64,000 nt of DNA from positions 62,001 through 126,000 of the forward strand of contig CALLPE010000029.1 in NCBI GenBank assembly GCA_938015445.1, in the 5' to 3' direction. Shown piece by piece: positions 1-64,000 of this stretch (positions are counted from its first letter, which is position 1; the number at the start of each line of letters is the position of its first letter). The translations under genes and the position numbers were made by a program. Below the pieces are notes generated by a model. It had not been told where the DNA came from. It searched no databases and saw nothing but the letters and a program-made list of their open reading frames with translations. Source of the stretch: an uncultured Pirellulales bacterium. Its GTDB lineage: Bacteria; Planctomycetota; Planctomycetia; Pirellulales; Thermoguttaceae.

Positions 1-1
1 C

Positions 2-967
2 GCGCTGGCCGAGCTTCTCGGCGCGGAGATCATCAGCATGGATTCAATGGCGTTGTACAAGGGTATGGACATCGGTACAGCCAAGCCAACGCCCGACCAG
101 CGCGCCCGGGTACCGCATCATCTGGTCGATATACTCCAACCGCATCAGGACTTCAGTTTGGCGCAGTATTTGTCGGCAGCCGCCCGGGCAGCCGATGACA
201 TCCGCAGCCGAGGCAAGCAGGTGCTTTTCGTGGGCGGCACACCGCTTTACCTGAAGGGGTTGTTGCGGGGCATTTTCCAGGGGCCGCCGGCCGATTGGGA
301 ATTCCGACAACGCCTGCAAGCCGAGGCCGCTCGACAACCGCCCGGCTGGCTCCACCAGCAACTGGAAAGCGTGGACCCCCAAGCGGCAGCCCGGCTGCAT
401 CCCAACGACGCCCGCCGACTGATTCGCGCATTAGAGGTCTTCGTCAAGACCGGCAGACCGATCAGTCAATGGCAGCAGCAGTTCGACAAGGGCGCGCCGG
501 CCAGCCAGCGTCGGGTTTTTGTGCTCGCTTGGCCCCGCCAAGAACTCTACCGGCGCATAGACCAGCGCGTGGAGCAGATGTTCGCCGCCGGATTGGTGGA
601 GGAAGTGCAAAGGCTGCTCCGACAAGCCGCCCCCCAAAATGCCCTGCAACATGCTGAATCTTCTGCCGCCGCCGCCAAGCGTAATGTTGGGGCACCGGGC
701 GCAAGCGTTCGGGAATTGCATCCGCAGGTCTTTAGCCGGACTGCCCTTCAGGCGGTCGGATACCGTGAAGTTATCGAGTATCTACAGCAGCGGCGTGACC
801 TGCCGGAAACGATCGCGCTTGTCAAACAGCGCACTCGCCAACTCGCCAAGCGCCAGGTAACTTGGTTCCGCAGCCTTAGCGAGTGCCGCTTTGTGCCTGT
901 CAGCGGTCAATTAGAAGCGCAGTGTCTGGCTCAGGCCATCCTGAGCGCCGGGCGACAGGGCGAGTGA
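2..967 (+). CDS. miaA: tRNA dimethylallyltransferase (5' partial)
   Basis: The enzyme transfers a dimethylallyl group to N6 of adenosine 37 in tRNAs that read codons beginning with U. The frame is already open at the window edge, so the N-terminal P-loop is missing. The visible part begins at the family's DSM...Y..MDIGTAKP block, followed by the GGTPLYLK segment and the late RTALQAVGYREVIEY block. Between about 625 and 735 there is an insert of roughly 36 codons that is rich in Ala, Gln and His and is absent from typical MiaA. It contains a run of GCC codons but keeps the frame, so the gene looks functional. The next gene, aspS, is more than 300 bases away, so they need not be cotranscribed. 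Confidence 0.93.
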   Translation, partial: ALAELLGAEIISMDSMALYKGMDIGTAKPTPDQRARVPHHLVDILQPHQDFSLAQYLSAAARAADDIRSRGKQVLFVGGTPLYLKGLLRGIFQGPPADWEFRQRLQAEAARQPPGWLHQQLESVDPQAAARLHPNDARRLIRALEVFVKTGRPISQWQQQFDKGAPASQRRVFVLAWPRQELYRRIDQRVEQMFAAGLVEEVQRLLRQAAPQNALQHAESSAAAAKRNVGAPGASVRELHPQVFSRTALQAVGYREVIEYLQQRRDLPETIALVKQRTRQLAKRQVTWFRSLSECRFVPVSGQLEAQCLAQAILSAGRQGE

Positions 968-1278
968 TTTTGGCCGTGAGCACAAAGGACAGGGCACGAT
1001 ACAGCCCATGGTGGAAAGGTGGAAAAAGGGATGATTTGCATCGGCCAGCGGAAAATGCGCTTGCATTAGAGCTGCTTCTTGTGCTTTCCGACCATTATTA
1101 GCATTTGTGCAATGCGCGCAAGAAGGTTACACTATTCGTTCCAATTTGCTTCGGGCTGATTGTTTCGGGCTGAAGCCCGGCGGTGTGGACCGCCAAACAG
1201 TACATCCTTTGGCAGACCGAATCAGCGCGGCTAGCAAGTGCGAAAAAGGCCGACTGCAACTTTAACGGAGATTCTCCC
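968..1278. other. intergenic region miaA-aspS
   Basis: No gene is recognised. The block TTCGGGCTGA occurs twice close together (1150-1159 and 1164-1173). The second copy forms a small hairpin, CGGGC/GCCCG with a TGAA loop, at 1166-1179. This could be the upstream part of the aspS leader, but nothing shows a T-box or another known element. Confidence 0.4.
1267..1270 (+). promoter_or_regulatory. ribosome binding site deciding the aspS TTG start
   Basis: GGAG sits eight bases before TTG at 1279. That position matches where bacterial AspRS proteins begin. The GTG at 1183 would add 32 residues with no family counterpart. Confidence 0.7.
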
Positions 1279-3045
1279 TTGTTGCGAAGTCACACTTGTG
1301 GCGAGTTGCGTGTGGAGCATGTAGGTCAGCAGGTCACGCTCTGCGGCTGGGTCGATTCCTACCGTGATCACGGTGGGACTCTGTTCATCGACTTGCGCGA
1401 TCGCTACGGCAAAACGCAAATTGTATTTGCCCCAGAAGGCGGCGCAGAGCTTCAGGAGCGGGCGCGCGGATTCAGGCCGGAATACGTGGTGCTGGTGCGC
1501 GGCACTGTCGCACTACGGCCAGAAGGCAACGTCAACCCCAAGCTTCCCACCGGGCAGATCGAAGTCCGTGCGGTGGCGGCGGAGATTCTCAACCCCAGCC
1601 TGACGCCGCCGTTTCAGCTCGGTGGCCGGGAAGTGCCTGCCGAAGACCTCCGGCTCCGGTATCGGTACCTCGATTTGCGCCGTCCGGCGATGCAGGGAAT
1701 CCTGTTGCTTCGGCATCGGATGATCAAGCTGATGCGCGACTATTTCGACGAATTGGGGTTCATCGAAGTCGAGACGCCGATGCTCGGCCGCAGCACTCCC
1801 GAAGGCGCGCGCGACTACCTTGTTCCCAGTCGGATTTCGCCGGGCTGCTTCTACGCCTTGCCCCAATCGCCGCAGCTTTACAAGCAAATACTGATGGTCG
1901 CCGGATACGACCGTTACATCCAAGTGGCACGCTGTTTCCGCGATGAAGACCTGCGCGCCGACCGCCAGCCGGAGTTTACTCAGTTAGACCTGGAAATGTC
2001 GTTCGTCAACGCCGAGGACATCATCGCGGTAATCGACGGCCTAATGGTGCGGCTGGCTCGCGAGTTCTTGGGGCTGGAGCTGCAAACTCCCCTGCCACGC
2101 ATGAGCTACGACGAGGCCATGGAGCGATTCGGGCATGATGCCCCCGACCTGCGCTTCGGCATGGAGCTTATCGACCTAACGGACTTGGCGCCAGGGTGCG
2201 GATTCCGCATATTCAGCGAAGCGGCGGCCGCAGGAGGTCGGGTGCGCGGGCTGAATGCCACAGGAGCTGCCAACCGCTATTCGCGCAAAGGACTGGACGA
2301 GCTTGCCCGATACGTGGCCGATGACTTCGGCGCCAAAGGCCTTTTCTGGTTCAAAGTCGAGGGGGACGGACAGTTGACCTCCCCGATTGCCAAGAACTTC
2401 AACCCCGATACGCTGGCCCAAATCGCACAGCGGATGCAAGCTGCCCCCGGCGATCTGTTGTTGATCGTGGCCGACCGATTCGAGGTCACCTGCAAGGCGC
2501 TGTACGGCTTGCGGAAACGGCTGGGGGCGGAACTGAAGCTGTACGATCCCCGACAGATGCACTTCTCATGGGTGGTCGAGTTCCCCATGTTCGAGTTCGA
2601 CCACGAACGCAACTGCTGGTCGGCCATGCACCATCCGTTCACTTCGCCGCGGCCGCAAGATGTGGATTTGCTCAGCACCGATCCAGGCCGCTGCCGCGCC
2701 CAAGCGTACGACTTGGTGATCAACGGTTCCGAGGCCGGCGGGGGGACTATCCGAATTCACGATAACAAATTGCAGCAGCAGGTTTTCGCCTTGCTGGGGA
2801 TCGACCAGCAGCAAGCCCAAGAGCGGTTTGGTTTTCTGTTGGAAGCGCTGCAATACGGCGCCCCGCCACACGGCGGAATCGCCTTGGGGATCGACCGACT
2901 GGTGATGCTCTTCGCCGGTGCGGATAGTATCCGAGATGTAATCGCTTTTCCCAAGACGCAACGGGCCACCGACTTGCTCACCGGCGCTCCCAGCCCAGTG
3001 GAGCCGCAACAGTTACGCGAGCTGCACATCGACGTGGTGCGCTGA
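1279..3045 (+). CDS. aspS: aspartyl-tRNA synthetase
   Basis: A class II synthetase that charges tRNA-Asp (or tRNA-Asp and tRNA-Asn if non-discriminating). The product is about 588 residues, the usual length of the bacterial type with the GAD insertion domain. The N-terminal anticodon-binding OB fold begins with [12 protein letters not shown]. Motif 2 is [14 protein letters not shown] near residue 220, and motif 3 with GIDRLVMLF is near residue 538. The TTG start is preferred because of the GGAG element and the alignment with the family N terminus. No asnS or gatCAB is in the window, so the sequence does not say whether it also makes Asp-tRNA-Asn. Confidence 0.96.
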
Positions 3046-3095
3046 AATAGCGTCGCCCCAGCACGGCCTGGCGGTGGCGCATCGGACCGCAAAGG

Positions 3096-3114
3096 GCAAG
3101 CGCGAGCCGCTTGC
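3096..3114 (+). terminator. possible hairpin after aspS
   Basis: A perfect 7-base-pair stem (GCAAGCG/CGCTTGC) with a 5-base loop lies about 50 bases past the aspS stop. No T-tract follows, so intrinsic termination is uncertain. Confidence 0.3.
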
Positions 3115-3299
3115 GTTGTAGCGACGAAATGCAAGGGCTGGCAAGCGCGGGGCTTCGATTGACGGCTTCTGGAAAACAGGCGAAACTATAAGCGCAGATT
3201 GTGGCTGCGGCCGCTGCGCCGCATTACATCGGGCCAGTTGCGCGCGGCAACACCAGCGGACTATTACTGTGGCAGCGATGCGCCGAAGGAGTATGCGCC

Positions 3300-3992
3300 A
3301 TGCGCACCGCAAGAGTTCTCGGCTGCGTGGTAGGGCTTATTGTGCTGGTGAACGCCTTTTGGATCGGATGCGGGCAGGCTCCTGAGCAACCACGCTCCAA
3401 GCCGACGAAGCCGCCCGCAACCGCCAACAACGATCAACAGAATCCATCCCAAGCCGGCAAACCCGACGACTCGAAACAGCCGCCGAAGCTCTCTATGCCC
3501 CAAGTGGTGCTGACCGAAGCCGACCAACAAACCTGTTTGGTGAAAATCGGCGATATGATGCCGCAGGCCGAGCTGCCGGACCCCAGCGGAAAGACACATG
3601 CGCTGGCACAGCTATTCGGGCCGAAGTTGACGGTTCTCTGCTTTTGGTCCGCTGGCAACACCCCCGAACAGCAGAGCCGAGCTGTGGACGTACTTGAGTT
3701 CCTCCAGTTGGAAGTGGCCGGAGCCTTTCCGGAACAGGTGCGCGTGATAGGCGTCAACGTGGGCGATAACCCGCAGACTATTGCCGAACTGTTGACCAAG
3801 GCCAGTGTGCAATTCGTCACGTTGCTGGACTCCCAAGGAACGCTGTTCGCGCGTGTGGCCACGCAGCGCCTGCCACGTGTGTATCTGCTAGACGCCCAAG
3901 GCAAGATACTGTGGTTCGATATGGAACTGCGGCGCATCAGCCGGCAAGACTTGCTCACGGCTATCCGCGTTAGCTTGGGGGAGGGCGGGTGA
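3300..3992 (+). CDS. TlpA/AhpC-TSA-like lipoprotein lacking the redox cysteines
   Basis: A thioredoxin-fold protein of about 230 residues. The ATG at 3300 follows AAGGAG with 8-base spacing. It opens a lipoprotein signal ending at WIGC, giving Cys24 as the lipidation site, then a Pro/Lys/Gln-rich linker. The thioredoxin core is recognisable from CFWSAGNTPEQQ, the VIGVNVGD strand and a cis-proline segment, LPRVYLLD. At the usual CxxC position it reads AGNTPE, so there is no resolving cysteine pair. Thiol-disulfide oxidoreductase activity is therefore unlikely. A binding, chaperone-like or structural role outside the inner membrane is only an inference. Confidence 0.8.
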   Translation: MRTARVLGCVVGLIVLVNAFWIGCGQAPEQPRSKPTKPPATANNDQQNPSQAGKPDDSKQPPKLSMPQVVLTEADQQTCLVKIGDMMPQAELPDPSGKTHALAQLFGPKLTVLCFWSAGNTPEQQSRAVDVLEFLQLEVAGAFPEQVRVIGVNVGDNPQTIAELLTKASVQFVTLLDSQGTLFARVATQRLPRVYLLDAQGKILWFDMELRRISRQDLLTAIRVSLGEGG

Positions 3993-4052
3993 AGGGCAAA
4001 AACCTCGGCCCCTGCCTGCTCTTCTGCCCTGTGCATTCTAAACTTTTGGTAG

Positions 4053-4166
4053 CGATGGCAACCACAGTTGGCGCTGGCAACTACATTTAGCCTTGGCAAC
4101 CACACTTCGCCTTGGCAACCGCAGCTAGCCTTGGCAACCACGGCTGGCACCGACAACCACGCTGCA
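4053..4166. repeat. 19-base tandem array, six degenerate copies
   Basis: The core GGCAAC (GACAAC in the last copy) recurs at 4057, 4076, 4095, 4114, 4133 and 4152, an exact spacing of 19 bases. The consensus is close to CTTGGCAACCACA plus six variable bases. It lies between the TlpA-like gene and the NAD synthetase amidase gene. Nineteen is not a multiple of three and no reading frame uses it, so it is non-coding. Confidence 0.85.
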
Positions 4167-4238
4167 TGAATCTGCCTGCATGTGGGAACATGCGAGTACC
4201 AATCTAGTAAGACAGCCGATGTCAGGCTTTTGCAGAAT

Positions 4239-5120
4239 ATGACCGCTGATGACGAACAAAGCCCCGCAAGACTCCTGCGCATTGCGCTGGCCCAGTGTTC
4301 GCCAGCGCTGGGCGACGTGGAGCGCAACTTGGCGCTGCACTTACGTTTGATCGAGCAAGCCCGTTCGCAACAGGCCGACCTGGTGGTTTTTCCCGAGTTG
4401 TCGCTTACCGGTTACTTCGTCCGCGACATGACGCCCGACGTGGCGCTCGAGGCGGGCGGACCGCAGATCGCCCGCTTGCTCCAGGCCGCTGGCCCGACTG
4501 CCCTGGTTTGCGGTTTTGTGGAAGAAGCGGCGCGGGCGCGATTCTTCAATTCGGTCTTGTTCGCCGAAGGCGGTAGAGTCGTCCACGTGCATCGGAAAGT
4601 GTATTTGCCGACCTACGGGCTATTCGACGAGCAGCGGTATTTCGCGGCGGGCGATCGCATCCAGGCATTCGATTCGGCGCGCTTCGGTCGCATAGGAATG
4701 CTTATTTGCGAGGATTTCTGGCACCTTTCGGCCGCCGCCATAATGCAGGCCGAAGAAGTCGACATCCTTCTGTGCGTATCGAATTCGCCGGCGCGCGGTG
4801 TGGACGGCCCCAAGGTGCGCACCGCCGAAACTTACGAAAACCTCTGCCGGGCATACGCGCAACTGTTGGGCGCGGTGGTGATTCTGGTGAATCGGGTAGG
4901 ATTCGAGGACGGTTTGTGTTTTTGGGGTGGCAGCATGGTCGTCGGACCCGATGGACAAATAATCGCCCAAGCACCCTTCCTGGACGAGTCGCTTACCCTG
5001 GCCGAGTTCGATCCGCTGGAGTTGCGTCGGGCGCGCATCACCACACCGCTGGCCCGGGACGAACGACTGCTGACGACCATCGAAGAGCTGGTTCGCATCA
5101 AGCGCCAGCGCTATAGCTGA
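4239..5120 (+). CDS. carbon-nitrogen hydrolase, glutaminase half of NAD synthetase
   Basis: A nitrilase-superfamily amidase of about 293 residues. Numbered from the ATG at 4239, the Glu-Lys-Cys triad is Glu53 (VVFPELSLTGY), Lys120 (HRKVYLPTYG) and Cys157 (MLICEDFWH). The RKVYLPTYGLFDE block is typical of the glutaminase domain of glutamine-dependent NAD synthetase. The synthetase domain, normally fused behind it, is encoded by the next gene 40 bases downstream. The pair most likely supplies ammonia to NadE, with this protein releasing it from glutamine. An upstream in-frame ATG at 4182 has no ribosome site and would add 19 unrelated residues. Confidence 0.85.
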   Translation: MTADDEQSPARLLRIALAQCSPALGDVERNLALHLRLIEQARSQQADLVVFPELSLTGYFVRDMTPDVALEAGGPQIARLLQAAGPTALVCGFVEEAARARFFNSVLFAEGGRVVHVHRKVYLPTYGLFDEQRYFAAGDRIQAFDSARFGRIGMLICEDFWHLSAAAIMQAEEVDILLCVSNSPARGVDGPKVRTAETYENLCRAYAQLLGAVVILVNRVGFEDGLCFWGGSMVVGPDGQIIAQAPFLDESLTLAEFDPLELRRARITTPLARDERLLTTIEELVRIKRQRYS

Positions 5121-5160
5121 GCTGCGTGGTAGCCGAAACGACTAACGTACCAACCATCAC

Positions 5161-6000
5161 ATGATGCACAGCCAACAGATCGTGAATCTGACGATCAACG
5201 CCGAGCTGGTGGCCGAGATATTGCGGCGGTTCATTCGCAATGAGATCCGCCGGGCAGGGTTCAGCCGCGCGGTGTTGGGGCTTTCAGGCGGTTTAGATTC
5301 CAGCACCGTGGCCCTTCTGGCGGCCGAGGCGCTCGGGCCGGAAAACGTCCTGGCCGTGGTGATGCCGTACAAGACTTCCAGCCCGGCCTCGCTGCGCGAT
5401 GCCCAACTGGTAATCGCACAAACCGGAGTTCGCAGCATAGAAATCAGCATCACCGAGCAGATCGACGCCTACTTCGCCCGCTTTCCCGATGCCTCCCAAC
5501 TGCGCCTGGCAAACAAATGCGCCCGCGAACGCATGACCATCCTCTACGACCAGAGCGCGGCCTTCGAAGGCTTGGTGCTGGGCACAAGCAACAAAAGCGA
5601 GTTGTTGCTGGGCTACGGCACGCAGTACGGCGATCTGGCCTCGGCCATCAACCCCGTCGGGGACCTGTACAAGACACAACTCCGACAACTGGCCGCCTAC
5701 CTGGGCGTTCCCGAGCCGATATTGCAGAAGCCCCCCTCCGGCGATCTATGGGTAGGCCAAACCGATGAAGGCGAGCTGGGGTTCACCTACGCCGAAGTAG
5801 ATCGGCTGCTGTATTTGATGGTCGATCGGCGATGGCGTCGAGCGGAGCTGATCGAGGTCGGCTTTGCGGCTGAGTTTGTGGATCGCGTGGCCACGCTCAT
5901 CCGCCGAAACCATTACAAACGTCGAATGCCGGTGATCGCCAAGCTGTCTCACCGCACGGTGGACCGCGACTTCCGCTACGCCCGTGACTGGGGAACCTGA
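5161..6000 (+). CDS. nadE: NAD synthetase, synthetase half
   Basis: Catalyses the last step of NAD synthesis, amidation of deamido-NAD with ATP. The 279-residue protein has the N-type ATP pyrophosphatase loop SGGLDSS at residues 42-48, the block [18 protein letters not shown], and a C-terminal [14 protein letters not shown] region. These are standard for NadE. It lacks a fused amidase domain. The gene directly upstream encodes a nitrilase-type glutaminase, so the usual two-domain enzyme appears as two polypeptides. Two ATGs stand in tandem at 5161 and 5164, and no strong ribosome site precedes either one. Confidence 0.93.
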
Positions 6001-6100
6001 GCGTGGGAACTTTCGATGGGGGCATACTGCATCGTGCTTTGCCCGGTGCACCACAGCGCAATACCTGCAACCCTGCGGCGCCGGCCGGTATCTGCCCTGC

Positions 6101-7069
6101 TCAAGCGCTGCCAGAGAAAGCCTTGCTTACCGCCTGGCGCATTTTCTCCAAACCGGTGCGGGCCACCCACTCGGGCGATTGCTTCCAATACTCGCGATTG
6201 AACAGCTCCAGCGATAGCGCCCCGCGAAAGCCAACCGCGTGCAGCGTTCGCAAGATGTCGTTCAGCGGAGCTATTCCGTCGCCGGGAAAGATGCGATGGG
6301 CGTCGGTGATCGATTCCCGGGGCGGTTCGGCCGGATAGTCGTTCATGTGAATCATGTGCATCGCCAGACCGCTAAGCAACCGCAACCCATTAAAGCCCAC
6401 TCCGCTGCGGTAAATGTGGTACACGTCCAGCAGCAGGCAGGCGTCGGGGTGATCGGCTTCGATGGCCACTGACACCGCGTCGCTGTATCGTCCCAGGGTT
6501 TTGGCGGCGCCCCAGATTTCCAACTGAGCGGCCACCCCCATCTGCCTACCCAATTCCAATACTGCACGGTAGCGCTCGGCCAGTTTGCGCAGATCGATGT
6601 CGGTGCGGTTGCTGATCCCTGCCGGCGGCACAGCGATGCGCAGTCCGCCCATCCGCGACAGCAGCTCCATGTCGCGCTTCATCTGCTCAAGTGCTTTGCG
6701 GCGCTGGTCCTGGTCGTCTGCTCCCCAAGCGGGAAAGGCGATGGCTCCTTCGATTGTCAGGCCGGCATCGGCGGCCTTCTTCTTCACGTCGGCCAGCGAA
6801 CCGCCCGACTCGACGTAGCGATGAACGTTGTCCATCCACACTTCGATGCCTTGGTAACCGGTCTTGGCCGTCAGGTCGATCTCTTCGGCCAGCGACAGTC
6901 TGAAGCCGCGAATCGTGCCGGTGTTCAGGCAAAAGGTGAAGGAATCCTCCGGCTTACCAGGGTCTTGCTGCGCGGCGCCGGACTGCGTGCCCACAAATCC
7001 CCCTGCCGTGGCTCCAAGACCGATCGCGGCACAACACAGCGCGTGGCGACGTGTCAGTTTGCTTGCCAT
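6101..7069 (-). CDS. Tat-exported sugar phosphate isomerase/epimerase-like TIM barrel
   Basis: A xylose-isomerase-like TIM barrel of 322 residues. The N terminus carries a twin-arginine-type signal (TRRHALCCAAIGLGA), suggesting folded export. Metal-site candidates appear in the usual order: Glu in QLEIWG, Asp and His in LLLDVYHIY, His in MIHMNDYP, and Glu in SLELFN near the end. The family acts on sugars or inositol derivatives, and the substrate cannot be read from the sequence. A ribosome site, AGGGCGG, precedes the ATG. The gene converges on nadE across 100 bases and has no obvious operon partner. Confidence 0.85.
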   Translation of the reverse strand: MASKLTRRHALCCAAIGLGATAGGFVGTQSGAAQQDPGKPEDSFTFCLNTGTIRGFRLSLAEEIDLTAKTGYQGIEVWMDNVHRYVESGGSLADVKKKAADAGLTIEGAIAFPAWGADDQDQRRKALEQMKRDMELLSRMGGLRIAVPPAGISNRTDIDLRKLAERYRAVLELGRQMGVAAQLEIWGAAKTLGRYSDAVSVAIEADHPDACLLLDVYHIYRSGVGFNGLRLLSGLAMHMIHMNDYPAEPPRESITDAHRIFPGDGIAPLNDILRTLHAVGFRGALSLELFNREYWKQSPEWVARTGLEKMRQAVSKAFSGSA

Positions 7070-7434
7070 GTTTCCGCCCTTGATTGCTAGGTTCGTGGTG
7101 ATTTCAGGTTTGTCGGGAATTGGTGGTGACTATGTCGACCGGCGGAAGATTTGTGGCAATATTGTTATCAAGCAACCGGCAGCATGCAAGCGTCGCATCC
7201 CGGGGCGCACCCAGGAACTGGCACGTACGCCAAAAGGCGCCGACAATGCTCTACCAGGGCAGCCCACACCGATGCTTCGGAAACCCCAACGTTCGGTAAC
7301 AGACGACGCCAATACTGGCGGCCAACCTGCCTGAGAAGTCTGGCGGAAGACATGAAGACATCAGTCCGCCACCTGGTACGCCGGCGCCCGGTTGTGGCAA
7401 GCGCCGAGCGTGGAAAACGAACCGTCGCGGGGTG

Positions 7435-7590
7435 TTATTGTTCTTCAACGTCGGGCGTTTCGATGTCCGCTTGGCTGTGCAGGTGTTCCACGGCGCCAGG
7501 TGTAGCCACCACCCTGTAGATGCACCATCCCAGAAACAACGTCACCCCGCCCACCGACAGGCACATTACGATCCAACCGCCCAAGGTCAT
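7435..7590 (-). CDS. small membrane partner of the NSS symporter
   Basis: A 51-residue protein with one transmembrane segment (WIVMCLSVGGVTLFLGWCIY) and an acidic, His-containing tail ending in DVEEQ. The start at 7590 is chosen because TAGGAA lies 8 bases upstream. An upstream start would add 15 residues. It is encoded directly downstream of a sodium:neurotransmitter-type symporter on the same strand. NSS transporters in several bacteria, such as MetP with MetS, are known to need a tiny membrane subunit. By size, topology and position this protein fits that role, but I did not match it to the MetS family by alignment. Confidence 0.75.
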   Translation of the reverse strand: MTLGGWIVMCLSVGGVTLFLGWCIYRVVATPGAVEHLHSQADIETPDVEEQ

Positions 7591-7787
7591 GATGAATGTT
7601 CCTAACGGCTCACAGCGGACTTGCGGCTCAAGCACACCTCTTGATCGCCCGGCTTTGATGCCGACGATACCGCGTCGCTACGGGTCGTGCGGCGCGCTGG
7701 CGGAAAGTGGTTGGAGCCGTCTGGTATGTCGCCAAACCTGCACCCGAACACCGCGCGCTGCCCACCGGCAGGCGTGACTTCTGCGTT

Positions 7788-9416
7788 CTAGCCTGCTTGT
7801 AGCCGCTTCAATTGTTGTTCTTCCAGCTTGCGCCAGCGGCGAACCGACTGTGCGATCAGCAGCGCGAAGAATACCCCGACTATCACGATGAACACCACGC
7901 ACGCCAAGGCTACCGGCTTGGTACGGAGCATCTGCAATTGCGTGGGGTTGGCATAGAACTCTTTGTAACACCAGGCGGCAAAGACCAGCAACAAGTAAAC
8001 CGGCGAAATGTATTTGATGACGAACTTGAATATTTTGGGGATGGTGATCTCAGCACCGCGCGAAAGCTCCTCGAAGCCCCGCTCGACCCCCAGCACCCAT
8101 CCGAACAAAACTACCTCGAAAGCAGCCAACAGGTACAGCGCCAAAGTGCCCACCCAGAAGTCGAGAGTCTCAAGGGCAGTCAGTCCCTCGGAAAAGTACA
8201 CGACGAACGAAGCCCCGACTGCGGTGATGAAGCCCAATAGCGCAACCGAGGCCTTGCGTGCCAGCCCCAAACCTTCCTCAAGTAAAGCGATGGCCGGCTG
8301 GAGCATCGAAAGCGAACTGGTCAGCGCCGCCAGGAACAGCAGAAAGAAGAACAGGAAGCCTACTATTTGGCCGAAGATCATCTGGTTGAACACGTTCGGC
8401 AGCGTTACGAAGCCCAGTCCGAAGGTGCTCACCGGGTTGTCGCGCAGGCTTTGCAGGAAAGGTTTTCCCAAAAAAACATAGGCGGCCGGGACGGTGATCA
8501 TTCCTCCCAGGGCCACTTCGCAGAACTCGTTGCCCGCCGCAGCAGTAACCGAAGACAAAGCGATGTCATCGTTCTTCCTCAAATAACTGGCATAGGTGAC
8601 GATGATCCCGAAACCAACCGAAAGCGAGAAGAAAATCTGTCCGGCAGCTTCTAACCACATTTCGGGATTGGCCAGCGACTGCCAGAAACTGGCGTGCTCG
8701 GTGGAGGGGTTCCACATGTAGCCCAGTCCGTTGAGTACGTTTTGGTCTGGTTTGGCCGGATCGGGCGTTCCCAGCGTTAGCACGCGCAGCAGCACGAGCA
8801 ACGCACATATCAACAGCGCCGGCATTGCCCATTTGCAGAACCACTCGATCCCCCTGGTCAGTCCGCGATAAATCAAGGTGAAGTTTACTACGAAACACAC
8901 CACCAGGAAGAACACTGAGGAAGTCAGCAGGTTCTCGGCCGCTTGGGCGAAGGCAGCCCCGTGGGCGTTTTTTCCCACAAAGGCGGAAAAGAACCGCTCG
9001 TAAGCTTCCGAGGTGGCATTGTTTTCCCACAGCCCGAACAGGTATCGCGTGGCATAGGCCAAGCACCAGGCTTCCACGTACACGTAGTACATGTAGATCA
9101 TCACCGGGACGATCATCGACAGCACGCCGAAATACGGCGCTGGCTTGCTCGGCCAGATGACGCGGTAGATGCCGGGCGAGGAATTGAAGCCCCGCGAACC
9201 GCCGTAACGTCCCATCGACCATTCCACCCAGGCGATAGGCAATCCCAACAGCAGAAACGCCAGGAAGTAGGGAACCATGAATGCGCCGCCGTCGTACTTG
9301 GCCGCAAGCCCGGGAAAACGCAGGAAGTTTCCCAGGCCTACTGCGCTTCCGGTAACGGCCAGGATGACGCCGATTCGCGTCCCCCAGGTTTCTCTGCCGG
9401 AAGGTTTATCGACCAT
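7788..9416 (-). CDS. sodium-dependent transporter, NSS/SNF family
   Basis: A multipass inner-membrane symporter of 542 residues, the normal size for the family. Transmembrane segment 1 carries the family signature GSAVGLGNFLRFP, which forms the sodium and substrate site, followed by GGAFMVPYF. About twelve hydrophobic segments can be traced to the C terminus, which ends in a charged, Gln-rich tail (RRWRKLEEQQLKRLQAG). The family imports amino acids or related amines with sodium, and the substrate is not evident. The next gene on the same strand, about 200 bases away, encodes a single-span peptide that is probably its small subunit. Confidence 0.93.
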   Translation of the reverse strand: MVDKPSGRETWGTRIGVILAVTGSAVGLGNFLRFPGLAAKYDGGAFMVPYFLAFLLLGLPIAWVEWSMGRYGGSRGFNSSPGIYRVIWPSKPAPYFGVLSMIVPVMIYMYYVYVEAWCLAYATRYLFGLWENNATSEAYERFFSAFVGKNAHGAAFAQAAENLLTSSVFFLVVCFVVNFTLIYRGLTRGIEWFCKWAMPALLICALLVLLRVLTLGTPDPAKPDQNVLNGLGYMWNPSTEHASFWQSLANPEMWLEAAGQIFFSLSVGFGIIVTYASYLRKNDDIALSSVTAAAGNEFCEVALGGMITVPAAYVFLGKPFLQSLRDNPVSTFGLGFVTLPNVFNQMIFGQIVGFLFFFLLFLAALTSSLSMLQPAIALLEEGLGLARKASVALLGFITAVGASFVVYFSEGLTALETLDFWVGTLALYLLAAFEVVLFGWVLGVERGFEELSRGAEITIPKIFKFVIKYISPVYLLLVFAAWCYKEFYANPTQLQMLRTKPVALACVVFIVIVGVFFALLIAQSVRRWRKLEEQQLKRLQAG

Positions 9417-9755
9417 GGCCCCGCTGCTCCAAAACTTACCGGCCGCACCTTCAAGCCGCTAAGCAAGTGAATTGCCGTAAACCATAAATCAAGCGGCGTC
9501 CAGATACAAGAGATATACAAGTAAGACGCTGCCGCTTTTTGCCTGCCCAACGTTCGGGCACGGCCGGTGCAGCCCACACCCCCCAGCATAGCGCCGCTTG
9601 CCCTTGCGACTGATGCTCTCGGCCAGCCGAAGGGCTGCTATCCCCGCCGATGGGGCGTGTCGCAAAAGGCACAATAGCGGCAAAAAGCGACTGTGGCCGG
9701 TGCGTCGCCGTAAGAGCGACCACCCGCTGCCATCTTGCGTCACGGGGCGTGAAGC
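9417..9755. other. intergenic region, nothing recognised
   Basis: About 340 bases between the symporter start and the end of the response regulator gene, both on the minus strand. The region upstream of the symporter must hold its promoter, but I see no convincing element. A short direct repeat, ATACAAG, occurs twice near 9505-9520. Confidence 0.4.
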
Positions 9756-10445
9756 TCAGTCTTTGAACCGGTAACCGACCCCCCTGACCGTCTCGATCAG
9801 CTTTCCGGCCGGCCCCAACTTTCGCCGTAAGGCGACGATTTGCACATCGACAGAGCGGTCGGTTACCACATCGTCGCCGCCATGAACTGCGCGGGCGATT
9901 TGGCTGCGGGTGAAGACCCAGCCGGGCCGGCGGGCCAGACAATGCAGCACGCGAAACTCAGTAGCGCTGAGTTCCACCGGCTGGTCGTCTACCAGCACTT
10001 CGTGGCGCCCGGGATGGATCACTAAACCGTGACGGGAGATCACCGCATCGGCCGATACCGGCTCAACCGAGCGGCGGCGCAGCACAGCGCGGATGCGCGC
10101 TAGTAGCACGCGCGGGCTGAACGGCTTGACGATGTAGTCGTCTGCCCCCAGCTCCAAGCCGGCTACGATGTCTGCTTCCTCCCCCTTAGCCGTCACCATC
10201 ACCACCGGTACGACTTGAGTGTCCGGATTGCGGCGCAACCAGCGGCACAGGTCCAGACCGTCGCCGTCGGGCAGCATCAAGTCCAACAGCACCAAGTCGG
10301 GCTTGTCGGCCGCGATGCTCGCCCGGGCCTCCGCCACCCCGCCGGCCAGGTTTACCCGATAACCGGCTTTGCTAAGGTTGTAGCGAAGCAACTCGCATAT
10401 CGGTTCTTCGTCTTCAACTACGAGGATACACATTTCGGATGCCAT
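9756..10445 (-). CDS. PhoB/OmpR-type response regulator, orphan
   Basis: A DNA-binding response regulator of 229 residues. The receiver domain has the acidic pair Glu11-Asp12, phospho-acceptor Asp55 in LVLLDLMLPDGDG, and Lys107 in YIVKPF. The C-terminal winged helix includes ELSATEFRVLHCLARRPG and ends with the standard GVGYRF motif. The start at 10445 matches the family. A longer open frame upstream is not supported. No histidine kinase lies beside it, so its partner is encoded elsewhere. Its upstream region carries a perfect 17-base direct repeat that could be an operator. Confidence 0.92.
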   Translation of the reverse strand: MASEMCILVVEDEEPICELLRYNLSKAGYRVNLAGGVAEARASIAADKPDLVLLDLMLPDGDGLDLCRWLRRNPDTQVVPVVMVTAKGEEADIVAGLELGADDYIVKPFSPRVLLARIRAVLRRRSVEPVSADAVISRHGLVIHPGRHEVLVDDQPVELSATEFRVLHCLARRPGWVFTRSQIARAVHGGDDVVTDRSVDVQIVALRRKLGPAGKLIETVRGVGYRFKD

Positions 10446-10490
10446 GAAAGACCCTTGCTGTGCGTTTTCGAGGCATCTAGCCGGTTCCTC

Positions 10491-10524
10491 TAATATGCAG
10501 CATCGGATAATATGCAGCATCGGA
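10491..10524. repeat. perfect 17-base direct repeat upstream of the response regulator
   Basis: TAATATGCAGCATCGGA occurs twice head to tail. Each unit contains the near-palindrome ATGC-A-GCAT, so the two centres are 17 bases apart. The repeat lies 46-79 bases upstream of the regulator start and just before a plus-strand promoter-like sequence. It could be an operator, or one of the window's many short tandem arrays. Confidence 0.7.
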
Positions 10525-10537
10525 ACGGAAGCGTCAA

Positions 10538-10565
10538 TTGACCGACTCCATAGAGTATGTATAAT
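10538..10565 (+). promoter_or_regulatory. sigma-70-type promoter candidate
   Basis: TTGACC (10538-10543) and TATAAT (10560-10565) are separated by 16 bases on the plus strand. It points toward the membrane-anchored helical-repeat gene at 10844, about 270 bases downstream. Confidence 0.5.
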
Positions 10566-10843
10566 CATTCAGGGTGGCGTGTTAGCCTAATGTTAAATGC
10601 ACTTGCAGCGTTTGGAACCCTGTTTATCTTGTGCGGTTGACCGGTTGTCGACACGCTCACTCGTCTCCGCAAAGCCGACCGCTCAGTCTTTGTTTTAGGG
10701 GCTAGTGCCGAACGAATCCCCAGCCTGACAGACAGCCGGTTGGCCGCTGTGTTCAAAGCCTGTTGGCGTCTGGTTGGCGTGTGTGGCTCGCGCCGCCTCA
10801 GTGGATGGTGGGCATTCAGCGGTGTTACCTGTAAACTATCTGT

Positions 10844-11518
10844 ATGACTTCCACAGTGCAAAAGGCGATAATCGGTTGTGGCATTATGGCCTTGGTGTTT
10901 CTGGCGCTATGGTTATTAAAGCCGGTTTTGTGGAACCGGAAGTTGCCGCCCCCGCCGGTGCTTCAGCAGAAGATCGTGCAGTCGCCAGCAGCGGCCTCGA
11001 CGCAATCCGGCAATGGCAATTCCGCAGGCCAGGTGCCAACTCAGCCCAACGGCAGCTTTCACGAAGGGCCAATGCATTCGACCGGCAATCACCCCACAAA
11101 CAGCGGTGACGTTGGGACCGAGCAACAGCCAGCTCTTGCGGTGCCGGTCGACGAAGCCGCGCGACAGGCAGCACGCGACTTGATTCAGCATGGCAGGAAC
11201 GCTCGCGGGGTGGCGGGCCGGACGCTGGAACAGTACCGCGGAAACGATCCGGAGGTGCTGATTGCATTGATCCAGGCCACCGCCAAGGCGGGTGATTGGG
11301 AAAGCGTGCCCCGATTGGTGGAACTAATGGAACATCCTGACGTCCGCGTGCGCGGCAAGGCCGGGGCAGCGGTGTGCATCATCATGGGAGCTGATTATGG
11401 ATTCCGCGCAGAGGACCCGCCCCAAAAACGCCGCGAAGCAATCAGATTGATAAACCAAATCTATCCAACGATGAAGAAAAAACTGGAACAACATTACGGC
11501 AGCACGCCACCGAAATAA
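10844..11518 (+). CDS. membrane-anchored helical-repeat protein of unknown function
   Basis: A 224-residue protein not recognised as a named family. One transmembrane segment (about residues 9-26, [17 protein letters not shown]) is followed by a low-complexity Pro/Gln/Ser/Asn linker to about residue 100. A soluble C-terminal part of amphipathic helices comes next. The stretch [19 protein letters not shown] has the look of a HEAT-type repeat. The topology suggests an N-terminal anchor with the helical domain outside the cytoplasm, possibly as a protein-binding scaffold. It lies about 120 bases upstream of a DUF1559 gene on the same strand, but no shared function is evident. Confidence 0.7.
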
Positions 11519-11640
11519 ACAGCTTGCGTTCGCAGTTTTCGGCAAAGGCCAGAAACATGTTGCGAAGGTCCAGAAACGTGCCGCACAGCGGTGGAGGTAT
11601 GTCGCAAAATATTAGAGCGGTGCCGAGGAGGAGTATCAAC

Positions 11641-12588
11641 ATGTCGCGCAAGGTAACACGTTTCGGCTTCACGCTGATCGAATTGCTGATCGTAGTATCG
11701 ATCATCGCTATTCTGGTGGCGCTGTTGCTGCCGGCGGTACAGGGCGTGCGCGAGGCCAGCCGCAGAACGCAGTGTGCCAACAATCTGTATCAGCTTGGGC
11801 GGGCTGTGGCGCATCGGTATGCCAAGCTCAACCAGCCGATTCGGGCGGCCGGCTGGACCGGGGAACTGCGGCCGTACGTGGAAGACGTAGGTTCCGTTTT
11901 CATCTGCCCCTCGGCCGGTGATGAGGAAATGCGGCCGGACCTCAGCGAAGTGCCAGTGGTTGCCCTTACTCGCCATCCCGGCGGGACTGTTAACATCGAA
12001 TGCAAGCCGGGACCGCATTGCCGGGTGAAGAGTGGGCAGTTCGGCGGCGCCACCTTCGATCTGGTTTTCGAGTGGGACGGAACCTCCGGCGGCGATTGGG
12101 ACGATTTGGTGCTTCGCTTCGAAGCGCAGGGCAACGGGCTGATGCAAGTCACATGCGTCGAGAACGACCGTGGGCCCAACCCTACTCCACAAGTGCAGGC
12201 CCAAGGTTCTTTCAGCTCCGTGGTATATGCCCCCGATGGAACGGTAATAATGTCGATCGCCAAGGGAGAGATGCCCGGCCGCAAAGGATACTACCCAGTG
12301 CAAACCATCAAGGCCAATTACGGCATGAACAAGAAGGCGGATCGGCTTGTCCGCGATTCGCATAAAATCTTGCTGGTGGAGTATAAGAAGCTGGTAGCCG
12401 ATGTGGTTGGCCCGGACGCCCGCGACATCTGGGCGGAAGAAATGGCTCCCCGACACTTCGGCACCATGAACGTGCTATTCGTCGATGGCAGCGTAGAGGC
12501 CCGCACACCCATCAGCATCACCCCAGAAGTGCCTCGTATTCACGACGAACTGTGGATGCCCTCGCTGGACTTGTCAAAGCGCCAGTAG
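11641..12588 (+). CDS. DUF1559 prepilin-like protein
   Basis: The 315-residue product starts with a type IV prepilin-type leader: Gly9 at the cleavage site, Phe10 and Glu14 in [25 protein letters not shown] block typical of the planctomycete DUF1559 family follows ([20 protein letters not shown]). Near the C terminus is the family's H-X9-DG motif, in [14 protein letters not shown]. The start is fixed by a strong ribosome site, GAGGAG, ahead of ATG 11641. These proteins are abundant in planctomycetes. They are presumably cleaved by a prepilin peptidase and placed at the cell surface, and their function is unknown. Confidence 0.9.
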
Positions 12589-13070
12589 CGTTGGTGCCCG
12601 GCAGTTTCCTGCCTTGAGGTTGTCGTAAGGCTCCCTGCGGCAAGCAAAACTGTTACACCACGGTCACGCTGTAAAAACGGGTTGGCAGCGACTTCCGTTC
12701 CGCGCGGAAGAGCCGATTCTACTATACGCACCGCAGCATTCCACACGACCCGCGCTGCCGGTATCATTCGTACTGCGCATTCGTACTGCGCATTCGTACT
12801 GCGATGGGCATCGCTGGTCTGGAAGGCCTGCGGCTCTTCTGTCGGCGCGAGCAGTAGCCAGTCGATCGGGCCGATGGGCTCGGCTCCATCAAGCGGAAGC
12901 TTTGGCACCGCCGAGCGATGCTTATCGAAATTTTCGCGCGCACCGTTATCAGGCTCACCTTGGCTACATTCGCTTCATTATGTCAAAGTGTCGGTCGGCT
13001 TTAGAAGATCGCCCTGGCGCGTCGATAGTGCGCTGTGACCGCCTGGCACGAGTCCCTGACCGCTGATGCC
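12589..13070. other. intergenic region with a 13-base array
   Basis: Apart from the array at 12765-12803, nothing is recognised. Short open frames here have no family features. The promoter of the downstream sigma factor gene is probably in the last 100 bases, but no clear consensus is visible. Confidence 0.4.
12765..12803. repeat. perfect 13-base tandem repeat, three copies
   Basis: CATTCGTACTGCG is repeated three times without a mismatch. It lies about 180 bases past the DUF1559 stop and 270 bases before the sigma factor. Because the copies are identical, they are likely recent and may vary in number between strains. Confidence 0.9.
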
Positions 13071-13952
13071 ATGCCACCTACGATGAAACCACGCCGCAAA
13101 CAAACGTCAACGGTGCAGTCCCCTTTAGAAACCTATCTCCGCGAGATCAACGAGACCTCGTTGCTCACGCCGGAAGATGAGCAAGAACTGGCTATTCGCA
13201 TCGGTCAAGGGGATGTGCGCGCCCGCGACCGCATGGTGCGCGCCAACCTGCGCCTGGTAGTCAACATCGCCCGTAGCTACACCGGAAAAGGCCTCAGCCT
13301 TCAAGATCTGATCGAAGAAGGCAACCTGGGACTGTTGCGGGCGGTCGAGGGTTTCGACCCGGCCATGGGTACGCGCTTTTCCACTTACGCCAGTTACTGG
13401 ATAAAGCAGTCGATAAAGCGGGCGTTGATAAATTCGGCAAAAACCATACGTATACCCGCTTACATGGTCGAGCTGCTTTCCAAGTGGCGGCGAGCGAGCA
13501 CGCGGCTGGCTGAGGAGTTGGGACGCACTCCCACCCCGGAAGAAGTCGCCCGGGTGTTGGGGCTGCCGCGCAAAAAACTCCCCATAATCAAAAAAGCCAT
13601 CCGCATCTACAATCTCACGCCGCAGATCGACCAGGCGGAAAATGGCTGGTCGCTTGGCGAGATGGTAATGGACGACCGGATGCGCAGTCCCGACGATTAC
13701 CTGCTGGAACACGACAACCTCAAACACGTCATGGAACAACTCCAGCACATGGACCCGCGCGAGGCCACCGTGCTGCGGATGCGCTTCGGCTTGGACGACG
13801 GCCAGCCGCGCACCCTGAAAGAAATTGGCGAAGCGCTGGGGCTGACCCGCGAACGTGTGCGCCAAATCGAAACCGAGGCCCTGAACAAACTTGCCCAAAG
13901 TCTGGAAGGGGAACCGGTCAAGCAACAAAGCCCCAATCAGGCAAAGTCCTGA
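13071..13952 (+). CDS. RNA polymerase sigma-70 family factor, group 2-like
   Basis: A sigma factor of about 293 residues (from ATG 13071; 13083 is also possible) with regions 1.2 to 4.2 and no region 1.1. Region 1.2 is PLETYLREINETSLLTPEDE. Region 2 carries RLVVNIARSYTGKGLSLQDLIEEGN and RFSTYASYWIKQSI. Region 4.2 ends with GLTRERVRQIETEALNKL. The short N terminus suggests a non-essential RpoS/SigB-like group 2 factor, not the primary RpoD, though planctomycete primary factors are not in the window for comparison. It stands alone, with no anti-sigma gene beside it, and converges on the ABC ATPase gene with a 30-base gap. Confidence 0.9.
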   Translation: MPPTMKPRRKQTSTVQSPLETYLREINETSLLTPEDEQELAIRIGQGDVRARDRMVRANLRLVVNIARSYTGKGLSLQDLIEEGNLGLLRAVEGFDPAMGTRFSTYASYWIKQSIKRALINSAKTIRIPAYMVELLSKWRRASTRLAEELGRTPTPEEVARVLGLPRKKLPIIKKAIRIYNLTPQIDQAENGWSLGEMVMDDRMRSPDDYLLEHDNLKHVMEQLQHMDPREATVLRMRFGLDDGQPRTLKEIGEALGLTRERVRQIETEALNKLAQSLEGEPVKQQSPNQAKS

Positions 13953-13982
13953 TGGCAGTGCCGCTTGTCAATTCGGCTGGGA

Positions 13983-15530
13983 TCACTGGGGCGGCATTTG
14001 TTCCGAATGCACATCGGGCCGTTGGGTGGCCAGTTCCATAATGCGCTGTTCGGTGGCTTCCGCCCGGCTCAACTGGCCAGTTACACGACCCTCGCAAAGC
14101 ACCACAATCCGGTCGCACAGAGTGATTAACTCCGGCAATTCGCTGGAGGTGAGTATTATCGCCAGCCCTTGGCGGCACAACCTGTCCATGATGCGGTATA
14201 GTTCGGCCTTTGCCCCGACGTCTACGCCGCGGGTAGGATCGTCTAGCAGCAGCACCTTGGGGTGAGTCAGAAGCCAGCGGGCGATAATCGCCTTTTGCTG
14301 GTTGCCGCCGCTGAGAGTAGTTATCGGCGCTTGCCGTCCTGCCCCTCGCAAGCCGAGCCTTTCAGCCGCTTCGGTCGCCACGCGGGTTTCGTGTTTCGGG
14401 CAAATAACTCCCAGCCGCGTCAATTGTTTCAGCACGCAGATGGTGATATTCGCTTCCACGCTCAGATTGGCGAAGATGCCCAGCCGTTTTCGGTCTTCGG
14501 TCAACAGCGCCACTCCGCTGCGCATCGCGTCCAAAGGATGCCGGAAGCGCACGCTGCGTCCCTCCAGCAGTATTTCGCCCACCGGCGGCTGCGCGCTTGC
14601 CCCGAACAGACACTCCAGCAACTCGGTTCGACCGGCGCCCATCAGTCCGGCCAACCCCAATATCTCCCCGCTGCGCAATGCGAGGTTGACGTTTCGTAAC
14701 CGCCACTTTCGGGCGTGACCGGGCCAAGGCAACGACAGGTTACGGACTTCAAGCACGACCTCTGCTGGCGTCCGCTGCCCGCCCAAATCGACCGCCTCGA
14801 TCTCGCGGCCGACCATCAAGTGCGTGATTTGGCGGGGGTTGGTGCTATCGCGGGGTAGGGTGGCCACGTGCTGGCCATCGCGGAGCACAGTGATGCAGTC
14901 GGCCAACCGAAACACTTCATCCATTTTGTGGGAAATATAAAGTATGGTTACTCCGTTTTGGCGAAGCCGTTGGATTACACGGAACAGTCGTTCCACTTCG
15001 GCAGCGGTCAAGGCGCTGGTCGGTTCGTCCATGATGAGTATGTCGGAGCGCAGCGACAGGGCCTTGGCGATCTCCACCAATTGCTGATCGCCCACCCGAA
15101 GCGTGCGAACCGGTTGCCCCGGGTCGATACGGCATTCCAGTTGTTCTAACACGGCCGCGGCCTGGCGACGCATGGCGCGCTGGTCGAGAAGCCCCAGAAA
15201 CCTGGTTTTTTCCCGCCCCAAAAAAATATTCGCCGCCGCCGAAAGCTCTTCGACCAAGTTCAGCTCTTGGTGGATGATGGCGATGCCGGCCTGCTGGGCA
15301 TCGGTGGTTCTGCGAAAGCGGACCGGGCGTCCGCGCAACAGCACCTGCCCTTCGTAATCGGTGATCACGCCCGACAGACAGTTCATCAGCGTGCTTTTGC
15401 CGGCGCCGTTTTCCCCCACGATGGCGTGCAACTGGCCCGGCATGACGGCCAGCGAGACGCCTTTGAGGGCCACCACGCCGGGAAACCGCTTAGTGATGTT
15501 ACGCACTTCGATCACAGGCTGTTGGTTCAT
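13983..15530 (-). CDS. sugar ABC transporter ATP-binding protein, RbsA/MglA type
   Basis: A fused double ATPase of 515 residues that would power a simple-sugar importer. Domain 1 has Walker A GENGAGKST and the family-specific signature RVGDQQLVEIAKALS with Walker B ILIMDEPTSAL. Domain 2 has the degenerate loop GLMGAGRTE, the signature TLSGGNQQK and Walker B LLLDDPTRG. This asymmetry is normal for RbsA, MglA and XylG. The start at 15530 (MNQQPVIEVRNITKRF) matches the family. The open frame runs 154 codons further upstream without homology. No permease or binding-protein gene is adjacent, which is unusual for this family. Confidence 0.9.
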   Translation of the reverse strand: MNQQPVIEVRNITKRFPGVVALKGVSLAVMPGQLHAIVGENGAGKSTLMNCLSGVITDYEGQVLLRGRPVRFRRTTDAQQAGIAIIHQELNLVEELSAAANIFLGREKTRFLGLLDQRAMRRQAAAVLEQLECRIDPGQPVRTLRVGDQQLVEIAKALSLRSDILIMDEPTSALTAAEVERLFRVIQRLRQNGVTILYISHKMDEVFRLADCITVLRDGQHVATLPRDSTNPRQITHLMVGREIEAVDLGGQRTPAEVVLEVRNLSLPWPGHARKWRLRNVNLALRSGEILGLAGLMGAGRTELLECLFGASAQPPVGEILLEGRSVRFRHPLDAMRSGVALLTEDRKRLGIFANLSVEANITICVLKQLTRLGVICPKHETRVATEAAERLGLRGAGRQAPITTLSGGNQQKAIIARWLLTHPKVLLLDDPTRGVDVGAKAELYRIMDRLCRQGLAIILTSSELPELITLCDRIVVLCEGRVTGQLSRAEATEQRIMELATQRPDVHSEQMPPQ

Positions 15531-15801
15531 AGCCGAACATTGTATTGCCCCGCTCTGGCAGGTAGCAACTTGCCGCTGAACCTTGAAAGCCCGATAGCGA
15601 TGGCGGTAGCCGACGGGCTTAGCGATGGCGGCTGGGGCGACTGGCATGGCTGCCGACTGGCGCGACTGTAGCGCGCCCCGCTGTCTTTCTGCCGCACCGT
15701 CCGGCGGCCGATTGGCCTGCCGTCTAATCCCCTGGACTTGGGATGCCGATGCAATCAATACGGCGCGGTGCGCGCCGCGCACTTTTCCGCCCATTGTTCC
15801 G

Positions 15802-16911
15802 ATGAGCCATACTGCTGAAAGCTCTGTTGCCGCAACCGGCATTCGAGCGCCACAAGCTGGCTTTCTCCACCTGCTGGCCGAGCTGGGGACGGGCCGAACC
15901 GCAGGCGACGTGCAGTACACCAGCGGCTCGGCGGCGTTATCCGCGCCGACCGGAACAGCCGGAGCGCGCAGCGCACCGGCCGGGTTTGGCACACCCCACC
16001 CCCACTCCGCAGGAGCCGCTGCGCCGCCCCTCGCGCCCGAGGCCTCCGGCAGCGGCGAGTCGCCGGCCCGAGTTCACCACTGGCAGTTGCTGGAACTGGC
16101 CGCCGAAGGGACGTGGAGCCGTGTGTATCGGGCACTGCCCGCCGATAGTTACCGCGGCCAACAACCCAGCTACGCCGTCAAGCTGCTGCGTCCGCAATAC
16201 GAGCACGACCCACGAGCAATCGCTTTGTTGCGCCGCGAGGTGCAGGTGGCTCGCAGTGTGACGCACAGGCACTTGGTGGCGGTCGTCGGGGCGGAACTAC
16301 ATCGGCAGCCTCTATTGGTAGTTATGCCGTGGTTGGACGGCGCGACGCTGCGAGAGCGGCTGGAACGCGGCCAGCAGTTCGATCTTCCCGAGGTGCTATG
16401 GATCGCACGTCAGACCGCCGAAGCGTTGGGCGCGCTACATCAGTCCGGCTGGATGCACGGCGACGTCAAGCCCAGCAACATCATGGTCGCTCCGAACGGA
16501 CATGTAACGTTGCTGGACCTGGGTTTCGCACGCCCGATAGAGCAAAGCGGCTCGATCGCCGACCGGTGGATACTGGGTACGTGCAATTACCTGGCGCCCG
16601 AGTGGTTCACTTCGGCACTAGCGGCCGACATCCGCAGCGACATCTACAGCCTGGGGGTGATATTGTTCGAGTTGCTTACCGGGCGATTGCCTTATCAGGG
16701 ACGAACGATTGGCGAGTTGGCAGCCCTTCATCGCCGCGAAGCTCCCCCGCCGCTCCGCAAGCTCGCCCCGCTGGTGCCGACGGAAGTCGCCCAACTGGTG
16801 CACGCCATGATCGCCAAAGATCCCCTGCGTCGTCCGCAAACTCCGGCCGAAGTGGTCGAGCGCTTGATCCGCTTGGAAATCGAGCTGTTTACCGCACGGG
16901 CCTGGACGTGA
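15802..16911 (+). CDS. soluble serine/threonine protein kinase, non-RD type
   Basis: A Hanks-type kinase of about 369 residues if it starts at ATG 15802; an in-frame ATG exists at 15625. A low-complexity Ala/Pro-rich N-terminal part of about 90 residues precedes the kinase domain. Numbered from 15802, Lys127 (AVKLL) should bind ATP, Asp221 lies in HGDVKPSNIMV, and Asp239 lies in DLG, which replaces DFG. The activation segment ends with GTCNYLAPE. The Arg before the catalytic Asp is Gly, making this a non-RD kinase. There is no transmembrane or PASTA segment, so it is predicted to be cytosolic. Substrates are unknown. Confidence 0.87.
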   Translation: MSHTAESSVAATGIRAPQAGFLHLLAELGTGRTAGDVQYTSGSAALSAPTGTAGARSAPAGFGTPHPHSAGAAAPPLAPEASGSGESPARVHHWQLLELAAEGTWSRVYRALPADSYRGQQPSYAVKLLRPQYEHDPRAIALLRREVQVARSVTHRHLVAVVGAELHRQPLLVVMPWLDGATLRERLERGQQFDLPEVLWIARQTAEALGALHQSGWMHGDVKPSNIMVAPNGHVTLLDLGFARPIEQSGSIADRWILGTCNYLAPEWFTSALAADIRSDIYSLGVILFELLTGRLPYQGRTIGELAALHRREAPPPLRKLAPLVPTEVAQLVHAMIAKDPLRRPQTPAEVVERLIRLEIELFTARAWT

Positions 16912-16997
16912 TGAGGCACATGCGGCCAGACAATCCGCCCCGCTGGTCGAGCTGATCCTTTGCGCTGGCCAAGCCGATCTTCGACTGCCGACGGCCA

Positions 16998-18095
16998 TCA
17001 CAGTCCTTCGCGGTACAAGTGGGCGTAGCGAGCCACCATTTTCGATGCGCTGAACTCCGTGACGGCATAACTTTGGGCCGCTTCGCCCATACGGCGTGCC
17101 ATTTCCACGTTATCTAGCAGTCGATTGGTAAAACGGGCCAGGGCAGCGCGGTCGCCAGGCGAAATCAGGAAGCCTGTCACGTTGGGCTGAAGCAGCTCGG
17201 TGTGTCCGGGCACCTGCGTTGCCACCACAGGAACAGCAGCCGCCATGGCTTCCAGAATCGCGTTGGGCTGTCCGCCCCGGCAGCCAGTCGCCCAAAAGAC
17301 GTCGCAATGCGCAACGATCCAGCGCAGGTCGGTGCGAAGGCCGAGAAAGTGTACTTTGTCTTGAATGCGGACTTGATCTCGAAATTGCACCAGTCGGTCG
17401 TGTTGGTTTCCATTGCCGCAAACCAGCAAATGCACGTCTTCGCGGATCACCTTTAACAGGTCTGCCGCCCAAATGGCGTCTTTGATCCCCGCGTACCAGT
17501 CGAGCCGACCGGCAGTACAGACCAGCCGGCAGTCGCGCGGCAGGCCAAGCTCGGCCAATAACTGGCGGCGCGAGAGCGCCGGCGTGCTCGGCGGAGCCAC
17601 TCCGTTGGGGATGAGCGTTAGTTTTTCCTTCGGAGCACCCCAGGCCGCACATTCATCCCAAATAGCCGCACTGTTGACGACGATCCGGTGTGCCTTCCGA
17701 AGAATCGCCCGGCGGCGCAATGCACCGCCAATATTGGATCGGCTTGTAACGCACCGACGGCTGAGTACCAGGGCGGCCTTTCGCTGGGCGAGTGTCGCCA
17801 GCGCCGCCACCACATTGGCCCGGCCGCCCCAGCCATGGATGATCTGCGGTCGAAACTCCCGTACCAGCCGCCACAGTCGGGCGGGCCAAAGAGGATCGGT
17901 CAATCCGCGGCTGGCAACCGCGCCGAAACTCACCTGTGCGGCAGACAGTTCCTCCGGCAAGACGGGCGAAACTTCCAGCGCGCAGATGCGGTTGGAGAAC
18001 TGACCGCGCGGAAGTCCCTGCACCAGCAGCGACAGTTGCCTGCTCGTGCCGTAGCAGTCGACCCTGTCGATAACGTGCAAAATGCGTACGGTCAC
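16998..18095 (-). CDS. glycosyltransferase family 4 protein (second of pair)
   Basis: A GT-B fold glycosyltransferase of 365 residues that transfers a sugar from a nucleotide-sugar donor. The N-terminal acceptor half starts RILHVIDRVDCYGTSRQLSLL. The C-terminal donor half includes LIPNGVAPP, LVCTAGRLDWYAGI and LEAMAAAVPVVAT, the E-x7-E region of the family. It starts with GTG at 18095, which overlaps the TGA stop of the upstream glycosyltransferase gene by four bases (GTGA). The two should be translationally coupled. It probably decorates LPS or another surface glycan, but the acceptor cannot be told. Confidence 0.9.
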   Translation of the reverse strand: MTVRILHVIDRVDCYGTSRQLSLLVQGLPRGQFSNRICALEVSPVLPEELSAAQVSFGAVASRGLTDPLWPARLWRLVREFRPQIIHGWGGRANVVAALATLAQRKAALVLSRRCVTSRSNIGGALRRRAILRKAHRIVVNSAAIWDECAAWGAPKEKLTLIPNGVAPPSTPALSRRQLLAELGLPRDCRLVCTAGRLDWYAGIKDAIWAADLLKVIREDVHLLVCGNGNQHDRLVQFRDQVRIQDKVHFLGLRTDLRWIVAHCDVFWATGCRGGQPNAILEAMAAAVPVVATQVPGHTELLQPNVTGFLISPGDRAALARFTNRLLDNVEMARRMGEAAQSYAVTEFSASKMVARYAHLYREGL

Positions 18096-19264
18096 TGGGC
18101 AGCCAGGGCCTCCAATAGCCTCAGATGCTCTTCGACCATCTTCGGGGCGGAGTAGTGTTGCTCGGCGCGCTGGCGGCCTGCCGCGCCCAGTCGCCGGGCA
18201 AGCTGCGGATCGGCGAACAGCCGGTCCAGCGCGGCGGCAATCGCCGGAGCATTTTCACCGGGAACAAGAGCACCGGCAATATTTTGGCCAACGACGGTAC
18301 GAGCTTCCGCGGTATCGCAGGCGACCACTGGAACACCTGCGGCCATCGCCTCCAGCACCGCTAGGCCGCTACCGAACTCTGGCGCCGGCCAAACGAAAAC
18401 GTCTGCCGCAGCCAACGGCTCGTCTACACAGTCCATCGCTCCCAACAAATGAATCCGCCCCTCCAACCCCAGCCGTGCTACGCTTCCCTGGACGAAGGTC
18501 TGGTCCGCGCCGGCACCGACGATCCACAAGCGAGCGTCGGGCCAGCGTCCGGCCAGCAGCCGCCAAGCTTCCACCAACACCCCCAACCCCCGACGCCGAT
18601 CCAGTCGGCCAACGTACACGGCCAGCGGTACCCAGGCAGGAATCTGCGCCGCAGCGCAAAGTTGTCCCAACACTGCCCGAGCGAGCGCTTTGCGATTTTC
18701 GTTTCCGGGCGGCGGGATGGCAACTCCGTTGGCGATAAGATGCACTTGCTCCCGGCGGTAACCGCGCGTCAAAAGCTCGTCGCGCACGCTGGCCCAGGGC
18801 GCGACCACCGCTGCTGCCTCTGCGCAGCGTCGGCGCACACGCGGCCCGCAGCTAGAATGCTCCTGCCAGCGGCAATCGCCTTCGCCACCGCCGCGTTCGG
18901 CCCGTAGCACCAGCGGTCGCCGGCCCCGCAAGGCCAGTGCGGCGGCCAGCGCTTCTAGTTGCATGCCGGAAAGGCAAACTACATCGAACTGATCGTGCCG
19001 ACGACGCAACCACGATGCCAGGGCGTGCAAGTATCGTGCGGTGTGCCAGCCTCCGCGCGGTGCAGGCCGGACGCGCACCACCGGCACGCCCCGAAAGAAA
19101 ATCTTTCCCGGCCACGCGTCGTGCCACCCGGCGGTAAGAATTGTTACGCCGCATCCTCGCTGGACGAGTCCCGCGGCCAGCTCGCCCATCAGCCGTGCCG
19201 GGCCGTCCATCATGGGCCAGAAGTGGCGCACCACCATCACCAGCCGCAACGGCTTCACGGCCAT
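18092..19264 (-). CDS. glycosyltransferase family 4 protein (first of pair)
   Basis: A 390-residue GT-B glycosyltransferase. It begins RLVMVVRHFWPMMDGPARLM with the usual N-terminal glycine-containing loop. It continues with a Cys/Arg-rich insertion (about residues 135-160), and the donor-binding half includes VYVGRLDRRRGLGVLVEA and LAVLEAMAAGVPVVACDTAE. It overlaps hpt upstream by ten bases and the second glycosyltransferase downstream by four, so the three genes form a tight operon. Acceptor and donor are unknown. The nearby KdsD and OstA-like genes favour a role in LPS core or O-glycan assembly. Confidence 0.9.
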   Translation of the reverse strand: MAVKPLRLVMVVRHFWPMMDGPARLMGELAAGLVQRGCGVTILTAGWHDAWPGKIFFRGVPVVRVRPAPRGGWHTARYLHALASWLRRRHDQFDVVCLSGMQLEALAAALALRGRRPLVLRAERGGGEGDCRWQEHSSCGPRVRRRCAEAAAVVAPWASVRDELLTRGYRREQVHLIANGVAIPPPGNENRKALARAVLGQLCAAAQIPAWVPLAVYVGRLDRRRGLGVLVEAWRLLAGRWPDARLWIVGAGADQTFVQGSVARLGLEGRIHLLGAMDCVDEPLAAADVFVWPAPEFGSGLAVLEAMAAGVPVVACDTAEARTVVGQNIAGALVPGENAPAIAAALDRLFADPQLARRLGAAGRQRAEQHYSAPKMVEEHLRLLEALAAQ

Positions 19265-19791
19265 CGAGCCTCTTTGTCTTGCGGTTCCAGCACAGCCAGA
19301 TAAGGCAGATTGCGGTAGCGATCCTGGTAATCCAGCCCGTATCCGACCACGTAAACATCTCCTGGTATCTCGAACCCCACGAAGTTCGGGCTGAGCGGCG
19401 CGGTTTGCATACCTTGCTTACGCAGAAGCACCACGCTATGAACGCTGGCCGGATTCAATTCGTCTAGTTGCGGCACCAGTTCCCACAGCGTCTGGCCGGT
19501 GGCGTAGATGTCGTCCACGAGTAACACGTGCCGGCCTTCTACGTCGCAGCGCAGTTGATCGATGTTGATTGCCGGAGGTCCTGGCCGGTCGCCTCGCAGA
19601 CCGCGCCGTTCTTCCAGCACTTCGATCCGCAGCGGCATATCCAACAGCCGGATCAGGTCGGCCAGCAGCATTACGCTTCCGGAAAACACGCCGATCAGCG
19701 TCAGCGGCTTACCTTGGTAGCGCTGCTGAATCTGCTCTCCCAGCCGCCGAATACCTTCGCTCAGTTGCTCTTGGGTTAGTAACACTTTCAT
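19255..19791 (-). CDS. hpt: hypoxanthine phosphoribosyltransferase
   Basis: A purine salvage enzyme that makes IMP (and usually GMP) from PRPP and the free base. It has 178 residues, the normal length. The PRPP-binding loop is VLLVDDIYATGQTL, the N-terminal part carries IGVFSGSVMLLADL, and the C-terminal part has PGDVYVVGYGLDYQDRYRNLPY, where the aromatic and acidic residues stack on the purine. It is the first gene of the hpt-GT4-GT4 operon and overlaps the next gene by ten bases. Its link with glycosyltransferases is positional only. Confidence 0.93.
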   Translation of the reverse strand: MKVLLTQEQLSEGIRRLGEQIQQRYQGKPLTLIGVFSGSVMLLADLIRLLDMPLRIEVLEERRGLRGDRPGPPAINIDQLRCDVEGRHVLLVDDIYATGQTLWELVPQLDELNPASVHSVVLLRKQGMQTAPLSPNFVGFEIPGDVYVVGYGLDYQDRYRNLPYLAVLEPQDKEARWP

Positions 19792-20268
19792 TTTTCAGCC
19801 CGCCAAAATTGTCACACTTGCTTCTTCCGTTACTTTTGTGCTGTGCTCAAATACTTTTGTGCTGTGCTTAAAGCCGACGGCGTCGGCAGGCAACAGTCGC
19901 GGCGACAGGCCGACCATCTGTCCGACTATCTAATCGGGCCAACTGGTCGCTGACCGCTATGCCGGTAACGTGCTGCCCGGCCAGTAATTCTACTTCGTAT
20001 ATCGGCGGCGAGAAGAAACCGTAAAATAGCGGCGCGAAGAAACCTTGGACTTCCGCCCAAAAAGAAAGAAAAACAAACCGTAAACTGTTGCTCCAAACCC
20101 CCAAAGCCCCCGTTGGCGCCGAAGTTGGCCTTGTGCTTGGGTACTCGACAATCCGCGATTTTTGCTTTTCCACGATTTTTTCGCTTTGCGGTGCCTTTGC
20201 CGCGACGAAATAAACTGAACAAACAATCGCCCGACAAAGACCGAACAACCGACGCACCGCCTACTAGA
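19792..20268. other. intergenic region, A/T-richer, with short repeats
   Basis: About 480 bases between hpt and the OstA-like gene, richer in A/T than its neighbours. It holds a 21-base pair of repeats (19831-19872) and a second related pair ending in GAAGAAACC, 24 bases apart (20004-20020 and 20028-20044). The 129-codon minus-strand frame here has no recognisable features and is not called a gene. Confidence 0.45.
19831..19872. repeat. 21-base tandem repeat, two copies
   Basis: The unit starts TACTTTTGTGCTGTGCT and ends with CAAA in the first copy and TAAA in the second. The copies adjoin with a single mismatch. They lie 40-80 bases upstream of the hpt start on its strand, so they fall in or near the hpt promoter region. 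Confidence 0.85.
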
Positions 20269-23200
20269 TCAGTGCGGAAAGCCGGTTAGTTCCAGGCTCC
20301 GCGCTCCCTCGACCCAGCCTTTGCCCGAGCGGGGGAACAACAATATTCTGCGCGCAGCCTGGCGCGAAGGTTGCGCTCCAGGTTGTGGTTGATAGAACAG
20401 CTCGGCATCGGTGCGCCCGTCGCCCTCTAGCACGAGCAGGTCTTTGATCTGCGCGTAAGCGATCCGCTGGGCACGAGCGGTGTACAGCCGTTGGTCTTGG
20501 CTGAGGGCTTCCACAATCGTGTTCCCGGTGGCCTCTAGCTCCAGCGTCGTCTGGTTGCCGGGCGAGTTGGGCGCCTCGGTCACTGTCAGATTGTTGCAGT
20601 TGATGAGCACTCCGCCGTACTGGCCCAAGGCGCGTGGGTCGTCCACATCCAAAGTGGCCTGCCAAGATGCCACCGGCGCCATCGCCGCTTGAACGCGCTC
20701 GTAGAAACCTAGTGTGCCGGTGTTGGTATTTCCGCGGACCGACCCTTGAAAACGCACGTGCAGGCAATCCAGCGGAGCGTCGGGGCGGCTTTGTGCGGTC
20801 GGAGGTTCGGGCGAGCGCGACTGGCCGAAAGGCATCACCACCTTGGGCGTGCGTGCCGAACCGCTATTGCGGACAATTGCTACCATGAAGCCCGGCCCGC
20901 CTCCGTTCATCGCCCCGCTGGGTATGTGCCAAGCCAAATCGGCCAGCCTGGCGCGTACCAGCGATGTCAATTCTGCCTCGCGCGTGCGGCGGGTTTCGAT
21001 CGTCACCCCACCCAGGCACAAAACTTGTTCGATCTGCGGCTGGGTCTCTTGCCCGGATTCGGAAAAGATGATCCCTTGCTGCAACTGCACTTCGAGCACT
21101 TCGGTACACAAGAGGAGGTCTGGGGCGCGTGCAGCAACCGACTGCTCGAACACCGCCGACCGGCCGTCGAACGTCATCCGTTGTCGCCAATCGACGCAGA
21201 GCGTGCCGGGCACGGCTGGCGACTGATCGTCAGCGCGTTGCCTCAGCGGGAGGTCTAGAGTTCGCTTCAGCGGCAGTTCCAGTACTCCCGGCCCATCGAC
21301 CCACAACCGGTTGGTGCCCCGGTTCAGGTTGATGTTCCCGGCGGTGAGTTTTAAACCGCGTCCCTCCAGCACCGCCGGTTGTCCGACGACGGTTATTGCA
21401 GCATGGGGCTTACTAGCCTCGACAACATGGATGCGCTGGCCGCTGACGACCACCGGCGCAGCGGAAGCAGTGTCGGCGAGCAGTTCTACGAACGTTGCGT
21501 CGTTTTCCAGGACAAGCTCTGCGATATCAGCGTCGTCGCCGTGGTGATGGTGATAAGCTTCCGCCGGCTTTGCGGTCTGGGGGGCGCCGATATTTTCGTC
21601 TACCAACACCTTCACCCGCATCATCCTTCCCCGAACTTCAAAGCGCCGGCGCTGCTCGGCTGGCAAACCGCGCAATCCCGCTCCCGCCGCTCCATCGGCG
21701 CCCCGCTCATTTCCAAATGTCCCAAGATCCCCGTAAGCCACCACGCTGGCTGTCCCGTCGGTAACCGACTGGGAAGCAAGCGGATTGGCGTCGGCCGCCG
21801 GCTGAGCGGCAAGCCCAGCGGTGCCGACCACCGACTCGGCGGGTGAGACACCGCGCAGATGGCGGATTTGCGAACTTGCCCCAACCCTCCCGCGTTCGCC
21901 GCCAGCTTGCTGCGGCTCGCCCAGCCCCCCGTCTGGCAAAGGCTTTGGCTCGAACCATACCCCTAATTGCTCCAGTCGGGCAGTTGCCTGCGGCGCATCG
22001 AGCACCACGCCGTGTTGGGCAAGCATCCGGTCTGGACGAAGCCGTATGACCGGCTCGTGCCGCGTGGCGTGTAGCGCCTGCACCCCTACAGGATTTTGCG
22101 GTGCAGCGTCGATTGCGGCTGCTGGCGCAGACTGCATGGCCGCCGTTACCGGCGGAACCTTCTGTCCGTGCAGGGCCACAGCCGGCGTTAACCCTGAGGG
22201 AGGGTGGTTGGGCTTCGCTTGGGGCACCTCGGTGAACCAGAAGTGTATCTGCTTCGCAGTTACTTCGCCGACGCCGCTAAATCGCACCGTCGCACCGCCG
22301 GTCAGCGAAAGCAATTGGTTTTGCTCGTGGGGACGGAAGCGAAGCTGTTGGTCCCATCGGGCGTAAAGCTGTGCCTGGGGTCGATCGGGCAATTGTGCTC
22401 TGAGCCATCCTGGGCCGTCGGCAAAAAGCCGCCCCAGCCTTCCGGCGCTGCCCGACTCGTACACAATGCTTCGCGCACGCACCTCGTTGGCGCCCTGGCG
22501 GAGTATCACCTCCGGGGCGCCGTCGAGGGTGATTCGCTGCAAGAGCAAATCGTATTGCAGCCGTCGAGCACGGATGGCAAGCTGCTGGCTGGGAACAATG
22601 ACCACAGCAGGGCCGCCTTCGGCCACGATCCGCCGCAGGGTTAGCGAGAAACGGTCGCTGCCTGGCGACTGGCGGTCCGGCGTAGCCCGTTCCGCATGCG
22701 CATTGGCAGCTACATCGACTGGGCCGTTTTGTACTTGCCATTGTGCTTCGGCTGTGCTTGTTTCGCGTGGGCGGCCTTCCAAGTCCCGTTGCAGCGGGGC
22801 GCCGCTTGCCCGATCGTCGAGGTCCAACACCAGCAGATCGCAGGACAACTGATGATCTGGGCCTTGCGGACCGGCGCGCCACACTGTGACGCGGTCTTCG
22901 AGCGTGATTTGCTTTCGCACGGGGTCGAAGCGGAGCGGCCCGCGGCAGGTCACTTCGACCGGGGTGGCTGTGCGACGCTGGGGGGGAGCAGTTGTGGCCG
23001 TCTGCTGGTCGGGCCAGTCGTGCACTTCAAGATGCAAGCGCTCGACGTGGCGAAGCTCCACCGCTTCCAGCCCGCCGATGTTCGGCCCCCGACGCGGCGC
23101 CTGGCCGTTTGCCGGTGCAAGCTTCATCACCAGGTGCTGGCCGCTGCCGAAATGAGGCCCCCAGCGAAACTCCACCCGTCCCACCGCTGAAATTTCCTTC

Positions 23201-23769
23201 TCGCTGATCTGCACGTTTCGGGTGACGATCAGCAGATCGTCTTCCGGCCCCAGCGATTGCCCCTGGCTGCGGATGGTTACCGGCCCGGTAAGCTCTCCAC
23301 CCACCAACCGCCCCATTTCCATCCGCCGCAGGTTGAGCGGTTGGTCGAACTCCAGTATTGCACCCTCTGGAGCTTGCAGCACCACCGCTTGTCGCACACG
23401 TTCGTGGTGGCTCAGACCCGCTTTGTCGGGCAGAAACACGATCGTGCAAGGGCGCAACTGAAGCTTGCGATCGCCCAAGCTCCGTGGTTCCTGCATCAGC
23501 AGCTTTGCTTGGTCGCTTTCGATAATCTTAGGCGAGCGCAGTTCCCAGGCATCCGCGGAGAACAAGATGCGCAATTCTTCCAGCCGCGGGTCTTCGCGGG
23601 GTTCGCCGCCGGCCGACTGGGCCATCGCCCTGGGCGGGGGCACAGAAGGTTCGATCAGCGGTACCGCCAGGAGCGCGTACAGCCAATAAGCAGCCACCAG
23701 CACGGCAAAGCTGACGGCCAACTTGACCGCCCGACCGGCAAACACTAGTTTCGGCCTGCTTGCTATCAT
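20269..23769 (-). CDS. large OstA/LptA-LptC-like membrane-anchored protein
   Basis: An 1166-residue protein with one N-terminal transmembrane segment (about residues 14-33) and an otherwise soluble, beta-rich body. Repeating patterns resemble the OstA/LptA beta-jellyroll: EISAVGRVEFRW, GGATVRFSGVGEVTAKQIHFWF, GVVLDAPQATARLEQLGVWF and PAVLEGRGLKLTAGNINLNR. LptC (anchored) and LptA (periplasmic) form a bridge that carries LPS to the outer membrane. This protein could combine both roles in one chain. Its upstream neighbour on the same strand is KdsD, as in the enterobacterial kdsD-kdsC-lptC-lptA order. A His-rich patch (YHHHHGDDAD) lies near residue 725. Family assignment is by pattern and context, not a search. 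Confidence 0.7.
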   Translation of the reverse strand: MIASRPKLVFAGRAVKLAVSFAVLVAAYWLYALLAVPLIEPSVPPPRAMAQSAGGEPREDPRLEELRILFSADAWELRSPKIIESDQAKLLMQEPRSLGDRKLQLRPCTIVFLPDKAGLSHHERVRQAVVLQAPEGAILEFDQPLNLRRMEMGRLVGGELTGPVTIRSQGQSLGPEDDLLIVTRNVQISEKEISAVGRVEFRWGPHFGSGQHLVMKLAPANGQAPRRGPNIGGLEAVELRHVERLHLEVHDWPDQQTATTAPPQRRTATPVEVTCRGPLRFDPVRKQITLEDRVTVWRAGPQGPDHQLSCDLLVLDLDDRASGAPLQRDLEGRPRETSTAEAQWQVQNGPVDVAANAHAERATPDRQSPGSDRFSLTLRRIVAEGGPAVVIVPSQQLAIRARRLQYDLLLQRITLDGAPEVILRQGANEVRARSIVYESGSAGRLGRLFADGPGWLRAQLPDRPQAQLYARWDQQLRFRPHEQNQLLSLTGGATVRFSGVGEVTAKQIHFWFTEVPQAKPNHPPSGLTPAVALHGQKVPPVTAAMQSAPAAAIDAAPQNPVGVQALHATRHEPVIRLRPDRMLAQHGVVLDAPQATARLEQLGVWFEPKPLPDGGLGEPQQAGGERGRVGASSQIRHLRGVSPAESVVGTAGLAAQPAADANPLASQSVTDGTASVVAYGDLGTFGNERGADGAAGAGLRGLPAEQRRRFEVRGRMMRVKVLVDENIGAPQTAKPAEAYHHHHGDDADIAELVLENDATFVELLADTASAAPVVVSGQRIHVVEASKPHAAITVVGQPAVLEGRGLKLTAGNINLNRGTNRLWVDGPGVLELPLKRTLDLPLRQRADDQSPAVPGTLCVDWRQRMTFDGRSAVFEQSVAARAPDLLLCTEVLEVQLQQGIIFSESGQETQPQIEQVLCLGGVTIETRRTREAELTSLVRARLADLAWHIPSGAMNGGGPGFMVAIVRNSGSARTPKVVMPFGQSRSPEPPTAQSRPDAPLDCLHVRFQGSVRGNTNTGTLGFYERVQAAMAPVASWQATLDVDDPRALGQYGGVLINCNNLTVTEAPNSPGNQTTLELEATGNTIVEALSQDQRLYTARAQRIAYAQIKDLLVLEGDGRTDAELFYQPQPGAQPSRQAARRILLFPRSGKGWVEGARSLELTGFPH

Positions 23770-23930
23770 CTACTGGCGGCGGAAATTCCAATTGCAAAGT
23801 TACTTGACCAATTGTGCTTCCGGTGTTTTCGGCTCGGACGCCCCGTAGACGCACTTTCGGTCTTTTCCACTAAGCTGCACGGTTGGGCCAGCCGGCCGTG
23901 CCACCGAGCCGTTGGTCTTCAAAAAGTAGG

Positions 23931-23953
23931 CAGACTGTGAATGCCAAAGTCTG
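23931..23953 (-). terminator. hairpin between kdsD and the OstA-like gene
   Basis: CAGACT and AGTCTG are separated by 11 bases. A run of six T follows on the plus strand, and a run of five T starts a few bases past the stem on the minus strand. It is a weak two-way terminator or attenuator after kdsD. Confidence 0.4.
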
Positions 23954-23981
23954 GTTTTTTGGAGCGTTTTAGCCATACTGG

Positions 23982-25124
23982 CTACGCAGGGTGGCCATCG
24001 GCCGGTTCGCTGTAGATGCGATAAACTGCGGGCTTTGCTCCTAATGGAGAAACTTTACCGCCTGCCTTTGTGCAGCGCGTATCGGTGGGCCAGACTTCGC
24101 GCCCTGTGCACTCCTTGGGCAATAGGCCGACGACATCGGTTACGTCAATCAGTCCCAGCGGTCTATGGTGCTCGTCGACAACCGGCAGTTCGCTGATTTT
24201 GCGCCGAGCCATCAGCTCGATCGCCTCGCTCATCATAGTACCGCGTACTACGTGCAAGGGGTTGCGTGTCATGACCAGCCGGATAGGACTATCTAACAGG
24301 CTTTCGCGGCGCTGCTCGAACAGCCGAGCAAGGTCGCTGTCGGTAAAAATGCCGCTGAGCCGACCGCAGTCATCTACCAGCATCGTAGCCCCGGTGCGGC
24401 GGCCGGGCAGACGAGTCTTCACTAGAACCTCGCGTACCGAAAGCCCATCGTGCGCCACCCGGCACTGCTCCAGACTTCGCATTAGCTCCTCTACCCGGGC
24501 CAGTTTTTGCCCCAATGTTCCGCCGGGGTGAAACCGCGCAAAATCGTCCTTGCCGAAATTGCGCAATTGGGCGGTGACGATCGCCAGGGCATCGCCCAGG
24601 GCGAGCATCGCCGTGGTGCTGGTCGTGGGCGCTAGTCCCAACGGATCGGCTTCTTCGATGGGGCCGATTTCCAGCGTCACCGTAGCTGCCCGTCCCAGAC
24701 TACTGGCGGCGCTGCCAGTCATGGCAATCACCGGCGCTTGCAGCTCGGCCAGACAGGGGAGCAATTGCAGAACCTCTTGTGTTTGACCGCTTTGCGACAG
24801 CAGCAGCGCTACATCGCCAGGTCGGACGGAGCCTAGGTCTCCGTGCAGCGCCTCGGCAGGATGGAGAAAATGGGCAGCCGTGCCGGTTGAGGCAAGCGTG
24901 GCGGCGATCTTCCGGCCGATTAATCCGGCCTTGCCCATCCCCGACACCACCACTTTTCCCTGACATTGGGCCAGCAAGTCCACTGCCCGACAAAATTCCT
25001 CCCCGAGCCTGTTTGCAAGATTCACCAATGCTTCGCTTTCGCGCAGAAGGACTTGGCGCGCCAGTCGAAGCCGATCGAGACTTTCGGTGGCTACCAGCGG
25101 CACCGCACCGGCTTCCATGCCCAT
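23982..25124 (-). CDS. kdsD: D-arabinose 5-phosphate isomerase, KdsD/KpsF/GutQ family
   Basis: Converts ribulose 5-phosphate to arabinose 5-phosphate, the first step toward KDO for LPS. The 380-residue protein has an N-terminal SIS sugar isomerase domain with VVVSGMGKAGLIGRKIAATLAS, FLHPAEALHGDLG and LLLSQSGQTQEVL. The family block FARFHPGGTLGQKL follows, then two CBS domains from about residue 230 to 345. A C-terminal tail of about 35 residues extends past the usual end. Its position just upstream of the OstA-like gene supports an LPS role over a gluconate or sorbitol role. Confidence 0.92.
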   Translation of the reverse strand: MGMEAGAVPLVATESLDRLRLARQVLLRESEALVNLANRLGEEFCRAVDLLAQCQGKVVVSGMGKAGLIGRKIAATLASTGTAAHFLHPAEALHGDLGSVRPGDVALLLSQSGQTQEVLQLLPCLAELQAPVIAMTGSAASSLGRAATVTLEIGPIEEADPLGLAPTTSTTAMLALGDALAIVTAQLRNFGKDDFARFHPGGTLGQKLARVEELMRSLEQCRVAHDGLSVREVLVKTRLPGRRTGATMLVDDCGRLSGIFTDSDLARLFEQRRESLLDSPIRLVMTRNPLHVVRGTMMSEAIELMARRKISELPVVDEHHRPLGLIDVTDVVGLLPKECTGREVWPTDTRCTKAGGKVSPLGAKPAVYRIYSEPADGHPA

Positions 25125-25637
25125 GCAAGCATCCTCCCTGACGAATCGCTACAACTTATCCACCGGCAAGCGTTTGTGCTCCGCTGGGCACTGCTCGTAC
25201 ACCGGTCTTACCGCAGGGCAAAGATTTTGCTGGGTGTGCATGTACCCCACCACCAACGGTAACGAGCAATCGTCCGAGCGATCAAGTCTTATTGCCGGGA
25301 AGGTGAGTCTTTCGCCACGCAACAGTATAACCCTGTGCCGAAAGCGAACAAATACCAATCGCCTAGCACCACGCCATCCCATGACACACGGCAGCACGGC
25401 GCCGGAAACCCCGAAACGTCGACAACCTGTCGGGCAGCACCAATTGTCAAACCCCGACACCCGGCAGTCCAAATGCACTATATACCGCCACGCCGCTGAT
25501 ACTATCATGTTGCAAAACTCCGACATGCGTCGGCTGAAGGCTGCCGCTTATGGTGCCGCGGGGTGTGCCTCTGCTTGTGTGAGGCCGACAACGCTTCCGG
25601 CGCAGAATCGCAATACAGCACGTTCGCGCAGGGCATT
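25125..25637. other. intergenic region, nothing recognised
   Basis: About 510 bases between kdsD and uvrA, both on the minus strand. I see no gene, RNA or clear repeat. The open frames here lack any family feature. Confidence 0.4.
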
Positions 25638-28508
25638 TCAGCCGCACCCGGTTGGCGGTGAGGCGTTCACATCCGTTTTCCCGTCAGGAAGTAACCGGCG
25701 CAGGGCGTTGCCGGTGTGGTTGTCGGGCAGGGAGGCCAAGTGTTCGGGTGGGCCAACGGCGACAACATAGCCACCTTGGTCGCCACCTTCCGGGCCGAGG
25801 TCGATGATCCAGTCGGCCGACTTGATGACATCCAGATTGTGCTCGATAACCACTACCGTGTTGCCGCGGTCAACCAGACGATTCAGTACGCCTAGCAACC
25901 GCTTAACGTCCTCGAAGTGTAGTCCGGTGGTCGGCTCGTCGAGGATATAGAGAGTCTTGCCGGTTTCCAAGCGTCCGAGTTCGGCGGCCAGCTTGACGCG
26001 CTGCGCCTCGCCGCCGCTGAGCGTGGTCGATGGCTGTCCCAGAGCCATGTAGCCCAAGCCTACCTCTTGCAGGCTGTGGAGCAATCGCCAGAGTGTGGGA
26101 AAGTTGGCGAAGAAATCCACCGCCTCGTCGACCGACATATCCAGCACATCGGCGATCGAGCGATCGCGGTAGCGTACTGCCAGTGTTTGTCGGTTGAAGC
26201 GTTTGCCATGGCAAACAGGGCAGGGCACGTACAGGTCGGGCAGAAAGTTCATCTCGATGCGCTGCTGTCCGTGTCCTTGACAGGCTTCGCACCGTCCGCC
26301 CCGGATATTGAAGCTAAAGCGGCCCGCCTTGTAACCGCGGCGCCGCGCATCGCGCGTGGCGGCGAAGATCTTACGGATTTCGTCGAACGCGCCGCAATAG
26401 GTGGCCGGATTGCTGCGCGGGGTGCGCCCGATAGGCGTCTGGTCGATTTGCACTATTTTGTCGATCTGCTTGGCGCCCCGGAGCGACTCGTACGGCCCTG
26501 GCGCCGGTGCGGCGCCGCCGAAAGCTCGCATCAGGGCCGGAGCCAGCGTTTCGATCACCAGGGAGCTTTTCCCAGAACCGCTTACCCCGGTGACGCACAC
26601 GAATACCGATAGTGGGAAGCTGACCGAAATGTTCTTGAGGTTGTTGGTTCTGACGCCTTCTAGGACGATTGCCCGGCTCTTGGCCACACGCCGGCGTTTG
26701 GCCGGGACAGGAATTTGCTCCCGCCCGCTAAGATACCGACCGGTCAGCGACGCCGGATTGGCAGCCACCACCTCCGGTGTTCCTTGGGCGACGATATGGC
26801 CGCCGCTTCGGCCTGCGCCGGGGCCGAGGTCGATTAGCCAGTCGGCCTGGCGCATGATCGTCTCGTCGTGTTCCACCACCAGCACGCTGTTTCCGGCCGA
26901 CTGGAGGCGGCGCAGGGCGTCGATCAGTCGCTGGTTGTCGCGGGGGTGAAGTCCCACGGAAGGCTCATCCAGAATGTAACACACGCCCACCAGACCTGAT
27001 CCTAAACCGGCTGCCAGTCGCACCCGCTGCAATTCGCCCCCGCTAAGGCTGTCGGCCGGACGGTTGAGCGTCAAATATTGCAGCCCTACTTGTTCCAGGA
27101 AGGCCAAGCGGGCGAGTATTTCGGCCACGATCGGCTTGGCGATGGCTTGTTGCTGGTCGGGAAACTTAAGTTCGCTGAACCATGTTTTCAGCTCGCCGAT
27201 GGTGCTATCGGCCAGATGATGGATAGGCCGACCGTGCAACAGCACCGCCATTGCTTCTGGCCGCAGGCGTGCGCCGCCGCATACCGGACATGGCAATTTT
27301 CGCTGGAACGATTGCAAGTGCTGGCGTTTGGCTTCGGTGGCAGCGCTGTTGTACTGGCGGTTCAAAAGTTCGATGATTCCCGAAAAACGCTTGCCGTCGC
27401 CGTACAGCAGTTGCTCATACACGTCCGACTTCAGCTTCCCAAGGGGTGTTTCCCAGTCGAAGCCGTTGGCTCGCATGAATCCGCGCAGGGCCATTTTACG
27501 TTGTTCCTGCGCTGCTGGACCGTCGCGCCGCCAAGGTGCCACGGCACCTTGGGCAAGCGACAGCCGCCGATCGGGTATCACCAAGTCGGGATCGAACACG
27601 GCGGTGGTTCCCAACCCGTCGCATTCTCGGCAGGCACCGTACGGACTGTTGAAGCTGAAGGTGCGCGGCTCTAGCTCCTCGAACCCGATCTGGCAGTTGG
27701 GGCAAGCGTACTGGGTGCTGAGCAATTGGTCGCGCCACTGCGAACCTTCGGCCGATCGCTCCTCGAATGTGATAATCACAGCTCCTGCACCGTGACGTAC
27801 CGCCAAATTCACCGACTCGGCGATGCGCGGCCGAATGCCCTGGCGGATCACTATACGATCCACGACTGCTTCGATATTGTGGGTTTTTTGTTTGACCAGT
27901 TCCGGGGGCTGGCTGACGTCGATCAATTGGCCGTCCACCCGGGCGCGCACCAAGCCCGCCTTGCGGATCGACTCGAACACATCCTTGTGTTGACCTTTCC
28001 GACCGCGCACCATCGGCGCCAAAATCATCACCCGCGTGCCCTCCGGCAACGCCAGGAGCTGATCGACGATCTGCTCGGGCGATTGTTGCCGAATGGGCTG
28101 CCTACACTGCGGGCAGGTCGGTTGACCCAGCCGGGCATACAGCAGCCGCAGATAGTCGTAAACTTCGGTGACGGTGCCTACGGTGCTGCGTGGGTTCGGG
28201 CCACCGGCGCGCTGGTCGATAGAGATGGTCGGCGGCAAACCTTCCAGCAGGTCTACGTCAGGGCGTTCCAATTGATGTAGGAACTGCCGGGCATAAACCG
28301 AAAGCGTTTCGATGTACTGCCGCTGGCCTTCGGCATACAGGGTGTCCAGAGCCAGCGAGCTTTTTCCCGAACCACTCGGCCCAGTGATGACCACCAGGCG
28401 GTCCCGGGGTATGTCGACGTCGATGCCCTGGAGATTGTGAACCCGAGCGCCGCGGACCCGAATGAATTGGGCGTCTTGTTGTGCGATGGGTGCCGCTGCC
28501 CGAAGCAT
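25638..28508 (-). CDS. uvrA: excinuclease ABC subunit A
   Basis: The damage-sensing ATPase of nucleotide excision repair, working with UvrB. It has 956 residues, the normal length. The first Walker A is GPSGSGKSS with QFLHQLERPDVD nearby. The UvrB-binding zinc module includes CPQCRQP. The insertion zinc finger is CPNC...CREC around FSFNSPYGAC. The second Walker A is GVSGSGKSS, and the C-terminal zinc finger is CEAC...CPVC. Both ABC signatures (LSGGELQRVRLA and LSGGEAQRVKLA) are intact. It stands as a single gene with no uvrB or uvrC nearby. Confidence 0.97.
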   Translation of the reverse strand: MLRAAAPIAQQDAQFIRVRGARVHNLQGIDVDIPRDRLVVITGPSGSGKSSLALDTLYAEGQRQYIETLSVYARQFLHQLERPDVDLLEGLPPTISIDQRAGGPNPRSTVGTVTEVYDYLRLLYARLGQPTCPQCRQPIRQQSPEQIVDQLLALPEGTRVMILAPMVRGRKGQHKDVFESIRKAGLVRARVDGQLIDVSQPPELVKQKTHNIEAVVDRIVIRQGIRPRIAESVNLAVRHGAGAVIITFEERSAEGSQWRDQLLSTQYACPNCQIGFEELEPRTFSFNSPYGACRECDGLGTTAVFDPDLVIPDRRLSLAQGAVAPWRRDGPAAQEQRKMALRGFMRANGFDWETPLGKLKSDVYEQLLYGDGKRFSGIIELLNRQYNSAATEAKRQHLQSFQRKLPCPVCGGARLRPEAMAVLLHGRPIHHLADSTIGELKTWFSELKFPDQQQAIAKPIVAEILARLAFLEQVGLQYLTLNRPADSLSGGELQRVRLAAGLGSGLVGVCYILDEPSVGLHPRDNQRLIDALRRLQSAGNSVLVVEHDETIMRQADWLIDLGPGAGRSGGHIVAQGTPEVVAANPASLTGRYLSGREQIPVPAKRRRVAKSRAIVLEGVRTNNLKNISVSFPLSVFVCVTGVSGSGKSSLVIETLAPALMRAFGGAAPAPGPYESLRGAKQIDKIVQIDQTPIGRTPRSNPATYCGAFDEIRKIFAATRDARRRGYKAGRFSFNIRGGRCEACQGHGQQRIEMNFLPDLYVPCPVCHGKRFNRQTLAVRYRDRSIADVLDMSVDEAVDFFANFPTLWRLLHSLQEVGLGYMALGQPSTTLSGGEAQRVKLAAELGRLETGKTLYILDEPTTGLHFEDVKRLLGVLNRLVDRGNTVVVIEHNLDVIKSADWIIDLGPEGGDQGGYVVAVGPPEHLASLPDNHTGNALRRLLPDGKTDVNASPPTGCG

Positions 28509-28909
28509 ATTGGTTTGCCCAGTAGCGCGCCGCTTCGAATCGACTCGTTTTCAACTTCCCCAAAAAGACTTAGCCTATCGCGCCACCGGCGACTCGACAA
28601 TCAGGCACGACGCGCATGTACCAAGCTTATGTATCTTTCCCATCTTCGCGCCTGAGGCCCCTGCGAAACACGTGTCGGCCAAGACCAGGGCCGCGCACTC
28701 GCGCGGCTATTGCCAACCGCAAGACTTGGCTTTCCGGGACGAGACGATTCCGCCCGGGCAGGAAGAACTTCACCGGGCGTGTCACATCTGCCGCCGAGAG
28801 TAGCGCTATTGCAGCCGATTGCAGTCCATCAACCCAATAGCCGATCGAAGCGCAACTGCGCAAACAAAAGAACAAAAGCGGCATCTGCCCAAAACGATGC
28901 CGATTAAAA
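28509..28909. other. intergenic region uvrA-tRNA-Gln, nothing recognised
   Basis: About 400 bases upstream of uvrA and downstream of tRNA-Gln. No SOS box of the known kinds is obvious, and no other element was identified. Confidence 0.4.
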
Positions 28910-28981
28910 CTACCCGGCCAGGACTCGAACCTGGAACGAGGGAACCAAAATCCCTTGTGTTACCAATTACACCACCGGGTA
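28910..28981 (-). tRNA. tRNA-Gln (anticodon TTG)
   Basis: A complete 72-base cloverleaf can be folded on the minus strand. The acceptor stem is TACCCGG/CCGGGTA, the D stem GTGT/ACAC, the anticodon stem AGGGA/TCCCT with loop TTTTGGT, and the T arm CCAGG-TTCGAGT-CCTGG. The discriminator is G. Positions 34-36 read TTG, which decodes CAA and CAG. CCA is not encoded. Confidence 0.95.
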
Positions 28982-29857
28982 AGCGGTAAATCCGCAAATC
29001 GCGTTTTGGCCGCTGCGGGCTAAAGGTCTTAGCGCCGAGCAGGCCAAGGACGCAGTCGGCCGAGCTGTACTTGCCCGACGACAGCGTCGCGGTTACCGGT
29101 CCGCGCCTGGCAGTCGCAAAGTCTTGGCCGCACTTAAATTGCGGTGCGCGTCGACTGCGCTGCCCCATTTGCAGGCGCCGAGGTGCCGTTGCCGAAAATC
29201 GGCTCGAACGCCGCAACAGTGCCTAGGCATTCTCGCGGCCCAAGCCCTCAGCGGAGCGCATTTTATGGTAACCGCCTAAGCCGCTCGCGGCAAGGCGGAG
29301 TGCCGGCAGTGACTCACCCACTCGCCCACTGGCCCACTAGCCGCCCAGCCCACTAGCCAGCTAGCCCACTCGCCCACTGGCCCACTAGCGCAAGTATAGC
29401 GTCCATTGGCTCGTTTATCGTATCGGCGCCAGGCCAGCGGCGTGCCGAAGGTGTCGCCCGCCCAAAATAGTCGAGAACCGAATCTCGGAGCCGAACGTTT
29501 CTGTCGACAGCAGGCCCACCACCGGACACTGCTCTGCTCTGTCGCTGGTTACGACAGCCTAAGCCGCTGATTTGTTGAAGCTCGACGATCGCTCAGCTAG
29601 ACTGGTGCATGACAGTTTGGAAAATGCCACCGTCGGGCCGGTCTTATCGAGGCCTATCCCCCGTGGTCTGCTTGAGGCCGAACAATGGCGTTCAGCGGGC
29701 AAGACGTCGGCAGCCAGCGGGCAAAGCACACTGTGCAGGCACGACCGTCGGCCTCGACAGTGTTCCTGGTTGCACAATGTTGTGCGTGGTCGGCTAGCTG
29801 GCAACCAGGCGCGCCGCGGCCTTTAACCCAGGGATTTCAACTCTAGGGGATGTACAA
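28982..29857. other. long intergenic region with an octamer array
   Basis: About 880 bases without a convincing gene, upstream of the divergent glycosidase-like gene. It contains the 8-base array at 29317-29388. The rest shows no RNA gene that I can identify. The gap leaves room for a small RNA, but nothing supports one directly. Confidence 0.4.
29317..29388. repeat. 8-base tandem array, nine copies
   Basis: The unit is CCCACTNG, with CCCACTCG, CCCACTGG and CCCACTAG following in that order at both the start and the end of the array. Two diverged units (CCGCCCAG and CCAGCTAG) stand in the middle. This ordered triplet suggests duplication of a 24-base block as well as of single units. No reading frame uses it. 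Confidence 0.9.
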
Positions 29858-31297
29858 ATGCGCCAGCGCAACTTGCTGAGCTTCTGCGTAAGCCGATCGG
29901 TGTTGTGGTTAGCCATGGTTTCTGGGTTCTGCGGAGCGGCCACGGCTGCTGATGCAGCCAGCGAAGGCATACGGCCGTGGGCGAAAAATCCCCGTTACTG
30001 GCAGTACAAGGGCGAGCCGATGCTGCTGCTGGGCGGTAGCAAGGACGACAACCTGTTCCAGATCCCTGATCTCGAGGAACATCTAGACGAGATGGTCAAG
30101 GTCGGGGCCAATTACATCCGCAACACGATGAGCGACCGGCCCGACAAGGGTTTCGAGGTGTATCCCTTTCGGCGCCTGGACAGCGGCAAGTACGATCTGG
30201 AGCAGTGGAACGACGAGTACTGGCGCCGCTTCGAGAACATGCTGCGGTGGACAAAGAGCCGAGACATCATTGTGCAAATAGAAGTGTGGGACCGCTTCGA
30301 TTACAGTCGCGACAACTGGGAGTCACATCCCTACAACCCGAAGAACAATGTGAACTACGACTACAAGCAGTCGGGTTTCGCCGAACGCTACCCGGACCAT
30401 CCCGGCGCGAACAAGCAGCCTTTCTTCTTTACCACGCCGTATCAGCGGAACAATCGGGTGGTACTGCGTTATCAGCAGCGGTTCGTCGATAAGATGCTTT
30501 CCTATACGCTGCAATACGATCACGTGCTTTATTGCATGGATAACGAGACCTCCGGCGAAGAGGCGTGGGGCAAGTATTGGGCGGAATATATTCAACAGCA
30601 GGCCCAAGCGAAAGGTAAAACCGTCTATACCACCGAAATGTGGGACGCCTGGGATCTGAAGGCCCCGCAGCATCGGCGAACGTTGGATAATCCCGACCTG
30701 TACGCTTTTGCCGACATCTCCCAGAACAACCACCAGAAAGGTCAAACGCACTGGGATAATTTCCTATGGGTGCGCGACTATATCAGGCAACGTCCGCGCC
30801 CGCTGAACAGTGTGAAGATTTACGGGGCCGACACCGGACGGTTCGGTACTGATCGAGACGGCATCGAGCGTTTTTGGCGCTTACTGTTGGGCGGCGCGGC
30901 TGCTGTTCGGTTTCATCGGCCCGAGTCAGGATTGGGATTATCCCCCCCGGCAGCGGCTTCGATCCGAGCAGCCAGAAAAGTCGAAAGCCTCGTCAAACTC
31001 TGGGACGTGGAGCCGGACCTGAGCGTGCTGTCAGATCGCCAACCGAACGAGGCCTACGCGGCAGTGCGGCCAGGCCAGGCATACGTCGTGTACTTTACCG
31101 ACGGCGGCAGCGTCGGACTGGACCTGCGCAAGTACCCCATCCAGTTCGAGCTTCGTTGGATCGACATTTCCAATGGTCAATGGGGACCAAAAACCACACT
31201 CAACGGCGGTCAGACGGCTACGCTGTCGGCGCCCGGCAAAGGCCATTGGACGGCAGTCGTAATCGCTCGTGGCCACTCTGCACCGACAGCGCAGTAA
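29858..31297 (+). CDS. secreted glycoside-hydrolase-like TIM-barrel protein
   Basis: A 479-residue protein with a Sec signal peptide (hydrophobic segment [16 protein letters not shown], cleavage near residue 34). The mature part begins [21 protein letters not shown], a start seen in glycosidase-like TIM barrels of the DUF4038 kind, where the substrate-binding strand follows. Acidic candidates for catalysis are Glu in [12 protein letters not shown] and Glu in [13 protein letters not shown]-terminal beta-sandwich-like part ([13 protein letters not shown]) is common after such barrels. AGGGG precedes the ATG. Substrate and exact family are not established. The product is probably periplasmic or surface-located and degrades polysaccharide. 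Confidence 0.75.
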
Positions 31298-31544
31298 GGA
31301 GTCTGGACGCTGGCCGAATCGATGCGCGCAGACATGTGCAAGCGCCGAAGTTCACAAGCACCGGCAGGCGCATGTCGCTATGACCAGCGGCAACTGGACG
31401 ACTGCGCAAAGCGACTGACGTCCGCGAGAAGAAAAGGCCGCACTGCCCCCGAGGAAACGCGGCCAATGGCCCGCACAACGACTTCTTGGCAATCTGAATG
31501 TCTAATGAAGTCCGCGCGATTTGTCCATGTCAGACCATTGGCTG

Positions 31545-32009
31545 TCACTTGCCGGAGCTTTGGTAATACTCGGGGTTATTTGGGTAGAAGCCGCCGTTGG
31601 TTTCGTCGTATTGCCAGCCGCCCTCGCCGTTGGGACCAGTGGGAACCTGACCGGGCGTGGCAACGCGGACAACCACATTGCTGCCGTTAAACGGATTGGC
31701 CGGTATGTCGCCTTGGATATAAGGTCCGTAGATCAGGTTGGCTCCCGTAGTTTCGCCATTGACGTTCGTGGGCTTGGTCATTTGATCGACGAAATTATCG
31801 AAGCTAGGGTACTTGCCCAAGTGGTGAACTTTGTACAGCTCGATCTGCGATCGAATCGTGTGCAGATTGAACTTCAGCGAGCTTTCCTTGGCGTCGTTGG
31901 TCGACGAGGAGAACTGAGGAATGATCGTGGCGGCCAAAACAGCCATGATGATCACCACGATCAGCACCTCGATCAAGGTGAAACCTGCTTGACGTGCGTT
32001 AGTACCCAT
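31545..32009 (-). CDS. type II secretion GspG-like major pseudopilin
   Basis: A 154-residue prepilin with a class III leader: Gly9 precedes the cleavage site, Phe10 and Glu14 lie in FTLIEVLIVVIIMAVLAATIIP, and a soluble alpha/beta domain follows. The C-terminal part (IQGDIPANPFNGSN and GGWQYDETNGGFYPN) matches the GspG pattern, in which the minor domain carries a calcium-binding loop. Its ribosome site is AGGGAG before ATG 32009. No other gsp gene is in the window, so it is a lone pseudopilin, as often seen in planctomycetes. Its partners would be elsewhere. Confidence 0.88.
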   Translation of the reverse strand: MGTNARQAGFTLIEVLIVVIIMAVLAATIIPQFSSSTNDAKESSLKFNLHTIRSQIELYKVHHLGKYPSFDNFVDQMTKPTNVNGETTGANLIYGPYIQGDIPANPFNGSNVVVRVATPGQVPTGPNGEGGWQYDETNGGFYPNNPEYYQSSGK

Positions 32010-32823
32010 GGAGGTCGTCTCCCTTCATATAGCCATATAGGGCTTCATAACGAACCGGTTAGCAGAAGGCCAGGTGGCAAGTTGTCGGCGTCCGCCGACG
32101 TTGCACCGTCAAAAAACCATAGTACGCTTTCCGTGGCTTGTCAAAACTGCTCATACCGGCGGGTACGATCTTGTAAGCTATTGCAGAGAAATAACTTATG
32201 ACATGGGCGAAGAAGATATTCGGCTCACCCGCCTATTCGCTTACCCAAGTTCCCCAGGGTAAAGAGCCGGTTTGCCGTAACTGGTTGTAAAACAGTCAGT
32301 TGCCGACAAGTTGCCCAAATTACCCAACCGGGTGGGGCGATTTTTTACTGGGCTCATAAAGGCTCTTTTACTCCGCCAAACAGAGGTACATTGGCAGTTG
32401 GCAGTCGGCGGCAGAAGCTTCAAGACTGCGTATTGCAATGCCGGAGTTGTGGCTGTGAAACCGATTGGTTGGGCGAAATCCGACCCCGAAAAAGGTGGCC
32501 TGAGCGTGCCGTACTGCTCAAACAATTCAGACGTTACGGCTGTACCTACCAAGGCGATAATTTTCCAGATTATCCAAAACGCTCGCTTATTGCCGGTTAT
32601 CTAAGTCAAGCAATTAGCCCATGTTGACGATTAAAAAGACATGACTCTCTCTGCTGCGGGAAAATAGCGCCTCTGCGCTGAATAAGCGATTCAAGACGGT
32701 AGGCTGTTTTCCGCAAGGCAGTTAATGTATAGTAAGTGCGCATTCCGACATACAAATAAGGCGGAAACGCCGTCGAACCAGGCCCTGTACAGTGTGATGC
32801 GGTCCATGAAGGAGGCTAAGAAT
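32010..32823. other. long intergenic region between divergent surface genes
   Basis: About 810 bases between the pseudopilin and the YTV gene, which diverge. It must hold both promoters. CATATAG occurs twice close to the pseudopilin start (near 32026-32040). TATAGT at 32727-32732 is a possible -10 element for the YTV gene, without a clear -35. Nothing else is recognised. Confidence 0.4.
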
Positions 32824-34110
32824 ATGAAAAGGTTATGGGGAGTCCCACTAGTAGCGCTGGCATTGCTGGCGATTGGCGCCAGCTCTGCTGACGCGTCGCT
32901 GCTCGGTGCGGCACGACACCGCTGCTCCCGCATCGCTTGCTGCGCAGCGGTACAGCCATGTGCAGCCGCGCAGACATACACTGTGATGAAGACGGTCCGC
33001 GAGATCGTCTGGGAAACACAACAGTACACACGCTACAAGACCTGCTACGAGCCGGTCTACGAACAGCGTGCTGTGCAGTGCGTGAAGTACGTGCCCGAAA
33101 CCAATTACCGGCAGGTAAGCTACACAGTGCTCAAGCCAGTGTGGGAAACTCGCACCAAGGAGCTTCAGTACACGGTGCTCAAGCCAGTGTGGGAAACACG
33201 AACCAAAGAGGTTCCGTACACCGTGCTCAAGCCAGTGTCGGAAACTCACACCAAAGAGATTCAGTACACAGTGCTTAAGCCGGTGTGGGAAACACGAACC
33301 AAGCAGATCCATTACACGGTGATGAAGCCGGTGTACGAGCAACGCGAAAAGGTCTGCCGCTACACCGTCTGGAAGCCGGTGTATGAGACCCGCACCAAGG
33401 AAATCCAGTACACGGTTTATAAGCCTGTGTACGAGACCCGCGAGCGCGAAGTGCACTATACGGTCTGCAAGCCGGTGAAGGAGACCAAGACGATCAAGGT
33501 GTGCTCTGGCCGTTGGGAAACCCGCGACGCCCCACTGCCAGCCTGCGACCCGGTCAAGGCCTGCACGCCCGCTACTTGCACGCCGGCGACTGCTGCGCCG
33601 TCGACTTGCGCGCCAGCGACTTGCGCCCCGGTGCGTCAGGTTCGGGTGTGGGTGCCAGAGGTTGTCGAAAAACAGGTCGAGTACACCAAGTGGGTGACTG
33701 AAACGCACGTAAAGAAGGTGCCTTACACCGTCTGCAAGATGGTACCCGAAACACGCGTCAAGACCGTCACCTACCAGGTCTGCAAGATGGTGCCTGAAAC
33801 TCGGGTCAAGACCTGCACCTACCAAGTGTGCCGTCTGATAAAGGAGGTGCACACGAAGCAGATTCCGTATAAGGTGTGCAAACTGGTACCCGAGACGTGC
33901 GTGAAGATGGTGCCTTATACGGTGTTGAAACCTGTGTACTACACCAAGAACGTGACCCACGTCCGCTACGTGGCCAAGCAGGTTCCGTACACAGTAACTC
34001 GCTGCGTGCCCAAGGTGGTGCACAAGCAGGTTCCGGTACAGGTGTGCGCCCCGGTTCCGCCTGTGTGCACGGCCCCGAAGGCCTGCGAGCCGGCGGGTTG
34101 CAACAGCTAA
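32824..34110 (+). CDS. secreted YTV-repeat, cysteine-rich surface protein
   Basis: A 428-residue protein with a strong ribosome site (AAGGAGG, 8-base spacing) and a signal peptide ending at ASSADA. Most of it consists of 16-residue repeats of the form YTVLKPVWETRTKEIQ. Eight lie in the first block (33121-33504) and five in the second (33723-33962), separated by a Cys/Thr/Pro/Ala-rich linker with repeated CTPAT/CAPAT. The YTV domain is a planctomycete family known from very large proteins of the cell wall. Cysteines are frequent throughout, which suits disulfide cross-linking in a proteinaceous wall. This member is small. The antisense strand is also open because of the repeat. Confidence 0.9.
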   Translation: MKRLWGVPLVALALLAIGASSADASLLGAARHRCSRIACCAAVQPCAAAQTYTVMKTVREIVWETQQYTRYKTCYEPVYEQRAVQCVKYVPETNYRQVSYTVLKPVWETRTKELQYTVLKPVWETRTKEVPYTVLKPVSETHTKEIQYTVLKPVWETRTKQIHYTVMKPVYEQREKVCRYTVWKPVYETRTKEIQYTVYKPVYETREREVHYTVCKPVKETKTIKVCSGRWETRDAPLPACDPVKACTPATCTPATAAPSTCAPATCAPVRQVRVWVPEVVEKQVEYTKWVTETHVKKVPYTVCKMVPETRVKTVTYQVCKMVPETRVKTCTYQVCRLIKEVHTKQIPYKVCKLVPETCVKMVPYTVLKPVYYTKNVTHVRYVAKQVPYTVTRCVPKVVHKQVPVQVCAPVPPVCTAPKACEPAGCNS

Positions 34111-34135
34111 ACTTCGGCGTCGGCCAGGAGTGCCT

Positions 34136-34160
34136 CCCTTCTGACCAATAATCAGAAGGG
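34136..34160 (+). terminator. hairpin after the YTV gene
   Basis: A perfect 9-base-pair stem, CCCTTCTGA/TCAGAAGGG, has a 7-base loop, with CCAGG (34124-34128) and CCTGG (34161-34165) able to add an outer stem. A second strong stem at 34171-34215 follows. No T-tract is present, so it may protect the 3' end of the transcript as well as terminate it. Confidence 0.5.
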
Positions 34161-34219
34161 CCTGGTTCAGCCAACGGCGGCGGCCCAGCCAAACAATCAG
34201 GTTGGGCCGCCGTTGTCGT

Positions 34220-34281
34220 TTCTTGGCGGCACTGGAGCCAAGCGCAACTATTCTTGGCGGCACTGGAGCCAAGCGCAACTA
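34220..34281. repeat. perfect 31-base direct repeat, two copies
   Basis: Two identical adjoining copies of a unit beginning TTCTTGGCGGCACTGG and ending AAGCGCAACTA. The unit contains the near-palindrome TTGGCGGCACTGGAGCCAA. Confidence 0.9.
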
Positions 34282-34327
34282 TCTGCGTCAGCAAATGGCG
34301 GTCCCGGCGACCTGGCAGCGGCGTAAC

Positions 34328-34424
34328 CGATCGGATAACTGGCAGCGGCACAGGCGATCGGATAACTGGCGGGGGCATAGCCGAACGGATAACTGGCGGC
34401 GGCAAAACCGATCGGATGATGAGC
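34328..34424. repeat. 27-base tandem array, about 3.6 copies
   Basis: The unit begins CGATCGGATAACTGGC and continues with a G/C-rich, variable second half. The copies start at 34328, 34355, 34382 and 34409. On the plus strand it is open in the frame reading RSDNW every nine residues, but no start, ribosome site or codon bias supports translation. Confidence 0.85.
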
Positions 34425-34682
34425 CGACGAAGATTGTCCAGCCCCAATAGTTCACATCTTACGCATAGCTTCCATCTTGCGCATTGTTGCATCTTGGTCT
34501 GTAAATGTAGGCGTTGACCGCTGTAACACATCTAGCTACAGTACGCCGCGAACTGCGCAGATGCCTTGCCAGTGCAAGCAAGATGCAACGGTGTGTAGCG
34601 CGCGGGGTAACGGGCCACGGCAGGGATTGTGTGCGCAGCAGTGCTCTGTGGCCAAACTGGTATAGTGCGATAGGGTACTGTC

Positions 34683-35654
34683 ATGGAGTCTGCTGTCATG
34701 GAAGCACCAATCAAGGACCGCCAATCGCGAGTGAGCCTCGCCGCGATGCCGGGGTTCCGACTGCCTCATAAGATCAAGACCCTTTACATCACCACCAGGC
34801 ATCGGACCGGAAAGTGGCTGGCCGACGCACTGGCCGCCGATAGCGCCGCCGAAGTGACAATCGAAGAGGCCGTGGGCAGCTTGGCAGGCATAGCGCGGCT
34901 GCGCGAGGAGACGTTCGACGTCGTGCTAATAAGCCACGAACCGGGAGTACTGGACGCGCTGGACCTGGTCGAGGGCTATCGGGCCGGAGGGGCCGAAGAG
35001 CCGATTATCGTGCTGGGCACCCAAAGCGAACAAGAGATGGCCGTCTTGTGCTACGAAGTGGGTGCCGACGGGTATCTGTGCGTGCACACCGCCACCACAC
35101 GCCAATTGCTGTGGATTGCCGCCCGAGCCATCCAACGACATCAGCTTGTCCGCGAAAACCAACGCCTGACGCAAGATCAGCAAGCACGACTTCAGGCGGA
35201 GCGGGAAGACGCGGAGCGTATTTTGCGTCAACAGCGGGCGATGCTTTTCAGCCCACAAAGCCCTACCCACGCACAGCCTGCGTCGTCCGATCCTGCACCG
35301 GAACGACTTCCCCCCCCCTCCCAGCTTCCCCAGCAACTTATTCGCCACTACCGCGACTTGCTGCGCACGTACGTGATAATGGGCACCGGCAACCTGAGCT
35401 GCGAGCTTAAGCAATTGGCAGAGGTGTTGGTCAGCGCAGGCATAACCCCGAGCGAACTCATGCACCTGCATATTTACGTGCTGGAAGAGTTGGTCCGCGG
35501 CCTCGGCTCGCGCAGCGCTCGGCATGTGATGACCCGCGCCGACTTGATGATGCTGGAATTGATGCTTCGAGTTGCCGAAGGTTACCGGTTCAGATACTAC
35601 CAACGTATCAATCCTCCTAGCCAACAGTGGCTCCCAGGGTTCGCAGAACGCTGA
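34683..35654 (+). CDS. degenerate receiver protein with a RsbU-N/KaiA-like helical domain
   Basis: A 323-residue protein (an alternative ATG lies at 34698). Residues about 30-150 form a CheY-like fold, with the strands TLYITTRHRTG, FDVVLISHE, EPIIVLGTQ and ADGYLCVH in order. The acidic pocket is absent and the phospho-acceptor position reads ISHE, so phosphorylation is unlikely. A coiled-coil linker (VRENQRLTQDQQARLQAERED) leads to a C-terminal helical domain with LLRTYVIMGTGNLSCELKQLA and GLGSRSARHVMTRADLMMLE. That pattern recalls the helical N-terminal domain of RsbU or the KaiA C-terminal fold. It is possibly a protein-protein signalling adaptor. No partner gene is adjacent. Confidence 0.7.
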   Translation: MESAVMEAPIKDRQSRVSLAAMPGFRLPHKIKTLYITTRHRTGKWLADALAADSAAEVTIEEAVGSLAGIARLREETFDVVLISHEPGVLDALDLVEGYRAGGAEEPIIVLGTQSEQEMAVLCYEVGADGYLCVHTATTRQLLWIAARAIQRHQLVRENQRLTQDQQARLQAEREDAERILRQQRAMLFSPQSPTHAQPASSDPAPERLPPPSQLPQQLIRHYRDLLRTYVIMGTGNLSCELKQLAEVLVSAGITPSELMHLHIYVLEELVRGLGSRSARHVMTRADLMMLELMLRVAEGYRFRYYQRINPPSQQWLPGFAER

Positions 35655-35915
35655 AGCGCCACTTGGCCCAAAGCCGCCCGAGGTGCCACCGGGCCGGCGA
35701 ACAACTGTGCGCAGCCAACCGGAAGCGGCCAATCGGGTTTGTCCGCTTAGCTATAATGGGTAAGCGGCCAGATAGCGCACTTATCCCAATGTACCAGGCG
35801 GTCGTACCACCCTGGTGGCGGACCCACCCTGTAGACGGGCGAATTGACATTGCGGCCGGGGCCGTTTTTTGCTACTAACCAGCCCCTTTAGCGATTGTTT
35901 TCGAGGGTCCGGCTC

Positions 35916-38318
35916 ATGAAGCGCATTTTATGGCTCTCCGGCGTGTTGGGCGTAATACTGATTTTGGGTGCGGTACTTTTGGCCAAGGCCCGGCGGGGCG
36001 ACAACCCTGCTCCCGAGCACGATGCAGCACCCGAGCTAGCAGATCGCCTCGACGGAGAACAACCTGCGCTACCGGCGGCAACTGCACCGACACGCGCGTT
36101 CGCCTCGATGCACGTTTCAGGGCGGCCCACCAGTTGGCGCGACTCTCCGCCGGACACCACCCTGGTCGGCGGCGAAGACCTCTCCGCAGGCATTCATCCG
36201 GCGGTTAACCGACCACCGTCGACCGATCCGTTTCGATTGGTCTCCCCGAATGGGATTGTGCCAGCGCCGCGGACGACTCCCGGTGGGCTAGCAAATGCCC
36301 AAAATGATGCGGCAGAGCCAACTACGACTCAACAAGGTGCTACTAGCACCCCAGCAGACGGTTTCTTGCCGCGGGGACTGGTCGTGCAAGCGGCAGCGGA
36401 ACTGCCCTCAGCGGACGAAATGTCTTCATCTGCCGGCGCGCAAACGGCGCCGCGGGCTACCCAATCGTCCCAGCTTGGCGACTCGCCGGCGCCCGCTGCG
36501 GGCCTCTCAGCACCGGCCGTTGTAGATCCTCGCCAGCCGCCCGTTGTTAGCGGACCAACAATTGCCGGGGGCCAGACCGGCCGAACCGGAGCTGCCCACA
36601 GCTCGCAAACGCCAGGGCCATCGCCGAAGCTGGCGCCTGTCGATAGCCAAGATGTCGGCGTACCAAGACTTCTGCCCAAGCAAGGCGACGCAGAAGCAAG
36701 CCAACCAGGCCACCGATCCATCCCTAAACCTGCGGAAGTATTCGACGATGCCGAGCCGGGTCGGTTGCTTACCGACCCGCAGGCAATACCCGCGGTCGCA
36801 ACCGGCAGCACGGCCGGTTGGCCTCCGCAGCAACCACCGGTAATCGGCGGGGGCACGCTCGACGCGCTGGCGCCGGGCGCGTCGCAGGGCGGTGCAGGTG
36901 AGAGCCAGCTCGACGAAGGTACAGGACGACCAGGCGCGAAACAGCTCGAAGGCCCCCAGACTGCCCAATTGACCATCCAAAAGATTGCACCTCCTGAAGT
37001 TCAGGTCGGCAAGCCGGCCACCTTCCGCATCACCGTGCGCAACAGCGGCGCCGTGGCGGCCAGCGGTGTGGAAATACGCGATCCTGTGCCCAAAGGAGCT
37101 CGTGTGGTAGGCACCAACCCGCCGGCGCAACGAGGCGTACACGGGGAACTGGTGTTCTCGGTGGGGACGCTCAAACCGGGCGACGAGGTGTCGGTCGAAG
37201 TGCAACTGATGCCGCTGGTCGAAGGCGAGATTGGCAGCGTGGCCACGGTCAGTTTCAATGCCGACGCTTCGGGCCGCACCGTAGCCACCAAGCCGCAGCT
37301 TGTGCTGGAAACCGTTGCCCCGCAAAGCGTTCTAATCGGCGAGCAAGCAACGATCGGCATAGTCATTTCGAACCCTGGCACTGGCGTGGCCACCAACGTG
37401 GTGCTTTACGAACAGGTTCCGGAAGGCATGTATCACCCCGCCGGAAACGAGTTGGAATACGCCGTTGGCCAGTTGCGGCCCGGAGATCAGCGCAGGATAG
37501 AGTTGACGCTGATCGCCAAGCAGCCCGGCACAGTCACGAATGTGCTAGTAGCCAAGGCCGATGGGAATCTGCAAGCCGAAGATCGGCGGACCATCGAAAT
37601 AACAGCGCCCAGGCTCGAACTGCTCGTCGAAGGGCCGAAAAAACGCTATTTGGAGCGCGAAGGGACGTACCAAATCTCGATCGCCAATCCCGGCTCTGCC
37701 CCGGCCGAACAAGTGGAACTGGCGGCGGTATTGCCTTCGGGCTTGAAGTTCGTCAGCGCCAATAACAACGGGCACTACGACGAAGCCAACCGCACTGTGC
37801 ATTGGCGACTGCAAGAACTGCCTACCGGCGAAAAAGGCACTGTGGAGCTTGTCACAGTGCCGGTTGAGGCCGGCCAGCAAAGCGTGCGACTGGTGGCCAC
37901 CGCGCAGCGCGGCGTCCGTGTAGAGCGGGAGCATCCGGTCACGATCGAGGGAATCGCTGCGGTGATGTTCCAGGTGGCCGACACGGTCGATCCGATCGAG
38001 GTCGGCGGAGAGACCACCTACGAGATTCGCGTAGTCAACCAAGGCTCCAAGGCGGCAACGAACCTGCGACTGGCCGTGCTCCTGCCGCCGGAGCTGAAGC
38101 CGGTGGCTGCCGACGGCCCAACGCGAAATTCGCTCGACGGGAACAATGTGATCTTCGACGGTCTGCCCCGGCTGGCTGCAAAGGCCGACACCATCTACCG
38201 CGTCCGCGTCAAAGGTACTGCTCCAGGCGACCTGCGCACGCGAATCCAGTTGATGACCGACGACATGGCCGTTCCTGTCACCAAGGAAGAAAGCACGCGG
38301 GTATTCGCCGAAGAATAA
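35916..38318 (+). CDS. membrane-anchored DUF11-repeat protein
   Basis: About 800 residues. The ATG at 35916 follows GAGGG, and an N-terminal hydrophobic segment (about 3-22, ILWLSGVLGVILILGAVLL) anchors or exports the protein. Residues about 30-350 are a low-complexity Pro/Ala/Gln/Ser linker. Four DUF11-type beta-sandwich repeats follow, starting near residues 357, 463, 563 and 683. Typical lines are FRITVRNSGAVAASGVEIRDPVP, seen here in parts, IGIVISNPGTGVATNVVLYE and YEIRVVNQGSKAATNLRLAV. Such repeats occur in planctomycete surface and adhesion proteins. The function is structural by inference. The reverse gene beyond it encodes a lipoprotein with a similar low-complexity tail. Confidence 0.82.
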   Translation: MKRILWLSGVLGVILILGAVLLAKARRGDNPAPEHDAAPELADRLDGEQPALPAATAPTRAFASMHVSGRPTSWRDSPPDTTLVGGEDLSAGIHPAVNRPPSTDPFRLVSPNGIVPAPRTTPGGLANAQNDAAEPTTTQQGATSTPADGFLPRGLVVQAAAELPSADEMSSSAGAQTAPRATQSSQLGDSPAPAAGLSAPAVVDPRQPPVVSGPTIAGGQTGRTGAAHSSQTPGPSPKLAPVDSQDVGVPRLLPKQGDAEASQPGHRSIPKPAEVFDDAEPGRLLTDPQAIPAVATGSTAGWPPQQPPVIGGGTLDALAPGASQGGAGESQLDEGTGRPGAKQLEGPQTAQLTIQKIAPPEVQVGKPATFRITVRNSGAVAASGVEIRDPVPKGARVVGTNPPAQRGVHGELVFSVGTLKPGDEVSVEVQLMPLVEGEIGSVATVSFNADASGRTVATKPQLVLETVAPQSVLIGEQATIGIVISNPGTGVATNVVLYEQVPEGMYHPAGNELEYAVGQLRPGDQRRIELTLIAKQPGTVTNVLVAKADGNLQAEDRRTIEITAPRLELLVEGPKKRYLEREGTYQISIANPGSAPAEQVELAAVLPSGLKFVSANNNGHYDEANRTVHWRLQELPTGEKGTVELVTVPVEAGQQSVRLVATAQRGVRVEREHPVTIEGIAAVMFQVADTVDPIEVGGETTYEIRVVNQGSKAATNLRLAVLLPPELKPVAADGPTRNSLDGNNVIFDGLPRLAAKADTIYRVRVKGTAPGDLRTRIQLMTDDMAVPVTKEESTRVFAEE

Positions 38319-38418
38319 CTGAAAAGCTCGCGGGCATTCGCCGAGGCATAACTGAACCGCCTTGCCTTGACCGATTAGCTGCAACGGACGAAGCCACCGG
38401 GCATTAAAGCGGTGCAGG

Positions 38419-39939
38419 CTACAACCTGTCGGGCGTCCAGCGCGGACGCTCGAGCTTGGGCCTCTGTGCTGGCTGGCCTGAATCGCTCAGGTAGGCGTGC
38501 GGGGTGGCTTCCGCTGCTTCAGCCATTGGCAGATTTTCAACGTTGTGGACGGCACTCCCATTGTAGACGCCGCTTCCATTGTAGACGCCGCTTCCATTGT
38601 AGACGCCGCTTCCATTGTGGACGCCCCTTCCATTGTGGACAGCGCTTTCATTGTGGACAGCGCTTTGCACTGCATTTAGCGCCTCGCAATTTAGCGTCTG
38701 GCAACCTGCGGCAACCGCCGCGGCCGGCGCCGGCGGTGAAGGTGTTTGATGTAACGCCGTCTGCGGTGAACGGCTTTGCTGTAACATCGTCTGCGGTGAG
38801 GGCCTTCGCGATAACATTGTGTGCACCAAGCCGCCAGGGGCCGAACGCCATCCCTCATTATTTCGACCGCTTTGCGCGTCAAACGCCGGCGGCACCCGAC
38901 GCTGACTTTCCGCCTCATCGTGCTCGGCACGCTCCAGCAATTCAAGCGGGGGGTTAACCCGAATGGGCCGATCGGCGTGCAGCTTTCGCCCATCGCTGGT
39001 GATGTACCGCACGAACAAGTGCAGTCGCTCGTTTTGCGGCGGATGGGCGGGCCAGGGCATCTCCAGCTCGATCGCCCGGCCTGCGATCGTTGTGCGGAAG
39101 CTCCGAGCGATTTCATCTGGGGAGAAATCCCAACGGGCGATTCGGCCGGCAGGGCCATCCACAGCGGGATCGACGACCGCAACGGATATTTCGGCAGGGG
39201 CCTCGACCAGTCGACCTTGGGCGTCGCGCGGCTCGATGACCACCATCACACCTTCGCTGCCAGAACGGCGCCGCTTGTTATATCCGCCTGTCAGCAGTGG
39301 ATTTAGAGAGATGCTCACCACTTGGCGGCTGTCTGCGGCTTCCTTAGACGCCGATCGGACTTCCGTTTCGTCGGACTGGGCTGCCGGCTCATCCAACCCT
39401 GGGAGCATGGGGCCGGATGCGTGCGCGAAGCGGCCGGCCAACTCGGCGGCCCGATAGCTCGCCCCGGCGCCGTTGGGTATAGGTTCAGGGTGACGAACGG
39501 GCGGCTCAGATCCCGACGGGCCAGGCGACCGTTCAGGAGGGGTTTTATCCGGACCGCGGAACGCTTCGGGCAACTCGTTGGTCGGTTGGCCCGGCTCGAC
39601 GACCGGCGGACTGACGATTATCGTGTCATCGGCCGGTCGGGTGCCGCCGCGGCGTCGGGCCGGTTCGGTCACTGCGCGTGGCAACGTAGCCCCACCCGGC
39701 GGAATTGGTGCCGCATCCATTGTGTATTGTTGCGTTTTTAGCTGTCTGCGCAGTGTGGCCAGCTCGCGGCGACAGCTTTCCAGCATTTCCTCGTACTCGT
39801 CGACGCAATCTTCAAGTTGGTAGATACGGTCTTCTTGCAAGCGCAACTCGCGTTCTAGCAGCACCATATTCGGGTCGGTCCGACAACCCGACACAGCCAG
39901 ACATCCTGCTAACAGCGCCCAAACTGGCCAGGGTTTCAT
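38419..39939 (-). CDS. coiled-coil lipoprotein with in-frame repeat tail
   Basis: A 506-residue lipoprotein not recognised as a named family. The signal peptide ends in AVSGC, giving lipidated Cys19. Residues about 25-70 form a coiled coil (LLERELRLQEDRIYQLEDCV and RRELATLRRQLK). A Pro-rich linker follows. From about residue 205 to 335 is a beta-rich domain (VVSISLNPLLTGGYNKRR, RLHLFVRYITSDGRKLHADRPIRVNPP). The tail contains a decapeptide repeated three times and a hexapeptide, GSGVYN/SAVHN-like, repeated seven times, encoded by the 30-base and 18-base arrays. The coiled coil suggests oligomerisation at the membrane, with the tail exposed. Planctomycetes carry similar proteins of unknown role. 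Confidence 0.75.
   Translation of the reverse strand: MKPWPVWALLAGCLAVSGCRTDPNMVLLERELRLQEDRIYQLEDCVDEYEEMLESCRRELATLRRQLKTQQYTMDAAPIPPGGATLPRAVTEPARRRGGTRPADDTIIVSPPVVEPGQPTNELPEAFRGPDKTPPERSPGPSGSEPPVRHPEPIPNGAGASYRAAELAGRFAHASGPMLPGLDEPAAQSDETEVRSASKEAADSRQVVSISLNPLLTGGYNKRRRSGSEGVMVVIEPRDAQGRLVEAPAEISVAVVDPAVDGPAGRIARWDFSPDEIARSFRTTIAGRAIELEMPWPAHPPQNERLHLFVRYITSDGRKLHADRPIRVNPPLELLERAEHDEAESQRRVPPAFDAQSGRNNEGWRSAPGGLVHTMLSRRPSPQTMLQQSRSPQTALHQTPSPPAPAAAVAAGCQTLNCEALNAVQSAVHNESAVHNGRGVHNGSGVYNGSGVYNGSGVYNGSAVHNVENLPMAEAAEATPHAYLSDSGQPAQRPKLERPRWTPDRL
38541..38666. repeat. 18-base in-frame tandem array, seven copies
   Basis: The unit is CATTGTAGACGCCGCTTC, identical in three adjoining copies (38559-38612), with base changes in the flanking ones. 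It encodes hexapeptides such as GSGVYN and SAVHN on the minus strand within the tail of the lipoprotein gene. The length is exactly 7 x 18 bases. Confidence 0.95.
38735..38824. repeat. 30-base in-frame tandem array, three copies
   Basis: Three diverged copies start at 38735, 38765 and 38795, each beginning GGTGA and ending TGC. They encode decapeptides of the form QTMLQQSRSP on the minus strand, just upstream (in gene direction) of the 18-base array. Confidence 0.9.
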
Positions 39940-40155
39940 CTAACACCTCACGTGCCGCAAAGCCTGCACGGCCCAAACACCGCAGGCAATGCTTGCAAGT
40001 AAGCCTCCGATTGTCTTGCCTGCAACGACTATTCGAGGAGAAACATCCGCGGCGCCCTCATGTCGCCGGGCAGTTGCAGGTAGCACTCCGTTGCCTTGTG
40101 GAATGTGTAGGATAAGCTTCTTTGCCTTGTGTGATGAAAAGTATAAGCCTCGCCG

Positions 40156-40761
40156 TCACCCGTTTTGGGATTTATTTTCCGGTGCGTGTTCGATCACAGA
40201 ATCGATCAATCCGTACTCCAACGCTTCCTCTGCCGACATGAAACGATCGCGGTCCGTATCGCGTTCGATCACCTCCAAGGGTCGGCCGGTGTGCTTCAGC
40301 AGGATGCGATTCATCCGTTCCTTGATTTTGATGAACTCTCGGGCGTGGATAAGGATGTCTTCGGCGCTGCCTTCCACGCCGGCCATCGGTTGGTGGATCA
40401 TGATGCGCGAGTTGGGCAGTGCGCGACGTTTTCCCGCACTGCCTGCCGCTAGCAATATGGCGGCCATCGACGCGGCCTGGCCTACGCAGTACGTTGCCAC
40501 GTCGCAATTTATGAATTGCATTGTGTCGTAAATGGCCAGTCCGGCGGTAATGCTGCCGCCGGGCGAGTTTATGTACAGATGCACGTCCGCCTTCGAGTCT
40601 TCCGATTGGAGGAACAGCAACTGAGCGATGACGCAATTAGCGACTTCGTCGGTAATTTGCGAGCCGAGAAAGACGATACGGTCTTTCAGCAGGCGGGAAT
40701 AGATATCCATCGCCCGCTCTTCCCGACCGCTTTTTTCGATTACAAACGGAATCAGGGGCAT
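40156..40761 (-). CDS. clpP: ATP-dependent Clp protease proteolytic subunit (second copy)
   Basis: A serine peptidase subunit of 201 residues. The catalytic Ser98 is in GQAASMAA and His123 in RIMIHQP, with the Asp in [15 protein letters not shown]-type (here [13 protein letters not shown]) and the C-terminal [10 protein letters not shown] block are standard. The start at 40761 ([10 protein letters not shown]) matches the family, and GAAGGAG precedes it. It is the last gene of tig-clpP-clpP, 16 bases after the first clpP. Two different ClpP subunits may form mixed rings. No clpX follows, unlike the common tig-clpP-clpX order. Confidence 0.95.
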
Positions 40762-40777
40762 CGCCAGTTCAGCTCCT

Positions 40778-41431
40778 TCACGGTTCCTCGTCTTCGCCGG
40801 CGGCTTTTTGCTTGGTGAGTATATCGTCCACCAGCCCATAGGCCTTGGCTTCCTCGGCGGTCATATAGAAATCGCGGTCGGTGTCTTTGGCTATCTGCTC
40901 GATGGGTTTGCCGGTGTGTTCGGCTAGAATGCGATTGAGGACTTCGCGCGTTCGCAGGATTTCGCGGGCTTGGATTTCGATGTCCGACACCTGACCGCCA
41001 ACCGCACCATACGGCTGGTGGATCATCACCTTCGCATGAGGCAGCGCGAACCGCTTGCCCTTGGCCCCACCCGCCAACAGCACCGCGCCACCGCTGGCCG
41101 CCAAACCGACGCAATAGGTGGCCACCGGGCAACTGAGGATTTGCATGGTATCGTAAATGGCCAGGGTGGCGGAAACGCTTCCGCCAGGAGAATTTATGTA
41201 AAAGTGGATGTCTTTGCGGCGGTTTTCGCTTTGCAAGTAAAGCAGCTTCATCACCACTTCGTTGGCGTTGCCGTCGTGGATTTCGCCTTGAAGCAGGATG
41301 ATACGATTCTCCAGCAGCAGGTCGCCGAGGGTCATCTGCCGCTGGCGCTGATACTCGCGGTAAGAAAGCCTGGGATCAGGCCGGGCCGGCCCGAGTATGC
41401 TGTTCATAAGCTTCGATTCACGCTTGGACAT
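40778..41431 (-). CDS. clpP: ATP-dependent Clp protease proteolytic subunit (first copy)
   Basis: A ClpP paralog of 217 residues (an alternative start is at 41407). Catalytic Ser113 lies in GLAASGGA, His138 in KVMIHQP, and the Asp in AKDTDRD, so the triad is complete. The N terminus is longer than in the second copy, with [22 protein letters not shown]. The [13 protein letters not shown] block is typical. It lies six bases after the trigger factor stop, indicating an operon. The sequence around the active-site serine (ASGG in place of ASMG) differs from the usual form, which fits a specialised subunit of a two-component ClpP. Confidence 0.94.
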
Positions 41432-41437
41432 GGGGTG

Positions 41438-43000
41438 CTATATGCGCGGCAGCGGCGTTTCGGGTCTTCCTGCGGGGGCCGGTTCGCCTGGGCCGGGTTT
41501 GGCTTCGGGAATGTCCGGCTCTTCGTGGCAAACGGCCGCATCCAGCGCGGCCTCTTGAGGCTGCGGAAACTCGAAAGGAACCGGCTCGAACTGCGCGTGT
41601 TCCAGTATCTTGTCTACCACCTTCCGCTCGATTATCTGGTTGCGGAGCACATCCATCGATTCGGACTTCTCCAGCCGGGCACGGACTCGCCGCGGAGGTT
41701 CTCCCAGACGAGCGGCAATACGGCGGATTTCCTCCTCGTAGTCATCCGGGTCGGCTTCGATCTTCTCTTCCTCAGCGATCCGCTCCAGAATGAAGTGCTC
41801 TTTTAGCGCCCTAGCCGTGCTCCATTCGATATTCCGCCGTAAAAAGTTCACCCGCGCCTTTATCTCCTCGTCGGAAAAACCGGCCGATTGCATGTCCAGC
41901 ACCGCTCGCTCCAATTCCCGACGGCTTTGCCGTGCCAGCAGTCGCGGGGGCAGTTCCCAATCGGCCGACGCCGTCAGCAGCTCGGTGATCTGCTCGCGGG
42001 CTGCCTTGCGCTGTTCATACCGCACGCGCTCTTCCAAGCTCTCCTTGACCGCGTCGCGGAGGTCGGCTTCCAGCTCGAAACCGCCCAACTCCGAAAGCAG
42101 CTCCGGCGTAATCTCAGGAAGTTCCAGCTTCTTGACTTCCAAGACCTCTATCTCCACGTCGACCATTTGGCCGCGCAGCGACTCGTCTCCCGCTGAGCTG
42201 GCAATGGTGGCCTTGGCGCTGCGGGTCTCTCCGGCCCGCACTCCCAGCAATAGCGACTTCAGACCGACAATCTCCGCATCGTGAAAAGTAAGCCGGTCCC
42301 GAATCGGAAACGACTGATCCCGAAGCACGCGGATCGTCCGCTCGCCGTGTTTGAACGTCAAATTGGCAGTAACATAGTCCCCTTCTTGGGCCGGGCTGTC
42401 CACGGGAGCGAGAGTCCCTCGCTCGGCCAGCAGACGCTTCAACGCCTGTTCCACATCCTCTCGAAGGACCTCGCGCTCGGGCCGGCGGATTTTCAAACCT
42501 TTCCAGTTGGGCAATTCGAACTCGGGACGTACCTCGACGTCGAACTCGAAGACGAACGGGCCTTCGTTGGGCAATTCCAGGGCATCAACCTCCAGCTCCG
42601 GCTCGCCTATGGCCACCAGACGTTTCTCGCCTATGATTTGCTGCAAGGCGTCGGCCACCAGCGCGTATTTTACCTGAGTCGACACCTGCTTGCGGAACCG
42701 GTGCTCGATGAGCTTTCGTGGTGCTCGACCTGGGCGAAACCCCGGCACCTGCGCAGTACGGACCAGCTCGGAGTACTCCCTATCCAAGTAGCGGTCGATG
42801 TCTTCGCGGGGAATGGTCACCGTAACGTGGCGCTCGCATGCGCCGCGGGCTTCGGCCCTAAGGTCCAATTGCAGCTTTTGCACCTCCTGCTCTTGCTCGG
42901 TTTGCTCTTCCTGCAACTGGTCCAAGTCGGCCGAATCGACGAGTTGTTCGGGCGAGTCTTCCATCAAGTCGTCCGGGTTGGAATTGTCTCTATCCGTCAT
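41438..43000 (-). CDS. tig: trigger factor
   Basis: The ribosome-associated chaperone that meets nascent chains at the exit tunnel. The protein is about 520 residues, longer than the usual 430 because of an acidic N-terminal extension (about 50 residues, QEEQTEQEQEVQKL) and a Pro-rich C-terminal tail. The ribosome-binding signature is PGFRPGRAPRKLIE, close to the classic GFRxGK motif. The PPIase-type middle domain and a long helical C-terminal domain follow. The start at 43000 (MTDRDNSNPDD) lies 38 bases after tRNA-Gly on the same strand. It heads the tig-clpP-clpP operon, joining folding with degradation. Confidence 0.93.
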   Translation of the reverse strand: MTDRDNSNPDDLMEDSPEQLVDSADLDQLQEEQTEQEQEVQKLQLDLRAEARGACERHVTVTIPREDIDRYLDREYSELVRTAQVPGFRPGRAPRKLIEHRFRKQVSTQVKYALVADALQQIIGEKRLVAIGEPELEVDALELPNEGPFVFEFDVEVRPEFELPNWKGLKIRRPEREVLREDVEQALKRLLAERGTLAPVDSPAQEGDYVTANLTFKHGERTIRVLRDQSFPIRDRLTFHDAEIVGLKSLLLGVRAGETRSAKATIASSAGDESLRGQMVDVEIEVLEVKKLELPEITPELLSELGGFELEADLRDAVKESLEERVRYEQRKAAREQITELLTASADWELPPRLLARQSRRELERAVLDMQSAGFSDEEIKARVNFLRRNIEWSTARALKEHFILERIAEEEKIEADPDDYEEEIRRIAARLGEPPRRVRARLEKSESMDVLRNQIIERKVVDKILEHAQFEPVPFEFPQPQEAALDAAVCHEEPDIPEAKPGPGEPAPAGRPETPLPRI

Positions 43001-43037
43001 TGTGTTCGCCGCCCTGGGTGATCCCAAAAACAACCAG

Positions 43038-43110
43038 AGCGGGTGATGGGACTCGAACCCACGACAACCACGTTGGCAACGTGGTGCTCTACCAACTGAG
43101 CTACACCCGC
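43038..43110 (-). tRNA. tRNA-Gly (anticodon GCC)
   Basis: A full cloverleaf on the minus strand: acceptor GCGGGTG/CACCCGC, D arm with AGCTCAGTTGGTAGAGC, anticodon stem CCACG/CGTGG with loop TTGCCAA, and T arm GTGGG-TTCGAGT-CCCAT. Anticodon GCC reads GGC and GGT. The discriminator is T and CCA is not encoded. The tig start is only 38 bases downstream on the same strand. Confidence 0.96.
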
Positions 43111-43831
43111 CTGAGTAAACACAGTGCCGTTGGCGTCGAGCGTCGGCACGCGGTCGGCCGACCTTCGCACGCTGCGGTTATAAGTTAGGCAATTATAGGT
43201 TTCAGTTTACCCCTTTCAAGACCACTTGGCTTTAGCTACCTGCCACGCCTAGCTTTTTAATTCTTCCCAGTTTGTGCAAACAGCCTTTAACCGCCGGTGC
43301 CAAAAACCCTCTACGCCCGCTGCATACCGGGAAAGGTCGAGCCGCAGTCAAATAGCACCAGCAGCAGTGCCCCGGATTACCTCTATGATCCAACCTATTA
43401 GCTTATCCAATTATCCGCGGCGCGCGAAGATACCCCACACCGCGATAATACTCCGGGAGGGAGTCCGCCGGGCTTTGTGCTGGACTAGTGTCGGGGTGCC
43501 GGCCACCGACCGTGCTCAAGCTCGGGCGCAGCCGGCCGCTTAGAGCCGCGTTTAATCCGCTGCGTATAGCAGGCAGCATTTTAGCAGCTCAGTATAGCAG
43601 CGTTCCGACAATTAGAGTTTTACAAAACATGGCGCGTGTGCCAAGCGCTGGCGGCTGGAGAAAGTGGCATTTCAAGCAATAAAAGGCCGCTGCCCAACGC
43701 CCCGGCCGCTTCGGGCCACTGACAGGCACGACCGGCAGCCGCTGCTACCCTCTCCGCCTTCTTATACCGCGCCCTTATAGCGCGACCCTCTTGTTGTCCT
43801 CCGTCGCCGGCCTTATCTCGGGCGGTCATGG
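43111..43831. other. long intergenic region, nothing recognised
   Basis: About 720 bases upstream of tRNA-Gly and downstream of the TPR gene, both on the minus strand. The tRNA-tig promoter must lie near 43120-43200, but no clear consensus is visible. The rest holds no recognised gene or RNA. Confidence 0.4.
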
Positions 43832-43978
43832 GTTTTTGTCCGGCAGCGTGGAACCCGTGTTCGGCAGGGTAGGCGTTCTGTCCGGCAGTAGAGGCTTTTT
43901 GTCCGGTGTCAGGGAGTTTTGTTCGGCGGCGCGGGCTTTTTGTCCGGTTGTGCGGGCTTCTTATCCGACGGCGTTTGT
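43832..43978. repeat. 21-base tandem array, seven copies, crossing a stop codon
   Basis: The plus-strand unit core is TTTTTGTCCGGCAG with a variable second half. Copies start at 43832, 43853, 43874, 43895, 43916, 43937 and 43958. On the minus strand it encodes heptapeptides of the type AQPDKKP. The last three copies in plus coordinates are coding in the TPR gene, the stop lies in the fourth, and the first three follow the stop. Confidence 0.92.
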
Positions 43979-45447
43979 TGAGCCGGCCGGATGACCATCG
44001 GATCGCTGCTGCGGTACTTCAACATCAGATTGATCAGTTTGATCCGCTCGGGATGCTCAGGCTCGATGTCCAGCACCATTCGCCAGTGTGCTATAGCTTC
44101 GGCATACTTCTGCGCTTCTTCGTAGGCGTAACCGAGTTTTAGGTGCAAAGAGGCGGTTTGCGGGCTTTCGGCTACCGCTTTGACCAAGTACTCGATGTAT
44201 TTCTCTAGATTGCCGGCCTGATTGTACTGGTCGGCCACGGCCTGATAGGCCTCAACGCGGATGGCCTTGTACGCCTCCGGGTTGAGCTTGATGGCCTGCT
44301 CCAGCAGCTCGAGATACCGATCGTACTGCCCGCTGCCAAACGCCGCCTGTGCGAAGTAGTAGTAGAACAGGGCCTTGTCCTGCTCTACTTTCGGCTCGAT
44401 CTGCGCGAACATATCGTAGGCCTGGGCATAACGATGGGCGTTCAAGTAGATAGTCGCCAGCAGCACGCGGATGTCGGGCCGGTCTTCGATCCCATCGGCC
44501 AACGCCTTGGCCACTTGATACACGGCTGAAGTCTCCGGGGCGCAGCGGAAAGCGTCTTTCTGTCCCGGTGCTGGCTCGATCAGGTACCACAGGCCGTCGA
44601 GCATCCCTGGCTTGCCCGAAGGCACAATGCGCACCGCAATCTGCCCGAAGTAGTTTCGCAGATTGAAGTACGCCGAGCCTAACTTGTAGCGGAGCACAGG
44701 GCTGTCTAGGCCCAGCCGCAAGGCCGTCTGATAAGACTCGGCAGCGAGGGCGAAGAAGTTTTCGGCCAAATAGATATTGCCAAGCTGGTAATGGTCTGAA
44801 GCGCTTTGGCTATTCAGTTTGATGGCTTCTTCGTAATACTTGCGCGCCTTCTCGGTTTGGCCCAGATTGTTATGGGCCTCGGCCAGCATGTGATAACTGG
44901 GATAATCGTGGCGGTACTTCAGCAGCGGTTCCAGGATGCGGACCACGTCGTTCCAGCGCTTGGCATTCGAGTATAACTCTGCCAGAGTCTGGCCGGCCTC
45001 CACGTGATCGGGGGCCGTTTTGAGGATTTCCTCCAAATGCACAGCCGCCTGATCGTCTCTGCCGGCGTAGCGATACGCCCGGGCAAGCGCCAGCCGATAG
45101 CTGCTCTTGGTCTTGTCCAGCGCCGCGGCCTTGGAAAGCAGGTCGATCGCTTCCTGGTGTTTGCCCTGAAATAGAGCCTCGCGGCCTTTGGTGTAAAGCT
45201 GCTCGGCTTCGTTTTGCGGACTGGCGGCCTGTGTGGGGTTTGATTTGGGCTTTTCGGCCTCTGCCGCTGTGGCCCCACCGCCGGCCGAGCTTTCGGCCGG
45301 GCCTGCGGGTGCTGGCGCTGCGGATGGTGCTGCTTTTTCCGAAGGTTGACCGCCTTCCGGCGCTGCCTCGACCGAAATGGCCACCGCAGCACCGACGCCA
45401 AGTATCAACACCGCCAGCCAGTAATGCAGGTTTCTGTGCAGCCGCAT
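43909..45447 (-). CDS. secreted TPR-repeat protein (512 residues)
   Basis: A signal peptide (WLAVLILGVGAAVAISVEA) is followed by an Ala/Pro/Glu-rich linker to about residue 80, then TPR motifs to about residue 475. Clear units are EAEQLYTKGREALFQGKHQEA (in parts), KARKYYEEAIKLNSQSA, EYLVKAVAESPQTASLHLKLG and EAIAHWRMVLDIEPEHPE. The middle part (NYFGQIAVRIVPSGKPGML) interrupts the repeats. The tail is a heptapeptide array, SDKKPAQPDKKPAPPNKTP. The stop codon appears to result from a one-base shift in that array. It lies 122 bases after a giant TPR gene on the same strand, so both may form one operon. TPR domains bind proteins; the partners are unknown. Confidence 0.85.
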   Translation of the reverse strand: MRLHRNLHYWLAVLILGVGAAVAISVEAAPEGGQPSEKAAPSAAPAPAGPAESSAGGGATAAEAEKPKSNPTQAASPQNEAEQLYTKGREALFQGKHQEAIDLLSKAAALDKTKSSYRLALARAYRYAGRDDQAAVHLEEILKTAPDHVEAGQTLAELYSNAKRWNDVVRILEPLLKYRHDYPSYHMLAEAHNNLGQTEKARKYYEEAIKLNSQSASDHYQLGNIYLAENFFALAAESYQTALRLGLDSPVLRYKLGSAYFNLRNYFGQIAVRIVPSGKPGMLDGLWYLIEPAPGQKDAFRCAPETSAVYQVAKALADGIEDRPDIRVLLATIYLNAHRYAQAYDMFAQIEPKVEQDKALFYYYFAQAAFGSGQYDRYLELLEQAIKLNPEAYKAIRVEAYQAVADQYNQAGNLEKYIEYLVKAVAESPQTASLHLKLGYAYEEAQKYAEAIAHWRMVLDIEPEHPERIKLINLMLKYRSSDPMVIRPAQQTPSDKKPAQPDKKPAPPNKTP

Positions 45448-45569
45448 GACTTATCCTCCACGGTTGATTGTCTACGTATTCACAAGTGCAGGCCCCTGCC
45501 GCAGTCGGAACCTCGCAAAGCGAAAGATGTGCCGGGCGGCAAACCTGCTCGCCTCAGAAACATCGAACC

Positions 45570-48500
45570 TCACAATCGGTAAGTCTTGATCCAGTTGATC
45601 TGTGCTTTTGCTTTGGCCACCAGGGGGCCGTCGGGGAAGTTGTTGATGTAGTTGTTGTAGGAATCCATGGCCGCCACCCATTGTCCCAGCCGCTCGTAGC
45701 ATTCGGCAATGGCGAACTGCGCTGCGCCGGCGTTGGGGCTACGGCGGTAGTTGCGCAGGAAAGAGGTATAGGCTTCGATCGCCTCGGCATACTTGCCTTC
45801 GCGTTCGTAGTATTGGGCGATTTTCCACGAAGCATCCTCGGCCACAGCGGTACCGCTGAACTGGCGGACGATCTCCAGCCACGTTTGCAAGGCCGCCTTG
45901 GGGTCTTTCAGCCGCTGGTCGTAGATGTTGGCCATCTGGAGCAAAGCCACATCGGCCTTGTTGGAGCCGACAATCTTCGCCGTGGCCTGATAGGCCTCCA
46001 CCGCCTTGCGCAGCGCGGCGTTGATCTTGTCTTGCCGGTCGGCCATCTGCGCAGCGCTGAGGGCTTCGACATCCTGTTCGGCTTTCTGAGCGAAGAGCAT
46101 CACGTTGGCGTCGAAGAACTGTGCGCGGCCGAAAGCCTCGGCCGCCTCTTGCACTTCGGCTTCTTTGCCTTTCCCAGCCGCTTTCAAGCCGGCGATGCGT
46201 TCGCGCTGCGACGCCTCGATACTCCGTCGCTCCATTTGCAACGCCTGGTAAGCACCGCGTTGGGCTACCTCCTTGGCCTCTTCGCGCGTCTTTTCGCGCG
46301 TGGCCACCGCCAGCCGGTCCGCCTCGTCCTCGTAGCTCCTGCCGACCAGGAACATGGCGTCGCCGGCCAGCGGACTGGTGGGGTACTTGGCGGCCACTTC
46401 ACGGAGAGCCTCGCGGGCCTTGTCGGTCTCGCCCAAGGCCAGATACGCCGTGCCTATCTCGTACAGCGCAGGAGCGGCCACGTAGCTTTCCGGCCAGTTG
46501 GAGACCACCTTGCGGAACTCGATGATCGCCTTGACAGGATTCGACAACTGGCTGCGCACGATAGCGCCAATCTGATACTGGGCGTCGAACGCCTTGCGCT
46601 GGCCTTTCTCGTCGACCAACGCCTGATAGCGCGCCAGGTCTTTGAGGATTTCGATGCGCCGGTTGGCTTCGGCCACGCGGCCGTCTTGCGGATAAGCCGC
46701 CACAAAGTCGCGGTAGGCGGCGGCCGCCTCGTCCCAGCGGCTCAGGTTGATGGTGCACTCGGCTATCGCCCATTTGGCCTCTTGCACCCACTGGCCCGTG
46801 GGATACTCGTTTATCACCCGCTGGTACGCGACAATGGCGTCGGTCCACGCCTCGTTGGCCTGGTGGATTTGTCCGATCATCGTCAGCGACTGACCGGCCT
46901 GCGGATGCCGCGGAAAGCCGTTGACGAACAACTCCAGCACGTACAGAGCTTCCACCCAACGCTTCTGCTGCTTTAGCTCGGTGCCGATTTGCAGAACGGC
47001 GGCCTGGGCGGCCTCGTCGCTTCCGCCTCGGTCGAAGTTTACCTCCAGGTAAGCCTCGGCGGCCTTCAGCGGCCTTTTCAGTCTGGTGTGGTAGGTCTGC
47101 GCGGTCGTCAGCGCCGCCTGCTGGGCCAGCGGATGCAACGGATCGTGATTGCGCAACTGGTTCCAAACGGCGATGGCCTCGTCGAAGAATCCGCGCCGCT
47201 CGATCTCCTCGGCTATCTCCCACAACATTTGTGGAATAGAGCCAAGCTTGGGATGATCCGGATACCGCAACGAAACCCCGTGCAGCTCGCGCGCTGCACG
47301 CACGTACTGCCCACGAGCGAGCGTGGGACTAACGGCCGCGATCGTCCGCGCCTCGGAAAGAAAGCTGGTGGCGTTGTCCCATTGGGCCTCCTGCTGGCAG
47401 CTCTTTTCCCTGGGGAAATCGGAGACAATCTTGACCAGTTCTTCCCGTGCAGCGGCAAAGCGCCGCGCCACTTCGGCCAGCAATACTTGCCGCGGCACGT
47501 GACGCTCCAACGGACGTGCAGCCCAGGCCAGTCGATCCCGCGCGATCTCCAGCCGCAACTGAGGAAGCTGCGAATCAGCCGGATTGTCCGACAGGAACTT
47601 GGCGGCCAGCGCTGCTGCCCGCTCCCATTGCGTCAAACCGCGCCAGTGATTGACCATCACCAGTATTTCGGCGCGAGCTTGCTCGGCGGTGGCGGTCGTC
47701 GGGTATTTCTGGCGGACCGCCTGGAAAATGTCGTACGCGGCGGCAATGGCCTTCTCTTGCCGGGCCAGCTCCTCTTCGGAAACCACCATTGCCGGCAGGG
47801 CTTGCTGCGCTTGCTCCCCTTCTGCTTGTTGGGCCACAGGCTGGTTGTAGGCAACCTGTTCGCGCAGTTGCGCCACCAGGGTAGCGCGTTGCGACTCCTG
47901 GCGGCGGATCAGCGCCAGCAGCTCGGCGTCGCGCTTCGACTCGGCAGTTTCTGCACCCAGGCGAGATTCATGCGTGCTCATAGGTTTAGACGCAGGCGCT
48001 GGGGCACGAGGCGAAGGCTTCACGGGCGAGGGCTGTTCGGCCGGGCGGGATTGCGGCTTGTCGGCCCGCGCGTCAGCAACTCGGTTCGACAGGCTTCCGT
48101 CTGGACGCGCGCCGGCGGCACCCGAGCCGGGCAACGTTAAGGCGTCACCATGCATACTTAGCTTGTCGCCAAGCTCATCTTTTTCCATCCGATCCCAATC
48201 GTCCCAGCCTCCGGTCTCTGAACCCAAGAACATTCCCGCCAGCAGCGTCTCGCCGGACGGCTCGCCCTGCCCGTGCAACCCGGCGGCAGTAAGCGCAGTA
48301 AGTACTTCCCGTGCATGGTCTGGGATGGCTTGACCCATCTGGCACACGCCCCGGGCGAACTCCAACCGTTCCGGGCGCCGCACGGGTAGTTTCGATTGGA
48401 GCAGCTCGGCGTAGATCCCTTCGGCCACGCCCCAGGCATCCGCCCGCGCGTACTCCAACGCCACGCCCAATATGCTGTTGATTGCACCGGCCGCCAGCGA

Positions 48501-51125
48501 ACTGCCGGGATGCGACTCCGCAAAACTCTTGTAAGCAGCGATGGCCGCAGCGAACTCATCGCTCAGTTTGGCCGGCGGCGGCTCGCCGGGTTTGCGGTCG
48601 GCCAGCGCGCGGGACAGCAGCTTCCGCGCGTGCCGGTCCAAGGCTGCGGCGCGGCCGAAGGTCGCCCGCTCGACCGCCGACGTGCTGCCCGGCGGCGCTT
48701 GCGCCAACGTCGGCACCCCAGCCGCAAACTTGGCAAACTCGCCATAAATCTCGGCCGCAACGGAGAAGGCCCCCTGCTGCTCGAACAGCCGGGCGATGCC
48801 GAAGACACGTTCGGCGGCCTGCGCCGCCAGCGGGCTTTCCGGCAGCTCGGCAATCAGTTTCGTCCATCCGGCCAGCACCGCCTTGAACTCCGGCGTGAGC
48901 GGCACCTCCTGCGCAGGCCGGTACTGTTTGAGCACCCGGGAAAGCTCGCGGCCAGCGCGCAACTGCTGGAAGTCCACCATCGCGAAAGCCGCATACTGGT
49001 CGGCCAGCGGCACCGCCTTCTCGGCTTTAACGCGCAGCGCCGCTTCCGCCACGTCGTCATACTCCAGCGCACGGTAGTGGTCGGCTATTGCCGAAACTAT
49101 CCGCCTGATGTACGCCAACCGCGGCGAACCGTGCTCCACACCGGCGTGAAGTTCGTACAGACGCACCAGGGCCTTTTGCAACCGGCTGTCCAATTGGCGC
49201 GGGACGCTCAGCCCTGCGGCCACCAGCCGTTGATGTTCCCGGGCGACCTGTGCCAGTTGCAGCTCGATCAGGGTCAACTCGGCGGAAACCGGCCTGTCGA
49301 ATGGCAAATTGCCGGCCAAGGCGGTGTACATCGCCTCGACCACCGCCATTTGGTCGTGCTCCAGCCACGGTTTGACATGCTGCTGCAACGCTTTGGCAGC
49401 CGTGGCGGAGTATTGAACGTCGTAGGCTATCATTTTGGCCCAGGTGCCGAGCAGCTCTTTCTGCAACTCGGAAAGCTTGGCGTTTTCCTGCGGTGTGCCT
49501 TTCTTGATGTTCTCGGCGAACTGATGTCGTGCTGCGGCATCCAACAAGCTCGCATGGCGCTCGGCGTCCAGAGGCCAGTTGGGGCTATCCGGCGGCACGG
49601 CTCCCAGCAGCCGGCGACTCTGCTCCAAAACCAGCCGATACACGGCCGCAGCGTCTCTACCGCCGGATGTGCCCGCAGCGGCCCAATCGGAGAGAATCTT
49701 GCCAGCGATTTCCAACGCTTGACGGGCGGCCGGCTCCAACCCGGCGCGGACGACCGGCAGGGCGATTTCCAGCGCCCAGCCCTCCGGGCCGCGAAGCGTC
49801 GCCAGCGGCTCGGCCCAGGGCATTCCGGCGGCTGCCTGTTGTGCCTGTGCGGCCAGCGCGGCTTGTTCGGCCCACATCGGCTCGGTCGGGTATTCCGTGC
49901 GGATCGTCTGCAACACAGCCACCGCTTCTGCCAGCGCACTGGGCAGCGCCGCGTCTTTGACCGTTACAGGCAGTTTTCCCACCCGAGCTTGATCGGCCAA
50001 CCACTTTTCGCCTGCGCGACGTTTACAATCGGCCAGGGCTTTCAGCGCCAGCAGTCGTGCCGGTCGCGGCAACGGTGCGGCAAGCAGCGCTTCAATGCCT
50101 TTGGCAGCCGCCGGATAAACTGCGTTGTCGAGGTACTGGGTTGCAAGGTGCTTGGTCAGTTGCTCGACCATTGTACGGACTTCTTCCTCGCGCAGGCCAA
50201 TCTTGATCGCCTCGACCGCCGTTGATAGCGCAATCTGGTCGGCTGGCGACAACGCCGCGCCGGCGGCCGGCTTGCCCGATTGACGGCTCAACAGAATCGC
50301 CGCCGCAATCAACTGCCTGCGGGCCTGCTGGGCAAGTCGGTGCGTGCCGTTGGCGGCCACCCATTTGGCCGCTGCTTCCACGCGTGTTGCAGTAGCACAG
50401 TCGGACAGCTCGCGGTTCAGCACGTACCACTGTGCGGCGACCGCTTGGGGGGTGTTGGGATGGTCAGCCGCCAGCTTTCGCAGAATGGCAAGCCCTTCAG
50501 GCACAGCGTCGCCACCGCTGCGGAGCTTGATCTGGCCCAGCAGGAGCGCAGTCTGCAACGGGTCGGCGTCTTTGGCATGCAGTGTGAGCACCTGTTGAAC
50601 GAGTTTGTGGGCCTCGGCCAGTTCGTCCAGCGTCACAAGTGCTTCGGCCTGGATGGTAAGCACCTTTGCGCGCTGCGCCGAACTGAGCGACTTGTCGGCC
50701 AGCAGCAGCTTGCACTCGGCGTCGGCCTGGGACGCCAAGCCCTCGGTCGCCAGCAACTCGGCCAGTTTGATGCGCGCGTCCACATCGAAGCGCCGCGACT
50801 GAATCGCTTCCAGCATTTTGGCAGCGAATGGTTCTTCTGGGGCCAGACTTAGCGTTTGCTTCCAGGCGGCAATGGCCTCGTCCAACTCGCCGAGCTGATA
50901 ATGCGCTTTGCCCAGGAGCAAGAAGACCTCCGGGTTCTTCGGGTCGGTGGCTGCCGCTTGCTCGCACAGTTGGCGAGCCTTGGCGAAATCGCCGGCCGCG
51001 TAGGCGGTCTTGGCCTGCTGGTAGACGGCCTGGGCATCGGCCTGAGCCAGAGCGTCGCCTGCCAGCCACGAGGTCACTACAAGCAAAAAAACCGCACAAC
51101 CCAGCCAGGATGTGCCTGTGCGCAT
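45570..51125 (-). CDS. giant secreted TPR-repeat protein (about 1851 residues)
   Basis: The start at 51125 is preferred because AAGGAG lies seven bases upstream. An in-frame ATG at 51152 lacks such a site. The signal peptide ends ALAQ near residue 27. TPR motifs occupy residues about 30-220 (YQQAKTAYAAGDFAKARQLC, AIAAWKQTLSLAPEEP), then helical repeats of weaker pattern to about 1000, an Ala/Pro/Ser-rich linker with a coiled-coil start near 1050-1130, and a second clear TPR set to the end (AIVAYQRVINEYPTGQWVQEA, AIEAYTSFLRNYRRSPNAG). The C-terminal set resembles the YbgF/BamD kind of periplasmic TPR. It may be a scaffold for envelope complexes. A long antisense frame is open only because of GC-rich codon use. 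Confidence 0.85.
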   Translation of the reverse strand: MRTGTSWLGCAVFLLVVTSWLAGDALAQADAQAVYQQAKTAYAAGDFAKARQLCEQAAATDPKNPEVFLLLGKAHYQLGELDEAIAAWKQTLSLAPEEPFAAKMLEAIQSRRFDVDARIKLAELLATEGLASQADAECKLLLADKSLSSAQRAKVLTIQAEALVTLDELAEAHKLVQQVLTLHAKDADPLQTALLLGQIKLRSGGDAVPEGLAILRKLAADHPNTPQAVAAQWYVLNRELSDCATATRVEAAAKWVAANGTHRLAQQARRQLIAAAILLSRQSGKPAAGAALSPADQIALSTAVEAIKIGLREEEVRTMVEQLTKHLATQYLDNAVYPAAAKGIEALLAAPLPRPARLLALKALADCKRRAGEKWLADQARVGKLPVTVKDAALPSALAEAVAVLQTIRTEYPTEPMWAEQAALAAQAQQAAAGMPWAEPLATLRGPEGWALEIALPVVRAGLEPAARQALEIAGKILSDWAAAGTSGGRDAAAVYRLVLEQSRRLLGAVPPDSPNWPLDAERHASLLDAAARHQFAENIKKGTPQENAKLSELQKELLGTWAKMIAYDVQYSATAAKALQQHVKPWLEHDQMAVVEAMYTALAGNLPFDRPVSAELTLIELQLAQVAREHQRLVAAGLSVPRQLDSRLQKALVRLYELHAGVEHGSPRLAYIRRIVSAIADHYRALEYDDVAEAALRVKAEKAVPLADQYAAFAMVDFQQLRAGRELSRVLKQYRPAQEVPLTPEFKAVLAGWTKLIAELPESPLAAQAAERVFGIARLFEQQGAFSVAAEIYGEFAKFAAGVPTLAQAPPGSTSAVERATFGRAAALDRHARKLLSRALADRKPGEPPPAKLSDEFAAAIAAYKSFAESHPGSSLAAGAINSILGVALEYARADAWGVAEGIYAELLQSKLPVRRPERLEFARGVCQMGQAIPDHAREVLTALTAAGLHGQGEPSGETLLAGMFLGSETGGWDDWDRMEKDELGDKLSMHGDALTLPGSGAAGARPDGSLSNRVADARADKPQSRPAEQPSPVKPSPRAPAPASKPMSTHESRLGAETAESKRDAELLALIRRQESQRATLVAQLREQVAYNQPVAQQAEGEQAQQALPAMVVSEEELARQEKAIAAAYDIFQAVRQKYPTTATAEQARAEILVMVNHWRGLTQWERAAALAAKFLSDNPADSQLPQLRLEIARDRLAWAARPLERHVPRQVLLAEVARRFAAAREELVKIVSDFPREKSCQQEAQWDNATSFLSEARTIAAVSPTLARGQYVRAARELHGVSLRYPDHPKLGSIPQMLWEIAEEIERRGFFDEAIAVWNQLRNHDPLHPLAQQAALTTAQTYHTRLKRPLKAAEAYLEVNFDRGGSDEAAQAAVLQIGTELKQQKRWVEALYVLELFVNGFPRHPQAGQSLTMIGQIHQANEAWTDAIVAYQRVINEYPTGQWVQEAKWAIAECTINLSRWDEAAAAYRDFVAAYPQDGRVAEANRRIEILKDLARYQALVDEKGQRKAFDAQYQIGAIVRSQLSNPVKAIIEFRKVVSNWPESYVAAPALYEIGTAYLALGETDKAREALREVAAKYPTSPLAGDAMFLVGRSYEDEADRLAVATREKTREEAKEVAQRGAYQALQMERRSIEASQRERIAGLKAAGKGKEAEVQEAAEAFGRAQFFDANVMLFAQKAEQDVEALSAAQMADRQDKINAALRKAVEAYQATAKIVGSNKADVALLQMANIYDQRLKDPKAALQTWLEIVRQFSGTAVAEDASWKIAQYYEREGKYAEAIEAYTSFLRNYRRSPNAGAAQFAIAECYERLGQWVAAMDSYNNYINNFPDGPLVAKAKAQINWIKTYRL

Positions 51126-51821
51126 AGGAAAACTCCTTGCTTTGGTAGTCATCGATGTGCAAGGTCAGAGGCCTGGGCGGTGGGCCAGCCCCGGCGCTCG
51201 ACACACCGTTACGGTACTTGGCTGGCTTTACTGAGTAGCCGGCCCGGCAAGAGCTATCTACCACCCGCGCAGGCGCACCGCGGCGAAATAGGCCATTTGC
51301 GCGGGCAAGCGGTGGCGAAAGCACGCATTACTAAGCAACTGCCAGCACTAACCGATCAAAGGTTCCTCAAGGCCAACTAGTCGATTGTACTTTATTGCGC
51401 CGGTGCTAGGTTTGCTCGCCATGAGAAAGTTCTAGCCTGCGCTACGGTTGCCATCCCCGGCAGCGATCGGCCCAATAACGACCAGTTGTTTGCCGGTATA
51501 ATCCGGCCGGTTCTCCGTTGGGCTACACCGGTTAGACTACTGGCACCTGCGAAAAGTTCCCCACGGATTGCAAGTTTCTTACAAATCGCGCTTTTCGGGC
51601 CGCAATTGGCGTAGGTTTTGCCGTTTTTGTCTTGGCTGGTCTGGCCAGCCACTTTTCCCGCGCTGCCGACTGAGGCACAATGGGCTACCAACTGAGGCAG
51701 AATTGGTTTTCCACGCCGGGCGTGGCCGTAGAGTAGTACAGAGCTACTATGCTGCTGCGCCGGCCGGGAGCGGACAGGACGTTTTGGCAAGCGTATCTGA
51801 CCATCACATTCGAGGAAAGAA
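51126..51821. other. long intergenic region between divergent genes
   Basis: About 700 bases between the giant TPR gene and the ZIP transporter. It must carry both promoters, but none is clear. A diverged 22-base pair built on ACTGAGGCA lies at 51668-51711. No other element was seen. Confidence 0.4.
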
Positions 51822-52646
51822 ATGGAACATCCGCTACTGGACTGGTTGATGTCACGTCATGTGGTGGTGCAAGCATTGTTGGCCGGGATGTTCACCTGGG
51901 CGGTAACGGCATTGGGTGCCGCCCTGGTATTCTTCACCAAGCGCTTCAATCAAAAGCTGATGGACGGCATGTTGGGGCTGGCAGCCGGTGTGATGATCGC
52001 CGCCAGCTACTGGTCGCTGTTGGCCCCGGCCATCGAAATGTCCGAGGGCGATTGGAAGCCCGCAGCCATCGGCTTCCTCCTCGGCGGCGGCTTCCTTTAT
52101 CTGATAGACAAAATCCTGCCGCATTTGCACATCGGCAAAGAGCTTAAAGACGCCGAGGGGTTGCAAACCCACTGGCAACGGGCGGTGTTGCTGATGCTGG
52201 CTATCACCCTGCACAACATTCCCGAGGGACTGGCCGTCGGCGTGGCCTTCGGCTCCAGCGCCCACATTGCCGATGCTGAGCTTTCGCGCAAATTGTTTTT
52301 CGGCGCAGTGGCCTTGGCCATCGGCATCGGACTGCAAAACTTTCCCGAGGGACTGGCCGTAGCCATGCCGCTGCGCCGGGAAGGTATGGGCCGGCTGAAG
52401 GCGTTTTGGTACGGGCAGATTTCGGCGATCGTCGAGCCAGTGGCCGCGGTGCTGGGCGCCTGGGCCGTAATGTCGATGGCCGCTGTGTTGCCTTATGCGC
52501 TGGCCTTCGCCGCCGGAGCGATGCTGTTCGTGGTCGTCGAGGAACTGATCCCCGAGTCTCAGCGCAATGGCTACAGCGACTTTGCCACCGGCGGAGCATT
52601 GCTGGGATTTACGGTAATGATGGTTCTCGACGTGGCGCTGGGCTGA
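51822..52646 (+). CDS. ZIP family divalent metal transporter
   Basis: A 274-residue inner-membrane protein with about eight hydrophobic segments, of the GufA/ZupT branch. The metal-path motif of TM4 is HNIPEG at 131-136, and TM5 carries QNFPEG at 172-177, where many ZIPs have His for Gln. Family members import zinc and often iron or manganese. The ribosome site AGGAAAG precedes the ATG closely. The gene is monocistronic, and converges on resB across a gap holding a 22-base array. A Zur or Fur site is not evident. Confidence 0.92.
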
Positions 52647-52656
52647 AGCAAAAGTG

Positions 52657-52722
52657 GGACAGCACATCGAAACGTCTGGGCCAGCGCATCGAAACAACTG
52701 GGGAGGTGCATCAGTAACTTGC
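52657..52722. repeat. 22-base tandem array, about 2.6 copies
   Basis: The core GCATCGAAAC (ACATCGAAAC in the first copy) recurs 22 bases apart, with a third partial copy (GTGCATCAGTAAC). It starts ten bases past the stop codon of the ZIP transporter and runs to about 30 bases before the resB stop, filling the convergent gap. Confidence 0.8.
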
Positions 52723-52754
52723 GCCCCAGACGACGCACGAGCGTAGGGCATCCA

Positions 52755-54980
52755 TCAGCCCGATGTCGAGCTTGTGAGCAACTTGTTTCTCGCCAAATGC
52801 CCGCGGAAATAGTACACCACGGCGATTCCCACTACGATCAGCAGCGAACCGGCGTATTTCAGCCCGCGACCGGGATCGTACGATACGGCCAGCCACGAAA
52901 GCCAGAACCTCTCGCGCTGTCCGAATCGTCCGACCAATTCTTCGTATTCGCGCCAGCCGGGACGAACCGGCCCCCAACGGCCTTCCTGAAAGAAACGGTA
53001 GCATCGCCCGGTGACCGGATCGGTCACGTCTACGGGGGCGTTCATCGAGATGCAAGCGTTTTCGACGATCGGTTCCAGAGGCCGCGCCGCTTCGGCCTCT
53101 GATGGTTGCGGCTCGGGCGGGCCAGCTCGGGCGGCGCTGCGCCCCGATTCCGGCAGGCGCAGGAAATCCACGTAGCTTTCAAAACTTTCGGCCTTGCGGC
53201 TGCCGGGTTCCAGCCGCTGCCGAAATTGTCGGAGGTGAACTGCGAAGCCGAGTTTCACCGTTTGCGGTTTCAACGCTACTGTTACCTCGCGCGTGCCGCT
53301 TCGCACGGTATGCCGGTCGTCCGGCAGAGGGATGAGGAACTGCTCCGCCGCCAACCAAAACTCCTCGCTGGTCTCATCGACGGTAAGCCTTACCAGCACG
53401 CGGCGCTGGGGAACCTCGCGGCGGAACTTCGACTTGACGAACGGCACCGGACGGACGATCCACCCCGGCGCTTCCGACAGCAAAAACTCCTCTAGTTCCA
53501 CCACAATTTGCGAAAAGGCCAGTATCTTGCTGCCCGGCGACACCGCCATGGGGCTGTGTAACGGGTCGGAGGTTTCTTGGCCCGGCCAGGCGGCGGCGAT
53601 TTCCACCTTGGGTGGAAGCCACGTGCGGTAATACAGCCGGCGGTCGTGCCCCTGAATGATGTCGATGCGCCACCAGCGGGGATCATCTTCTGCCGGAGCA
53701 TCGCGGCCTTCCAGGGCCGCGTGCGCCGCTGCCACATCGACCCAATAAGCCCCGTACAGTCCGCGACGAAGATCGTGCTTGTTCAGCTCTGGCGTATTGG
53801 GGTAGAGGATTATCGCCTCAGGCTTTTCTTGGCCGCGGTGGACTGCAAAACGGATCGCCTGACTTTCGGTATCGAAGGCCATCAGTTCCACTTCCAGTCC
53901 TGTATCGGCCAGCGACTGCCGCGATTTGCGTTGGAACTGCTCCAGCGGAAAGCGGAACACCTGGCCAGCGAAGTAGAAAACCACCTGGCCGAACGGTCCC
54001 AATTGACCATCGGGCAGAGCTTTGAGGAAGGCTTCGGTTTCATCAGCGCTGCCAGACATCCAGAACGAGACGCGCGGGCCAAGTTGCGTCTGCGCGGACT
54101 GACCCACGCCGGTCGGCCGGATGGCGGCGTGCGGACCGCCGCCACGCACCGACAGCGTAAGAGTTTCTGACCAGGGTTCGTGCCTGGCTCGCTGGTCATC
54201 TGCCAGCACGGTCAACCGCACCGTAACGCCGGGCACGCTTTGCCGCCGCGAGTGGCTACAGTAGTCGAGCACCTCCAGCCGAATGCCGTCGCGCTGATAC
54301 AGCACGCCGCTGGAGCGGTACGCCAAACGCCACGGGAACCAGGCCAGCCGCTGGTAGTCTTCCCAATTGAATGGCCCGCCCACAAATGGCACGCGGATCG
54401 GCTCGGCAAACTGGGCTGGCCAATCGGTTTGGTCATCGAGCGCGCCGGTGCCGTGCGGCACAGCGGATGTTCTCTTTTGCGCTTCATCACTGCGCGGCAT
54501 AACGGCCAGCTCGAAGTAGTCACGGTGAAGCACTTCGATCGTATCGGCGGTTTGGCCTTCGAAGATGCCCAACCGAGCCGAAATCCCCCAGCGCTGTGAA
54601 GTCCAGAATCCCGCCAGCAACACCAGTATTCCCGTGTGAGTTAGTAGGAAGCCGATATGCCGCCTGCGCCAGGGAAAGCGAACCACCATGGCTGCGGCGA
54701 CGTTTATTGCCAGCAGCGCACCCAGCGCGCGGAACCAACCCGTGCTGTAAATGCCGAATTGGCTGACCGCTTCGTCGTACTTGCTTTCCAGGAAGGTGGC
54801 CCAGGCCAGCACCACGGCCAGCAAGAAGATCAGCGGTACGGCCAGATAAAGCGAGGCGAGCGAACGCAGAATCAGTGCGGCGGCCTGCCACAGCCCGCCG
54901 GCAGATGGCCGCTGCCCCACCTCGATTGCTTCGCGGCTGTTGGCGTTGTCGTTCGCATTACGGTGCTGGTCATGCGTCAT
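52755..54980 (-). CDS. resB: ResB/Ccs1-type cytochrome c biogenesis protein
   Basis: System II cytochrome c maturation, in which ResB works with ResC/CcsA to pass heme to apocytochrome c outside the membrane. The protein is about 741 residues. Transmembrane segments lie near residues 40-60 (ASLYLAVPLIFLLAVVLAW), 85-105 (GALLAINVAAAMVV) and 115-135 (HIGFLLTHTGILVLLAGFW), with a fourth near the C terminus. A large periplasmic domain lies between the third and fourth. The C-terminal stretch VSYDPGRGLKYAGSLLIVVG is the usual ResB ending. Start 54980 (MTHDQHRNAN) is chosen over a longer frame. No CcsA gene is adjacent, and in some planctomycetes the two are fused. Confidence 0.87.
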   Translation of the reverse strand: MTHDQHRNANDNANSREAIEVGQRPSAGGLWQAAALILRSLASLYLAVPLIFLLAVVLAWATFLESKYDEAVSQFGIYSTGWFRALGALLAINVAAAMVVRFPWRRRHIGFLLTHTGILVLLAGFWTSQRWGISARLGIFEGQTADTIEVLHRDYFELAVMPRSDEAQKRTSAVPHGTGALDDQTDWPAQFAEPIRVPFVGGPFNWEDYQRLAWFPWRLAYRSSGVLYQRDGIRLEVLDYCSHSRRQSVPGVTVRLTVLADDQRARHEPWSETLTLSVRGGGPHAAIRPTGVGQSAQTQLGPRVSFWMSGSADETEAFLKALPDGQLGPFGQVVFYFAGQVFRFPLEQFQRKSRQSLADTGLEVELMAFDTESQAIRFAVHRGQEKPEAIILYPNTPELNKHDLRRGLYGAYWVDVAAAHAALEGRDAPAEDDPRWWRIDIIQGHDRRLYYRTWLPPKVEIAAAWPGQETSDPLHSPMAVSPGSKILAFSQIVVELEEFLLSEAPGWIVRPVPFVKSKFRREVPQRRVLVRLTVDETSEEFWLAAEQFLIPLPDDRHTVRSGTREVTVALKPQTVKLGFAVHLRQFRQRLEPGSRKAESFESYVDFLRLPESGRSAARAGPPEPQPSEAEAARPLEPIVENACISMNAPVDVTDPVTGRCYRFFQEGRWGPVRPGWREYEELVGRFGQRERFWLSWLAVSYDPGRGLKYAGSLLIVVGIAVVYYFRGHLARNKLLTSSTSG

Positions 54981-55087
54981 GCTGACAGCCGTTTGGGTTA
55001 GTAGGTGGCTAGGCGCCTGATAAACCCCGAGGGCAGCAGTTGCTTGTCGCATGCAGCCATCGGCGACAAAAACTCATTGTGCGCTGT

Positions 55088-55171
55088 CAACCGCCAGGTA
55101 GTCTAGATCAACCGCTGGGCAGTCTAGATCAACCGGCAGCTACTGTAGATCAACCGCTAGGTAGTATAGCG
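55088..55171. repeat. 21-base tandem array, four copies
   Basis: Copies start at 55088, 55109, 55130 and 55151. Each begins CAACCG, and the first three end TAGAT. The array ends three bases before the stop codon of the 1313-residue gene. Read in the direction of that gene, all three frames contain stops, so it is not lost coding sequence. Confidence 0.92.
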
Positions 55172-55173
55172 GC

Positions 55174-58100
55174 TTAGCGGGGTGCCGTCTCGGCCAGCAA
55201 CTGCTCCACGGCTGCGTGCACCGGTTGCGACTGGAGCACGATCAGGCAGGCCGATGTCGGGTCGAAGTACAGCGCGCCGGGACCGCCCGCCTCCTGCCAG
55301 CTTGCCGGCGCCACGCTGGTACGTATCTTCTCGCAGAGTTCGGCTGGGCTTGTGCCTGCGTCGAGCAATTGGCCGATGGGATAGAACTCCAGTTCCAGGC
55401 GTGCGGCCAGCGCTTGGCGCGACGTGATTTCGATAGTTCGTTTATCGACTATCCGCCAGGCAAGCCCCAACGGCCCAAGCAGCTCGCGCAAAGCCGCTGC
55501 GAGCGGTTGTTTGTGTACCGTGAGGCTGACTTTGGTAGCAGCCGTTTTTCCCGCGCTGGCCAGGGCGGCGTGATCGATCAGTATTTGGCACTCGGCGGCC
55601 TGTGCCAGGTACGCCGCCACTGCGCCCAGCGCCGTCGGCTGGCGGAAGTTGGCCGTCAATTCCCGCTGCAACATCGGACTGGCTGCGGCTCGGCGGCTTT
55701 GCAGACTGAGAAGCTCGCGCTGCAAACCGCTGCGTGGCGACAACCTGCGTGCTGTGCGCAGTTTGTCCAAGAAGATAACAATCCGCTGATGTACGCTTTC
55801 GGTCTGGATGATCGACAGGCCGCGCTCCGCCGCCTGCAATTTGCCGCGGCCGCCGGCGATGTGCCAGGAGTCAGCAGCAACCAGCTTCTGCACCAGCAGG
55901 CCCAACATTTCGGTTTCCGCTTTATCGCGGGCCAGATCGTCCAGCGGGTAGTCGCGCGCAATCAGGCGCTGACGATGTTCTTCCGGGCTAGTCAGCAACA
56001 CCTGCGTCTTTTCGACTACGCAAATCAGCCCGCGGTCGTCGGCAATTTCCTCCAGCGCTTTGCCGAAGGTGGCGCCTGCGAGGTCGATGCTTACCGGATC
56101 GTCCAGCGCCACATCCAGTTCTGCCAGGGCGTCTGTGTCGAGGGTGATCGGCAAATTGCTCAACTGGGCAAGCACTTCCACTGCCCGAAGCAACGGAACA
56201 CGATCCAGTCGCAGCGCCGGCAGGCGCTCGGCCAGTCGGGCGGGGATGTCGGGCAGATCGATCGGTGGAGCCGGTTCCGGTTGCAGCGGCTCGACGGTCG
56301 GTTCCCCCTTGTCCCCCTCTGGATGCGGCGACGGTTTTTCTGTCGGCCCCGCAGGCTTGGCCCCCAGCGCTGGCTTCGCGGCAGGCTGCGGACCGATCTG
56401 CGGAAGCGCGTCGGCTTTGGCCGCGGCGTCGCCTCCCAGGGTAGCCAACCGCTCGAGCAACTCCGGATCAGTGTGCTTAGAAACAAATCGGACCGAGCCG
56501 TCGGCCATACCGACCAGCATCCCGTCGGGCTGACCGCTGCCGAATCCATCCGGCCCGTTGACGTACGGGCGTTTGGTCAGGGGCCGGGCGGTGGCCTCTC
56601 CGCCGGAAGCCCACGGTCCCAAGCGGTCCACCACCCCCATCACGGCGATGGTGTTCGAGGCCCCCCGCGGCAAGTCTTCCAACCGAGTGGTTCGGCCGTA
56701 GCCGAACATGCCAGCGCGCGGATCGCTGGCCGGCAGCCGTCCGGCATCCACCCCGACGCCCGCCACGCCCACATAGTGCGTGGCGGGAAAGCCTGCGGGG
56801 CAGGTGCGCTGCTCGATGGCAGGGTTGATTACCTCCGGCAGCACGCGGCGCGCAACACGCTCATTCTGGCCGCTGTTCCACGGATAGCCGAACTGCAACT
56901 GCCGATGCCAATCGGCGTGATCGAAATACGGAAGCAATTGGGCCAGCCAGCTCAGCCGCGTTTCTGGCGGCAACAGCGCCCCGCCTTCAGCGGCGGGAGG
57001 AAATTGTTTGTACGCCTTGCCGTAGCCGGCCAGGGCCTCCAGCAAGCGCACATGGTTGGCCGCGTCGGCGCGCAGGGCTGCGGCATACCACTCGGCCACG
57101 ATGGCTGCGCGGCTATCCAGCGCGGCGGCGGCCAGCACCGCGGGGGCTTCGCTCCAATTGGTTCTCAACCAGGCGACGTGCTCGGCAAGCTCGATCTGCG
57201 AGCCATCCAGCGCAGCCAGCGATTGCCTGAGCAACTCCTCGTATCGCTGTGCCGCTTCGATCGGCAACTGGCCCGCCTTGAGTTTCTCGCCCACCGAGTC
57301 GGCAAGCCCTTTCAGCCCGGTACGGGCGGCCGACAGCAGCTCCTCCAGCGCGCTGCGGCAGCGATCGGCAGCCGTCTCGCCCGAGCACACCAACGCCAGT
57401 TGCGTGTGAAGCACTTCGCGCCACACAGCCATGCAGCCCAGTGCGTCGGGCAGTTCCCACAGCGTGCTCCAAGCGGCTTTCCCTTGCGGCCATACGTCCA
57501 TTAGACGCTGGGGCAGCGGCCAGGCGGCCTCCCGCGCGGCCTGCAAATCGACCAGAAACACAAGGTCGAAATCGCCGGCCCCGGCGGCCGAGACCAGCCG
57601 CTCGATGGCGATGCTGCGAAGCCGCACCTGGCTGCGAGTGTGAAGATGACGCAAGATGTCTTCGTGCCCGGTCACAACAACCGACTTCCCCACCACTGCC
57701 AGCGGATGCATCCAATCGCCGCGATTCGCCCGACGGCACTGCTGGCCGAACACCACCAGTCCAGCAGGTTCGCCGAAGTTGGACAGCCGCGATGCATCGT
57801 AGTCGGGCTGAAGCTCTATTACCACCACACAGCGGTGCGGCAAACCGGCCAAATCGTCGCTAGCCAGGGTGATGCGCCGGATTGCCGATGCATCAAGGCC
57901 CAGCGACTGGATGGCTGCGCCGCAGGTCTGCCGCCAGACTTCCAGCGGCTTACCGGAACCGCCAAGCGCATGCGGCAAACCGGTGATCCGCAAAGCATTG
58001 TAACTGAGCAGCAAAACCGTCCCGTCGGGCAACCAGCGGCGATCCAACCTTTCGCCGGGAGTAGGGGCGGGTGGCGGTACCTCCGCCGGCTGCGGCGCTT

Positions 58101-59115
58101 GCTCGGCAACGACGTCTGGTGATGGTTCTTGTATGGGCACTTTGCGGCCGAAAACCTTATAAACTCCTACGGCCAGCACGACCGTCACCACCAGCACGCC
58201 CACTAAAAACACAGCGTGCCCCAATGCCCCGCCAGCCTCTGCCGGCGCGCCAGCAACCTGCGCGGAAGCGACTTGCGCGGGACCAACCGGGGAAGGGCCA
58301 ACCGGCGAAGGACCAACCGGGGAAGGGCCAACCGGCGAAGGACCAACCGGCGAAGGACCAACCGGCACCGGGCCAACCTGCGCGGCGGAAGCAGCCGACG
58401 GAGCCGGAACTTGTGGTGGCGCTGAGGCCGAACCGACGGAATCTGCTCGAGAATCGGTCAACGAAGCTGTATCGCCGCGGGACGCCCCCATCGAGCTGCC
58501 CGCGAATGCAGACGTGCTGGCGCTTTGTCCGGCGGCTGCTGCGGCAGGTGCCGCGCTTGCGGGTCCGGCGGCAGTGGCTTTTCGCGGAATAAGCCTGATG
58601 CCTGCGCCAACCGGCTTGACTCTACCGATAGGTGGAGTGGAGTAACTGGGTGGAGGGGGTGGCTCTGGCAATGGGGGCGGCTCAGGCAGCGGCGGCGGTT
58701 CCACCGGAACATGCTCGGCAGGCGGCGCTGGCGGGCGGCCCGTCGATTTAGCCCCTGCATAATCTACGCCCGGTTTTTCGGCGCCCCCCAGCGCGCCGGC
58801 CGATCGGCCGGATGCCTTTTGTGCCATCGTGGCCGGTGGCGTCGATGGGTCGATAGGCGCCGCAGACGCCTGGCCGTCGCGTGTGCTTAGCGGCGAAGCA
58901 ACCGGCTGGCCGGAGCCAGCAGCAGCGGGGGATTGGTCCGTTATTTCCGCCCCGCCCGAATCGGGCGACGACTCCGACCACCCCGGCGGCGGGCTTACCA
59001 GCACCATGCTGCTGCACTTGGGGCACTCCAGAATGGCGCCGATGACCGACGGGTCGCGAACGGCCAGTCGCGCCCGGCAGGTGGTACATCGGATATGGAA
59101 TAACGTCTTTGCCAC
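55174..59115 (-). CDS. zinc-ribbon / DUF1559-like / STN-like fusion protein
   Basis: A 1313-residue protein of unusual make-up. Residues 8-36 hold a zinc ribbon with Cys10, Cys13, Cys31 and Cys34, of the MJ0042 kind. A Pro/Ala-rich linker follows, including a pentapeptide PSPVG repeat (about 240-280). One transmembrane segment lies near 300-322 (HAVFLVGVLVVTVVLAVGVY). A beta-rich part extends to about 680. A DUF1559-like domain (about 690-950) has LSWLAQLLPYFDHADWHRQL, NTIAVMGVVD and DGMLVGMADGSVRFVS. Two secretin/STN-like segments (about 1000-1120 and 1170-1300) include LRAVEVLAQLSNLPITLDTD and LAAALRELLGPLGLAWRIVD. The ribbon would be cytosolic and the rest outside. No known protein of this exact layout comes to mind. 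Confidence 0.8.
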   Translation of the reverse strand: MAKTLFHIRCTTCRARLAVRDPSVIGAILECPKCSSMVLVSPPPGWSESSPDSGGAEITDQSPAAAGSGQPVASPLSTRDGQASAAPIDPSTPPATMAQKASGRSAGALGGAEKPGVDYAGAKSTGRPPAPPAEHVPVEPPPLPEPPPLPEPPPPPSYSTPPIGRVKPVGAGIRLIPRKATAAGPASAAPAAAAAGQSASTSAFAGSSMGASRGDTASLTDSRADSVGSASAPPQVPAPSAASAAQVGPVPVGPSPVGPSPVGPSPVGPSPVGPSPVGPAQVASAQVAGAPAEAGGALGHAVFLVGVLVVTVVLAVGVYKVFGRKVPIQEPSPDVVAEQAPQPAEVPPPAPTPGERLDRRWLPDGTVLLLSYNALRITGLPHALGGSGKPLEVWRQTCGAAIQSLGLDASAIRRITLASDDLAGLPHRCVVVIELQPDYDASRLSNFGEPAGLVVFGQQCRRANRGDWMHPLAVVGKSVVVTGHEDILRHLHTRSQVRLRSIAIERLVSAAGAGDFDLVFLVDLQAAREAAWPLPQRLMDVWPQGKAAWSTLWELPDALGCMAVWREVLHTQLALVCSGETAADRCRSALEELLSAARTGLKGLADSVGEKLKAGQLPIEAAQRYEELLRQSLAALDGSQIELAEHVAWLRTNWSEAPAVLAAAALDSRAAIVAEWYAAALRADAANHVRLLEALAGYGKAYKQFPPAAEGGALLPPETRLSWLAQLLPYFDHADWHRQLQFGYPWNSGQNERVARRVLPEVINPAIEQRTCPAGFPATHYVGVAGVGVDAGRLPASDPRAGMFGYGRTTRLEDLPRGASNTIAVMGVVDRLGPWASGGEATARPLTKRPYVNGPDGFGSGQPDGMLVGMADGSVRFVSKHTDPELLERLATLGGDAAAKADALPQIGPQPAAKPALGAKPAGPTEKPSPHPEGDKGEPTVEPLQPEPAPPIDLPDIPARLAERLPALRLDRVPLLRAVEVLAQLSNLPITLDTDALAELDVALDDPVSIDLAGATFGKALEEIADDRGLICVVEKTQVLLTSPEEHRQRLIARDYPLDDLARDKAETEMLGLLVQKLVAADSWHIAGGRGKLQAAERGLSIIQTESVHQRIVIFLDKLRTARRLSPRSGLQRELLSLQSRRAAASPMLQRELTANFRQPTALGAVAAYLAQAAECQILIDHAALASAGKTAATKVSLTVHKQPLAAALRELLGPLGLAWRIVDKRTIEITSRQALAARLELEFYPIGQLLDAGTSPAELCEKIRTSVAPASWQEAGGPGALYFDPTSACLIVLQSQPVHAAVEQLLAETAPR
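58280..58384. repeat. 15-base in-frame tandem array, seven copies
   Basis: The unit is GGACCAACCGGCGAA, with GGGCCAACC and GGGGAA variants in alternation. Diverged units continue to about 58250. On the minus strand it encodes the pentapeptide PSPVG, in the linker before the transmembrane segment of the fusion protein. Confidence 0.92.
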
Positions 59116-59567
59116 TACAACGTCCCGCCGGTCGATCTTCTCGCGCCCGCCGTGGCCGATGGTAAAATTACACCGGTAATTCCAGTTATTCCGCCAGAAG
59201 GTTCTCGCCGTCTAGCTTACCAATTCTACGGCGCAACTGATAGTTTGTCATTGAGTTTGATGCCGATGCCGCGTATGGCCGCTGCCTTGCTGCGTTGCGA
59301 ATCGCCGGCAGTAACAAGGCCGTAAACATATTCTGCTTTCTGCTTGACAATCGCCGTCAGGCTGTCAAACTGTCATTGGCTTGTGCCGTACGGAAATTGG
59401 GCTGCGCCATGCGGTAAACGCAACAGCGCCTGACGTGTACCGGCATCCGTGGCTGGCGGATGCATCGCTGTAAGTTGACACGAAATATGGGGGACCGCTT
59501 ATTCGAGCGAAGTGCGATACGATGTGCTATGGCGGTGCAAGTTGATAGGAAATACGGAGGGCCGCTT
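59116..59567. other. intergenic region with duplicated translation start region
   Basis: About 450 bases between divergent genes. No gene is seen. The last 100 bases hold an imperfect 33-base duplication that includes the ribosome site of the sulfatase gene. Confidence 0.45.
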
Positions 59568-59571
59568 ATGC
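59472..59571 (+). repeat. spaced 33-base direct repeat covering the sulfatase start
   Basis: The copies at 59472-59504 and 59539-59571 share 27 of 33 positions. The downstream copy holds GGAGG and ATG 59568. In the upstream copy the ribosome site is changed to GGGGG and the start to ATT, so only the downstream copy should work. Confidence 0.8.
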
Positions 59572-61013
59572 TTCCAGCTCTACAAACTCTCGACCGTTGT
59601 CACCTCCCGGCGGCATGCACCCCCGGCTTAACGGCTTGGCCGGCCGCGTTTCGGGCAGTAGTAGGGGGCCTGGCTGCGATCTTGCTGGCTTTGGACTGGG
59701 CAACGTCTGTCGCCGCAGCCGCACCCGAACCGCCCAAAGCCCACCGCAACGTAGTGTTGTTCGTCTCCGACGACCACGGCATGAACGACGCCGGCTGTTA
59801 CGGCAACCCGGTGGTCAAAACGCCTGCGCTGGATGCCCTGGCCGCCGCCGGCACCCGCTTCACCCATGCCTTCTGCACCACGGCCAGTTGCAGTCCGAGC
59901 CGCTCGGTGATTTTGACCGGGCTGCACAACCACGCCAACGGGATGTACGGCCTACAGCATTCGTATCACCACTTCCAGAGTTTTTCCAACATCAAGAGCC
60001 TGCCGGTGATGCTGAGCGAGGCGGGCTATCGGACTGCTGTGGCCGGGAAGTATCACGTCGCGCCGGAAGAAGTGTATCGCTTCGACCAAACGATTCGCAA
60101 CGCACCCCCGGAGGCCATGGCCGAGCGGTGCAAAGCGTTCATCACCGCCGACCCGCAGCGGCCGTTTTTCCTCTACTATTGCACTACCGAGCCGCATCGG
60201 CCATTCGCCCGCGAAGGTTCCGACCCGATCGATCCAGAAAAAGTCATCGTCCCGCCGTACCTGCCCGATACGCCTCAAACACGCAGCGAACTGGCGCAGT
60301 ACTACGGTTCGATCCAGCGGATGGACAAGCGGCTGGGTCTGTTGATCGAGGTACTCAAACAGACCGGCAATTGGGACAACACCCTGATAATCTTCATTTC
60401 CGACAACGGCGCGCCGTTTCCCGGAGCAAAGACCACACTGTACGAGCCGGGAATCCGACTGCCTTGTGTGATCCGGTATCCGGGCGCGAAAGGCGGCGCG
60501 GTCTGCGATGCGATGATCACCTGGGCCGACTTGACGCCGACCATCCTCGATTTCGCCGGCGCACTGCCGCCCAAGCCGCAGTTCCACGGACGCTCGTTTC
60601 TGAAGGTGCTCGAAGGCGGCAGCACCGAGGGATGGGACGAAGTGTACGCCTCGCACACCTTCCACGAAGTGACGATGTACTATCCGATGCGCATGGTGCG
60701 CACCCGCAAGTACAAGTACATCCTCAATCTGGCCCACCAGTTGCCGTATCCGTTCGCTTCCGACTTGTGGGCTTCCACCACCTGGCAAGCGGTTTTGAAT
60801 CGCGGCGACAAGACCTACGGCCCGCGCACCGTCGAGGCGTACATCCACCGTCCCCGCCACGAGCTGTACGACTTGGAACACGATCCCTGGGAATCGAAGA
60901 ACCTGGCCGGCGATCCCAAGTACGCCGAAGTGCTGACCGAGTTGCAGAACAAACTGCACCAGTGGCAGAAGCAGACCGGCGACCCGTGGATCATCAAGTA
61001 TCAGCACGAATAA
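59568..61013 (+). CDS. secreted sulfatase
   Basis: A 481-residue type I sulfatase with a signal peptide (hydrophobic part AAILLALDWATSVAAA). The formylglycine motif is CSPSR at Cys108, in a typical context (SCSPSRSVILTG). Metal ligands include Asp68 and Asp69 in VSDDHG and Asp in FISDNGAPF. The RDPRHELYDLEHDP-like end (here HELYDLEHDPWE) is common in planctomycete sulfatases that act on sulfated polysaccharides. GGAGG lies seven bases before ATG 59568. It needs a formylglycine-generating enzyme, which is not encoded nearby. Confidence 0.93.
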   Translation: MLPALQTLDRCHLPAACTPGLTAWPAAFRAVVGGLAAILLALDWATSVAAAAPEPPKAHRNVVLFVSDDHGMNDAGCYGNPVVKTPALDALAAAGTRFTHAFCTTASCSPSRSVILTGLHNHANGMYGLQHSYHHFQSFSNIKSLPVMLSEAGYRTAVAGKYHVAPEEVYRFDQTIRNAPPEAMAERCKAFITADPQRPFFLYYCTTEPHRPFAREGSDPIDPEKVIVPPYLPDTPQTRSELAQYYGSIQRMDKRLGLLIEVLKQTGNWDNTLIIFISDNGAPFPGAKTTLYEPGIRLPCVIRYPGAKGGAVCDAMITWADLTPTILDFAGALPPKPQFHGRSFLKVLEGGSTEGWDEVYASHTFHEVTMYYPMRMVRTRKYKYILNLAHQLPYPFASDLWASTTWQAVLNRGDKTYGPRTVEAYIHRPRHELYDLEHDPWESKNLAGDPKYAEVLTELQNKLHQWQKQTGDPWIIKYQHE

Positions 61014-61113
61014 GGCGCATGCGCCGGTCGGCGCTAGCGAGGGCTGTGGACCAGCTTGGCGTGCGGATTGGCATCGGCGCAAGTCACTGTCATGCTCCAG
61101 CCGCCGCCGGCGC

Positions 61114-63003
61114 TTACTTGGCCGCGGGCTGCCCGGCTGTTTTGGGCAAAGCAGGAGTCATCTCGAGCGTGGCTAGCGTGTGCTTCTCTGCGCCGCCGAG
61201 CGCCAAGCGCACTTGCCCTGCGCAGCTCAGAAGGAACGTCACCAGTTCCTGCTCGGCTTCGGCCTCGGCGCGAGTCTTGGCTTTTTCGATGATCTCCTGA
61301 CGCACCAGAGTTTCCCGATTGGAGCGAAGCAGCTCGGCCAGCTTCGGGGCGTCGAGCTCGACGACGGTGTTCGCTCCGGCGGTCGCAGCAGAGGTGGTCG
61401 GCGATGCCGGTGCCGGTCGTGTGGCCTGCGGCTTTTGCGCTGCCGCAGCATCGTCCGGTTCCAGTAGCGCGTCGATCAGCTCGCGTGCAAGTTGTTCGGT
61501 CGAGCTGAGAATGACCCAGTCGCCCGGCATGGCCAGCGCAGGCCGGAAGTTGAAGCGGACGTCTGCCGGCGACTTGCCCGTTTGCCCGCGTGCCGAGAAA
61601 TAAGCCACGGTGAATTTGACCCCGCGGTGCGTGAGGCGATCCAGTATCAGGCCCGGCTCGGCCTTCTGTCCGCGCGTGAAGCTGACTAGCCCGAAGGCCT
61701 TCTGCCAGGCCTCTTCCACCACTTCCGAAAACGCGGTTGCATTGCGTAGCCTCAACACGGCAGCGAAAGCGGGGATTTGCGGTTCCGGCACGCCGATCTT
61801 CGGGTCGTACTGCTGCTGGGCGACCACCATTCGGATTTCGGGCCGAAACTCCTTGAGCACCTCTTCGGTCAGATCGCGCCCGCTGAAGAATATGCCCATC
61901 ATGTTTTCAAAAAAAATCAGCCCCGAAGTGCGCTGCGGAAACAGCTCATCCTTCGCGGCATAGAACTGGTGCAGGTCGCGGTAAAGCGTGGCACCGGCTA
62001 TCTGCCCCGGAACTCGGAGCAGCGGCAGCGGGCCTTCGCCGGGTTTTTGCGGCCGGGCGAAAGGGACCGCTTTGGCGGCTTCGGCCTTCTCGGCCAGCGC
62101 GGTAAGGATGAGTCGCCGGCCATCCGCCCGCAAGCTCAAAGCGAGCCAATCGGACCGGGCAACGACATCCGCTGCGCCGGGCAACAACAAGGCCAGCCAG
62201 GGGTCGGCCAGTTGCTCGACCGCTTGGCGCATGTTCGGCGCGTCGCGCGTTAGGCTGGTATTGACACAAACCGTGGCCAGGGCTCCGCCTGTAGCGCGTC
62301 GGGCAGCCTGATACCACGGCTGCGTTGATAGACTGCTGGCGTCGGGTTCCGCCCGCAGGTCCAGAACCTTCCGCAGGCTTTCCGAGCGATTGGTCAACAC
62401 CAGCCGCCGGCCTATGACGGCGTGAGCCTCGGTGCCGCCCAACGTCCAGGCGGTCACGCCGCGGTAGTCTTTCGAGCGGACTGGTTCGGGCTGGCCCTGC
62501 CTGACGGCCTCGCCTTTGGCCAGCTCCAACAGCACGCGGTGGAGGTTTTCGAGCAGTTTTTGGTCTTCGCTGTCGATGACGATCACCACACCGCCGCTGG
62601 AATCGACCGAGGCGACAACCCCGCCTCCTAACAGCTTCTGGACTCCGCTCCGCCAATCGGTGCCGCAGGTCATCTCCAGCAGCCTGACAAGCTGCACGAA
62701 CTGTTTGAACTGCGGCTCGGCAGCCAAGCGCTTGTAAAGCGGCTGCTCGGCGATGGCCCCGGTGGTCTGGGGAGCCAAGAGAGCCTCCAGAAGCGGTTTG
62801 GGCTGCGAGATTTCCAAGACAGCCAGTGTCTGGGGTTCCAGCCATTGGACGGCTGGCGGCAGTTTCTCGGCCGCCGTTGCCGGGGCCTCCGGTTCAGCGG
62901 CGCGGGTTGCAGTACCAATCGCCGACAGCGTGTTTGCTACCAACAATCCGATGACCGCCAGGCAAAAGCGGACGTCTTCGATTGGCAATAGTTTGTGGCG
63001 CAT
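61114..63003 (-). CDS. large secreted protein of unknown function
   Basis: A 629-residue protein with a signal peptide (RFCLAVIGLLVANTLSAIGTATRA) and a ribosome site, GGGAGG. I do not recognise the family with certainty. The alternating pattern of beta strands and helices (TLAVLEISQPKPLLEALL, GVTAWTLGGTEAHAVIGRRLVLTNRSE in parts, and GDWVILSSTEQLARELIDALLE) resembles DUF3352-type proteins, which assess self-values on two similar domains. The C-terminal helical part is rich in Glu and Arg (EIIEKAKTRAEAEAEQELV). It converges on the sulfatase gene. Paralogs of this sort are frequent in planctomycete genomes. Role unknown. Confidence 0.7.
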   Translation of the reverse strand: MRHKLLPIEDVRFCLAVIGLLVANTLSAIGTATRAAEPEAPATAAEKLPPAVQWLEPQTLAVLEISQPKPLLEALLAPQTTGAIAEQPLYKRLAAEPQFKQFVQLVRLLEMTCGTDWRSGVQKLLGGGVVASVDSSGGVVIVIDSEDQKLLENLHRVLLELAKGEAVRQGQPEPVRSKDYRGVTAWTLGGTEAHAVIGRRLVLTNRSESLRKVLDLRAEPDASSLSTQPWYQAARRATGGALATVCVNTSLTRDAPNMRQAVEQLADPWLALLLPGAADVVARSDWLALSLRADGRRLILTALAEKAEAAKAVPFARPQKPGEGPLPLLRVPGQIAGATLYRDLHQFYAAKDELFPQRTSGLIFFENMMGIFFSGRDLTEEVLKEFRPEIRMVVAQQQYDPKIGVPEPQIPAFAAVLRLRNATAFSEVVEEAWQKAFGLVSFTRGQKAEPGLILDRLTHRGVKFTVAYFSARGQTGKSPADVRFNFRPALAMPGDWVILSSTEQLARELIDALLEPDDAAAAQKPQATRPAPASPTTSAATAGANTVVELDAPKLAELLRSNRETLVRQEIIEKAKTRAEAEAEQELVTFLLSCAGQVRLALGGAEKHTLATLEMTPALPKTAGQPAAK

Positions 63004-63189
63004 GGATAGGGCCTCCCTCGATAAATCGCTGTTACTCCGCGGCTCCCACGGTATTTCGTTTTCGCCGCCCGATTATTGACGTGCCCCAGCGCGATTTCCA
63101 CGGCAAGCTTACCATCGGTAACCCGCGACGCCGCGACCGCCACACCGACCCTACGGTCCGACCTTGTGCTAGGGGGCGTATTCCGGGTG

Positions 63190-64000
63190 CTAAGGGGTGT
63201 ATTCCGGCATCGCCAGCAAATGCTTGTTAGCGATGGTAATACCACTGGTCATAGCCCCGACGATCCCTACCAACCCTTGGTCGTTGCCGCAGATGAACAA
63301 GTTCGTCAGAGGGGTAGCGCCACTGAAGTACTTTTGCGCAGCGCCATAAACTGCCCCGTCGTCGTGGCCGGTAAAGCGGCGAATGGTCACAGGAGTGAAA
63401 ATCTCGGTGTGAACTACTGCGCGGCGGAAGTCGGGCACGAACCGCACGGCCGATTCGACCAGCCGGCGATACCAAAGCTCTTTGGCCTGGCGGTAAGGCT
63501 CCATCTCCAGCTCGGCCCAGCGGTTGTAGTTGGCCAAAGCGGAGATGCGAATTTGCCCATCCTGCGGCTGCTGGCGATATGCAAAGTTGTTGGGCGAGCA
63601 GACCACGCCGCTATGCAGATCGACGGCCTGCGCAGGCCGCCGGTAGCGGAACTTCTGGTCGTCGTTGAAGAACACCATCGCCAACTCCAGTCCCAGCTCG
63701 CGCGGTTGGGCATCGAGCACCGAGATCGACTCGACGAACGAGATGCACGTTCGATACGGTGGCGGATGGGCGTCGTTGCACAGTCGCATGGTTTCTGCCC
63801 AGCCTGCCGAGGAAAGCACATGGCGGGCGCGCAGCTCGAGGCCGTCCTCCAGTATCACTCGCTCTACCCGTCGGTGGCTGACTAGCAAAGCCGCCACTGG
63901 CGATCGCAAGCGCAACTCTCCGCCAAGCTGCTTAAACCTTCGCACCAGCGCCCCTAGCAGCGCGCGCACGCCATTTGCCGGTCGAGCCAAGCCTTCCAGA
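63190..64000 (-). CDS. CrtI-like FAD-dependent oxidoreductase (N terminus beyond window)
   Basis: The C-terminal 270 or so residues of an FAD-dependent amine-oxidase/phytoene-desaturase-like protein. The frame remains open at the window end, and the N-terminal dinucleotide-binding motif is not visible. Visible blocks are RPANGVRALLGALVRRFKQL, which precedes GGELRLRSPV, then ILEDGLELRARHVLSSAG and the C-terminal FAD-contact region LFICGNDQGLVGIVGAMTSG. These are typical of carotenoid desaturase and isomerase (CrtI/CrtD/CRTISO) relatives and of uncharacterised homologs. Substrate is unknown. Confidence 0.8.
   Translation of the reverse strand, partial: LEGLARPANGVRALLGALVRRFKQLGGELRLRSPVAALLVSHRRVERVILEDGLELRARHVLSSAGWAETMRLCNDAHPPPYRTCISFVESISVLDAQPRELGLELAMVFFNDDQKFRYRRPAQAVDLHSGVVCSPNNFAYRQQPQDGQIRISALANYNRWAELEMEPYRQAKELWYRRLVESAVRFVPDFRRAVVHTEIFTPVTIRRFTGHDDGAVYGAAQKYFSGATPLTNLFICGNDQGLVGIVGAMTSGITIANKHLLAMPEYTP

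Follow-up and report, generated by a model that had tools for sequence, protein, structure and literature searches.

A degenerate array of 21-base units spans the 3' end of a gene for a 512-residue TPR protein in a 64,000-nucleotide stretch of DNA from an uncultured Pirellulales bacterium, the whole of which is called the window here. The array is very probably a worn, lineage-specific minisatellite in a disordered tail under low constraint, in which the reading frame has been brought to an end by a single natural indel of one base or by a change nearby that created a TGA; as such, it would be neutral and ordinary. Degenerate coding minisatellites are a general kind of sequence that yields low-complexity, disordered tails. 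The array and the tail are a feature of this ordinary kind. They share with it a unit length that is a multiple of three, a Pro/Lys-rich product and lineage-specificity, and the sole feature that sets them apart is one 20-base copy. The features concerned are listed in Table 1.

Table 1. Features of the TPR gene pair and of the repeat array, in window coordinates
Feature	Coordinates	Strand	Remarks
Degenerate 21-base array	43829-43974	minus	Seven recognisable copies; copy borders placed by eye
Array copies 1-3	43974-43954, 43953-43933, 43932-43912	minus	Third is the last complete copy before the stop
Array copy 4	43911-43892	minus	20 bases, one base short
Array copies 5-7	43891-43871, 43870-43850, 43849-43829	minus
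TGA closing the heptad frame after the array	43826-43828	minus
Gene for the 512-residue TPR protein	43909-45447	minus	N-terminal hydrophobic helix; second of the two genes in the cassette; from ORF, TPR families, orthologues and predicted fold
TGA stop of the 512-residue TPR gene	43909-43911	minus
Codons of the folded TPR core (residues 77-480)	44008-45219	minus	Helices; 10-residue block pLDDT mostly >90; orthologue alignments
Codons of the predicted disordered Pro/Lys-rich tail (residues 481-512)	43912-44007	minus	Block pLDDT 44-52; variable in orthologues
A4 run	43917-43920	minus	Named in the initial annotation; too short for a slippage switch; not the best gap site
Gene for the 1860-residue TPR protein	45570-51152	minus	Upstream syntenic partner; from ORF and upstream match in orthologous loci

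The repeat array and its short copy

The periodicity of the array on the minus strand is far above chance. Self-identity at a lag of 21 bases reaches 54%, whereas the best lag in shuffled sequences averages 37% and never exceeds 45%, and none of 2000 dinucleotide shuffles attained an identity of 0.54 at any lag from 10 to 39. A second genomic copy as the source of the array was considered and rejected, since the array region matches only itself in its own genome.

The initial annotation had placed the stop of the TPR gene inside this array, and it does lie there: the protein ends in RPAQQTPSDKKPAQPDKKPAPPNKTP, and the TGA that follows is the first codon of the 20-base copy. That annotation had also described the fifth copy as one base short. 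One copy is indeed short, but it is the fourth when seven copies are counted. Past the stop, another frame reads LTPDKKP LLPDRTP TLPNTGS TLPDKNP before its own TGA, and translation thus confirms that the heptapeptide pattern continues as had been reported. However striking it may look, the persistence of a repeat beyond a stop in a different frame is a consequence of the repeat itself. A 21-base unit is exactly seven codons long, so its repetition yields a heptapeptide whichever frame is read, and the 20-base copy only changes which heptapeptide appears. Consequently, the continuation of the heptad beyond the stop is no independent evidence, and the match on both sides, which had been deemed hard to explain by chance, amounts to one observation rather than two.

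Repeats are also found elsewhere in the window. Strong 48-base repeats lie at 33121-33831 within a 476-residue frame without a Pfam match (32851-34278, minus strand), and a 15-base array of GGACCAACCGGCGAA units lies at 58278-58382 within a 1345-residue minus-strand frame (55177-59211) with matches to DUF1559.

The TPR protein and its predicted fold

The 512-residue protein matches 22 Pfam families, mostly TPR families, with TPR_19, TPR_14 and TPR_2 among them; TPR_19 scores 89.9 bits against a cut-off of 25, and other TPR families also exceed their cut-offs. Among the best 25 of 27 NCBIfam matches, no model scores above its own cut-off. AlphaFold2 was run on the window protein with 19 orthologues in the alignment; L055, which has masked residues, was omitted from the structure alignment only. 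The predicted structure of the window protein (mean pLDDT 85.2) consists of helical pairs at residues 77-262 and 308-480 and a small beta insertion with strands at about 271-304. Its best fold matches in the PDB are TPR superhelices, for example 6eou and 1w3b. With motifs above the curated cut-offs and an alpha-solenoid fold, the product is a TPR-repeat protein. It is like other TPR solenoid proteins, such as the TPR domain of O-GlcNAc transferase, in its TPR families and superhelix fold, whereas it differs from TPR proteins of the O-GlcNAc transferase type in adding the small beta insertion and lacking a catalytic domain.

The last predicted helix spans residues 468-480, and the final residue blocks have pLDDT values of 52, 44, 48 and 44. 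Since the helices end at residue 480 and pLDDT is low beyond it, the frame break lies in a tail that is predicted to be disordered and is outside the fold.

Tails and repeats among the orthologues

The window genome is the only one of its genus in the collection. A first search of 60 genomes, its own included, found clear orthologues in G006, G009, G010, G015, G022 (a fragment) and G032, with identities of 58-73%. Within the family, 7 of 119 genomes match the 512-residue protein at E <= 1e-50, that is, 6 of the 118 others. A scan of 84,980 species genomes returned 28 loci, in which the six family genomes recurred and were counted once. Four loci (L059-L062; 24-33% identity) were excluded as not orthologous; of the 24 orthologues left, 20 have a readable C-terminus, while three run off the contig (L051, L054, L057) and the alignment of one (L056) ends at residue 285. 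The named relatives with orthologues are Planctomycetota MAGs, many of them labelled Pirellulales or Phycisphaerae. An orthologue with 73% identity (L040) sits in a MAG labelled Akkermansiaceae, and two pieces (L041 and L051) sit in one labelled Candidatus Nealsonbacteria; these may reflect mislabelled or mixed bins, or transfer.

The TPR core can be aligned across the orthologues up to about K477. Past this residue, the 20 readable tails measure 35, 30, 40, 53, 24, 3, 27, 14, 25, 25, 20, 0, 13, 2, 2, 12, 3, 14, 4 and 25 residues (range 0-53, median 17); those of L048 and L049 were set by hand to 2 residues, and their stops were checked in the sequence. The window tail measures 35 residues, a length exceeded in 2 of the 20 and equalled by the closest orthologue (L035, 74% identity). 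Pro, Lys and Glu are abundant in many of the longer tails, for example those of L037 and L043, so composition appears to be loosely conserved, unlike length and sequence. The array itself is absent from the relatives. None of the 20 orthologues has the 21-base lag signal around its stop (their best lags score 0.30-0.39 and that of the window 0.52), and a search for six P/K tripeptides in any frame over the 150 bases past the stop was likewise negative in all 20.

A conserved longer tail in the relatives is rejected on these results, and truncation of a conserved end is not supported: every readable orthologue stops 0-53 residues past K477, where the TPR core ends, with no heptad array downstream. 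The initial annotation had also considered that homologues might all stop at the same codon with no heptad beyond it, which would count against its reading. Most of this is observed: the lack of a downstream heptad held in 20 of 20, but the stop codon is not shared and tail length varies. With neither the length nor the sequence of the tail conserved, loss of its end says little about function.

Tail length also bears on the main rival explanation, in which all copies are 21 bases long in the organism and the draft genome has lost one base. Several circumstances speak for such an error: the source genome is a draft of 63 contigs (4.48 Mb, 87.86% complete), low-complexity arrays are difficult to assemble and the genus is represented by one sequence only in the collection. 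However, the unbroken tail, read on in the heptad frame and counted from coordinates, would be 63 residues long, more than in any of the 20 orthologues. In addition, a Pfam frame-break scan of 43 of 57 selected window ORFs found 17 genes in which a single frame covers at least 85% of a domain profile; no family was split over neighbouring frames, and the 1860-residue partner gene is a single open frame. A few partial matches, to DUF1559 at 11395-12585 and to ResB at 52758-55073, have no complementing neighbour. The 43 ORFs scanned argue for a low indel rate in the contig, with which a single error inside the repeat is still compatible. A sequencing or assembly error is thus regarded as unlikely, although it is the foremost of the alternatives.

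Position of the missing base and phase variation

To locate the short position, a single gap was slid through the array, and the sum-of-pairs column agreement was scored at each placement. The score is highest at 43906-43908 (307), falls to 303 at 43908-43909 and to 298 when the gap is in the A run, and is 232 without a gap; the position of the missing base is ambiguous. The initial annotation had assigned it to the A run at 43917-43920, which is not the best site. Moreover, the gap falls 3' of the TGA in the best placements, and the stop may thus have arisen independently of the frame shift. Runs of four A or T number 213 in the window and runs of five number 56, which makes an A4 run unremarkable.

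A phase-variable tail, the reading originally put forward, would require slippage in this A run to toggle between the 512-residue protein and a longer one. The idea draws on a frame change in a repeat close to the 3' end of a gene whose product is probably exported, and on a precedent, the C-terminal phase variation proposed for Helicobacter canadensis genes with 3' homopolymers (PMC2823697). In both cases, a reading-frame change near the 3' end would alter only the C-terminus. In contrast, the Helicobacter canadensis tracts, as described there, are poly-G of at least 10 bases that varied in reads, whereas the run considered here is an A4 in a degenerate 21-base array. Published screens begin at 7-10 bases, with thresholds of at least 7 for homopolymers (PMC3711429) and at least 9 (PMC2823697) or at least 10 (PMC6321876) for A tracts. 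The A4 run is therefore shorter than the homopolymers of about 7-10 bases or more that are expected of SSR-mediated phase-variable genes in these sources, and neither a tract nor a frame break recurs in any of the 20 orthologues, all of which lack the array. Furthermore, gain or loss of a whole 21-base unit keeps the frame and cannot switch it. Slippage in the A4 run was rejected on run length, gap placement and the commonness of such runs, and phase variation by this route is highly improbable. It is equally hard to credit that slippage within the 21-base array gives an exported TPR scaffold tails of 35 or 63 residues; if true, this would give a non-pathogenic planctomycete a switch of C-terminal length. 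A literature search on TPR tails with repeats listed no paper on the 512-residue protein.

Reading of the sequence beyond the stop

Ribosomal recoding would be another way to reach the heptad frame, with some ribosomes continuing into it by a -1 frameshift, and this frame is open for 27 codons past the stop region. Slippery heptamers follow the motif X-XXY-YYZ. However, direct reading of the sequence found no such heptamer before the stop, the RNA fold around and after the stop is no better than in shuffles (z -0.41) and all 20 orthologues lack the array, which speaks against conserved recoding. The slippery site, the stimulatory structure and the conservation expected of a programmed ribosomal frameshift are all missing here, and the explanation, the least probable of those considered, was rejected.

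The tests for coding in the array are weak. In codon usage, the array scores +3.9 bits up to the stop and the heptad frame beyond it scores -3.2 bits, with -11.7 and +5.1 bits in the other frames; the third frame reaches +5.1 bits over only 26-27 codons, which indicates that the test is low in power. Differences between copies, counted by codon position over the common 15 bases, number 4, 2 and 6 before the stop and 9, 10 and 13 after it, both being small samples. Over all seven copies, they number 28, 25 and 44, and this lean to third positions is compatible with an earlier state in which the whole array was translated in frame. Past the stop, the pattern is nearly flat and, in a test that is weak with so small a sample, gives no sign of present constraint. 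A scan for terminators and promoters from 43050 to 45700 found no signal stronger than in shuffles with a bearing on the array.

A worn minisatellite in a tail under little constraint remains the preferred reading, and it can be outlined as follows. The 21-base minisatellite at the 3' end of the TPR gene would have given the protein its Pro/Lys-rich, probably disordered tail. One copy would then have lost a base by a natural and presumably neutral indel, or a nearby change would have created the TGA. The protein would end at residue 512 from then on, and the last four copies would be an untranslated remnant.

The two-gene TPR cassette

The gene for the 512-residue protein has a syntenic partner. 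The large TPR gene has an upstream match in each of the 22 orthologous loci with DNA on that side; the match extends to the last residue in 21 of them and is confined to an inner part in L053. Two further loci, L035 and L041, begin inside the small gene and fall outside this count. The downstream flank is not conserved and forms only two clusters of two members. When four genomes were compared, only the two TPR genes recurred, and the flanks beyond the pair were not conserved; the small gene of G032 is missing from that comparison, probably since a longer overlapping frame was picked. The cassette (43909-51152; about 1860 and 512 residues) is syntenic in Planctomycetota and other MAGs and patchy within the family, with the small gene in 7 of 119 genomes.

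Nearby in the window, two adjacent genes for ClpP-type proteases (40159-41437), each with a near full-length Clp protease match, lie directly downstream of a trigger factor gene (41438-43033).

The 512-residue protein would be the normal product of its gene, and it may act as a periplasmic or secreted TPR scaffold that partners the large upstream TPR protein. Judged from the N-terminal hydrophobic helix, the TPRs and the synteny, an exported scaffold pair is the likeliest role of the two proteins. The two-gene TPR cassette is a more useful by-product of the analysis than the array itself.
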